Shown: positions 1 to 37,451 of the stretch, one piece after another
Layout of the letters: each line of letters starts with the position of its first letter
Position numbering within the stretch: position 1 is the first letter of the stretch
NCBI GenBank assembly: GCA_017395425.1
Contig: JAFPUM010000009.1
Coordinates: 1-37,451, forward strand
Length of the DNA stretch: 37,451 bases
From: Clostridia bacterium
GTDB lineage: Bacteria; Bacillota; Clostridia; Oscillospirales; Acutalibacteraceae
Direction: 5' to 3'
The notes under the pieces: generated by a model
Told to the model about the DNA's origin: nothing
Databases searched by the model: none
What the model saw: the letters and a program-made list of their open reading frames with translations, nothing else
Made by a program: the position numbers and the translations under genes

Positions 1-228
1 CCGCGCAGCGGCGGGGATTCCAAAGGGACGAGTCCCTTTGGCGGGTGCAGGGCAGGAGCCCTGCCAGGGAGTGGGACAGCGTCCCACAAGGCAGCACAAC
101 GTGCTGCCGAGCAAGACGAGCCAAGACAGACAATGGGGTCGGGCGAATACAGAAAAGGAACCCTTCACAAGCAAATCCCACCCGGATACACAACGGGGTC
201 GGGCGAATTCGGAAAGGATACCTTCCGA
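1..228 (+). repeat. Hairpin-array repeat, copy 1 (left end outside window)
   Basis: The region is a string of short perfect palindromes: CCAAAGGGAC/GTCCCTTTGG, GCAGGGC/GCCCTGC, GTGGGAC/GTCCCAC and GGCAGCAC/GTGCTGCC. Two units of a tandem module follow, containing GACGAGCCAA and GGGGTCGGGCGAAT. The same modules in the same order recur at 2412-2800, 16461-16619 (reverse) and 27927-28160. The copy begins inside the GCCGCGCAGCGGCGGGG left end, so the gene it follows should lie just outside the window. No convincing coding sequence is present; the reading frames here are by-products of the repeat. Confidence 0.8.
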
Positions 229-250
229 GAATTCGCCCGACCCCGTTTTT
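192..250. terminator. Perfect 19-bp stem-loop with T tail at a convergent repeat junction
   Basis: AACGGGGTCGGGCGAATTC is followed by its exact complement, with a further inner GGAAAGG/CCTTCC pairing and a TTTTT tail at 246-250. The palindrome arises because the right ends of two oppositely oriented hairpin arrays meet here. It is placed to end transcription from both sides, including readthrough from the AI-2E gene on the minus strand, although a clear T tail is seen only on the plus strand. Confidence 0.6.
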
Positions 251-435
251 ATACATTCGCTTGATTCGCTCGGCAGGCTTACGCCTGCCTGCCGGGACGC
301 TGTCTTAGCTGTCGCCAGCGACAGCTTACTCCCTGCAAGGGCTACTCGCCCTTGACCTCGGCAGGGAGCTTACCAAAGCTGTCGCTAGCGACAGCTACTA
401 CACCCCGCGCTGCCTGGGAAAAATACGCGGCTAAT
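229..435 (-). repeat. Hairpin-array repeat, copy 2, reading from the AI-2E gene
   Basis: On the minus strand this copy begins with AATTAGCCGCG, whose TAG is the stop codon of the AI-2E gene. It then runs through AGCTGTCGC/GCGACAGCT (twice), AAGGGCGAGTAGCCCTT, GGCAGGC/GCCTGCC and the GGGGTCGGGCGAATTC module. The stretch with the GTCGCTAGCGAC palindrome and the CCGAGGTCAAGGGCG block is nearly identical to the purC-associated copy at 27927-28160. Confidence 0.75.
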
Positions 436-1618
436 TCTCTTCGCTGTTTTCGGGCAGCGACCCGTGAATGGTCAGCCCGGGCAGATAGCGTGACGTTTCG
501 ATGGGCAATCCCTGATTCCGGAGCGAATGTTCCGTCAGGCGCTTGACAATGTAATAAATCGTCGCGAAGAGCGGCACGCCCAGAATCATGCCGATGAAGC
601 CGAACAGCTTGCCGAACAGCAGAATCGCGATGGTGACATACAGCGCCGAAATGCCCGTGGAATTGCCGATGATACGCGGTCCGATGATATTGCCGTCGAT
701 CTGCTGCAATATCACGATAAAGATGATGAATACCAGACATTGCTTGGGCGATACAAGCAGCAGCAGGAACGCGCTGGGAATCGCGCCGATGAAGGGACCG
801 AACATGGGAATGACGTTGGTCACGCCGATCACCACACTGATGAGCAGGGCATAGGGCATTTGCAGAATCGACAGCACGATAAAACAGATGATGCCCACAA
901 TGAGCGAATCCAGCAGCTTGCCGGAGATGAAGCCGCTGAAAATGCGGTGCGCCTGCTTGATGGTTTCGTCGATCTCGTCGTTGACGCGCTCGTTCTTGCT
1001 GACGGCGTGGAAGAGCTTGCGGCATTGGCTGAGATAGCGTTCACGGTCGAGCAGCAGATAGATCGTGATGATGACCGTCAGCATGATGGTGACAATGGCG
1101 GAACCGATGGATACCACACTGTTGGCAATGTTGGTGATGGTGTTGACGAGATTGGTCTTGAGCCACGTCATCAGGCTGTTCTCAGCGGAATCGAGAATCT
1201 GGGTCATGTAAGTAGCGGCGCTGCTTTCGCTTGCCATGAAGGTCTGGAGTTTGGCAAATTGGACTTCGACCATGTTCGGCAGTTTTGGCAGCAGGTCTAC
1301 AATGCTGCTCCATAGCTGCGGAATCAGTACCCATGCCAGCAGTCCGATCACCGCAAAGACAATGATAGCTGTCAGCAGCACGGAAATCTGTCGGGCGGCT
1401 TTGGCGATGGGCGCAAACCTGGCGCACTGCTTCTCAAAGAATTCCGCCATCGGGCAGAGCAGATAGGCAATCAGAATGCCTGCCCAGAGAGGCTCCAGCA
1501 CCGACAGGAAATTGCCGACCACTTCCTTGACAAACGCAAAGTTGAACAGAATCAGAAAGAGCGCCACGCCTCCGGCAACCGCCAGCAGGACGGTGGTCCA
1601 TTTGGGCTTGACAAACAT
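431..1618 (-). CDS. AI-2E family transporter (PF01594-like permease)
   Basis: A 395-residue polytopic membrane protein, the usual length for the AI-2E transporter family (YdiK/YtvI/PerM-like). Hydrophobic helices lie at the N terminus (VLLAVAGGVALFLILFNF), around 30-60 and 75-100, and in a cluster in the C-terminal half. The family hallmark region, with FGPFIGAIPS and the following IDGNIIGPRIIGNSTGI, is present. Members are put forward as exporters of autoinducer-2, or in some cases as Na+/H+ antiporters, so the substrate cannot be read from sequence. The start at 1618 follows AGAGGTGA. The gene has its own promoter and stands alone. Its stop codon TAG is part of the adjoining repeat's AATTAGCCGCG left end, so the repeat may have replaced the native C terminus by a few residues (inference). 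Confidence 0.88.
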   Translation of the reverse strand: MFVKPKWTTVLLAVAGGVALFLILFNFAFVKEVVGNFLSVLEPLWAGILIAYLLCPMAEFFEKQCARFAPIAKAARQISVLLTAIIVFAVIGLLAWVLIPQLWSSIVDLLPKLPNMVEVQFAKLQTFMASESSAATYMTQILDSAENSLMTWLKTNLVNTITNIANSVVSIGSAIVTIMLTVIITIYLLLDRERYLSQCRKLFHAVSKNERVNDEIDETIKQAHRIFSGFISGKLLDSLIVGIICFIVLSILQMPYALLISVVIGVTNVIPMFGPFIGAIPSAFLLLLVSPKQCLVFIIFIVILQQIDGNIIGPRIIGNSTGISALYVTIAILLFGKLFGFIGMILGVPLFATIYYIVKRLTEHSLRNQGLPIETSRYLPGLTIHGSLPENSEEN

Positions 1619-1679
1619 GAAAAATCACCTCTTGAAATGGAATCGGTTTATGTCGAAAAAAGGTATGGCTACCGCCAAC

Positions 1680-1708
1680 ATGATAACACAATCCCCAAAG
1701 AAGTGCAA
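1680..1708 (-). promoter_or_regulatory. Sigma-A-type promoter of the AI-2E gene
   Basis: On the minus strand TTGCAC (1703-1708) and TATCAT (1680-1685) are separated by 17 bp, about 60 bp upstream of the start codon. Confidence 0.55.
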
Positions 1709-1835
1709 TAGACTATCTGAAAGAAACTGAACCGTTTATGAATGGTAAATTTAGATAAAAATACGATAAAACCGAAACGGTATTTCACCAATCCATGAAA
1801 AAACAAAAAATAACCAAGGGTGTAAAAGATTTTAC

Positions 1836-1864
1836 TTGACAGGCGGGTGAGAGGGTTGTATAAT
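1836..1864 (+). promoter_or_regulatory. Consensus sigma-A promoter of the ylxM-ffh operon
   Basis: TTGACA (1836-1841), a 17-bp spacer and TATAAT (1859-1864) make a perfect consensus promoter about 70 bp before the ylxM start. Confidence 0.85.
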
Positions 1865-1931
1865 AGGATAGCATTTGGTGTAAAGAACTTTGCTTTACAA
1901 TCCGCCCTGACCGACGGAGGAGGGATTCGCG

Positions 1932-2369
1932 TTGGCTGTCAGTCCTGAATTTACCGTGCTGCTGGATGTGTACGGCAGTCTCCTTACCCGTAAGGAACGC
2001 GATATGCTGGATTATTATTATAATGATGATCTGTCGCTCCGGGAAATCTCGGATAATGAGAATATTGCCCGGCGAGAGCGTCGGGAGGCGGGACAGCCGC
2101 CGGAAGGGAATTATCCGGAGAACGACACCATTACGCGGCAAGGCGTGAGGGATACCATCAAGCGCGCCGAAGCCAAACTCCTCGCCATGGAAGAAAAAAT
2201 GGGGCTGGTGCGCAGGAGCCGCGAAATGCGGGCGATCATTGCGGATATCCGGAAGAATGCCGAAAAAGCGGCGGTGCGGGCGTATCAGGTACGCGCGCCG
2301 AAGGAGATTATCACGGCGGCGTCGGATATCGATACGCTGGCGGAACAACTCGAAGAATATCTGAAATAA
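1932..2369 (+). CDS. ylxM: YlxM/p13-like protein (UPF0122), SRP operon
   Basis: A 145-residue protein related to YlxM, a small helix-turn-helix protein encoded next to ffh in Firmicutes and linked to the signal recognition particle. The N terminus (LLDVYGSLLTRKERDMLDYYYNDD) and the HTH parts LSLREISDNENI and TRQGVRDTIKRAEAKL match the family. The two halves of the HTH are separated by about 22 extra residues (ARRERREAGQPPEGNYPEND and flanks), which ordinary YlxM proteins lack. The C-terminal ~60 residues are helical and charged. Translation starts at TTG, 7 nt after GGAGGAGGG. It is the first gene of the operon, followed by a 500-bp repeat-filled gap before ffh. Confidence 0.82.
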   Translation: MAVSPEFTVLLDVYGSLLTRKERDMLDYYYNDDLSLREISDNENIARRERREAGQPPEGNYPENDTITRQGVRDTIKRAEAKLLAMEEKMGLVRRSREMRAIIADIRKNAEKAAVRAYQVRAPKEIITAASDIDTLAEQLEEYLK

Positions 2370-2411
2370 AGAAAAAAGAAAAAAGAATAAAGAAAAAGAA
2401 TAATGAAAAAA

Positions 2412-2800
2412 GCGCGAAGCGCCAATTAGCCGCGAAGCGGCGGGGATTCCAAAGGGACGAGTCCCTTTGGCGGGTGCAGGGCAGGAGCCCTGCTGGGGAG
2501 TGGGGCAAAGTCCCACAAGGCAGGCTTTAGCCTGCCGGGCGAGATGAGCCAATCTCTACAACGGGGAGGGGCGAATTCAAAGCAAGACGAGCCAATCTCT
2601 GAAACGGGGAAGGGCGAATTCAAAGCAAGACGAGCCAATCTCTACAACGGGGAGGGGCGAATTCAAAGCAAGACGAGCCAATCTCTACAACGGGGAGGGG
2701 CGAATTCAAAGCAAGATGAGCCAATCTCTGAAATGGGGAGGGCGAATTCAAAGCAAGACGAGCCAATCTCTGAAACGGGGAAGGGCGAATCCCCAAAAAG
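2412..2800 (+). repeat. Hairpin-array repeat, copy 3, between ylxM and ffh
   Basis: This copy starts with the mini-hairpin GCGCGAAGCGC, then CAATTAGCCGCGAAGCGGCGGGG, CCAAAGGGAC/GTCCCTTTGG, GCAGGGC/GCCCTGC, GTGGGGC-type and GGCAGGC/GCCTGCC stems, and ends in six copies of a 43-bp tandem unit. It lies in what is normally a tight operon junction. Frames read through it are repetitive (for example repeats of SQSLQRGGANSKQDEP) and lack a plausible ribosome binding site, so I do not call a gene. Confidence 0.85.
2543..2797 (+). repeat. Six tandem copies of a 43-bp unit
   Basis: The unit reads GACGAGCCAATCTCT, then ACAAC or GAAAC, then GGGGAGGGGCGAATTC and AAAGCAA. Units differ by a few bases, and unit 5 is shortened by one base in the G run. 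The related module occurs about twice in copy 1, once in the 16.5 kb copy and twice in the 28 kb copy, so the copy number varies between loci like a VNTR. Confidence 0.85.
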
Positions 2801-2877
2801 CAAATTGTGTCCATACGCGCAACCTTAGTGAATTTAGTGAATAATGAATAGTGAAAAGGGAAGGGAGAAGACAACAT

Positions 2878-4254
2878 ATGGCATTTGAAGGATTGACCGA
2901 AAAACTGACCAACGCGTTCAAAAAGCTGCGTTCCAAGGGCAAGCTCACCGAAGCCGACGTCAAGGAAGCCATGCGCGAAGTGCGACTGGCGCTGCTGGAG
3001 GCAGACGTCAATTTCAAGGTAGCGAAGGACTTCACCAACCGCGTCACGGAGAAAGCCATCGGCACCGAGATTCTCGAAAGTCTCACGCCGGGACAGCAGG
3101 TGGTCAAGCTGGTCAATGACGAGCTGACCGAGCTGATGGGCGGCGAAGCGTCCCGCATTGCCATTCCCAACCGTCCGCCCTGTATCATCATGCTGTGCGG
3201 CTTGCAGGGTTCCGGTAAAACCACCCACGCGGGCAAGCTCGCCTATATGATGAAAAAAGAAGGGCGTCATCCGATGCTGGTGGCGTGCGACGTGTACCGT
3301 CCCGCCGCTATCGAACAGTTGAAGGTTGTGGGTGCCAAGGCAAATGTCCCGGTCTTTGAGATGGGACAGATTGACCCCGTCAAGATTACCAAAGAAGCTC
3401 TGAAATATGCCGCCGATCACGGCAACGATATGGTGATTATCGATACCGCCGGTCGTCTGCACATCGATGAAGTGCTGATGAACGAGCTGAAAAACGTCAA
3501 GGCTGCTGTCAAGCCCCACGAAATTCTGCTGGTGGTGGACGCGATGACCGGTCAGGACGCGGTCAACGTGGCAAAGGCGTTTGACGACGCACTCGGCGTG
3601 GACGGCGTGATTCTCACCAAGCTCGATGGCGATACCCGCGGCGGCGCGGCGCTGTCGGTGCGTGCCGTGACGGGCAAGCCCATCAAGTTTGTGGGTACGG
3701 GTGAAAAGCAGGAGGATCTGGAGCAGTTCCATCCCTCCCGCATGGCGTCGCGTATTCTGGGCATGGGCGACGTACTCAGCCTCATAGAAAAAGCGGAGCA
3801 GCATATCGACGAGCAGAACGCTCTCGAATTGCAGCAAAAGCTCAAAACCAGCACCTTTGATTTCAACGATCTGCTCGCGCAGTTCCAGCAGATGAAAAAG
3901 ATGGGACCCCTCAAGAACCTTGTGGCGATGCTCCCCGGTATGGAACAGCACATGGGCGATATCGACATTGACGACAAGATGATTGACCGCATTGAGGCGA
4001 TCATCTATTCCATGACGCCCCGTGAACGCGCCAAGCCCGATCTGCTCAATGCCAGCCGCAAGCGCCGTATCGCAGCAGGCAGCGGCATGAAGGTGGAGGA
4101 CGTCAACCGTCTGGTCAAGCAGATGGAAATGATGCAGAAGATGTTCAAGCAGGTGGGCGGCAAAAATCCCAGAGGTATGCGGAACATGATGCGCGGCATG
4201 GGCGGCGGCATGGGTATGCCGGGCGGCTTCGGCAAAGGCAAAAACAGACGATAG
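2878..4254 (+). CDS. ffh: Signal recognition particle protein Ffh (SRP54 GTPase)
   Basis: Ffh binds the SRP RNA and signal peptides of nascent membrane and secreted proteins and docks with FtsY. The 458-residue product has the N domain (MAFEGLTEKLTNAFKKL), the GTPase G domain with GLQGSGKTT, DVYRPAA, DTAGR and TKLDG, and a Met-rich M domain ending in a Gly/Met tail (MRNMMRGMGGGMGMPGG). Length and order are typical. The ATG at 2878 fits the family N terminus and follows AAGGGAG; an upstream in-frame GTG at 2851 would add nine atypical residues. The normal ylxM-ffh and ffh-rpsP junctions are both expanded here, by a repeat array and a MITE-like element respectively. Confidence 0.97.
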   Translation: MAFEGLTEKLTNAFKKLRSKGKLTEADVKEAMREVRLALLEADVNFKVAKDFTNRVTEKAIGTEILESLTPGQQVVKLVNDELTELMGGEASRIAIPNRPPCIIMLCGLQGSGKTTHAGKLAYMMKKEGRHPMLVACDVYRPAAIEQLKVVGAKANVPVFEMGQIDPVKITKEALKYAADHGNDMVIIDTAGRLHIDEVLMNELKNVKAAVKPHEILLVVDAMTGQDAVNVAKAFDDALGVDGVILTKLDGDTRGGAALSVRAVTGKPIKFVGTGEKQEDLEQFHPSRMASRILGMGDVLSLIEKAEQHIDEQNALELQQKLKTSTFDFNDLLAQFQQMKKMGPLKNLVAMLPGMEQHMGDIDIDDKMIDRIEAIIYSMTPRERAKPDLLNASRKRRIAAGSGMKVEDVNRLVKQMEMMQKMFKQVGGKNPRGMRNMMRGMGGGMGMPGGFGKGKNRR

Positions 4255-4260
4255 GTTTTA

Positions 4261-4360
4261 GGAACTATGCAGAATTTAATCAGTCATTTTCTGCTTAAAA
4301 ATACAGTATGCTTGCGTGTTTCAGCAAGTGAAATGTATCAATTATTTCTGCATAGTTACT
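4261..4360. mobile_element. MITE-like palindromic element, copy 1
   Basis: This ~100-bp non-coding element starts with GGAACTATGCAGAA and ends with the near-complementary TTCTGCATAGTTA. A second copy at 12049-12147 is about 95% identical. The two arms are complementary over much of their length, with an inner CTTGC/GCAAG hairpin, so the whole element can fold as one long stem. Terminal inverted repeats, small size, lack of coding capacity and dispersed copies fit a miniature inverted-repeat transposable element. Here it sits 6 bp after the ffh stop, inside the operon. Confidence 0.75.
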
Positions 4361-4422
4361 TATAATCTGCTGTTTTGATAGATACATTCCAGCGATTATC
4401 CTGACAGGGAGGTGAAAGACAC

Positions 4423-4665
4423 ATGGCAGTAAAGATCAGACTTCGTCGTATCGGTTCCAAGGGCAATCCCTTCTACCGCGTAGTGGTCGCTGATTCCAGA
4501 TATCCCAGAGACGGACGTTTCATCGAGGAAATCGGCACCTACAATCCTATGGCGGATCCCTCCGAGTTCAAGGTTGACAAGGAGAAGGCACAGGCATGGA
4601 TTGCCAACGGCGCACAGCCCACAGACACGGTTAAGACACTGCTCAAAAAGGAAGGCATTCTCTAA
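4423..4665 (+). CDS. rpsP: 30S ribosomal protein S16
   Basis: The 80-residue product matches bS16 over its full length: [26 protein letters not shown], then [14 protein letters not shown] and the C-terminal [14 protein letters not shown]. bS16 binds 16S rRNA in the 5' domain and is needed for 30S assembly. The ATG follows GGGAGGTGA at good spacing. It lies between ffh and khpA, as in many Firmicutes, although the ffh side is lengthened by the MITE-like insert. Confidence 0.97.
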
Positions 4666-4763
4666 TCTATGATGAGAAGGTCGTTCTGAGTACGGCGATC
4701 CGGCGCGGTCGGATTGCCGTATGGTTTGCCTTAATGGAATTCATGCGGGAGGTACGTTGATTT

Positions 4764-4997
4764 ATGAAAGAATTGCTTGAAGCGATTGCACGCGGCTTGG
4801 TTCAGAACCCCGACGGCGTGAGAGTAGAAGAGGCCGATCCCAACGAGGAAGGCACCATTGTTTTCACCCTTTTTGTTGATGAAGAGGATAAGGGTCGCGT
4901 TATCGGCAAGCAGGGCAGGATCGCCAAATCGATCCGCACGGTAATGCGCGCGGCGGCCACCCGCGAGAACAAGAAGGTCATGGTGGAAATCGACTGA
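4764..4997 (+). CDS. khpA: KH-domain RNA-binding protein KhpA (YlqC)
   Basis: A 77-residue single KH-domain protein with the diagnostic GxxG loop GKQG followed by RIAKSIRTVMRAAA and a final strand KKVMVEID. KhpA binds RNA, often with KhpB/Jag, and in other Gram-positives affects cell division and elongation and sRNA stability. Its place between rpsP and rimM is conserved. The ATG follows GGGAGGT. Confidence 0.93.
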   Translation: MKELLEAIARGLVQNPDGVRVEEADPNEEGTIVFTLFVDEEDKGRVIGKQGRIAKSIRTVMRAAATRENKKVMVEID

Positions 4998-5120
4998 TTT
5001 CCGCCGGACGGCAACATAATCCAAATTGACTCGATGGAGGACGCGGACGATTCGACGGCACCAGCCGGATGATTCGGATGTGTTCCTCTTTTTTGTCAAA
5101 GGGAAAAGGAGCATGACAGC

Positions 5121-5630
5121 ATGAGAAAACAATATCTGGAAACCGGGAAGATCACTGGGACGCACGGATTGAAGGGGGAAGTGCGGGTGCAGCCGTGGGC
5201 AGATTCACCCGAATTCCTCGCGGAATTTGACGAGCTGTATCTTGACAAAGGCGCGCGGAAGATTGAGATCACTTCGGCGCGGGTGCATAAACAGATGCTC
5301 ATCATGAAAATCCGGGGCGTGGATTCCATCGACGACGCGGACAGACTGCGGGACAAAGTGCTGTATATGAACCGCGACGATGTGGAACTGGACGAGGATA
5401 CCTATTTCGTGCAGGACCTGATCGGATTGACCGTGCTGGATGACGATACCGGGGAGCGTTTGGGCGTGCTGAGCGACGTGAGCGAAACCGGCGCCAACGA
5501 CGTTTACCATGTCAAGGGCGACGATGGGAAGGAAACGCTGATTCCCGCCATTCCCGATGTGGTGAAAAGCGTTTCGCTGGATGAGGGAACCATGCGTATC
5601 TTCAAGATGAAAGGATTATTTGACGAATGA
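5121..5630 (+). CDS. rimM: Ribosome maturation factor RimM
   Basis: RimM assists late maturation of the 30S head, together with S19. The 169-residue product has the N-terminal RimM barrel (LETGKITGTHGLKGEVRVQPW) and a C-terminal PRC-barrel (YFVQDLIGLTVLDDDTGERLG through ETLIPAIPDVVKSV). The ATG follows AAAGGAG. The stop overlaps the trmD start by four bases (ATGA), indicating translational coupling. Confidence 0.96.
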   Translation: MRKQYLETGKITGTHGLKGEVRVQPWADSPEFLAEFDELYLDKGARKIEITSARVHKQMLIMKIRGVDSIDDADRLRDKVLYMNRDDVELDEDTYFVQDLIGLTVLDDDTGERLGVLSDVSETGANDVYHVKGDDGKETLIPAIPDVVKSVSLDEGTMRIFKMKGLFDE

Positions 5631-6355
5631 GAATTGACATTCTGACGCTGTTTCCCGAGATGTGCGAACGGGTGCTGGACGAGAGCATGATCGGACGTGC
5701 GCGGCGGAACGGTCTGATTGAGGTCAACTGTCACAATATCCGCGACTATACCGATGACAAGCATCGCCGCGTGGATGATATGCCTTACGGCGGCGGGCAG
5801 GGAATGCTCATGAAGCCGGAACCCATTGCGGCGTGCTTTGAAGCCGTGGCGCGGCAGTGTACGTCCCGCCCGCTGCTGATCTATCTGTCCCCCAAGGGCG
5901 AAGTGTTTCATCAGCGCATGGCGCGGGAACTGCTGACGCATGAAAACATCTGTCTGCTGTGCGGACATTACGAGGGCATTGACCAACGCGTCATTGACAG
6001 CCTGGTGGACAGGGAGATTTCGGTGGGCGACTATGTGCTGACCGGCGGAGAACTGCCGGCGCTGATTGTCACCGACGCGGTGTGCCGCATGGTGCCGGGG
6101 GTACTGGCGGAAGACGCATGTTTTGAAGAGGAAAGTCATTATGACGGACTGCTAGAGCATCCGCAGTACACCCGTCCGCCCGAATGGAACGGTCTGCGCG
6201 TGCCGGAGGAACTGCTGTCGGGACACCATGCCCGGATTGCTGCGTGGAAGCGGCGTATGTCGCTGGCACAGACCGCGCACTGCCGGCCGGACCTGCTGGC
6301 GGCAGCCGATCTCACAGAAGATGAACGTCGGCAGGTGGGGGAAAAGGACGGATAA
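5627..6355 (+). CDS. trmD: tRNA (guanine-N1)-methyltransferase TrmD
   Basis: TrmD methylates G37 N1 next to the anticodon of tRNAs reading CNN/CGG codons, preventing +1 frameshifting. The 242-residue protein has the SPOUT knot signatures LLCGHYEGIDQRVID and DYVLTGGELPALIVTDAVCR, the substrate loop RRVDDMPYGGGQGM, and the C-terminal HARIAAWKRRMSLAQT. Its ATG overlaps the rimM stop. It closes the operon; rplS, often next in Firmicutes, is absent. The gap downstream is AT-rich. Confidence 0.97.
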   Translation: MRIDILTLFPEMCERVLDESMIGRARRNGLIEVNCHNIRDYTDDKHRRVDDMPYGGGQGMLMKPEPIAACFEAVARQCTSRPLLIYLSPKGEVFHQRMARELLTHENICLLCGHYEGIDQRVIDSLVDREISVGDYVLTGGELPALIVTDAVCRMVPGVLAEDACFEEESHYDGLLEHPQYTRPPEWNGLRVPEELLSGHHARIAAWKRRMSLAQTAHCRPDLLAAADLTEDERRQVGEKDG

Positions 6356-6723
6356 CCCGGCGGAAATATTCAAAGATTGTTAAAGATGTATCACATTTTG
6401 GTCGGATAGTGTAAGTATGGCTCCTTTTGAGAAATTTTTCGCTTTCGTCATAATTTTGCAAAAAAATGCAAAATCCTAGTAAAAAAACTGTGAATAGTAT
6501 ACTAATAAAAATGGTGCATGAATATTTTTTATCTAAGACGGAATTTAAGCTAAAACAAAATAAGTGCAGGCTTTTTCAAATTTACTAGGAAATATACATA
6601 AAAATGCTCTATAAAATAAGGTTAATATGCTCATATTTTTTTGACGAATCGTGATTATGTACAATCGAAGCACATAGGAAAATGGATTTTATTGTTTATC
6701 AAACCAAAGTTTGAAAAAACTTG
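6356..6723. other. AT-rich spacer between trmD and HPr, no gene seen
   Basis: About 370 bp of very AT-rich DNA, unlike its GC-rich neighbours, with no supported reading frame. It holds a 10-bp inverted repeat, TCCTAGTAAA (6474-6483) with its complement at 6591-6600, and the first of three TTGACGAAT copies (6641-6649). No clear terminator was found for the trmD operon. Confidence 0.5.
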
Positions 6724-6751
6724 TTGACGAATGCAAAAATTGTGGTATAAT
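6724..6751 (+). promoter_or_regulatory. Sigma-A promoter of the HPr gene
   Basis: TTGACG (6724-6729), a 16-bp spacer and TATAAT (6746-6751). The predicted leader is about 120 nt. TTGACGAAT occurs at 6641-6649, 6724-6732 and 6769-6777, so one copy overlaps the -35 box and another lies in the leader. Confidence 0.75.
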
Positions 6752-6877
6752 ATCAGTATCAATTGATGTTGACGAATCCGCACGTGTTCGTTGCATTCTT
6801 CGCAGCATGGTGTATGTTTGCCATCTCAATTAGATTAGCGTTTGCTAAATCAATAATCCCATTGGGAGGTTGTCACA

Positions 6878-7141
6878 ATGTATGTTGATGAAGTAACAGT
6901 TCAGAATCAGGTAGGTCTTCACGCACGTCCTGCCACGTTCTTTATCCAGAAGGCTAACGAGTTCAAGAGCACTATCTGGGTGGAGAAGGAAGAAAGAAGA
7001 GTCAACGCTAAGTCCCTTCTGGGCGTTCTTTCGCTGGGAATCGTGGGCGGTATGAATATTAAGATTATCGCTGATGGCTCGGACGAAAGCAGCGCAGTGG
7101 ACAGTCTCGTCAAGCTGGTAAAATCCGGTTTTGCCGAGTAA
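6878..7141 (+). CDS. ptsH: HPr-family phosphocarrier protein
   Basis: HPr passes phosphate from enzyme I to sugar-specific EII components and, in Firmicutes, signals through CcpA when phosphorylated on Ser46. The 87-residue protein keeps His15 in GLHARPA and Ser46 in NAKSLLGVLSLGI, so both the catalytic and the regulatory site are present; this argues against Crh, which lacks His15. The ATG follows GGGAGGTTGT. It is monocistronic with its own promoter; enzyme I is not in the window. In some Clostridia such solitary HPr proteins act mainly in regulation (family knowledge). Confidence 0.93.
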   Translation: MYVDEVTVQNQVGLHARPATFFIQKANEFKSTIWVEKEERRVNAKSLLGVLSLGIVGGMNIKIIADGSDESSAVDSLVKLVKSGFAE

Positions 7142-7448
7142 TTGAGTTGCGGCTTTCAAACCAGTATTTCCGTCAGGGAAATGAAGAAAAGCGAATGAAT
7201 CCGGTAAGGCGGCGCTTCATTCGGCATGAGGCAGGGAAACGGCGTATTTGCGGGACAGTACGGCAGGTAAAGGGCGCCGAAGGAACGTTTGTGCTGAGAT
7301 GAAGTCCGCTGTGGGGGTCAGACGTCACGGAAATTCCGATCATAAATTTGTCAATGAAAGAGCGAATTCATTGGTAAATTTATATCGTAATTTCCTTTTT
7401 CTTTTTTGCGGAACATTTTTTGACGGCGGACAGCCGACAGGGAGGAAA
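7142..7448 (+). other. Intergenic stretch with a small hairpin, no gene seen
   Basis: CGAATGAA (7192-7199) pairs with TTCATTCG (7216-7223) shortly after the HPr gene, but no T tract follows, so it is not a standard terminator. The in-frame extension of the rlmD frame back to 7248 is not supported by family homology. No RNA gene was recognised. Confidence 0.4.
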
Positions 7449-7457
7449 ATGGGCGGT

Positions 7458-8861
7458 ATGGCAAATAGGGGGCTTTTGCAGAAAAATCAAATGCTCACGG
7501 TACGCATCGAGGGAATGACGGCGGAGGGCAGCGGTGTGGCGCGGCATGAAGGCATGGCGGTATTTGTCCCCCACGCGGCGCCGGGCGATACGCTGCATGT
7601 GAAGATCATCAAAGTGTCCAAAACCTACGCGGTGGGAAGAATCGAGGGAATTCCGGAAGAAGGTTCCGGACGCATCGTGCCGGACTGTCCGGCTTTTCCG
7701 CGCTGCGGCGGCTGCACGTTCCGGCATCTGGACTATGCCGAGGAATGCGCCGTCAAGCGGCAGCGGGTCAACGACGCGATCAAGCGCATCGGGGGTGTGG
7801 AACTCGAAGCCGAGGCTTTTCTGGCGGCGGAGCAGCCCGACCGTTACCGCAACAAAGCCCAGATCCCCTTCGGCGACGGCAAGGGGCAGACGGTCTACGG
7901 CTTTTACGCCGAACGCAGCCATTGCATTGTCCCCTTTACCGACTGCCGGCTTCAGCCGGAGATTTTCAACGCGATTGCGCAGGTGACGGCGAATTTTCTC
8001 CGTGAGACGCCCAACGATCTTTATGACGAAACCACCGGCAAGGGACGCTTCCGGCATCTTTACCTGCGGCGGGGTTTCGCGACGGGAGAGATCATGGTCT
8101 GCGCGGTGGTCAATGCCAACGGCTTGGCGCGGGAGGATGAATTTGTGCGCCGCATTCGGGCGGTTTCGCCTGAGATCAAAAGCATTGTGATCAACAGCAA
8201 CCGCGAAAAGACCAATGTCATTCTGGGCCAGAAATGCCGGACGGCTTGGGGCAGCGATACCGTCCGGGATGTTCTGTGCGGGCTGACGTTTGAGATTTCG
8301 CCGCTGTCGTTTTATCAGGTCAACCGGGTGCAGGCGGAGCGTTTATATACACAAGCCGCCGCATATGCCGGTCTGGACGGCAGTCAGACGGTGTTCGACC
8401 TTTACTGCGGCACGGGTACCGTGGGACTGACGATGGCACACAAGGCGAGGGCGCTTTACGGCATCGAGATCGTGCCGGACGCGGTGGAGAATGCCCGGCG
8501 GAACGCGGAATTGAACGGCATTGCCAACGCGGAATTTCTCTGCGCCGATGCTGCCGAAGGTACGAAGCAATTGCGGGAGCGCGGGATTGTGCCGGACGTG
8601 GTGTTGATCGACCCGCCGCGCAAGGGCTGTTCGGCGGAGGTGATCGCACTGCTGGACGAGCTTGCCCCGCAGCGGTTGGTCTATATCTCCTGCGACCCGG
8701 CAACGCTGGCGCGTGATGTGGCACGGCTTGCCGGACGCGGCTGGACACTTGAAGCATTCACGGCGGTGGATATGTTCCCCCGCACCGCCAACGTCGAGAC
8801 GGTGGCGAAATTCACCCAAGCCGATTCTGAGACTATGTATTGTATAAAAGGAAATGAATAA
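7458..8861 (+). CDS. rlmD: 23S rRNA (uracil-C5)-methyltransferase, TrmA/RlmD/RlmCD family, altered C terminus
   Basis: A SAM-dependent methyltransferase for C5 of 23S rRNA uridines (one Gram-positive enzyme, RlmCD, does both U747 and U1939). In order: a TRAM domain (MLTVRIEGMTAEGSGVAR), the Fe-S cysteines CPAFPRCGGC plus a later Cys in ERSHCIVPFTDC, the SAM motif FDLYCGTGTVGL, LIDPPRKGC and the catalytic YISCDPATLARD. The start is uncertain between 7449 and 7458, since GGGAGG lies 3 or 12 nt away. The last ~17 residues after VETVA (KFTQADSETMYCIKGNE) are unlike the family, where VETV is followed by a short hydrophobic end. A plausible original end, VETVALLFSSSF, is encoded 1966 bp downstream at 10758-10794, beyond the R-M cassette. 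Confidence 0.93.
   Translation: MANRGLLQKNQMLTVRIEGMTAEGSGVARHEGMAVFVPHAAPGDTLHVKIIKVSKTYAVGRIEGIPEEGSGRIVPDCPAFPRCGGCTFRHLDYAEECAVKRQRVNDAIKRIGGVELEAEAFLAAEQPDRYRNKAQIPFGDGKGQTVYGFYAERSHCIVPFTDCRLQPEIFNAIAQVTANFLRETPNDLYDETTGKGRFRHLYLRRGFATGEIMVCAVVNANGLAREDEFVRRIRAVSPEIKSIVINSNREKTNVILGQKCRTAWGSDTVRDVLCGLTFEISPLSFYQVNRVQAERLYTQAAAYAGLDGSQTVFDLYCGTGTVGLTMAHKARALYGIEIVPDAVENARRNAELNGIANAEFLCADAAEGTKQLRERGIVPDVVLIDPPRKGCSAEVIALLDELAPQRLVYISCDPATLARDVARLAGRGWTLEAFTAVDMFPRTANVETVAKFTQADSETMYCIKGNE
8792..8807 (+). repeat. Left 16-bp direct repeat of the R-M cassette (att-like)
   Basis: CGTCGAGACGGTGGCG encodes the VETVA codons of rlmD and is repeated exactly at 10758-10773. Sequence to its right falls in GC content and switches to the R-M genes. 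Confidence 0.8.
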
Positions 8862-8862
8862 T

Positions 8863-9792
8863 ATGCTGACAAGTATAGAAATATGTGCAGGAGCAGGCGG
8901 ACAAGCTCTTGGACTTGCTATGGCTGGATTTGTTCATGTCGCTTTGGTGGAGTATGAAAAAGAGTACTGTGACACTTTGAAATTTAATCGTCCAGAATGG
9001 TCTGTTATTCATAAGAATGTAAAGGATTTTTCGGGATTGCCTTATAGAGGGACGATTGACCTATTAGCAGGTGGTGTTCCGTGCCCGCCTTTTTCTGTTG
9101 CTGGAAAGCAGTTGGGCAGCAGTGATGAAAGAGACCTTTTTCCGGAAGCCATTCGCCTTGTTCAAGAGGTCAATCCGCGTGCGGTTATGCTCGAAAATGT
9201 GAGGGGATTTCTCGACCCGATTTTCAGCGAATACAGAGAAAGCATTCTTAGTCAAATTGCAGCTCTTGGCTATAAGGTGCAAATTAAACTCTTAAATGCC
9301 AATGATTACGGTGTTCCGCAGTTGCGTCCACGAATTGTGATTGTCGGGATCAGAAACGATATTTCAAAGGAGTTCCATTTCCCTGATGAACATCCTGAAA
9401 ATGTCCCAACGGTCGGAGAAACACTTTTTGATTTAATGAAAGCGAATGGCTGGAAAGGTGCAAAAGCATGGGCTGACGATGCCAATAAGATAGCACCTAC
9501 AATCGTTGGCGGTTCGAAGAAACACGGAGGTCCGGATCTGGGTCCGGTTCGAGCCAGAAAAGCGTGGGCGGAGTTGGGCGTTGATGGTCTTGGCGTCGCA
9601 AACGAAGCACCTGCCCCTGATTTTGAAGGAATGCCAAAACTGACACCTCGTATGATTGCCCGAATACAGGGGTTCCCTGACTCATGGTCATTTGGTTCAA
9701 AGAAAACTGCTGCGTGCCGTATGATTGGTAACGCATTTCCACCGCCTGTAGCGTGTGCTGTAGGAAAAGAGATAAGGAAGGTACTTGAATAA
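8863..9792 (+). CDS. DNA cytosine-5 methyltransferase (type II modification enzyme)
   Basis: It methylates C5 of cytosine in the recognition site of the partner endonuclease. All main motifs are present in order: I (EICAGAGGQALGLAMAGF), IV with the catalytic PCPPFS, VI (MLENVRGF), VIII (QLRPRIVIVG), a short target-recognition region, IX (RIQGFPDSW) and X (GNAFPPPVACAV). The 309-residue length is typical of a compact Dcm-type enzyme. ATG 8863 is chosen because AAAGG lies 11 nt upstream; ATG 8854 would be too close. The gene overlaps the end of the altered rlmD frame's region, and its TAA shares a base with the endonuclease ATG. GC content is clearly below that of rlmD, a sign of transfer. Confidence 0.93.
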   Translation: MLTSIEICAGAGGQALGLAMAGFVHVALVEYEKEYCDTLKFNRPEWSVIHKNVKDFSGLPYRGTIDLLAGGVPCPPFSVAGKQLGSSDERDLFPEAIRLVQEVNPRAVMLENVRGFLDPIFSEYRESILSQIAALGYKVQIKLLNANDYGVPQLRPRIVIVGIRNDISKEFHFPDEHPENVPTVGETLFDLMKANGWKGAKAWADDANKIAPTIVGGSKKHGGPDLGPVRARKAWAELGVDGLGVANEAPAPDFEGMPKLTPRMIARIQGFPDSWSFGSKKTAACRMIGNAFPPPVACAVGKEIRKVLE

Positions 9793-10649
9793 TGGATGCT
9801 CTTATTGCAAAAGCAAGGAAAAAATACCATAAGGCATTATTGGAAAATGGAGTACTGACGGTGGATAAGAAAGGAATATCCAGCAATGCAGACTCTTCTT
9901 CAAAACTGTCTATTGCGATAGCGAAGGGTATTGCTGACCGCTTGATGGCGGAAACACGTGATAAAGCAGTTGGGCAGACATCCGGAGCAAAGTTTGAACA
10001 GATTAACATGGAATTTTTGGCTGAAACATTTCCCAAAATGCAGAATTTACGCCCTGGCGAATGGCAGATTATCAAACTTGGAAATAGAAATTCCATAAAG
10101 ACTGCCAGTTTTGCGCAATATGAGCATTTGGAGTATCTGATGCGGCTGGTTGCCGATGATAAAGCTCTTGCAACCAGCATGGGTAATGATTATATGGTTG
10201 CCCCTGATGTGGTTGTATATCGTGAATTGGTAACGGATGAAGAGATAAATGCCACACAGATCATGGTTGATGACTCTGTTAGTACGATGGCGGATTTAAG
10301 AAAAGTAAACGGTGGGAAGCCCATCCTGCATGCCTCAATTTCTGCTAAATGGACAATGAGAAGTGATAGGGCTCAGAACAGTCGGACTGAAGCCCTTGGA
10401 CTTATCCGTAATAGGAAAGGGCATCTTCCTCATATTATGGTCGTAACTGGCGAACCCTTGCCTTCAAGGATATCTTCATTAGCTCTTGGCACTGGTGATA
10501 TTGATTGCATGTATCACTTCGCTTTGTATGAACTGGTTGAAGCTGTGAAAGAAACAGGAGCCGAGGACTCTATTGAAATGATTGATTCTTTAATATCGGG
10601 TAAGAGGCTAAAAGATATTAGTGACCTTCCGCTTGATTTGTGTGTTTAA
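9792..10649 (+). CDS. Type II restriction endonuclease, NgoBV/NlaIV-like
   Basis: The 285-residue protein resembles the NgoBV/NlaIV endonuclease family (PF09564), whose known members cut GGNNCC. I rely on remembered family features: the N-terminal GISSNADSSSKLS and KGIADRL stretch, GAKFEQINMEFL, the block LRPGEWQIIKLGN ending in FAQYEHLEYL, DYMVAPDVVVYR, and ILHASISAKWTMRSDRAQNSRTEALGLIRNRKGH. The last holds the acidic and Lys residues expected of a PD-(D/E)xK core (D in APDVVV; SAK). It starts within the methyltransferase stop (TAATG), so the two are translationally coupled. The pairing with a cytosine methyltransferase supports restriction function; the exact site is inference. Confidence 0.75.
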   Translation: MDALIAKARKKYHKALLENGVLTVDKKGISSNADSSSKLSIAIAKGIADRLMAETRDKAVGQTSGAKFEQINMEFLAETFPKMQNLRPGEWQIIKLGNRNSIKTASFAQYEHLEYLMRLVADDKALATSMGNDYMVAPDVVVYRELVTDEEINATQIMVDDSVSTMADLRKVNGGKPILHASISAKWTMRSDRAQNSRTEALGLIRNRKGHLPHIMVVTGEPLPSRISSLALGTGDIDCMYHFALYELVEAVKETGAEDSIEMIDSLISGKRLKDISDLPLDLCV

Positions 10650-10757
10650 TCTGATTAATCTCAGTATGATGAATCAACTTGTCAGATACTTATTCCTTTC
10701 TTTGTAATCTGGAAAGAAAAAACGGAAAAGGCGTCTGTTGTGGGAATGCGGCGATAC

Positions 10758-10773
10758 CGTCGAGACGGTGGCG
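10758..10773 (+). repeat. Right 16-bp direct repeat of the R-M cassette (att-like)
   Basis: An exact copy of CGTCGAGACGGTGGCG from 8792-8807, with the two starts 1966 bp apart. The bases upstream do not match rlmD, while the bases downstream continue as a plausible rlmD ending. Confidence 0.8.
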
Positions 10774-10794
10774 CTGCTTTTCAGTTCATCGTTT
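10758..10794 (+). pseudogene. Displaced 3' end of rlmD
   Basis: Read in the rlmD frame this gives VETVALLFSSSF then TAA. TrmA/RlmD-family proteins commonly end in VETV plus a few hydrophobic residues. The intact gene's frame at the matching point instead continues into 17 atypical residues. This suggests that the R-M cassette entered at the 16-bp site and cut off the original final codons. Confidence 0.65.
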
Positions 10795-10817
10795 TAACTG
10801 CTTTTTTTGACGCGATT

Positions 10818-10851
10818 GTCACGGCGTTCATACTGCCAGTGACCTTTTTCT
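10818..10851 (+). terminator. Rho-independent terminator, probably the original rlmD terminator
   Basis: GTCACGGC pairs with GCC(A)GTGAC around a short loop, with one bulged A, and is followed by CTTTTTC. It lies just after the displaced rlmD end. Confidence 0.55.
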
Positions 10852-10871
10852 CTTACTTTTTCGCTTAAATC

Positions 10872-10900
10872 TTGACTTTTCTCTTAAAAATTGATAAAAT
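10872..10900 (+). promoter_or_regulatory. Sigma-A promoter of the fic gene with repeated AAATCAAGAG boxes
   Basis: TTGACT (10872-10877), a 17-bp spacer and TAAAAT (10895-10900). AAATCAAGAG occurs at the -10 box (10897-10906) and again 30 bp downstream (10927-10936), about three helical turns apart. CTCTTA-type sequences lie upstream. These are candidate operators. Confidence 0.6.
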
Positions 10901-10950
10901 CAAGAGCAAATCATAAAAGTAAGCGTAAATCAAGAGAACGGAGTGATTCT

Positions 10951-12048
10951 GTGAAAGCATTTGATTATACCTTATTGGCAAAGCAGCGCTGGGATACAGA
11001 AGTAATGAATTACACAAATCTGATTCATGAATATAAAGGAAAACAGGATTTGTACTTGCGTCAAAAGCCGGTTGAATTGGAACGGTTGGTTGACATTGCC
11101 AAAATACAGAGTACCGAATCCTCCAACCGTATAGAGGGCATCGTGACAACCGCCAGCCGGATACAGGCGCTGGTGACAGAAAAAACAACCCCGCGGAACA
11201 GAGGGGAATCAGAAATCGCAGGATACAGAGACGTTCTCAATACCATTCATGAAAATTACGCATATATCCCGCTTCAAAGCAATTATATTCTTCAGCTCCA
11301 CCGTGACCTGATGCAATACACCGGCAATCCGGGCGGTGTGTATAAAAACGCCCAGAACTATTTGCAGGAAACCAAGCCGGACGGGACAACATTCATTCGT
11401 TTTACGCCGGTGCCTCCGTTTGAAACGGAGCCTTCCGTAATAGCGATCTGTGACAGCTACCGCAAAGTGACGGAGCAGCGCTTGGTGGACCCGCTGCTCG
11501 TGATTCCTGTGTTCATTGCGGATTTTTTGTGTATTCACCCCTTCTGTGACGGGAACGGGAGAATGAGTCGGCTGCTGACATTGCTGCTTCTGTATCAATC
11601 GGGGTATCAGGTGGGAAAATATATCAGTATGGAAAAGCATATTGAAAAAACCAAAGACGCCTATTACGACGCATTGGAACGTGCCTCCTACGGCTGGCAT
11701 GAAGGACAGGAAGATTCGGAGCCTTTCATCAAATATATGCTTGGCGTTATCCTTGCCTGCTGCCGCGAATTTGAGGAAAGGGTCGATGTGCTGCACCAGC
11801 CGGGCAGGAACGGAAAAGTGCCGGTAAAATCCAGTGCCATTGATATTGTGCGGGCGGCGGTGAAAAGCAGGGTCGGCGGTTTTACCAAAACGGAAATTCT
11901 CAATATCTGTCCCACAATCAGCCGCTCTTCTGTGGAATCCGGATTGCGGGAACTGATCGCAACCGGAGAAATACAAAAATTCGGGAACGGAAAATCCACT
12001 TATTATCTGCGGAGTGATGCCGCTGTTTTTCCGTCACAGGATGTGTAA
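10951..12048 (+). CDS. Fic-domain protein with N-terminal inhibitory helix and C-terminal HTH
   Basis: Fic enzymes usually AMPylate target proteins on hydroxyl side chains. The 365-residue protein has the Fic_N region with SSNRIEG, matching the inhibitory [S/T]xxxE[G/N] motif that blocks ATP binding, then the catalytic HPFCDGNGRMSR (motif HPFx[D/E]GNGR) near residue 195, and a C-terminal winged-helix-like part (GGFTKTEILNICPTISRSSVESGLRELIATGEIQKFG). GTG 10951 is chosen because GGAGTGA precedes it; the longer frame from 10891 would start inside the promoter. The intramolecular inhibitory helix means no separate antitoxin is needed. It stands alone, with a MITE copy beginning at its stop codon. 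The target is unknown. Confidence 0.9.
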   Translation: MKAFDYTLLAKQRWDTEVMNYTNLIHEYKGKQDLYLRQKPVELERLVDIAKIQSTESSNRIEGIVTTASRIQALVTEKTTPRNRGESEIAGYRDVLNTIHENYAYIPLQSNYILQLHRDLMQYTGNPGGVYKNAQNYLQETKPDGTTFIRFTPVPPFETEPSVIAICDSYRKVTEQRLVDPLLVIPVFIADFLCIHPFCDGNGRMSRLLTLLLLYQSGYQVGKYISMEKHIEKTKDAYYDALERASYGWHEGQEDSEPFIKYMLGVILACCREFEERVDVLHQPGRNGKVPVKSSAIDIVRAAVKSRVGGFTKTEILNICPTISRSSVESGLRELIATGEIQKFGNGKSTYYLRSDAAVFPSQDV

Positions 12049-12147
12049 GGAACTATGCAGAATTTAATCAGTCATTTTCTGCCTGAAATTACAATATGCT
12101 TGCGTGTTTCGGCAAGTGAAATGTATCAATTATTTCTGCATAGTTCC
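12049..12147. mobile_element. MITE-like palindromic element, copy 2
   Basis: A perfect 14-bp terminal inverted repeat, GGAACTATGCAGAA ... TTCTGCATAGTTCC, around the same interior as copy 1 at 4261-4360. It begins directly after the TAA of fic. It has no coding capacity. A TA target duplication is possible but the flanks are not clear enough to state it. Confidence 0.8.
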
Positions 12148-12266
12148 TAACCCGGACGGTATCCATTGCCATTCCACCCAAAAAGCCTGTGTGCTTTGTA
12201 TGAATTTTATAAAGAAATTGCTGTGTTTTCCTCAATTGTGAGCTTTTCTTGAACTTTTGAGGGGGG

Positions 12267-12296
12267 TAGTCAAAACCCACCAAAATATGGTATAAT
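12267..12296 (+). promoter_or_regulatory. Probable promoter of the solute-binding/EAL-stub gene
   Basis: A perfect TATAAT at 12291-12296, with a preceding TG at 12289-12290 (ATGG), and only a weak -35 (TAGTCA, 12267-12272, 18-bp spacer). It lies 65 bp before the chosen start codon. Confidence 0.5.
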
Positions 12297-12360
12297 GTGC
12301 AGACAATATACAGTTATGCAAAATAATGTATATAAATTCAAGGGAAGCGAGAGAAACCAA

Positions 12361-13254
12361 ATGAGAAAATGGAGACTGTCACTCTTTGGGGCAAAACGGC
12401 TGACCGCCTTCATGCTGAGCTTTGCTATGCTGGCATTGCTCACGCTGCCGTTGACGGCTCACGCGGCAAAAGGCGAGGGCAAGGTCGTGCGTGTCGGCTG
12501 GTACGAATCGCCGTTCAACACGACGGACGCCAAAGGGCAGCGAGACGGATATGCGTATGTATATCAGCAGAAAATCGCCGCCTATACCGGCTGGACATAC
12601 GAATATGTCGAAGGAAGCTGGCCGGATCTGTTGCAGATGCTCATCGATGGGAAGATTGACCTGATGAGCGACGTTTCTTATACGGAGGAACGTGCGGAGC
12701 TGATGCAGTTCAGTTCGCTGCCGATGGGCGCGGAGGAATATTATCTGTATATTGCCCCCGGAAACAATGACATCACGCTGAACGATTACAGTTCCTTCAA
12801 CGGCAAAAAGGTCGGCGTCAATGCTAATTCGTATCAGAAAATGCTGTTTGAGGAATGGGTGGAGACGCGCGGACTGGAGACAGAAATCGTTGCGTGGAAT
12901 GACAGTGAAAATGACCTTCTCGAAAGCCTTTCCAGCGGCGAGATCGACGCGATAGTGTCGATGGACGTATACGGCGACCCGCATCGCGCTATACCGCTGT
13001 TCAAGGTCGGTGCATCGGATTTTTATTTCGCGGTGAGAAATGACCGCGGCGATCTCCTGAGCGAACTGGATTCCGCGATGAATCTCGCGGTCATTGCGGA
13101 AGGCGTGGAGAATCATGTGGAATTGCAGCTGCTCCAGAAGATGGGCTGTGACATCGTGCAGGGATACTACTTCTCCAAGCCGCTTCCGGCTGCGGAATTT
13201 GAAAGACTTCTGAAAACCGAACTGGAAAAGCGTTTTAATAACGCGACACTGTAA
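12361..13254 (+). CDS. Solute-binding domain fused to the C-terminal stub of an EAL domain (internally deleted)
   Basis: Residues 1-36 form a signal peptide or anchor (RLTAFMLSFAMLALLTLPLTAHA). Residues ~40-240 are a periplasmic-binding-protein type 3 domain (VVRVGWYESPFN, GYAYVYQQKIAAYTGW, DLLQMLIDGKIDLMSDVSYTEER, FNGKKVGVNANSYQKMLFEEW). From residue ~242 the sequence becomes LAVIAEGVENHVELQLLQKM and then GCDIVQGYYFSKPLP, which is the last part of an EAL phosphodiesterase domain. Proteins with a solute-binding sensor, TM helix, GGDEF and EAL are common in Clostridia; here the TM, the GGDEF and most of the EAL (including the EAL motif) are missing, in frame. The product should be secreted or anchored without cyclic-di-GMP activity. 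ATG 12361 follows GGGAAG. It has its own promoter and terminator. Confidence 0.85.
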   Translation: MRKWRLSLFGAKRLTAFMLSFAMLALLTLPLTAHAAKGEGKVVRVGWYESPFNTTDAKGQRDGYAYVYQQKIAAYTGWTYEYVEGSWPDLLQMLIDGKIDLMSDVSYTEERAELMQFSSLPMGAEEYYLYIAPGNNDITLNDYSSFNGKKVGVNANSYQKMLFEEWVETRGLETEIVAWNDSENDLLESLSSGEIDAIVSMDVYGDPHRAIPLFKVGASDFYFAVRNDRGDLLSELDSAMNLAVIAEGVENHVELQLLQKMGCDIVQGYYFSKPLPAAEFERLLKTELEKRFNNATL

Positions 13255-13293
13255 CGGTTTCCCATTGGATGAAAAGTAAACACGACAATTCAA

Positions 13294-13341
13294 AAAAGGG
13301 CATCGGGACGGTACTTCCGTATCGTTTCCGATGCCTTTTTG
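13294..13341 (+). terminator. Rho-independent terminator after the SBP/EAL-stub gene
   Basis: GGCATCGG (13299-13306) pairs with CCGATGCC (13328-13335), followed by TTTTT; A-rich bases in front extend the pairing. Confidence 0.8.
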
Positions 13342-13357
13342 CCTTCTTAAAAAACAA

Positions 13358-13385
13358 TTGCAAAAACCAAAAAAACTGCTATACT
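13358..13385 (+). promoter_or_regulatory. Sigma-A promoter
   Basis: TTGCAA (13358-13363), a 16-bp spacer and TATACT (13380-13385), about 35 bp before the start at 13422. Confidence 0.6.
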
Positions 13386-13421
13386 ATGCTTATAAGCCAT
13401 ATGAAAGCGAGGTTTTTAGCA

Positions 13422-14228
13422 ATGATTCTGGAAGTGAAACAAACCAAGACCGTGGGAACCAATGAATTTGACGTGATATGCGACGGCACGCTGACCTATC
13501 GCGGCAGTGCGTCATGGTTTCCGATGGGAGTGGACAAGACAAACAAGGTGTTTCTGTACGATTTAGAGGGCAATGTGGTGTTTGAGACCAAGTACAGTCT
13601 GATGGAGAATCTGGCGGAAGCGTTAAAACCCTTCAAGAAATACACCAAAAAGGGACAAAAACTGCCGCAGTATCAGATATTGGATACCACAGGAAATGAT
13701 GTGGCTTGCTTCTACGATATGAGACGACTGCTGATTGACTGTACCATAGGGATTTCCTATGGCAGCCGGTTGGTTTTGGGTTACACGAGAGAAATGGGAA
13801 TGCGGGACGTGGTGTCTCTCTATGAAAATGACGCGCAGATCGGTCTGATCACGCACTCCCGGACGGTGGTTGACAATCAGGATCAATATCTGGTACATAT
13901 CCTGCCGACGTGTAACGACCTCATGCCGGTGATCGCCATGTACACGATTTTTTATGATTTCTGCCGTTATAATCACAGCGGACAGTATTTCAAAGGCGTA
14001 TCGTATCATATGTCCTACACCTATGATATTCACCAGAAAAAATACAACAAGAATTTTATCCGCCGCAATTTCGGGGAAGAAGAGCATCAGCGGGTGGAGC
14101 AGTTTATCAAAGGAGACGGCAAGTATTCCAACCAGACGAAAATGTGGCTGCTGTTTTTCGGCATATGGCTGCTGGTTCTGGGGATATTCGTTTTGGCGTG
14201 GTTGCTGAATAGGTATCTCCCTCAGTAA
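13422..14228 (+). CDS. Unknown protein with C-terminal membrane anchor, possibly LURP-one/Tubby-like
   Basis: A 268-residue protein. The soluble N-terminal ~235 residues are rich in beta-strand-type segments (ILEVKQTKTVGTNEFDVICDG, VFLYDLEGNVVFETKYSL, YQILDTTGNDVACFYD). They loosely recall LURP-one/Tubby C-terminal-like scramblase folds, but this is a weak impression. The C terminus is one hydrophobic helix, WLLFFGIWLLVLGIFVLAWLL, with a short tail, so the bulk is probably cytoplasmic and tail-anchored. ATG 13422 follows GCGAGG at 9 nt; upstream in-frame codons back to 13269 run through the terminator and promoter and are rejected. It has its own promoter and a downstream terminator, and no obvious partner. 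Confidence 0.75.
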   Translation: MILEVKQTKTVGTNEFDVICDGTLTYRGSASWFPMGVDKTNKVFLYDLEGNVVFETKYSLMENLAEALKPFKKYTKKGQKLPQYQILDTTGNDVACFYDMRRLLIDCTIGISYGSRLVLGYTREMGMRDVVSLYENDAQIGLITHSRTVVDNQDQYLVHILPTCNDLMPVIAMYTIFYDFCRYNHSGQYFKGVSYHMSYTYDIHQKKYNKNFIRRNFGEEEHQRVEQFIKGDGKYSNQTKMWLLFFGIWLLVLGIFVLAWLLNRYLPQ

Positions 14229-14241
14229 GGAACAGATCACA

Positions 14242-14290
14242 AGCCGCCGCGCGGGGAGGTATGGACTTCCCCTGTGCGGCGGCTGTTTTG
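14242..14290 (+). terminator. GC-rich terminator hairpin
   Basis: AGCCGCCGC (14242-14250) pairs with GCGGCGGCT (14276-14284), with an inner GGGGA/TCCCC pairing, then GTTTTG. The T run is short. Confidence 0.6.
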
Positions 14291-14312
14291 CGGATAGATG
14301 ACGGAATGGGTT

Positions 14313-15038
14313 TTATTGGCAGTAAATCCGGATAGCAGCCGATACAAATTCGGCAGTCCCTTCTCCGGCGGCGGCATTGATGTTCCGGGTGAATTCCCCG
14401 CCGCAGCCGTACATTTCCCCTAACGAGGCAAGGATTTGGTCGGAGCAGGGATAGAAATGTTCCGTAATGAAATTTTGCAGCCGTCTGACCAATGCCTGAG
14501 CTTCTTCCGAACCGGGCTCCCGTGATTGTATCGCGCCGAATTCCACAAAGAGATTCATCATACGGCTGAAAATCTCCTGTTGTTCCTCCGGTGTCCGGTT
14601 CCGGTTCTTTTCGTCAAACGCCCTGTATTCGGGCGTTTGACCCCACGAAGCCTTCGCCTGTGCGGCGTATGCGTCGATTTTTTGTGTGTCAAAAGCGGTA
14701 AAGTCCATCGTTCTTTCTCCTGTCATAATGATTTCGCGGGCAAGGGCAATGAGGTTTTCCATATGCTCCTTTTTGAGCGTGAGAAGTGTAATCTGCTGTT
14801 CCAGTGCTTTGAGTTTATCGAAGTCCGGATTGCGCATGATTTCCCGGATTTCTTTCAGCGGGAATTCCAGTTCGCGGAACAGCAAAATCTGTTGCAGCTT
14901 TTCGATGTCGGTATCGTCATACAGACGGTAGCCTGACGCGGTGTGTGCGGACGGTGTCAGAAGTCCGATTTTGTCATAGTATTGCAGCGTGCGTATACTC
15001 ACGCCAGCCAACCGGCTTACTTCATGGATTGTTCTCAT
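14313..15038 (-). CDS. MerR-family regulator with TipAS-like domain
   Basis: A 241-residue transcription activator of the TipA/Mta type. The MerR HTH is clear (MRTIHEVSRLAGVSIRTLQYYDKIGLLTPS, ASGYRLYDDTDIEKLQQILLFRELEFPLKEI), followed by the dimerisation coiled coil. The C-terminal half has the TipAS antibiotic-recognition pattern (WGQTPEYRAFDEKNRNRTPEEQQEIF, MNLFVEFGAI, LVRRLQNFITEHFYPCSDQILASLGEMY). TipAS domains bind thiopeptide-type antibiotics in some members (family knowledge). The start at 15038 follows AAGGGAGG; the longer frame to 15068 is rejected. Its promoter has a 19-bp spacer, the usual MerR-controlled layout, so autoregulation is likely. No efflux pump lies beside it. Confidence 0.92.
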   Translation of the reverse strand: MRTIHEVSRLAGVSIRTLQYYDKIGLLTPSAHTASGYRLYDDTDIEKLQQILLFRELEFPLKEIREIMRNPDFDKLKALEQQITLLTLKKEHMENLIALAREIIMTGERTMDFTAFDTQKIDAYAAQAKASWGQTPEYRAFDEKNRNRTPEEQQEIFSRMMNLFVEFGAIQSREPGSEEAQALVRRLQNFITEHFYPCSDQILASLGEMYGCGGEFTRNINAAAGEGTAEFVSAAIRIYCQ

Positions 15039-15066
15039 TCGGAATGCCTCCCTTCCGTGTGAGATC

Positions 15067-15097
15067 ATTATAAACTATGACGTAACGTAGGGGTCAA
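15067..15097 (-). promoter_or_regulatory. MerR-type promoter with 19-bp spacer
   Basis: On the minus strand TTGACC (15092-15097) and TATAAT (15067-15072) are separated by 19 bp holding the imperfect dyad CTACGTTACGTCATAG. Overlong spacers with a dyad are the hallmark of promoters untwisted by MerR-family activators. Confidence 0.8.
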
Positions 15098-15244
15098 GTG
15101 TTTTTTTGGGATTTTGCGCTTATTATTTTTTTTGATGGATAATTTTCGGCAACGTACCCGGGATAGCTTTACAAAATGGTGATACACTTGACGATGCTCT
15201 GTGGTATACTGGAGCCAAGAAGCAATCGGAAACGAGTGATTTCT

Positions 15245-15877
15245 ATGGATGATCGGTTTGCAAAAGTGACATGGCTGTTTTTTGACATCGGTTCCACACT
15301 GGTGGACGAGCGGCTGGCATACGAACATCGGTTCCGCGACATGGCACAAGCGGCGGGCGTGAGTGCGTCGTATATAACCCGCACGGCACTGGATTTCTAC
15401 CGCCGGAACAGAAAGGGCGATGGGGAAACGGCAGAGCTGCTGGGCATTACGGTTCCCGCGTGGCACAGTGAGGATGAGATATTATATTCTGACGCGGCGG
15501 TATGCCTTGCCACGCTGCGGGAGAATTATCATATAGGTATCATTGCCAATCAGCTTCCCGGTACAGCGGAACGGCTGAAGGCATTCGGTATCGGAAAGTA
15601 TGTGGATGTGCTGACAGCCTCAGCGGAAGCGGGCGTGTCGAAGCCCCACCCGCGTATTTTTCAGATAGCGCTGGAACAGGCAGGCTGTCTGCCCGAAAAT
15701 GCCGTGATGATCGGCGACCGTGTGGATAATGATATCGTACCCGCCAAGGCACTGGGCATGAAAACGATATGGATCAGACAAGGCTTCGGGCAGTATTGGC
15801 AGATAACGGACGAAAGCGAAATGCCCGATGCCGAAATGGATAGCTTGAGCGATTTGATGAGAATGTTTGGAAGGTGA
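15245..15877 (+). CDS. HAD-like hydrolase
   Basis: A 210-residue HAD-superfamily protein (subfamily IA-like). Motif I is FFDIGSTLVDE: the nucleophile Asp is present, but the second Asp of DxDx(T/V) is Gly. Motif II is in DVLTAS, motif III the Lys of GVSKPHPRIF, and motif IV MIGDRVDNDIVPAKALGM. A cap is inserted after motif I. The Gly at the +2 acid/base position is known in some HAD proteins and would weaken ordinary phosphatase chemistry (inference). ATG 15245 is preferred, though its ribosome binding site (GAGTGA) is weak. The stop is 7 bp before the next gene's GTG, so the two are co-transcribed. Confidence 0.85.
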   Translation: MDDRFAKVTWLFFDIGSTLVDERLAYEHRFRDMAQAAGVSASYITRTALDFYRRNRKGDGETAELLGITVPAWHSEDEILYSDAAVCLATLRENYHIGIIANQLPGTAERLKAFGIGKYVDVLTASAEAGVSKPHPRIFQIALEQAGCLPENAVMIGDRVDNDIVPAKALGMKTIWIRQGFGQYWQITDESEMPDAEMDSLSDLMRMFGR

Positions 15878-15884
15878 CGATAGC

Positions 15885-16355
15885 GTGAAAGCAATCAGAG
15901 GTGTTCTCTACATCCTTCTGCAATGCACATGGGGACTGCCGCAGACGCTGTTGGGACTGGCGGTGTTTCTGTGGAATATCAGATGTCGGCATTATTGCTA
16001 TCATGGTGCGGTGGTGACGGAGGGCGCATTTCCGTTCAGCGCGTCCTTTGGGTTGTTTTTGTTTGTGACCACAAAGCCCGCGCGGGACAAGCGCAAAAAG
16101 GGCAGGATTCCCTATTTTCAGATGAAGCAATGCCTGCTGGTGCATGAATACGGACATACCATTCAGTCGCTGCTGTTCGGACCGCTGTATCTGCCTGTCA
16201 TGGGTATCCCGTCCGCCGCGTGGGGATTTCTGCCGTACTTCCGGCGCAAGCGTGCGTGCGGCGCGGCGTACTCCGATTTTTTTACGGAGCGGCTGGCGAA
16301 CCGTCTGGGCGAATGGGTGACGGGGGAGAGGTCTATGCAGGATGCTGTGATATAA
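15885..16355 (+). CDS. Small membrane protein with HEYGH metallopeptidase-like motif
   Basis: A 156-residue protein with two hydrophobic N-terminal segments (VLYILLQCTWGLPQTLLGLAVFLW and FSASFGLFLFVTT). HEYGHTIQS at residues 87-91 and beyond fits the zinc HExxH motif, a hydrophobic stretch follows (LLFGPLYLPVMGIPSAAWGFLP), and FFTERLANRLG near 132-142 could supply a third ligand (Glu135). I do not recognise a named family. GTG 15885 follows AAGGTGA at 8 nt; the earlier TTG at 15867 lies inside the HAD gene. A strong terminator follows, so this closes a two-gene operon. Confidence 0.8.
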   Translation: MKAIRGVLYILLQCTWGLPQTLLGLAVFLWNIRCRHYCYHGAVVTEGAFPFSASFGLFLFVTTKPARDKRKKGRIPYFQMKQCLLVHEYGHTIQSLLFGPLYLPVMGIPSAAWGFLPYFRRKRACGAAYSDFFTERLANRLGEWVTGERSMQDAVI

Positions 16356-16366
16356 AATCATCAAAA

Positions 16367-16410
16367 ACCCGTCGGTGAATCTTTTCAAAAATTCACCGAC
16401 GGGTCTTTTT
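16367..16410 (+). terminator. Strong rho-independent terminator
   Basis: A 14-bp perfect stem, ACCCGTCGGTGAAT (16367-16380) with its complement at 16391-16404, a 10-nt loop, then CTTTTTG. Confidence 0.92.
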
Positions 16411-16460
16411 GTGTGTTTACAGCGCTATGGGAAAAAATCTATTTTTGGGGGTTCCTTTTG

Positions 16461-16619
16461 GGAATTCGCCCGACCCCGTTGGTCATCTTGGCGTGTTTTG
16501 CTCGGCAGGCTTGCGCCTGCCTTGTGGGACGCCGTCCCACTCCCTGCCGGTGGCGCTGCCCCCGGACCCCTGCCAAAGGGACTCGTCCCTTTGGAATCCC
16601 CGCCGCTGCGCGGCTAATC
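16461..16619 (-). repeat. Hairpin-array repeat, copy 4, reading from trpB2
   Basis: On the minus strand it begins TTAGCCGCGCAGCGGCGGGG, overlapping the last bases of the trpB2 stop codon TGA. It continues with CCAAAGGGAC/GTCCCTTTGG, GTGGGAC/GTCCCAC, GGCAGGC/GCCTGCC and a single AACGGGGTCGGGCGAATTC module. Confidence 0.85.
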
Positions 16620-17997
16620 AGCAGCCGACTTTGGGCAGCGTGGCAAAACTGGCGGCAAGTTCCTCATCGGTGGGAATATAATCGGTCATCTCGCCGTTAT
16701 GGAATTTCTCATAGGCGAACATATCGAAATAGCCGGTGCCGGTCAGACCGAAGAGAATGGTCTTCTCCTCGCCGGTTTCCTTGCACTTGAGCGCCTCGTC
16801 AATCGCGACGCGGATGGCGTGCGAGCTTTCGGGCGCGGGCAGAATACCTTCTACGCGGGCAAACTGCTCCGCGGCGGCAAAGACGTCGGTCTGCACGACG
16901 GAGGTAGCTTCCATCAGACCCTCGTCATAGAGTTCGGACAGCACGGGGCTCATGCCGTGATAGCGAAGACCGCCGGCGTGGTTGGGCGCGGGAATGAAGC
17001 CGCTGCCGAGGGTGTACATCTTGGCGAGCGGACAGACCTTGCCGGTGTCGCAGAAGTCATAGGCGTACTTGCCTCTGGTCAGACTGGGGCAGGAGGCGGG
17101 TTCCACGGCGATAATGCGATAGTCCGCCTCACCGCGCAGCTTCTGTCCCATAAAGGGAGCGATCAGACCGCCGAGGTTGGAACCGCCGCCGGCGCAGCCG
17201 ATGATGATGTCGGGCTTGACGCCGTACTTGTCGAGCGCGGTCTTGGCTTCGAGACCGATGACGGACTGATGCAGCAGCACCTGATTGAGCACGCTGCCCA
17301 GTACATAGCGATAGCCTTCATGCGTGGTAGCCGCTTCCACGGCTTCGGAGATCGCGCAGCCCAGACTGCCGGTGGTGCCGGGATGCTCGGCGAGAATCTT
17401 CTTGCCGATCTCGGTGGTCATAGAGGGTGAAGGCGTGACCGACGCGCCGTAGGTGCGCATGACCTCACGGCGGAAGGGCTTCTGCTCATAGGAAACCTTG
17501 ACCATATAGACCTTGCAGTCCAGACCGAACAGCGAACACGCCATGGAAAGCGCGGTGCCCCACTGACCGGCGCCGGTCTCGGTGGTGACGCCCTTCAAGC
17601 CCTGCTTCTTGGCATAATACGCCTGTGCCATCGCGGAATTGAGCTTGTGGCTGCCGCTGGTATTGTTGCCCTCGTATTTGTAATAGATTTTGGCGGGCGT
17701 GCCGAGCGCTTCCTCCAGAAAGTAAGCTCTCACCAGCGGAGAGGGACGGAAAGTTTTGTAGCAGGTACGGATTTCCTCAGGAATATCAATATAAGGCGTA
17801 TCGTTGTCGAGTTCCTGCGCCACGAGATCCTCACAGAAGATGGGAGCAAGCTCTTCGGCTTTGAGCGGTTCGCCGGTGCCGGGATTGAGCAGCGGCGCGG
17901 GCTTGGTCTTCATGTCGGCGCGCACATTGTACCACTGCTTGGGCATTTCCTCTTCGCTGAGATAGATTTTGTAGGGAATGTTTCTGTCGGTTTTCAT
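16618..17997 (-). CDS. trpB2: Tryptophan synthase beta chain, TrpB2 type
   Basis: A PLP enzyme that condenses indole with serine (or O-phosphoserine) to tryptophan. The 459-residue length, longer than TrpB1 (~400), and the N-terminal IPYKIYLSEEEMPKQWYNV are typical of the TrpB2 group. The PLP lysine is Lys118 in NNTSGSHKLNSA, the phosphate-binding loop is GCAGGGSNLGG, and ETGAGQWG is the catalytic-loop signature. The start at 17997 follows AAAGGA; the longer frame would run back into the leader terminator. No trpA or other trp genes are present; TrpB2 enzymes often work without TrpA, salvaging indole (family knowledge). Expression is controlled by the Trp T-box upstream. Confidence 0.95.
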   Translation of the reverse strand: MKTDRNIPYKIYLSEEEMPKQWYNVRADMKTKPAPLLNPGTGEPLKAEELAPIFCEDLVAQELDNDTPYIDIPEEIRTCYKTFRPSPLVRAYFLEEALGTPAKIYYKYEGNNTSGSHKLNSAMAQAYYAKKQGLKGVTTETGAGQWGTALSMACSLFGLDCKVYMVKVSYEQKPFRREVMRTYGASVTPSPSMTTEIGKKILAEHPGTTGSLGCAISEAVEAATTHEGYRYVLGSVLNQVLLHQSVIGLEAKTALDKYGVKPDIIIGCAGGGSNLGGLIAPFMGQKLRGEADYRIIAVEPASCPSLTRGKYAYDFCDTGKVCPLAKMYTLGSGFIPAPNHAGGLRYHGMSPVLSELYDEGLMEATSVVQTDVFAAAEQFARVEGILPAPESSHAIRVAIDEALKCKETGEEKTILFGLTGTGYFDMFAYEKFHNGEMTDYIPTDEELAASFATLPKVGC

Positions 17998-18044
17998 GTG
18001 AATCGTCCTTTCTTTTGATTGGTCAGGGATTCGGAAGGTAATAG

Positions 18045-18344
18045 AAAAAGCCCCCGTCCCCCACACATACTGCTGCGCTGGGACAAGAGCTGTGAAAGTC
18101 ATACTGCTCCTGCGGTACCACCCGGCTTGCCGAAGATCGGCCACCTTAGTGCGCGTCACAAACGCGCTTCGCTCTGATAACGGGTGCGAAACCCCGTCGA
18201 TTGCTACTCACGCGATGAAATCACACGCGCTTTCGTTCGCCCTCATAAGTCCATTCACCCCGGCACACCATGCGGACTTGCACCAACCGCCGCTCTCTGT
18301 AACGATGCCAGCCAAGGCTACTACTCTTAATCCTCGGTTTGAAT
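18045..18344 (-). promoter_or_regulatory. T-box riboswitch with Trp specifier (UGG)
   Basis: On the minus strand the leader holds a Stem I distal region (GGTTGGTGCAAGTCC), a specifier loop reading GAATGGAC with codon TGG at 18251-18253, the conserved T-box GGGTGGTACCGCA (18113-18125), and a terminator at 18045-18090 (GCTCTTGTCCC pairing with GGGACGGGGGC, then TTTTT). Uncharged tRNA-Trp should stabilise the antiterminator and switch on trpB2. The Trp specifier agrees with the gene controlled. Confidence 0.93.
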
Positions 18345-18350
18345 GATGAC

Positions 18351-18379
18351 ATTATAATACGGGTTTTCCCGTTTGTCAA
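18351..18379 (-). promoter_or_regulatory. Consensus promoter of the T-box/trpB2 unit
   Basis: TTGACA (18374-18379) and TATAAT (18351-18356) with a 17-bp spacer on the minus strand. The -35 box overlaps the stop codon of the upstream membrane protein gene. Confidence 0.88.
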
Positions 18380-18696
18380 GTGTTTTTGGTTATTTTTTCT
18401 TGATCGTTGTCTGCGGGGTCATCAAATTCGGCATTTTCCTCGGCGCGCGCGTTGTTGTAACTCAGCAGCAGGTAGATCAGAAACACCACCAGCACGCCGC
18501 GTGCCGACCATGAGATCGCCGTATTCTGGGCAAAGCCACGGATAAACTGCCCGCAGAGCAGATAGATTCCCGCCAGCACGAGCAGCACGCCCGTGGGAAT
18601 GCTGACCGGTATCTCGCGGCGGAAGCGCGTGAACATGAGTGCCGCGCCGGCAAAACAGCCCAGCGCGACGATCAGATAATAGGGTGACAGCGCCAT
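18376..18696 (-). CDS. Small membrane protein, three predicted helices
   Basis: A 106-residue protein with hydrophobic segments LIVALGCFAGAALMF, IPTGVLLVLAGIYLLCG and GVLVVFLIYLLLSY, and an acidic C-terminal tail (EENAEFDDPADND). I do not recognise the family. The ATG follows AGGAGGTGTG. It is the last gene of a three-gene minus-strand operon, 21 bp after the XRE regulator, and its stop codon lies within the trpB2 promoter -35 box. Confidence 0.75.
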   Translation of the reverse strand: MALSPYYLIVALGCFAGAALMFTRFRREIPVSIPTGVLLVLAGIYLLCGQFIRGFAQNTAISWSARGVLVVFLIYLLLSYNNARAEENAEFDDPADNDQEKITKNT

Positions 18697-18717
18697 AACC
18701 GTTCACACCTCCTGATT

Positions 18718-18954
18718 TTATTCGGCGGACGCGTCGTCTTCGTCCTCGTCGCCGGGGACATATTCGAGGATATCGCCCGGCTGACAGTTGAGTTCGCGGC
18801 AGATGGCGAGCAGGGTGGAGAAGCGAATCGCCTTGGCGCGGTTGTTTTTAAGAATGGACAGGTTGGAAAGCGTGATGCCGACGCGGGAAGCGAGTTCCGA
18901 GGCACCGATTTTGCGCTTCGCCATTACCACGTCCAGATTGACGATGATAGGCAA
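18718..18954 (-). CDS. XRE-family regulator of the YozG type
   Basis: A 78-residue Cro/CI-type HTH protein: MPIIVNLDVVMAKRKIGASE, ITLSNLSILKNNRAKAIRFS, CRELNCQPGDILEYVPGDE. The MPIIVNLD N terminus and the KAIRFSTL and CQPGDILEY signatures are typical of regulators encoded beside DUF2975 membrane proteins. It starts at TTG, 7 nt after GAGGAGG; using the internal ATG would drop the conserved MPIIVNLDV. It is 16 bp downstream of the DUF2975 gene. The target is unknown, probably its own operon. Confidence 0.9.
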   Translation of the reverse strand: MPIIVNLDVVMAKRKIGASELASRVGITLSNLSILKNNRAKAIRFSTLLAICRELNCQPGDILEYVPGDEDEDDASAE

Positions 18955-18970
18955 TGTCGTTCCTCCTCAC

Positions 18971-19444
18971 TCAGACTGTCAGGTCGTTTTCTTCTTTATA
19001 TTGGATCGCGGTCTGGAAGAGATTGGCAAAGACCGCCGAGAGCAGCGCCAGCAGCAGGAAGATGATGGTGATGATAAAGGGGAAGAAGGACTTGAGGAAG
19101 GTGGAAAAAAACTGCACCAGCACGGCGATGACCAGACTGGCAACGCTGACGACCCGCAGATAGGTCACGTTGTTCTTGACAAAGGATTTGCCGCGGCTGA
19201 TGTTCATGGTGAGCAGCCATGCCATTGCGAGCGTGATAAACACAGGCACACCGATGGAATAGAGCATGGAGATCATGACCCGGTGGGTGGACTGGGAAAT
19301 CTCCACGGCGGTATGGTCGATGTACAGATCCACCAGCCAGGGAAGGGTGACATAAATCACGACGCCTGCCAGAAAAATCAGGCTGATAAAGAGGCAGGTC
19401 ATGTGGCTGAGATTGAAGGTGAGAAATTTTTTGAGCTTGTTCAT
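18971..19444 (-). CDS. DUF2975 family membrane protein
   Basis: A 157-residue membrane protein with about four helices (MTCLFISLIFLAGVVIYVTL, YSIGVPVFITLAMAWLL, VVSVASLVIAVLVQFF, FIITIIFLLLALLSAVFA). The layout, with GKSFVKNNVTYLRVVSVAS between helices and an adjacent YozG-like XRE protein, fits DUF2975. The pair may work as a membrane sensor and a regulator (inference). It is first in the operon; no convincing promoter was found. Confidence 0.85.
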   Translation of the reverse strand: MNKLKKFLTFNLSHMTCLFISLIFLAGVVIYVTLPWLVDLYIDHTAVEISQSTHRVMISMLYSIGVPVFITLAMAWLLTMNISRGKSFVKNNVTYLRVVSVASLVIAVLVQFFSTFLKSFFPFIITIIFLLLALLSAVFANLFQTAIQYKEENDLTV

Positions 19445-19958
19445 GCGGTGATCGGTTCCTTTCTATGGTTCATAATGACAGGTCAATGCGTTTATTCATT
19501 TTCGACACCAAGCGCGGGGTTGTTTTTTATGTTGTTCACAAAAATAAGGAATTTGCCAAAAAAAGGTGTACTATTGCGGGAAGATCGTTTATAATGTGAG
19601 AAGAAGCGAGGTGTCGTAAAGCCATGGGGGGGACGCAGCCTCCCTTACAGCATAGCACAAAACTTCCCGCTATGCAAGTGTGCATTGATGATTTTCCGGG
19701 AAAAAGCAAAAAAAACTTTCACCGCGCAGCCCGTCCGGGTGTATGTAGAAAATCCTGCGTCATCGGATGTTCGTTTGTACAAAAACGGTTTTCTGCCATA
19801 GGATATTTGGTGGATATTGGAGAGCGGCGGCGGTTTTTCGAGGGAAAACAGAGGAAAAAAACGGAAAAAGCACAGCAAAATGCACAAAAAATCGCGATTT
19901 TGTTTTTCAGTCGGGCGCCTCTTTCGTTTGATCTGACGAAAAAAATACGTTGAAACTA
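19445..19958. other. Long intergenic region, no supported gene
   Basis: It contains a TATAAT at 19590-19595 without a good -35. After it, a 109-codon frame (19624-19953) with a GAGGTG 10 nt before its ATG has an unlikely, basic, low-complexity composition and is not called. A small RNA cannot be excluded, but I recognise no known fold. Confidence 0.35.
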
Positions 19959-19986
19959 TTGACATTGACGGTAAACGTGGTATAAT
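19959..19986 (+). promoter_or_regulatory. Consensus sigma-A promoter
   Basis: TTGACA (19959-19964), a 16-bp spacer and TATAAT (19981-19986), giving a leader of about 115 nt before the gene at 20108. Confidence 0.85.
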
Positions 19987-20107
19987 GATGTCAGTGATTG
20001 CGAAGGGGCATTCACCCGGAAGCGTTCCGGACGGTATGATGCCGGACGCGTTCCGCACTTCATTTGCGAATACCTGGTTGCAGGGTGTTTTGAAAGGATG
20101 ATTCTTT

Positions 20108-20362
20108 ATGAGTACAGTATGGTCTCTCAGTAATGTAGATGTCAACGAATTCCTTGCGATTATCGATAAGTGCAAAGGCAATGTATATCTGGTAACGGAG
20201 GAAGGCGACAAGCTCAACCTCAAGAGCAAGCTCTGCCAGCTGGTGGGTCTCAAGCATCTTATCGAGGGCGGTATCGTTGCCAACGCCACCCTTCAGTGCG
20301 ACAACATCAAGGACGAGGAAGTGCTGGTCAAGTATAAGCTCTACAAAGTGATCGAGGACTAG
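20108..20362 (+). CDS. Small conserved protein of unknown function
   Basis: An 84-residue soluble protein: MSTVWSLSNVDVNEFLAIID, CKGNVYLVTEEGDKLNLKSK, LCQLVGLKHLIEGG. Similar short proteins in Clostridia, with the G-D-x-LNLKSKL core, are to my memory often labelled 'polya polymerase', almost certainly wrongly, since no polymerase motif is present. The ATG follows GAAAGGATG. A consensus promoter precedes it and a terminator follows, so it is a well-expressed monocistronic unit. The function is unknown. Confidence 0.8.
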   Translation: MSTVWSLSNVDVNEFLAIIDKCKGNVYLVTEEGDKLNLKSKLCQLVGLKHLIEGGIVANATLQCDNIKDEEVLVKYKLYKVIED

Positions 20363-20476
20363 TTTTTTCTCCGGTAAAACGGCTTTGTCCGGCTTGGATA
20401 TGACCGGGTCGGGCAGCCCCCATTCTTTACGACATCTCCTTTTTTTAATTATAATCCCTCTTAATTGATCCCTCTG

Positions 20477-20527
20477 AAAATGACAGTCTCCGTGCCGGAA
20501 ACGGCGTCGGGGGCTGTCATTTTTTTC
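20477..20527 (+). terminator. Rho-independent terminator
   Basis: AAATGACAGTCTCCG pairs with CGGGGGCTGTCATTT (two G-U pairs), ending in a run of seven T. Confidence 0.88.
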
Positions 20528-20570
20528 CGAGAATTTTTACCTATTTCACACACCGCCTCCCGGAAGGTGG

Positions 20571-20576
20571 TATAAT
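20571..20576 (+). promoter_or_regulatory. Probable -10 box for the FMN-bind-like gene
   Basis: A perfect TATAAT 42 bp before the TTG start. The only -35-like sequence (TTCACA, 20545-20550) has an over-long 20-bp spacer. Confidence 0.45.
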
Positions 20577-20618
20577 CCAATCATACCGTCCCATATGGAT
20601 GATAAGGAGTGAGGGCAT

Positions 20619-21032
20619 TTGCAGTCAAAGACCGTAAAAAAATGGGGAGCGATTCTGCTGGTATCGGTGATTGCCGCGCTGCTGGTGATACCGCAGATGA
20701 TCTACCGGGCCAATGAGAGGCTGGTGGAGCAGGAAATTCAGGTGGAGGATCCCGACGTCAGCTGGATTGCCGAAAAGACGCTGTCGGGTTCCTATCAGTC
20801 GGCGCATATGTCGGCGTCGGTGGAGGTGACGATTGTCAACGGGCAGTATACCGACATCGTGCTGACCGATTATGCGGGCATCAATCCGACGCGGGCGCGT
20901 GAGGTGATCAGCGCGATTCTGACCTATCAGACCCTCACGCCCGCATACAAAGATATCGGCACCCAGTACACCGACATCATCGTGCAAAAAGCGATTTATT
21001 ATGCTGTTGTGTATAATTACAGTGTCGGATGA
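20619..21032 (+). CDS. Membrane-anchored FMN-bind-like domain protein, degenerate motif
   Basis: A 137-residue protein with one N-terminal signal anchor (WGAILLVSVIAALLVIPQMIY) and an extracytoplasmic domain, GSYQSAHMSASVEVTIVNGQ followed by YTDIVLTDYAG and a C-terminal YTDIIVQKAIYYAVVY. This follows the pattern of FMN_bind domains (xGxY, VEVTVxxGxIxxI, then D-x-x-SGAT-x-S and a helix). At the point where the flavinylated SGAT threonine should be, it reads IGTQY, so covalent FMN binding as in RnfG/NqrC is doubtful. TTG 20619 follows AAGGAGTGAG. Related one-domain proteins occur near redox or surface systems; none is evident here. Confidence 0.6.
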   Translation: MQSKTVKKWGAILLVSVIAALLVIPQMIYRANERLVEQEIQVEDPDVSWIAEKTLSGSYQSAHMSASVEVTIVNGQYTDIVLTDYAGINPTRAREVISAILTYQTLTPAYKDIGTQYTDIIVQKAIYYAVVYNYSVG

Positions 21033-21092
21033 GGCGTAAAAGCGATACGGAAAAAAGGTTTCTGGAAATGTTAAGAATTTATGGAAAAAATA

Positions 21093-21121
21093 TTGATTTT
21101 TTTTCGATATTGCATTATAAT
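21093..21121 (+). promoter_or_regulatory. Sigma-A promoter of the large lipoprotein gene
   Basis: TTGATT (21093-21098), a 17-bp spacer and TATAAT (21116-21121), about 80 bp before the ATG. Confidence 0.75.
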
Positions 21122-21201
21122 TTATCTATCTATTGAATCTATTGATTTCGTGTAAGGAAATCGCTTTGTGCCGGATTTCCAAGAGGGGAGCTTTGCGCTT
21201 T

Positions 21202-23502
21202 ATGTCGAAGATAAACACTTACAAGGTCAGGCTGGCGGCGCTGTTCTTTGGGCTGTTCATGATGATGCTGCTGACGGGGTGTGCCAATGTTGACACGTCC
21301 ATCGAACTGAACGGAGATAAATTCAGCGGTTCCCGCGTCATGACGGTGAGCTTTGACAGGGACGAACTCGCGGTTCGGATGCCCGATTGGGAAGAAGAGC
21401 TGGATGAACAGATCAAGGCGGAAAAACCCCCGCAGCTTGATTCCGGCTATGACGTGACCGATGACGAAGTGGTGTACGAATTCACGCTGACATTTGATTC
21501 CATGGAGGATTATATCGGCAAGGTCAAGAACCTGCTCGGCGGCAGGGTGCCGAAAGTGACCTTCAAACGTTCGACAGGCGCCTTTACCAACGGTCTGACC
21601 TACACGGAAGACTTCGAGAGCCGTGATCTCCTGTCCTGGCTGGAGCGTTACCTCAATGAAAAGTTCCCGCGTGAAATGGCGGCGTATTCCTCCGAAAGCT
21701 TCTGGAAGCAGACCGGCGTGAAAGTCAAGATCGACGGCGAAGAATACAACTGTGAGGGCGGTCAGGTAGACATCGCCAAAGGCGGCACCTCCGTGGTGAC
21801 GTCGGTTGCCATCGAAACGCAGTTCAAGGCGTCGGGCGATATCTATCGTGTCATGCGCGTCACCGTTCCCTCCACGCTGGACAAAAAGCAGATCAGCGCG
21901 ATTGACGGTTATTTCAACGACTATCGCCCCGATGGCGGAAACGCGGAGCGCCGTACCCGTTCGGGCAGCATTCTCTATACCGTTGATTTTACGGCAGGCA
22001 GTGTTGCCAGACTTCAGACCGACATGGCAAAGCTGCTGCAATCCGAGGACGTGTCGGTGGCATACGCGGAACATGAGACCGATGAAAAGCAGCCGCTGGC
22101 GCAGTTCGACAAACTGATCGAATCGCTGGACTTCTCCTGCTTCGGCGGGGAGGACACGGTGAATGTCAGTTACGCGGTCAGTTCGGAATTGATGCCGCCC
22201 TATCAGATCATCCTCAACGACGATGAGGGGGAACGCAACGCGGACGCCGTCAATGACGGCAGCCAGCTGGTGTGCAGCGGCAATTATTCCTCCGTCATGT
22301 TTGAAACCGTGTTCCGCAAAATGGCAAAAGCGGAGGAAGTGGACTATAACCTGATCCAGACGGGGGACAATAAATTCATCCGCGAAACCGTGATTACCTT
22401 CGCGGCGGATACCGACCCCGCTGTACTCCAGAATGTCTACAACCATTATAACGGGCTGAATGCCCCCTATACACAGATCAAGGTGGAAACCGATCCTGCT
22501 CCCGCCGTCAAAATCTATGTGACAGGCAGCCGCAAGAAGATTGTCCAGGGCGAAGCCAAGCTCTTCGGAGGCGTGGACGCCCGCGCACTGGGCTATGACC
22601 GCGACTGGGGTCTCTTTACCTATCATCCCAGAACCAGCCTGAGGGACAGCTACGATATTTCCTCTCTGCTGGATCTGGTGGGGGTTTCCAGATACATTTA
22701 CACGTACAGCTATGAGGGCAACACCATTACCACCGTCACCTGTACGGTGGAAGGCGAACTGATTTCCCGCGATATCAAAAACGAGGAGGAAGCCATCGGC
22801 TTCAGCCCCGCCAGCCCGATTCAGACCATCACCATTCAGGGCTATTACTTTAACGGCTGGGCAGTGTTCTTCACCGTGGTCTTTGCGCTGCTGGGACTGG
22901 CGCTCATTGTTCTGGCAGTGCTGGTGTATCTCTACAAGACGGGACGCATCGATATTCCCGACCGCTTCAAGCGTCATCAGCCGGAGCCGGAACCCGAACC
23001 GGTTCCCTATTATCAGCCCATACCCCAGCCCTATTACGAGCCCATGCCGGAGCCCGAACCCGAGCCGCTTCCGCTGCCCATGCCCGAACCCGAACCCGAG
23101 CCGCGCGATCTCATGGAACCCTTCGCCGACGAGCCGGAGGAGGAACCGGTGGATTTCGACTTCATGATTCCCGAACCCGAGCCGGAACCGGAACCCGAGC
23201 CCATTCCCATGCCGGTACCCATGCCTGCCGAGCCGGATATGAATCCGGTCATCAGCTATCCCGAACGGTACATTCCGACCGAAGAATTCGCGTATGTACC
23301 CTATGTACCGCCGGCACCCGAACCGGCGCCGGCGCCGGAACCCGTGGTACGGGAGACGCCCGACGATTACACCGATCAGGACATGATCGACGATCTCGAT
23401 GCCCTCGGCTTGCTGGGTGAATATACCCGCCGCGTTCACAAAGTGAAGGTCAAGGTGCGGCGTGTCCGTGTCGAGATTGACGACGACGAGGACGAAGAAT
23501 AA
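21202..23502 (+). CDS. Large lipoprotein with TM helix and Pro-Glu-rich tail
   Basis: A 766-residue protein with a lipoprotein signal (LFFGLFMMMLLTGC, lipidated Cys27) and an extracellular region of about 520 residues. The region starts like LppM/DUF3153-type lipoproteins (IELNGDKFSGSRVMTVSFD) and seems to contain repeated alpha/beta domains. A helix at 553-578 (WAVFFTVVFALLGLALIVLAVLVYLY) follows. The tail (~580-766) has long PEPEPEP runs, then DQDMIDDLDALGLLGEYTRR, a basic VHKVKVKVRRVRV stretch and an acidic end. If lipidated outside, the single TM would place the tail in the cytoplasm. The Pro-Glu repeats are low-complexity and likely extended. ATG 21202 follows AGGGGAG; the upstream in-frame start is not supported. 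Function unknown. Confidence 0.82.
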   Translation: MSKINTYKVRLAALFFGLFMMMLLTGCANVDTSIELNGDKFSGSRVMTVSFDRDELAVRMPDWEEELDEQIKAEKPPQLDSGYDVTDDEVVYEFTLTFDSMEDYIGKVKNLLGGRVPKVTFKRSTGAFTNGLTYTEDFESRDLLSWLERYLNEKFPREMAAYSSESFWKQTGVKVKIDGEEYNCEGGQVDIAKGGTSVVTSVAIETQFKASGDIYRVMRVTVPSTLDKKQISAIDGYFNDYRPDGGNAERRTRSGSILYTVDFTAGSVARLQTDMAKLLQSEDVSVAYAEHETDEKQPLAQFDKLIESLDFSCFGGEDTVNVSYAVSSELMPPYQIILNDDEGERNADAVNDGSQLVCSGNYSSVMFETVFRKMAKAEEVDYNLIQTGDNKFIRETVITFAADTDPAVLQNVYNHYNGLNAPYTQIKVETDPAPAVKIYVTGSRKKIVQGEAKLFGGVDARALGYDRDWGLFTYHPRTSLRDSYDISSLLDLVGVSRYIYTYSYEGNTITTVTCTVEGELISRDIKNEEEAIGFSPASPIQTITIQGYYFNGWAVFFTVVFALLGLALIVLAVLVYLYKTGRIDIPDRFKRHQPEPEPEPVPYYQPIPQPYYEPMPEPEPEPLPLPMPEPEPEPRDLMEPFADEPEEEPVDFDFMIPEPEPEPEPEPIPMPVPMPAEPDMNPVISYPERYIPTEEFAYVPYVPPAPEPAPAPEPVVRETPDDYTDQDMIDDLDALGLLGEYTRRVHKVKVKVRRVRVEIDDDEDEE

Positions 23503-23540
23503 GTTCCGTCCAAATAGACCCAATAGACCAGCGACAAATA

Positions 23541-23586
23541 ACCGCATCGGCTTACCGGATTCCCCGGTAAAATGATGCGGTTTTCT
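23541..23586 (+). terminator. Rho-independent terminator of the lipoprotein gene
   Basis: ACCGCATC (23541-23548) pairs with GATGCGGT (23574-23581), with an inner TTACCGG/CCGGTAA stem, then TTTTCTTTT. Confidence 0.85.
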
Positions 23587-23600
23587 TTTGCAAACAAAAG

Positions 23601-23655
23601 AAAAAAACGGCGGACACACCGTTCCCGGACAAGGGAATGCGGGTTCGCCGTTTTC
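23601..23655 (-). terminator. Rho-independent terminator of the TIR gene
   Basis: On the minus strand AAAACGGCGAAC pairs with GTCCGCCGTTTT, with an inner TTCCC/GGGAA pairing, followed by TTTTTTTCTTTTG. Confidence 0.82.
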
Positions 23656-23684
23656 AATCATGTTGTATAGAAAAATGGAAAAAC

Positions 23685-24467
23685 TCAGCGGATGCCAAAC
23701 CAGTGGATGGGGGAGGGAGCGAAGTTGACCACTTCTTCGGGGTGAAGCACTTCGTTGATCTGATCGCCGAAGAAGAAATAGATCAGCAGCGCGATGACAA
23801 CCATTACGCCGACCACCAGTACGGCATTGAAAAATTCCTTGCTCTTCTTTTCCCGCTTCTGGGTAATGGCAGCCTTGGCGGCTTTGGAAGCGGAAGCGGC
23901 GGATTTCTGGATTTTCTCGCTGTCCTGACTGACCGTTGCCTCAAAGAGACCGCTGCTCTCGTTCTGCTGATCGGGATACACCTCGTCGAGCAGTTCCTCA
24001 TAGGTATAGATATGCTCGTCCGCGGCGGGCGGTTCCTGACAGTCTGCGAGAAGCTGGTTCATCACATCGAGCACCACGTCTTCGGAGCATTCGTCGGTGC
24101 GGATGCTGTTGACGCGTTCGGCAAAGAGTTTGGAAGCCTGATCGACGCTCTCGCCGTGATCCACAAAGATCATATACATTTTGACGCCGAACTGCTTTGC
24201 CATCTCGAGCTGATTGAGACAGTAGGTGGAAAGCAGGAAATTTTCGGACATGAAGATGAGGAACATTTCGCACTTTTTGATATTATGGCGACGGAGGGCG
24301 TCGATGTTGTCATCTTCCTGATTGCCCTCGTCATAGCGGATGCGGTAGCGTTCCTGATCCAGTCTCTTCAGAAACGGGAACACCACTTCGCTGTCCTTGA
24401 TGGAATAGCAGGCATACGCAAACTTGCCGTCGCCTTTGTATGATTTAATTGGCACTTTGATATTCAA
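23685..24467 (-). CDS. TIR-domain protein with C-terminal membrane anchor
   Basis: A 260-residue protein. Residues ~14-130 form a TIR-like fold: FAYACYSIKDSEVVFPFLKR, YRIRYDEGNQEDDNIDALRR, CEMFLIFMSENFLLSTYCLN, then QLEMAKQF and VKMYMIFVDHG. In bacterial TIR NADases the pattern S-x-(W/Y)-C-x-x-E-L carries the catalytic Glu; here it reads STYCLNQL, with Gln86 at that place, though Glu88 is two residues on. A charged helical linker (EKIQKSAASASKAAKAAITQ) leads to a TM helix at ~212-234 and a short tail. It starts at TTG 24467 after GGGGG, with its own promoter and terminator. It may be a signalling scaffold or a defence-type effector (inference); no typical anti-phage partner is adjacent. Confidence 0.78.
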   Translation of the reverse strand: MNIKVPIKSYKGDGKFAYACYSIKDSEVVFPFLKRLDQERYRIRYDEGNQEDDNIDALRRHNIKKCEMFLIFMSENFLLSTYCLNQLEMAKQFGVKMYMIFVDHGESVDQASKLFAERVNSIRTDECSEDVVLDVMNQLLADCQEPPAADEHIYTYEELLDEVYPDQQNESSGLFEATVSQDSEKIQKSAASASKAAKAAITQKREKKSKEFFNAVLVVGVMVVIALLIYFFFGDQINEVLHPEEVVNFAPSPIHWFGIR

Positions 24468-24522
24468 CGAAAAAACCCCCAAAACGTTAAGATTTTCACA
24501 GGAAACAACTTTCCTCTCAGGT

Positions 24523-24551
24523 ATTATAGCATATACCCCGATAAAAAACAA
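24523..24551 (-). promoter_or_regulatory. Promoter of the TIR gene
   Basis: TTGTTT (24546-24551) and TATAAT (24523-24528) with a 17-bp spacer on the minus strand. A perfect -10 and a weak -35. Confidence 0.65.
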
Positions 24552-24615
24552 CTGTCATTCCCAAAATTTATGCAAAAACATGAAGATTTTGTGACATTCG
24601 ACGATGCCACGCAGC

Positions 24616-25092
24616 CTAAGCGATATACGCCCATGCAAAGTAGAGATAAATGAGGATCAGCAGCAGTTCCGAGACGAAGGAAAGGATTTGCAGCGCAAGG
24701 ATGGTGGTTTTGTCGGAGATGCTGCGGTTGATGCAGACGTATTCGGTGCTGCCTGCGGAACAGGACGCGCCGACGGCTCCCGTGACCAGAACGAGCAGCG
24801 TGGTGACAATCCGGATCATCATTTGCAGCACGCCGATCCAGCCCAGCAGCAGATGAAATACCGTCACCCCCGTCAGTGTCCAGAACAGCGTCAGATTGGT
24901 GTAGTAGAGAAAGCCCAGTTCCGCCCTGCCGCTGACCGGCGTGAAAAACAGCCGGTCGGGCAACTGCCGGAGCCGCTTGTGGAGATATTCCCGGCTGCAC
25001 GCCCTGCGCACCTTTCTTTCGATCATCCAATAGAATTCACAGTAGAAAAGCCAGCAGATGATGAGTGCCGCCAGCTCACCCAGATAAAACAT
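24616..25092 (-). CDS. Unknown membrane protein, about four helices
   Basis: A 158-residue protein with hydrophobic segments LGELAALIICWLFYCEFYW, LFWTLTGVTVFHLLLGWIGV, IVTTLLVLVTGAVGASC and ILALQILSFVSELLLILIYLYF, and a basic cytoplasmic loop (ERKVRRACSREYLHKRLRQL). I do not recognise the family. The ATG follows GGGAGGAA. It starts 41 bp after the prfB stop on the same strand, so it is probably co-transcribed with prfB, and it lies upstream of the separately promoted TIR gene. Confidence 0.7.
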   Translation of the reverse strand: MFYLGELAALIICWLFYCEFYWMIERKVRRACSREYLHKRLRQLPDRLFFTPVSGRAELGFLYYTNLTLFWTLTGVTVFHLLLGWIGVLQMMIRIVTTLLVLVTGAVGASCSAGSTEYVCINRSISDKTTILALQILSFVSELLLILIYLYFAWAYIA

Positions 25093-25133
25093 GGTATGTG
25101 GTTCCTCCCTTTAAGGACGCCGCCGTGCGGTCA

Positions 25134-26258
25134 TCATTCAAAGCTGCCCAGCGCGTTGAGGCTCTGCGCCTTGAGATAGGCGTTGATGAAGCCGTCGAGA
25201 TCACCGTCCATCACGGCGTTGATATTGCCCATTTCGTAGCCGGTGCGGTGATCCTTGGCGAGCGTGTAGGGCATGAAGACATAGGAGCGGATCTGGCTGC
25301 CCCAGGCGATTTCCTTTTGCACGCCCTTGATATCCTCGATTTTTTCGAGGTTCTCGCGCTCCTTGATTTCCATGAGCTTGGATTTGAGCATTTTCATCGC
25401 CATCGCCTTATTCTGCACCTGACTGCGTTCGTTCTGACAGGCGCAGACAATGCCGGTGGGAATATGGGTAATGCGCACGGCGGAGTCGGTTTTGTTGATG
25501 TGCTGACCGCCGGCGCCGCTGGAACGGTAGGTGTCAATGTGCAGGTCTTCGGGGCGGATTTCCACCTCCACGTCGTCGGCGATTTCGGGCATGACTTCCA
25601 GCGAAGCGAAGGAGGTGTGGCGGCGTCCGGACGAATCGAAGGGAGATATTCTCACCAGACGGTGCACGCCCATTTCACATTTCAGATAGCCGTAGGCATT
25701 GGTGCCCTCGATGAGAATCGAGGCGCTTTTGAGACCGGCTTCGTCGCCGTCGAGATAGTCGATGGTTTTGACCTTGAAGCCGTGGCGTTCGCTCCAGCGG
25801 ATATACATACGGTAGAGCATTTCCGCCCAATCCTGCGCTTCGGTGCCGCCGGCGCCGGCGTGGAAGGTGAGAATCGCGTTGTTTGCGTCGTATTCGCCGG
25901 TCAGGAGGGTGGTGAGACGCAGTTCTTCCAGCGTCTTCCGAATGGCTTCCACCTCGGCGGTTGCCTCATCGAGCAGTTCCAGCTCGCCTTCCTCGTTGCC
26001 GAGTTCGACTAAGGTCATGGCGTCCTCATACTTGGTGTAAAGCGCGTCGAAAGCGCCGAGTTTGCTTTTGAGGGCGCTGGTTTTGCGGAGCACCTTCTGA
26101 GAATTCTCCATGTCGTCCCAGAAATCGGGCGCCGCCGCCTGTTTTTCCAGTTCAGCGACTTCCTGTGTCAGCTTGTCGTATCCGAGCGCTTCCTTGAGGT
26201 CGTCGAGATCAGGCGCCATATTGCGGAGCGTCAGCATCAGTTCTTCAAATTGCAGCAT
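25134..26258 (-). CDS. prfB: Peptide chain release factor 2
   Basis: RF2 recognises UGA and UAA and triggers peptide release. The 374-residue protein has the stop-codon reading SPF motif (RISPFDSSGRRHTSF) and the catalytic GGQ (SSGAGGQHINKTDSAVRITH). The N-terminal helical domain and the C-terminal KDHRTGYEMGNINAVMDGDLDGFI are typical. The frame is continuous from the first Met, so the programmed +1 frameshift used by many prfB genes near codon 25 is not present. ATG 26258 follows AAGGCGAT. Confidence 0.96.
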   Translation of the reverse strand: MLQFEELMLTLRNMAPDLDDLKEALGYDKLTQEVAELEKQAAAPDFWDDMENSQKVLRKTSALKSKLGAFDALYTKYEDAMTLVELGNEEGELELLDEATAEVEAIRKTLEELRLTTLLTGEYDANNAILTFHAGAGGTEAQDWAEMLYRMYIRWSERHGFKVKTIDYLDGDEAGLKSASILIEGTNAYGYLKCEMGVHRLVRISPFDSSGRRHTSFASLEVMPEIADDVEVEIRPEDLHIDTYRSSGAGGQHINKTDSAVRITHIPTGIVCACQNERSQVQNKAMAMKMLKSKLMEIKERENLEKIEDIKGVQKEIAWGSQIRSYVFMPYTLAKDHRTGYEMGNINAVMDGDLDGFINAYLKAQSLNALGSFE

Positions 26259-26311
26259 AAATTACCAATCGCCTTTCGTGGTGTTTATTTCGTTCATTTC
26301 AGATAAAAGAC

Positions 26312-26340
26312 ATTATACATGATTCCGCCTGAAATGTAAA
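26312..26340 (-). promoter_or_regulatory. Sigma-A promoter of prfB
   Basis: TTTACA (26335-26340), a 17-bp spacer and TATAAT (26312-26317) on the minus strand. Confidence 0.75.
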
Positions 26341-26419
26341 GTATATAATGGAAAGATTTTTGACAGCTCGGACCGAAACAACGGATTCGCATACGCCGCA
26401 AAAACCGACGGGGTTGGCA

Positions 26420-26448
26420 TTGCAATATGAAAAACACTGTGATATAAT
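26420..26448 (+). promoter_or_regulatory. Sigma-A promoter of the Cys-motif protein gene
   Basis: TTGCAA (26420-26425), a 17-bp spacer and TATAAT (26443-26448), diverging from the prfB promoter. Confidence 0.78.
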
Positions 26449-26483
26449 GGAAGGGAAACCATGAGAAATGAGGGGGGACGGTC

Positions 26484-27038
26484 ATGCACTTATATTGCAA
26501 ATGCGGCTACCGTTTTGCCAACGCGGGCGATTCGCTTGCCTACAAGGGGCGCATTCTGGCGGATCAGGACGTCAAGGAACTGGTGGAAATTCTGGAATAC
26601 GGCGAGCAGCCGCACGACGACGATCTGGAACTGTTTGCGCCGGCGTGTGATCTGATAGAACGCGTGATGTTTCAGTGTCCGGAATGCGGGCGGCTGTATG
26701 TGGAGGACAGCGACTATTCGTTTTTGCAGTTTGTTCCCTGCGAGGACGCGGAACCGTCGCCGGAGGTCAACAGGCGGCTGCTGATCTCGGCACATGGCAA
26801 GCACTGGCGGGGCTGTCTTTACGCGGACTGGAAAAATCCCAAGCCGGACTATCTCGAACACAAGGGCTATATCGAACCGCTGGTGAACGTGGAATATGAC
26901 CGGCTGGAGTTCGATGATTACAACGCCTTTGAAGCCCGCTACTTTGAGATTCTCGAAGAGCTCAAGGGCAAGGAGATTCTGGAATACGCGGTGCTGCGGG
27001 TCAACGGCGTCAAAAAACACACCTGGAGCTGCGACTGA
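26484..27038 (+). CDS. Unknown protein with two Cys-pair (zinc-ribbon-like) motifs
   Basis: A 184-residue soluble protein. MHLYCKCGYRF at the N terminus and FQCPECGRLYVED near residue 65 give two CxC/CxxC pairs that could bind one zinc ion. The rest is acidic and helical, with LVEILEYGEQPHDDDLELFA and a C-terminal AFEARYFEILEELKGKEILE. I do not recognise the family. The ATG follows GAGGGGGGAC. It has its own promoter, divergent from prfB and upstream of purC. Confidence 0.75.
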   Translation: MHLYCKCGYRFANAGDSLAYKGRILADQDVKELVEILEYGEQPHDDDLELFAPACDLIERVMFQCPECGRLYVEDSDYSFLQFVPCEDAEPSPEVNRRLLISAHGKHWRGCLYADWKNPKPDYLEHKGYIEPLVNVEYDRLEFDDYNAFEARYFEILEELKGKEILEYAVLRVNGVKKHTWSCD

Positions 27039-27095
27039 GCGCGGGAAGGATTGTGGAGTATTTTTGGCGAAATGTTGAATTTTGCGGGATTGGTC

Positions 27096-27124
27096 TTGCA
27101 ATTGCGCGGTGATCGTGGTATGAT
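27096..27124 (+). promoter_or_regulatory. Sigma-A promoter of purC
   Basis: TTGCAA (27096-27101), a 17-bp spacer and TATGAT (27119-27124), about 90 bp before the ATG. No PurR box or purine riboswitch was recognised in the leader. Confidence 0.68.
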
Positions 27125-27215
27125 GTCAATACCATGACACAGGATCGGCTGGCGGGCGCGCAGGCGCACCGTCACCGTGATCATGAATCTGTAACATGAA
27201 GGAGAACCGTATACG

Positions 27216-27923
27216 ATGGAAAAAAGAGAACAGCTTTACGAAGGCAAAGCCAAGAAGGTTTTTGCCACGGAAAACGATGATTATTGCATTGTATCCTATA
27301 AGGATGACGCCACAGCCTTCAACGGCGAAAAGAAGGGAACCATCGCGGGCAAGGGCGTAGTCAACAACCGCATGTCCAATATGCTCTGCAAGCTGCTGGA
27401 AAAGAAGGGCGTTCCCAGCCACTATGTCGAGGAACTCAGCGACCGCGAGACGCTGGTCAAGAAGGTGCAGATCGTTCCGCTGGAGGTCATTATCCGCAAC
27501 ACGGCAGCCGGCAGCTTTTCCAAGCGCTTCGGCGTGGAAGAGGGCACCAAGCTCAGGAATCCCACGCTGGAATACTGCCTCAAGGACGACGCGCTCGGCG
27601 ACCCGATGATCAACGACAGCCAGATTCTGGCGATTGGCGCCGCGACGCAGGAGGAGCTGGATCAGATCGCCGAGATGGCGTATAAAGTCAATGAAGTGCT
27701 GATCGAGTTCTTCAAGACCATCGGCATTGAGCTGATTGACTTCAAGATTGAATTCGGACGCTTCCACGGCGACATCCTTCTGGCGGACGAGATTTCGCCC
27801 GACACCTGCCGTCTGTGGGATATCGAAACCCATCAGAAGCTGGATAAGGACAGATTCCGCCGCGATATGGGCGGTGTGGAAGAAGCCTATGCCGAGGTTT
27901 TCAAGAGACTGCATCTCGACTAA
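27216..27923 (+). CDS. purC: SAICAR synthetase
   Basis: PurC joins CAIR and aspartate, with ATP, to SAICAR in de novo purine synthesis. The 235-residue protein begins [20 protein letters not shown] and has the family signatures [29 protein letters not shown] and [14 protein letters not shown]. The ATG follows AAGGAGAA. It has its own promoter, and its transcript runs through a hairpin-array repeat before a terminator. purF and purB follow under a separate promoter. Confidence 0.97.
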
Positions 27924-27926
27924 AAA

Positions 27927-28160
27927 GGCGAAGCCAATTAGCCGCGCAGCGGCGCGGGGTGCAGTAGCTGTCGCTAGCGACAGCTTTGGTGAGCTCCCTG
28001 CCGAGGTCAAGGGCGAGTAGCCCTTGCAGGGGACCGGGGGCAGCGCCACCGGCAGGCAGCACAACGTGCTGCCGAGCGAGACGAGCCAAGATAACCAACG
28101 GGGAAGGGCGAATTCCAAGCAAGACGCGCCAAGCTTTGCAACAGGGCAGGGCGAATTCCA
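27927..28160 (+). repeat. Hairpin-array repeat, copy 5, after purC
   Basis: It begins 4 bp after the purC stop with GGCGAAGCC, then CAATTAGCCGCGCAGCGGCG, GTCGCTAGCGAC, the CCGAGGTCAAGGGCG block, GGCAGCAC/GTGCTGCC, and two GGGCGAATTC modules with different inner bases (GATAACCAAC and CTTTGCAAC). Confidence 0.88.
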
Positions 28161-28187
28161 ATAAAGCACCCAAAGAAACAGCATTCC

Positions 28188-28236
28188 GGCAGGACGGACA
28201 TCGCAGAAACCTCTGCGGCATCCGTCCTGCTTTTTG
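28188..28236 (+). terminator. Rho-independent terminator of purC
   Basis: GCAGGACGGA pairs with TCCGTCCTGC, and CGCAGA with TCTGCG inside; it ends in TTTTTG. Confidence 0.88.
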
Positions 28237-28314
28237 CGGTTGCTTTTATCCATATTGCATAATAATCCGGTCAATCTTCCTTCATAAAATAGTCGCGGAT
28301 GAGGCGGCAACGGT

Positions 28315-28343
28315 TTGACATTTGTCCGCAAATCTTATATAAT
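28315..28343 (+). promoter_or_regulatory. Consensus sigma-A promoter of purF-purB
   Basis: TTGACA (28315-28320), a 17-bp spacer and TATAAT (28338-28343), about 75 bp before purF. Confidence 0.88.
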
Positions 28344-28417
28344 ATAAGAATCTCAGATTATCTGGAAACGCCATTCTACCGACACAATACAAAATCGTGA
28401 CGCAAAGGAAGAGGATC

Positions 28418-29929
28418 ATGGAAACAACAGAAATGGCAAATCATTCTGACACTCCCTGTCAGGACTGCGGGGAGGACTGCCGCGGCTGTCCGGGCTGCGG
28501 CGTGGAACTGAGCGAACTGGAACGCGCCAAGCTGCATGAGGAATGCGGCGTGTTCGGGGTTTATTCCTATTCCGGCGAGCGGGGAGTGGCGCAGACGGTC
28601 TATCACGGATTGGTTGCGCTGCAGCACCGCGGTCAGGAGAGCTGCGGCATTGCCGTGAGCGACAGGGGTGTGTTTTCCTATCACAAGGATATGGGACTGG
28701 TGAGCGAGGTTTTCAACCGGGAGATTCTCGACGGGCTGAAAGGACAAGCCGCCATCGGTCATGTGCGTTATTCCACGGCGGGCGGTTCGGTGCGTGAAAA
28801 CAGCCAGCCGCTGGTCATGCGGTATGTCAAGGGCACATTGGGACTGGCGCACAACGGCAACCTCACCAATGCCCACGAGCTGCGAAGCCAGTTGGAACAG
28901 CGCGGCGCGATTTTTCAGACCACCATCGATTCGGAGGTCATCGCCTATACCGTCGCGCGGGAGCGGCTGAATTATCATTCGGTGGAGGAATCGGTCAAAG
29001 CGGCGATGCAAAAGCTGCACGGCGCGTATTCGCTGCTGGTGATGAGCCCCCGCAAGCTCATTGCGGCGCGTGATCCCAAGGGCTTCCGTCCGCTGTGCAT
29101 GGGCAGAATCGACAACGACATTGTCTTTGCCAGCGAAACCTGCGCGCTCGACGCCGTGGGAGCGGAATTTATGCGGGACGTCGATCCCGGCGAGATCATC
29201 ACCTGCGACAAAAACGGCATTCACAGCGACCGTTCGCTCTGCACCAAGGACATCGCCCACTGCATCTTTGAATACATCTATTTTGCCCGCACCGATTCGG
29301 TGATTGACGGTGTGTCGGTCTACGATTCCCGGCGGCAGGCGGGACGGCAGCTCGCCAAGCAGAAGCCGGTCAAGGCGGATATCGTCATCGGCGTGCCGGA
29401 ATCGGGCATTGATGCCGCCATCGGTTACGCGGAGGAATCCGGCATTCCCTACGCCAAGGGCATTGTCAAGAACAGCTATATCGGGCGCACCTTTATCAAG
29501 CCGGATCAGGGACAGCGCACCAACGCCGTGCGGCTCAAGCTCAACGCGCTCCGCTCGATTGTCAACGGACGGCGGGTGGTCATGCTGGACGATTCCATTG
29601 TGCGCGGTACGACGATGCACCGCATTGTGAATATGCTGCGCGAGGCAGGCGCGAGTGAGGTTCACGTCCGTATCAGCTCGCCCGCGTTCCGCAATCCCTG
29701 TTTCTACGGCGTGGATATTCCCTCCGCCAAAGATTTGATTGCCAACCAGCACTCCGTCGAGGAAATCGCTCAGTTGATCGAAGCCGATTCGCTCGACTTT
29801 CTGGAACTCGACGCGATCGGCAAGCTGCTCTGCGGCAAAAAATTCCCGCTCTGCACCGCCTGTTTCGACGGACGCTATCCCGACGGCATCGTGACCCATC
29901 ACATGGGCAAGGATGATAAAATTATGTAA
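28418..29929 (+). CDS. purF: Amidophosphoribosyltransferase with Cys-rich propeptide
   Basis: PurF makes phosphoribosylamine from PRPP and glutamine, the first committed purine step. The 503-residue protein has the Ntn glutaminase nucleophile Cys43 in EECGVFGVY, the PRPP loop VVMLDDSIVRGTT, and the four Fe-S cysteines of the Bacillus-type enzyme (AHCIFEYIYFAR, RNPCFYGVD, PLCTACFDGRYPDG). The residues before Cys43 should be removed as a propeptide. At 42 residues it is long compared with 11 in B. subtilis, and it holds five cysteines (C14, 17, 21, 24, 27) spaced CxxCxxxCxxCxxC. ATG 28418 follows AGGAAGAGG. purB follows after 46 bp. Confidence 0.96.
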   Translation: METTEMANHSDTPCQDCGEDCRGCPGCGVELSELERAKLHEECGVFGVYSYSGERGVAQTVYHGLVALQHRGQESCGIAVSDRGVFSYHKDMGLVSEVFNREILDGLKGQAAIGHVRYSTAGGSVRENSQPLVMRYVKGTLGLAHNGNLTNAHELRSQLEQRGAIFQTTIDSEVIAYTVARERLNYHSVEESVKAAMQKLHGAYSLLVMSPRKLIAARDPKGFRPLCMGRIDNDIVFASETCALDAVGAEFMRDVDPGEIITCDKNGIHSDRSLCTKDIAHCIFEYIYFARTDSVIDGVSVYDSRRQAGRQLAKQKPVKADIVIGVPESGIDAAIGYAEESGIPYAKGIVKNSYIGRTFIKPDQGQRTNAVRLKLNALRSIVNGRRVVMLDDSIVRGTTMHRIVNMLREAGASEVHVRISSPAFRNPCFYGVDIPSAKDLIANQHSVEEIAQLIEADSLDFLELDAIGKLLCGKKFPLCTACFDGRYPDGIVTHHMGKDDKIM

Positions 29930-29975
29930 TTTTATATTTTATATATCTTAAAATCTCGATAAAGGACTGAATGCT

Positions 29976-31406
29976 TTGAAAGACATTTATGAAACCCCAC
30001 TGGGTTCCCGCTATGCCGGGAAAGAAATGCAGTACCTCTTTTCGCCCGATATGAAATTCCGCACATGGCGCAGACTGTGGATTGCGCTTGCCGAGACCGA
30101 GCAGGAACTGGGTCTGGATATCACCGACGAGCAGATCGCGGAACTCAAAGCCCACGCCGACGACATCAATTATGACGTGGCGCAGGCGCGGGAAAAGGAA
30201 GTGCGGCACGATGTGATGAGCCACGTCTACGCCTACGGACAGCAGTGTCCCAAGGCGGCGGGCATTATCCATCTCGGCGCGACCTCCTGCTATGTCGGCG
30301 ACAATACCGATGTGATTGTCATGACCGAGGCGCTGAAACTGGTGCGCCAAAAGCTGGTCAACGTCATTGCCGAACTGGCGAAGTTTGCCGACGAATACAA
30401 ATCCCTGCCCACGCTGGCATTTACCCATTTCCAGCCCGCACAGCCCACGACGGTGGGCAAGCGCGCCGCGCTGTGGCTTCAGGATCTGCTCATCGACCTC
30501 GACGACGTGAATTATCTGCTCGACGGCGCCAGGCTGCTGGGCTGCAAGGGCACCACCGGCACGCAGGCGAGCTTCCTCGAACTGTTCGACGGCGACCATG
30601 AGAAGTGCCGCGCCCTCGACGCGCGCATTGCCGAAAAGATGGGGTACAGCGGGTGCTTTGCGGTTTCGGGTCAGACCTATACCCGCAAGCTCGACAGCCG
30701 CATTCTCAACGTGCTGTCCGGCATCGCCCAGTCCGCCACCAAGTTTTCCAATGATATCCGCCTGCTCCAGCACCTCAAAGAGATTGAGGAACCCTTTGAG
30801 AAAGGGCAGATCGGTTCGTCCGCGATGGCGTACAAGCGCAACCCCATGCGCAGCGAGCGCATTGCCTCCCTTGCCCGCTATGTCATGGCGGACGCGCTCA
30901 ATCCCGCCATTACCGCCGCGACCCAGTGGTTTGAGCGCACGCTCGACGACAGCGCCAACAAGCGCATCAGCATTCCCGAAGCGTTCCTCGCGGTGGACGG
31001 CATTCTCAGCCTGTACCTGAACGTCGTGGACGGTCTGGTGGTGTATCCCAAGGTCATTCATCAGCGCCTCATGAAGGAACTGCCCTTCATGGCGACCGAG
31101 AATATCATGATGGACGCGGTCAAGCGCGGCGGCAACCGTCAGGAACTGCATGAGCGTATCCGCGTGCATTCGATGGAAGCCGGGCGCATGGTCAAGGCGG
31201 AGGGCAAGGAGAACGACCTGCTTGAAAGAATCGCCAATGACCCGATGTTCGGTGTGACGCTGGAGGAACTCAATGCCATTCTCGACCCGGCGAAGTATGT
31301 CGGACGCAGTCCCGAACAGGTGACGGAATTCCTGACCGCATGTGTGAATCCCGTGCTGGAAACCTACCGTGACGAGCTGGGCGTCAAAGTGGAAATCAAT
31401 GTGTAA
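29976..31406 (+). CDS. purB: Adenylosuccinate lyase
   Basis: PurB cleaves SAICAR to AICAR and adenylosuccinate to AMP, releasing fumarate. The 476-residue protein of the fumarase/aspartase superfamily has the signature loop SSAMAYKRNPMRSERIASL, the catalytic-region HLGATSCYVGDNTD, and LPTLAFTHFQPAQPTTVGKR. It starts at TTG, 8 nt after AAAGGAC. It is co-transcribed with purF. With purC upstream, PurC and PurB perform consecutive steps. Confidence 0.96.
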   Translation: MKDIYETPLGSRYAGKEMQYLFSPDMKFRTWRRLWIALAETEQELGLDITDEQIAELKAHADDINYDVAQAREKEVRHDVMSHVYAYGQQCPKAAGIIHLGATSCYVGDNTDVIVMTEALKLVRQKLVNVIAELAKFADEYKSLPTLAFTHFQPAQPTTVGKRAALWLQDLLIDLDDVNYLLDGARLLGCKGTTGTQASFLELFDGDHEKCRALDARIAEKMGYSGCFAVSGQTYTRKLDSRILNVLSGIAQSATKFSNDIRLLQHLKEIEEPFEKGQIGSSAMAYKRNPMRSERIASLARYVMADALNPAITAATQWFERTLDDSANKRISIPEAFLAVDGILSLYLNVVDGLVVYPKVIHQRLMKELPFMATENIMMDAVKRGGNRQELHERIRVHSMEAGRMVKAEGKENDLLERIANDPMFGVTLEELNAILDPAKYVGRSPEQVTEFLTACVNPVLETYRDELGVKVEINV

Positions 31407-31439
31407 GATTACCTTATAAGTTATAATATGAGGTGCGAA

Positions 31440-31958
31440 ATGAAAAGATTATTTTTTATCATGATGGCGGCTGTCATGGTACTTTCATCCATGGCAAGCT
31501 GTGGCGGCGGCGACAAGTCGGACAAAACCCCTTTGGAATCCGCTGAAACACAGGCGGAGGATGTAGTGATGGACGAGGAACTGGCAGAGATCATCGACGA
31601 AGCCGGAACCATAGGCGAAGGCACAGCCGGTTCTTCGCTGAAAAAGGCAAAGATCGCGCATGACTTAGCGGCACTCGCCGCCGAAAAGGGCTATACCGAG
31701 GAAGATATCGAGACACTCAAATCCACATTTGCGGCGACGATGAATGCGATGGACGAGGACGCAGACAGCAGCGTCAAATCCGCCTTTGAAAACAGCGTTT
31801 TCCCGATGCTCGACAGCATGATCAATGAAGGTGAATCCGACATGTACAAAGGTCTGCTGGAAGATGCCGGTGTGGGAGGCGATATGGATTCCATACTGAA
31901 TACCCCCGGTCTTGCGGAAAGCTACAACAGCATCAAATCGGCTTACCCATTCAACTGA
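31440..31958 (+). CDS. Small secreted lipoprotein of unknown function
   Basis: A 172-residue protein with a signal peptide ending in a lipobox-like VLSSMASC, followed by GGGDKSDK. The mature part is acidic and helical (DEELAEIIDEAGTIGEG, KAKIAHDLAALAAEKGYTEE, FENSVFPMLDSMINEGE) with no recognised domain. ATG 31440 follows GAGGTG closely; the ATG at 31428 lies at the ribosome binding site itself. It is 33 bp after purB on the same strand, so it may be read through from the purine operon. Confidence 0.78.
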   Translation: MKRLFFIMMAAVMVLSSMASCGGGDKSDKTPLESAETQAEDVVMDEELAEIIDEAGTIGEGTAGSSLKKAKIAHDLAALAAEKGYTEEDIETLKSTFAATMNAMDEDADSSVKSAFENSVFPMLDSMINEGESDMYKGLLEDAGVGGDMDSILNTPGLAESYNSIKSAYPFN

Positions 31959-32032
31959 ATTCACTAAGAGCGAACCCAAAAGCAAATGACGCTTCTGTTC
32001 CTGTTACATCTTATTATACGGAGGTATGTCTC

Positions 32033-33784
32033 TTGAAAAAGAAAATGTCACTGCTGCTTCTGGCACTCACTCTCTTTACCGCCGCGGCACTGGCACAGCC
32101 GTCGCAGGCATTCGCCGCGACCGCCAAAGCCAAAGTGACCATCACCGAGGAAAATCAGACCGTCGATACCTTCCACGGCGTGCCGTCGCTCTATATCCCC
32201 GGCACCGGCAATTCCAACAGCGGCACTTACAGCTGCGCCGGTTTTGTCAAGCGGTTCTACGGCGAAATCTACGGCATTGTGCCGGTCAATCTCTTTTCCA
32301 ACGCCACGCCCAAGGACCCTGACGGCAAAACCACCTTCTATGCCGTGGACACGCCCCGTCCCGGCGATATCGGCAACAAATCCAGCCATTGGTTCATCGT
32401 GAAGGAGGTCAACAGCGACGGCTCCTTCACGATCATCGAGCAGAACTGGAAATGGGACGACGGCACGGGCACCGTCTGCTACATCAACCGCCGCGTGTCC
32501 TATGAAACCGACAGCGGTCTGCATTTCTACCGCTGGTCGGAAGGCTGGGAACTGCCCGAAGAGGATACCCTCAGCACCGACCGTATGCTCTCGGCAAACG
32601 GCAGAACCTACGCCCTCTTCAACGACGTGATGACATGGGACGACGCCAAGGCAAAATGCGAAGCGCTGGGCGGTCATCTCGTCACTGTCACCTCGGCAGG
32701 CGAACAGCAGCTCATCGAACTGCTCACCGACAAGGGTATGCGTCCCGCCTACTGGATCGGTCTGACCGATCAGGCGAAGGAAGGCAGCTTCCAATGGGTC
32801 ACGGGGGAGGCGCTCTCCTACACCCACTGGGCGGAAGACCGTCCCCGCGTCAACAGCAGCCGCAACTGGGTTCACCTCACCGCCGACCATACATGGAATG
32901 ATAACGGCAGCACCGATCTCTCCACCGCCATCGGCTTTATCTGCGAATGGGACAAACCCGGCTATCTCGGCGCGCCGGAACTGCTTTCCATCACCGCTCA
33001 GCCGTCCGACGTCAAAGCCGGCAGCGGCAGCACCGTCACCTTTAAGGTGAAGGCGGACGGCAGCGGTCTGAGCTATCAGTGGCAGCTCTCGGATGACGCG
33101 GGCAAGACCTGGCGCGACAGCTCCGGCAAAACCGCGACATACAGCGCGACCCTCAGCGAAAAGAACGACGGACGGTGCGTCCGGTGTGTCATCACCGACA
33201 GGTACGGCAGCCGGGTGGTTTCCCGCTCCGCCCGCATGATTCTCAGCAAAATTGAGTTTACCCTCCAGCCCTCTCCCGTCACCGCGAAGGACGGCGATAC
33301 CGTCCGCTTCACCGCCAGGGCAAGCGGCGAGGGCGTCACCTACGCGTGGCAGCTCTCGGACGATCAGGGCAAAACATGGAATGTCAGCAAGACGACCGGC
33401 GCCACCTATACCACCACGCTGACCGCCGCCAAGAGCGGACGGTATATCCGCTGCGTCGCGACGGACCAATACGGCGCTTCCAAAAAATCCGATACCGCCT
33501 ACATGAAAGTCACCTCGCTGGCGATTACCGGTCAGCCTTCTCCCGTCACCGCGCTGAGCGGCGATCTCGTGAAATTCACCGTGACCGCCAAGGGACCCGG
33601 CATTACCTATCAGTGGCAGCTTTCCGACGATGCGGGCAAGACCTGGCGCAATAGTTCCGCCACGTCCGCCGCCTACTCCGCCACCCTCAGCGATAAAAAC
33701 AACGGGCGGTATGTGCGCTGTATTGTGACCGACAAATACGGCAATGCCGTCACCTCCCAATCCGCCTCGATGAAAATCAAATAA
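32033..33784 (+). CDS. Secreted NlpC/CHAP-like, C-type-lectin and Ig-like repeat protein
   Basis: A 583-residue secreted protein with a signal peptide ending near AQPSQAFA. Residues ~35-170 look like a CHAP/NlpC-P60 cysteine hydrolase: Cys68 in YSCAGFVKRFYG, His119 in SSHWFIVKEV, and Glu136/Asn138 in IIEQNWKW. Residues ~185-310 are a C-type-lectin fold (RTYALFNDVMTWDDAKAKCE, AYWIGLTDQ, a WND in HTWNDNG, GFICEWD). Three Ig-like repeats of about 85-89 residues follow, with YQWQLSDDAGKTW and GRYVRC(I/V)VTDxYG signatures. There is no sortase or lipid anchor, so it is free or held by its repeats. It may cleave peptidoglycan or a host or mucin substrate (inference). TTG 32033 follows GGAGGT. Its paralogue lies directly downstream. 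Confidence 0.85.
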   Translation: MKKKMSLLLLALTLFTAAALAQPSQAFAATAKAKVTITEENQTVDTFHGVPSLYIPGTGNSNSGTYSCAGFVKRFYGEIYGIVPVNLFSNATPKDPDGKTTFYAVDTPRPGDIGNKSSHWFIVKEVNSDGSFTIIEQNWKWDDGTGTVCYINRRVSYETDSGLHFYRWSEGWELPEEDTLSTDRMLSANGRTYALFNDVMTWDDAKAKCEALGGHLVTVTSAGEQQLIELLTDKGMRPAYWIGLTDQAKEGSFQWVTGEALSYTHWAEDRPRVNSSRNWVHLTADHTWNDNGSTDLSTAIGFICEWDKPGYLGAPELLSITAQPSDVKAGSGSTVTFKVKADGSGLSYQWQLSDDAGKTWRDSSGKTATYSATLSEKNDGRCVRCVITDRYGSRVVSRSARMILSKIEFTLQPSPVTAKDGDTVRFTARASGEGVTYAWQLSDDQGKTWNVSKTTGATYTTTLTAAKSGRYIRCVATDQYGASKKSDTAYMKVTSLAITGQPSPVTALSGDLVKFTVTAKGPGITYQWQLSDDAGKTWRNSSATSAAYSATLSDKNNGRYVRCIVTDKYGNAVTSQSASMKIK

Positions 33785-33793
33785 TCTCCCCTT

Positions 33794-33852
33794 CCCCCGC
33801 GTATGCCGTCATTGATATGCTCCCGACGGTGCGCGGGGGATTCTGTTTTGTA
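33794..33852 (+). terminator. Rho-independent terminator between the paralogues
   Basis: CCCCCGCG pairs with CGCGGGGG (ending 33839), with an inner GCCGTC/GACGGT pairing, then a T-rich ATTCTGTTTTG. Confidence 0.75.
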
Positions 33853-33936
33853 TCATGATAGAATTAACAACAATTTGCGGTTTACGCGTCACTCTCCGCC
33901 TTTCTGTTGTTTTATGTACGCTTTTCCGCGGAATGA

Positions 33937-33966
33937 TTGACAACCCCGCTTAATTTGTGCTATAAT
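33937..33966 (+). promoter_or_regulatory. Sigma-A promoter of the second paralogue
   Basis: TTGACA (33937-33942), an 18-bp spacer and TATAAT (33961-33966), 38 bp before the TTG start. Confidence 0.82.
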
Positions 33967-34003
33967 GGCTTTATCTTACAAATTTGGAAAGTGGGGTATT
34001 CTC

Positions 34004-37000
34004 TTGAAAAAGAAACTGTCCGCACTGCTGCCGGCACTCAGCCTGACCACCGCTGTGGCAATGGCGTTTCCCGCGCCGGTTTTCGCGGCTTCCGTCCAGG
34101 CGACCGTGCCTGTCACGGAGGATGTCCAGGAAGTAGACTGGTTTCATGACATACCGGCGGTCTATATCCCCGGGCTGAACAATTCCGACACCGGCAATTA
34201 CAGCAGCGAGAGTTATGTCCGGAATTTTTACGGGTATGTGTACGGCATCATCCCGGACAATCTTGTCCCCGGCGCCACGCCGGTTGACGCTGCCGGCGAC
34301 ACCACCTTCGATCTGATCCAGACGCCCCGTCCCGGCGATATCGGCAATCAGGGCACCCATTGGTTCATCGTCAAGGAAGTCAACGGCGACGGCACCTTTA
34401 CCGTTATCGAACAGAACCGCAAATGGAACGACGGCACCGCGACCCTCACCTATGTCAACCGGCGGGTTTCCTATGCGACCGAGAGCGATCTGCGCTTTTT
34501 CCGCTGGTCAGACGGCTGGGAACTGCCCGAAGACGATACCCTCAGCACCGACCGTATGCTTTCGGCAGGCGGCCGCACCTATGCGCTCTTCAACGACGTG
34601 CTCACCTGGAGTGACGCCAAGGAAAAATGCGAGGCGCTCGGCGGACATCTGGTCACGATTACCACTGCCGGTGAACAGAAAATCGTCAATGCCCTCACCG
34701 GCAAAGGCGCGCGTCCCGCCTACTGGATCGGTCTGACCGATCAGGCGAATGAGAACAGCTTCCAATGGGTGACGGGGGAGAGCTTTTCCTACGCCAACTG
34801 GAAGGACGGTGCTCCCGCCAACGACAGTACCCGCAACTGGGTTCAGATGGCAGCCGACAACAAATGGTGTGTCAGCAGTCAGTTTGATGCCGCCACCGCC
34901 ATCGGCTTTCTCTGTGAATGGGACAGACCCGGTTATCTCGGCGCGCCCGATCTGCTCAATATCACCAAGCAGCCCGAGGACGGCATTGCCGGCGAAGGCT
35001 GTCCGGTTTCCATTGAAATCGGGACCGACAGCGACGATGTGAGCTATCGCTGGCAGACCTCGGACGATCTGGGGGATACATGGATCAACACCTCCCAGCG
35101 CACGTCGGTTTATACCGACATCATGACCGAATCCACGGAAGGACGCTTGGTGCGCTGTATCGTCACCGACCAGTACGGCAGCCGGATTACCTCCAAATCC
35201 GCCCGGATGATTCTCAGCCGCGTGCGGTTTATCGAACATCCCGCCTCCGCCGCGGGTCATTACGGCGATACCGTGTCCTTTACCCCTGTCGTGAGCGACG
35301 ACGGTCTGACCTATCTCTGGCAGATTTCCGACGATGAGGGTCAAACCTGGCTGGATACGGAAGTGACCGACGCGACATACAGCGCGGTGCTGGATGAATT
35401 CAACAACGGACGCGCAGTACGCTGCACCGTGACCAATCGGTACGGCGCGCAGGCTACGTCCCACGCGGCGTTCATGCGGCTGACCAACCTCACCGTGACC
35501 CGGCAGCCGGAATCGGTCACTGCCGCCAGCGGCGAAACCGTGACCTTTACCGTCGGAGCCGAAGGAGAGGACGTCACCTATCAGTGGCAGCTTTCCGACG
35601 ATGACGGCAGGACATGGGAGGATACGGACGTCACCGACAGCACGTATACCGATACCATGACGGATGCCATTGACGGCTGCCGCATACGCTGCGTGATTAC
35701 CGACGCGTATGGGATTTCCGTCAACTCCGACGCCGCCCTCATGCGAATGGCGCGTCTGGGCATTACCCGCCAGCCCGAATCCGCTGCCGCCAAGGACGGG
35801 GACACCGTCACCTTTACGGTCGGAGCCGAAGGGGAAGGCGTCACCTGTCGGTGGGAGATTTCGGACGATGCGGGTTCATCGTGGCAGCCCACATCCGTGA
35901 CAGGCGACACCTACACCGATACGCTCAGCGACCAGACCGACGGACGCATGGTCCGCTGCGTGGTGACCGATTCCTACGGCAACACCGTCACTTCCGACGC
36001 CGTTTCCATGAAGCTTGCTGTTCTGACCATTACGGAGCAGCCGGTTTCCGCCAGCGGCAAGGACGGCGATATCGTGTCGTTTACGGTCACTGCCGAGAGC
36101 GACGGACTGACCGACGGACTGACCTATCAGTGGCAGACTTCCGACAATCAGGGCAAAACCTGGCAGCGATCCTCTGTCACCGGCGATACCTTCACCGATA
36201 TGCTCGACGACCGGAACGACGGACGTATGGTTCGCTGCGTGGTGAAGGACAGGTACGGCAACACCGTCACCTCCGACGCCGTTTCCATGAAAATTGCGAT
36301 TCTCACCGTGACGGAGCAGCCGGCTTCGGTCGTTGCCAAAAAAGGCGACAAAGTGACCTTCACCGTCAAGGGAGAAGGCGAAGGGCTGACCTATCAGTGG
36401 CAGACTTCCGAGGATGAAGGGACGCTGTGGCAGAGCGTCTCCGCCACAAGCGACACTTATACCGTCACCCTCACCGCCGACAATAACGGTCAATGGGTGC
36501 GCTGCGTGATCACCGACAGGTTCGGCAGTACCGTGATCACTGAAGCCGCCTCCATGAGCATTTCCAGCCTTGCTATTACGGAACAGCCGGTTTCTGTCAC
36601 TGCCAAAAAGGGCGACAAAGTGACATTCTCCGTCGCGGCGGACGGTGACGACCTCACCTGTCAGTGGCAGTTCTCCGACGACGCCGGCAAGACATGGCAG
36701 GACGCCGACGCCACCGGACTTGTTTTCACCGATACGCTCGGCGACGGGAACAACGGGCGGCAGATGCGCTGCGTTGTCACCGATTCATACGGCAACACCG
36801 TGACGTCCGATACCGTCACCATGAAAATGGCGACGCTGACCGTGACCGGTCAGCCCGCTTCCGTCATCGGCAAAAAGGGCGATGCCGTGGCGCTGACCGT
36901 GACCGCCAAAGGGGAAGACGTCACGTATCAGTGGCAGATGTCGGACGACGCGGGCAAAACGTGGCGCAGCAGCAAGGGCACCGAAGCCACCTATCGCACC

Positions 37001-37451
37001 ACCCTCAGCGATACCAACAACGGACGCTATATGCGCTGTGTCCTCACCGACAAGTACGGCAATATTGTCACCACGGATACCGTCTCCCTGAAAATGGCAA
37101 CGCTGACCGTGACCGGTCAGCCCGCTTCCGTCATCGGCAAAAAGGGCGATGCCGTGGCGCTGACCGTGACCGCCAAAGGGGAAGATATCGCCTATCAGTG
37201 GCAGATGTCGGACGACGGGGGCAAAACGTGGCGCAGCAGCAAGGGCACCGAGGCGACCTATCGCACCACCCTCAGCGATACCAACAACGGACGCTATATG
37301 CGCTGTGTCCTCACCGACAAGTACGGCAACACCGTCACCACCAGCGTTGTCTCCATGAAAATGGCGACGCTGACCGTGACCGGTCAGCCCGCTTCCGTCA
37401 TCGGCAAAAAGGGCGATGCCGTGGCGCTGACCGTGACCGCCAAAGGGGAAG
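34004..37451 (+). CDS. Secreted paralogue with at least nine Ig-like repeats, candidate catalytic Cys lost (3' end outside window)
   Basis: Open from TTG 34004 (after GTGGGG) to the window end, at least 1149 residues. Signal peptide, NlpC/CHAP-like region and C-type-lectin fold align with the upstream paralogue residue by residue over the first ~140 positions. Where the paralogue has Cys68 (YSCAGF), this one reads YSSESY, while His119 and the EQN are kept. In the lectin domain WND is replaced by WCV. Nine full Ig-like repeats and part of a tenth follow, starting ITKQPED, FIEHPAS, VTRQPES, ITRQPES, ITEQPVS, VTEQPAS, ITEQPVS and VTGQPAS (twice complete). The last repeats are nearly identical at DNA level. 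It is probably a non-catalytic adhesin or decoy (inference). It has its own promoter. Confidence 0.85.
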   Translation, partial: MKKKLSALLPALSLTTAVAMAFPAPVFAASVQATVPVTEDVQEVDWFHDIPAVYIPGLNNSDTGNYSSESYVRNFYGYVYGIIPDNLVPGATPVDAAGDTTFDLIQTPRPGDIGNQGTHWFIVKEVNGDGTFTVIEQNRKWNDGTATLTYVNRRVSYATESDLRFFRWSDGWELPEDDTLSTDRMLSAGGRTYALFNDVLTWSDAKEKCEALGGHLVTITTAGEQKIVNALTGKGARPAYWIGLTDQANENSFQWVTGESFSYANWKDGAPANDSTRNWVQMAADNKWCVSSQFDAATAIGFLCEWDRPGYLGAPDLLNITKQPEDGIAGEGCPVSIEIGTDSDDVSYRWQTSDDLGDTWINTSQRTSVYTDIMTESTEGRLVRCIVTDQYGSRITSKSARMILSRVRFIEHPASAAGHYGDTVSFTPVVSDDGLTYLWQISDDEGQTWLDTEVTDATYSAVLDEFNNGRAVRCTVTNRYGAQATSHAAFMRLTNLTVTRQPESVTAASGETVTFTVGAEGEDVTYQWQLSDDDGRTWEDTDVTDSTYTDTMTDAIDGCRIRCVITDAYGISVNSDAALMRMARLGITRQPESAAAKDGDTVTFTVGAEGEGVTCRWEISDDAGSSWQPTSVTGDTYTDTLSDQTDGRMVRCVVTDSYGNTVTSDAVSMKLAVLTITEQPVSASGKDGDIVSFTVTAESDGLTDGLTYQWQTSDNQGKTWQRSSVTGDTFTDMLDDRNDGRMVRCVVKDRYGNTVTSDAVSMKIAILTVTEQPASVVAKKGDKVTFTVKGEGEGLTYQWQTSEDEGTLWQSVSATSDTYTVTLTADNNGQWVRCVITDRFGSTVITEAASMSISSLAITEQPVSVTAKKGDKVTFSVAADGDDLTCQWQFSDDAGKTWQDADATGLVFTDTLGDGNNGRQMRCVVTDSYGNTVTSDTVTMKMATLTVTGQPASVIGKKGDAVALTVTAKGEDVTYQWQMSDDAGKTWRSSKGTEATYRTTLSDTNNGRYMRCVLTDKYGNIVTTDTVSLKMATLTVTGQPASVIGKKGDAVALTVTAKGEDIAYQWQMSDDGGKTWRSSKGTEATYRTTLSDTNNGRYMRCVLTDKYGNTVTTSVVSMKMATLTVTGQPASVIGKKGDAVALTVTAKGE
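36833..37451 (+). repeat. Near-identical 267-bp tandem repeats within the Ig-like gene
   Basis: The motif ACGCTGACCGTGACCGGTCA recurs at 36833, 37100 and 37367, exactly 267 bp (89 codons) apart. The repeats differ at only a few positions (for example GTCACG against ATCGCC), far less than the older repeats upstream. This points to recent duplication continuing past the window. Confidence 0.92.

Follow-up and report, generated by a model that had tools for sequence, protein, structure and literature searches.

According to PMC4701971, the ICEs that occupy streptococcal rumA (rlmD) by means of a single serine integrase have attL in rumA and attR in the integrase gene, with direct repeats of 2–21 bp. 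The original prediction's view of this gene as an integration site is supported by that text. CIMEs, as presented in PMC7563491, are cis-mobilizable elements of 1.2–13 kb without an integrase.

Here we analyse a locus on contig JAFPUM010000009.1 of a Clostridia bacterium, within a stretch of 37,451 nucleotides (the window). It shares with the streptococcal rumA/rlmD ICEs described in PMC4701971 the placement of attL and attR, the exchange of 3′ ends and a repeat within the 2–21 bp range; it differs in that the integrase and transfer genes are gone, leaving about 2 kb with a restriction-modification (R-M) pair. Like the CIMEs of PMC7563491, it appears decayed, has neither integrase nor conjugation or transfer genes, has kept its cargo and lies within 1.2–13 kb. 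Unlike them, it has no neighbouring ICE or IME in sight, occupies a serine-integrase site and has an unrecognisable left att arm. We consider it very probable that the R-M pair is cargo left in a decayed element, a CIME-like remnant whose rlmD-specific large serine integrase is now lost, as the right repeat copy is attR and the layout is that of the streptococcal rumA ICEs and of nine related elements.

Table 1 Features of the rlmD locus in window coordinates.
Feature	Coordinates	Strand	Basis or remark
rlmD, 23S rRNA U1939 C5-methyltransferase, target gene	7449..8861	+	TIGR00479
Left 16-mer copy, attL core	8792..8807	+	exact repeat search
Left element-side sequence	8808..8853	+	gives rlmD a new tail, stop overlapping methyltransferase start
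C5-cytosine DNA methyltransferase	8854..9792	+	PF00145, E 9.8e-72
NgoMIV-type type II restriction endonuclease	9792..10649	+	PF09015, E 1.5e-125
AT-rich spacer, GC 0.31	10650..10727		base composition
Large serine integrase 3′-end remnant (RRLLWECGDTVE), element side of attR	10728..10764	+	identity to G007 integrase
Right 16-mer copy, attR core	10758..10773	+	exact repeat search
Probable original rlmD end, TVALLFSSSF and stop	10765..10797	+	in frame, resembles native tails
HAD-type hydrolase gene, resumed ancestral gene order	15176..15877	+	in G007, a 65% identical relative comes right after attR
Next ancestral gene	15867..16355	+	relative after HAD gene in G007 (83%), directly after rlmD in G017 (73%)

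A direct repeat and a probable second end of rlmD

The original prediction placed an R-M cassette between 16-bp direct repeats at the 3′ end of rlmD, and both copies of CGTCGAGACGGTGGCG are indeed exact, with no third exact site in the window. With up to three mismatches, the window holds three sites against 0.54 expected, a number reached by 2 of 100 shuffles. The inner 14 bases of this near-palindromic 16-mer have two exact sites genome-wide, both at the locus. A chance repeat is ruled out by the integrase 3′ end that precedes the right copy.

The rlmD product, with its start codon picked by eye, matches TIGR00479 with 408 bits (E 4.1e-122); 469 residues were tested, and the model reaches its last position at residue 449. 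It now ends in KFTQADSETMYCIKGNE; the 17 closing residues, described as atypical from the first, were compared with the tails of 17 same-genus relatives, among which the ending is peculiar to G001. In the same frame the right copy reads VETVALLFSSSF, followed by a stop at 10795–10797, three bases beyond the previously given end at 10794. This copy likely carries the original end of rlmD: the reading frame is kept, and by eye its tail is like native rlmD tails such as VETVALLSRSNP of the relative G015. If the core is counted, the two agree at 93% across a stretch of 30 bases; beyond the core, no relative's native end reached our similarity criterion (a score attained by at most 6 of 200 shuffles), so that this part of the resemblance is not significant. 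A native origin of the present KFT tail, to which the VETVALFTR end of G011 bears a likeness by eye, was rejected: under the same criterion the one rlmD end among same-genus relatives to match it is that of G001, which has the same insertion. The tail peptide was not found in plasmids. A terminator had also been proposed after the right copy, and this is not supported: the terminator-like matches are the near-palindromic 16-mer itself, and their count in the region (3) is at chance level (shuffle mean 2.1, sd 1.6).

The right copy lies at the end of an integrase gene

Judged from its sequence, the right 16-mer copy is attR, because the last 37 bases of an integrase gene precede it in frame. 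These bases are identical (37/37, E 2.8e-11), in the same frame, to G007:C63:3486-3522, the 3′ end of an integrase with Resolvase, Recombinase and Zn-ribbon domains from a genome of the same genus. There, RRLLWECGDTVE continues with CVCLMTRKES up to the next chromosomal gene, and in the window with TVALLFSSSF. The attR site lies inside an integrase 3′ end and attL inside rlmD, the element side of attL being unrecognised. An att-type insertion into the 3′ end of rlmD, as originally suggested, is supported. The retained integrase end had not been noticed at that time.

By open reading frames and domains, only the methyltransferase and endonuclease genes lie between the repeats; the region has no relaxase or conjugation gene and, apart from the 37 bases, no integrase reading frame. 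The rlmD element of G007 (loci L159 and L160) shares the right arm and the same two chromosomal genes after attR, but keeps its integrase, an extended rlmD and parA/parB-like genes. Its left and right ends sit on different contigs; the parA/parB-like genes (named by eye) and rlmD, which is extended by about 115 residues, are not on the contig of the integrase. The right-arm pattern, with at most one mismatch, matches two of 398 family genomes, the host genome and G007, and its exact form has no match in viral contigs. Integrases 78–80% identical to that of G007 (G747, G319 and G613) share 26–30 of 40 bases with the right arm of the window, and two more distant ones 16–18 of 40. Even where the integrase gene has gone, a decayed serine-integrase insertion at rlmD may thus be recognised: a second rlmD end is preceded, in frame, by the final ~35 bases of that gene.

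R-M systems are reportedly able to insert directly with duplication of their target (PMC3031569). The 16-bp repeat fits such an event, and so does an inverted repeat, specific to this locus, that lies a short way within the cassette ends. It also fits that the R-M pair shares DNA homology with other genomes within the coding region only. Nevertheless, target and cassette are not all that flanks the repeat: the integrase gene end before the right copy would be left unexplained, and we regard direct insertion as very improbable. Separately, mobility of the R-M pair as such was considered and rejected, as DNA homology is confined to the coding region and rlmD matches none of 42 loci of endonuclease relatives in the flanks available, some of them short.

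Related elements and a proposed course of events

Elements with related integrases have attL in rlmD and attR in the integrase 3′ end, the integrase running into an rlmD-like tail. Of 25 integrase loci examined, 11 have rlmD upstream on the same strand, and 14 have no same-strand rlmD on the available piece. For nine elements, a single piece spans the left and right ends; in these, rlmD and integrase share repeats of 2–11 bp, with GA in all. As these repeats shrink to GA, we infer that the crossover at our locus lies within GAG 8796–8798; positions 8799–8807 may then already be element DNA. Consistent with R-M genes as element cargo, five of 11 elements with the rlmD end on the piece have known defence genes just after attL, in a scan of 20 hand-picked ORFs out of 55 listed, and the site merits a census. 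PADLOC matches of an ABC-type protein in G024 were set aside as generic ATPase matches.

In the decayed-element reading, an element with R-M genes near attL would have integrated through a crossover at the GA of GTCGAGACGG, and rlmD and the integrase gene would have exchanged their 3′ ends. A deletion would then have taken all that followed the endonuclease, as far as the final ~35 bases of the integrase gene; its junction is probably at the right end of the spacer, since similarity to the integrase gene begins at 10728. The left element arm would also have been lost, or derived from another rlmD element, and the R-M pair would now depend on the chromosome through the overlaps of rlmD, methyltransferase and endonuclease genes. 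The second option of the original prediction, a remnant of a larger element, is supported.

The left arm and the sister species

Counted from the crossover, the left arm agrees at 33 of 34 bases with that of the sister species G001 and at 15–20 of 34 with 13 other arms (G917 was left out); beyond the first 12 bases, it shares 7–10 of 22 with the common arm types, a figure given without shuffle control. It resembles neither common type and none of the 13 compared, and its pattern has no match in viral contigs. As the right arm is nearly identical to that of G007, the two ends may stem from different elements.

One version of the decayed-element reading, which does not exclude the other, is accretion of two tandem rlmD elements: one would have supplied the left arm together with the R-M genes, the other, of G007 type, the right arm, with a deletion between them. 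The unequal kinship of the two arms fits it, and so does an integrase fragment of another subfamily (53% identical to that of G007) in the sister species, whose link to the R-M remnant there, on a different contig (C275 against C331), is tentative. Further, the integrases of G460, G134 and G597 run into another element's extension, which suggests tandem arrays. No such array was seen in the host species, however, and deletion of the left arm of a single element accounts for the same facts (the arm of G004 begins GAGACGGTGGCATTAC); we hold accretion to be possible, if doubtful.

G001 has the same left junction as the window, its methyltransferase being interrupted. As the sole close relative, it provides no empty site, and none was seen in the same species. 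Relatives with the atypical ending and without R-M genes would have spoken against an insertion; the other 16 same-genus relatives have no KFTQAD-type tail, nor do their pieces match the methyltransferase or endonuclease. For the other 17 same-genus genomes, a degenerate pattern was run along the rlmD strand of 19 pieces (two extra ones from G004 included), which reach from about 0.1 to 19 kb beyond rlmD; it revealed no convincing second core copy 3′ of that gene. Its two matches, at position 10861 of the oriented G005 piece and position 3654 of the oriented G008 piece, lack an rlmD-like tail and were taken as chance.

Mobility of the probable remnant

The first option of the original prediction was a minimal ~2-kb unit moved in trans. 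Such a unit, a strict CIME, would have two working att sites served by an integrase in trans or from a neighbouring element. Exact repeats and the ~35 bases of integrase-side arm retained at attR would suit it, and PMC7563491 describes CIMEs of 1.2–13 kb that have att sites but lack an integrase. Against it, the integrase gene is cut off, the left arm is not recognisable, being unlike the 13 compared, and G001 keeps the same left junction. The host genome has no close integrase (no match to that of G007 at E ≤ 1e-60 or to the G001 fragment at E ≤ 1e-100; distant serine recombinases are possible). Nor was a second copy of the cargo found beside rlmD: none of the 42 endonuclease-relative loci has rlmD in the flanks available, and of 398 family genomes two others have the endonuclease family, on short pieces without rlmD. 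Continued movement of the 2-kb unit in trans is unlikely, and a functional unit of this kind improbable; the R-M pair has probably lost the ability to move on its own.

Another improbable reading is a stripped-down defence satellite, in which R-M genes that overlap rlmD and lie between integrase half-sites would be picked up and re-docked under the rlmD promoter by passing rlmD integrases. If true, the slot next to attL would serve rlmD elements in general as a port for exchanging defence genes.

The R-M pair

The endonuclease is full-length, spanning positions 1–275 of 275 of PF09015, and aligns nearly end to end with NgoMIV (1fiu; residues 2–285 against 2–286, E 1e-96). Conserved between the two is KWTxRSDRAQN, which we take to be the catalytic and RSDR region. 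The methyltransferase, alignable with M.HaeIII (1dct), is a C5-enzyme whose gene precedes that of the endonuclease and overlaps rlmD, in which the locus differs from the NgoMIV system. Both the rlmD/methyltransferase (8854–8861) and methyltransferase/endonuclease boundaries are stop-start overlaps, so the pair is probably co-expressed with rlmD. It probably functions like any other NgoMIV-type R-M system. The locus also illustrates how defence cargo can outlast the element that carried it, in this case with an overlap at the stop codon of rlmD.

The predicted drop in GC across the cassette is there, at 0.436 in 8808–10757, the window as a whole having 0.535; among 711 overlapping segments of the same size, 14 are as low, those covering the cassette included. 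NgoMIV recognises GCCGGC, the predicted site of this pair, which occurs 19 times in the window against 31 expected, a modest deficit.

The restriction-modification cassette at rlmD

The locus is best explained as what is left of an rlmD-specific element of the serine-integrase type after decay: the R-M pair, a half-site at attR and an attL that is doubtful. Such a remnant is CIME-like (cis-mobilizable element, PMC7563491). As originally predicted, a methyltransferase gene and an endonuclease gene are flanked by two exact copies of the 16-mer CGTCGAGACGGTGGCG, the first of which falls within the VETVA codons of rlmD. The methyltransferase is of the C5 type and the endonuclease of the NgoMIV type; the latter aligns over near its full length with NgoMIV (1fiu). 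The rlmD and methyltransferase stops each overlap the start of the gene that follows, the methyltransferase and the endonuclease respectively. The predicted drop in GC content was also found: the value is 0.436 over the cassette and 0.535 over the whole window, and 14 of 711 overlapping windows of the cassette's size, those covering it included, are equally low. The curated rlmD model, TIGR00479, stops matching at residue 449 of the 469-residue frame tested, which places the sequence after the left 16-mer core outside the conserved enzyme.

Features at and around the rlmD locus
Feature	Window position	Match
rlmD (+)	7449-8861	TIGR00479
Left 16-mer (attL core)	8792-8807
C5-methyltransferase	8854-9792	PF00145
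NgoMIV-type endonuclease	9792-10649	PF09015, whole model, E 1.5e-125
Inverted repeat	8845-8874 / 10677-10706
Integrase gene end	10728-10764	G007:C63:3486-3522, E 2.8e-11
Right 16-mer (attR core)	10758-10773
Fic protein gene	10891-12048	SoFic (PADLOC), E 6.8e-40
MITE-like repeat	12046-12152; 4260-4360
SBP/EAL ORF	12295-13254	SBP_bac_3; EAL (last 37 positions)
HAD-type gene	15176-15877
Gene after HAD-type gene	15867-16355
Second dispersed repeat	~16440-16620; 1-374; 27937-28116

An inverted repeat of 30 bases, 23 of them matching, lies just inside both ends of the R-M pair; it was picked post hoc, and none of 500 dinucleotide shuffles equalled it. Among 40 relatives of the pair the best such repeat matched at 20 of 30 bases (L036, in whose 60 shuffles 19 was reached).

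Right and left junctions

We compared window 10640-14230 with 18 same-genus genomes, its own among them. A stretch of 37 bases is perfectly identical to the last bases of a G007 gene for a large serine integrase with Resolvase, Recombinase and Zn-ribbon domains. In G007 the protein ends in RRLLWECGDTVE-CVCLMTRKES and a HAD-type gene follows immediately; in the window, the same frame reads RRLLWECGDTVE-TVALLFSSSF-stop. From this identity and the common frame it follows that the right 16-mer is the host side of an attR, with a truncated integrase gene end forming the element side. Of 398 family genomes, two have the right-arm pattern with at most one mismatch: the window's own and G007.

The sequence running on from the right copy had been taken for the probable original end of rlmD. 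By eye this tail does resemble native ends (G015), but beyond the core its similarity was significant (at most 6 of 200 shuffles scoring as high) with the native end of none of the relatives compared. The terminator proposed beyond it gives a signal at chance level, and no empty rlmD site was seen among the relatives compared.

The left element arm, GAGACGGTGGCG-AAATTCACCC..., shares only 7-10 of 22 bases past the first 12 with the arms of 13 relatives (raw identity counts); those of G007 and G016 are mutually identical. As the arm of G004 begins GAGACGGTGGCATTAC, the left copy could be the opening bases of such an arm, with a deletion after them. Alternatively, the left arm derives from a second rlmD element. 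Under either origin, a working attL at this locus is doubtful.

With an integrase gene end at attR and a doubtful attL, the decayed-element account speaks against a cargo unit moved in trans and favours the other option first proposed, the remnant of a larger element. The window's own genome (98.67% complete, 62 contigs) yielded no integrase match at E ≤ 1e-60 with the G007 query or E ≤ 1e-100 with that of G001, the sister species; serine recombinases more distant than this may be present.

In G001, rlmD is 96% identical to the window's at the DNA level and the left junction is the same, with 33 of 34 bases agreeing from the crossover; the shared tail and methyltransferase start extend up to window 9047, beyond which other sequence follows. 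Most simply, the insertion happened before the two species diverged, and decay then took a different course in each; it may instead have passed between them by transfer. Another G001 contig (C275, L173) carries a 5' fragment of a serine integrase gene (Resolvase, Recombinase; 53% to that of G007), fused in frame to GGDEF and EAL domains on the reverse strand (817-3834) in an uninterrupted frame of 1005 codons. Both G001 contig ends are repeat-like by eye, and the contigs are only putatively adjacent.

Related elements and their cargo

Relatives of the G007 integrase occur in 7 of 118 genomes (E ≤ 1e-60) and 24 of 394 (E ≤ 1e-120). At 11 of 25 integrase loci rlmD lies upstream, on the same strand and piece; 13 others have no rlmD on the piece and one has it in opposite orientation. 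Both ends are simple in 9 of the 11 elements, with repeats of 2 bp (GA) to 11 bp. The window's 16-bp repeat exceeds these but falls inside the 2-21 bp range published for streptococcal rumA ICEs (PMC4701971). According to that paper, the serine integrase gene of these ICEs contains attR, and rumA and the integrase gene swap their 3' parts, in agreement with the prediction that the 3' end of rlmD/rumA is an ICE integration site. The window locus would be a further case of an already known kind of element.

Contig L248, from a viral collection, encodes an integrase of ~660 residues whose long C-terminal extension is, by eye, of the same kind as those joined to rlmD in integrated elements. This would be expected were the extension the integrase's own end before integration. 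The arm start of serine elements, ACTTTCCCACAAA, is found in rlmD of 5 of 17 same-genus relatives (G007, L089; G016, L090; G008, L078; G004, L086; G014, L085), in some as a mere trace followed by an early stop; the site has therefore been hit repeatedly in the genus. Other integration geometries are indicated by rlmD-type integrases located at a different site, within a frame recognised by eye as IS30-like (G613, L218), or convergent with rlmD (G090, L192; G632, L221).

For the 11 elements whose attL is on the piece, the five leading ORFs of 90 codons or more were listed, 55 in all, and 20 of these were hand-picked and scanned with PADLOC. Known defence genes were present in 5 of the 11, these elements alone being compared: type I R-M (G442, G075), DruE1 (G489), a type III R-M endonuclease (G460) and, with a weaker match, an LmuB-like protein (G732). 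The scanned proteins of the other six included no counted defence gene; matches in G024 were discarded as generic ATPase matches. The recurrence of defence systems beside rlmD fits the R-M genes as attL-proximal cargo.

No rlmD match was found in the flanks (up to 5 kb, often shorter) of 42 loci with endonuclease relatives. PF09015 occurs in 3 of 398 family genomes, including the window's own; the short pieces of the other two hold no rlmD. Judged by titles and abstract openings, we found no published description of an R-M-only rlmD remnant.

Changes downstream of attR

The HAD-type gene behind attR in G007 and the gene after it are 65% and 83% identical to their window counterparts, and in G017 a relative of the latter (73%) directly follows rlmD. 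This gene order implies that the window has gained DNA in two places, one between the repeats and the other from attR to 15176, so the rlmD site has changed more than once. The second interval contains a Fic gene, a dispersed repeat and an SBP/EAL ORF, among others.

The Fic gene, right behind attR, matches SoFic and so represents a second defence-like gene, on attR's other side. Directly after it comes a MITE-like repeat of ~105 bases, palindromic by eye, with many copies in the window's own genome (89-99% identity) and present in 13 of 17 same-genus relatives. In the SBP/EAL ORF, an SBP_bac_3 domain is joined to just the end of an EAL domain, and the end of the ORF matches the GGDEF-EAL gene of G001 (L173) at 93%; the ORF is thus apparently internally deleted. 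A second dispersed repeat family has three window copies and many in G001.
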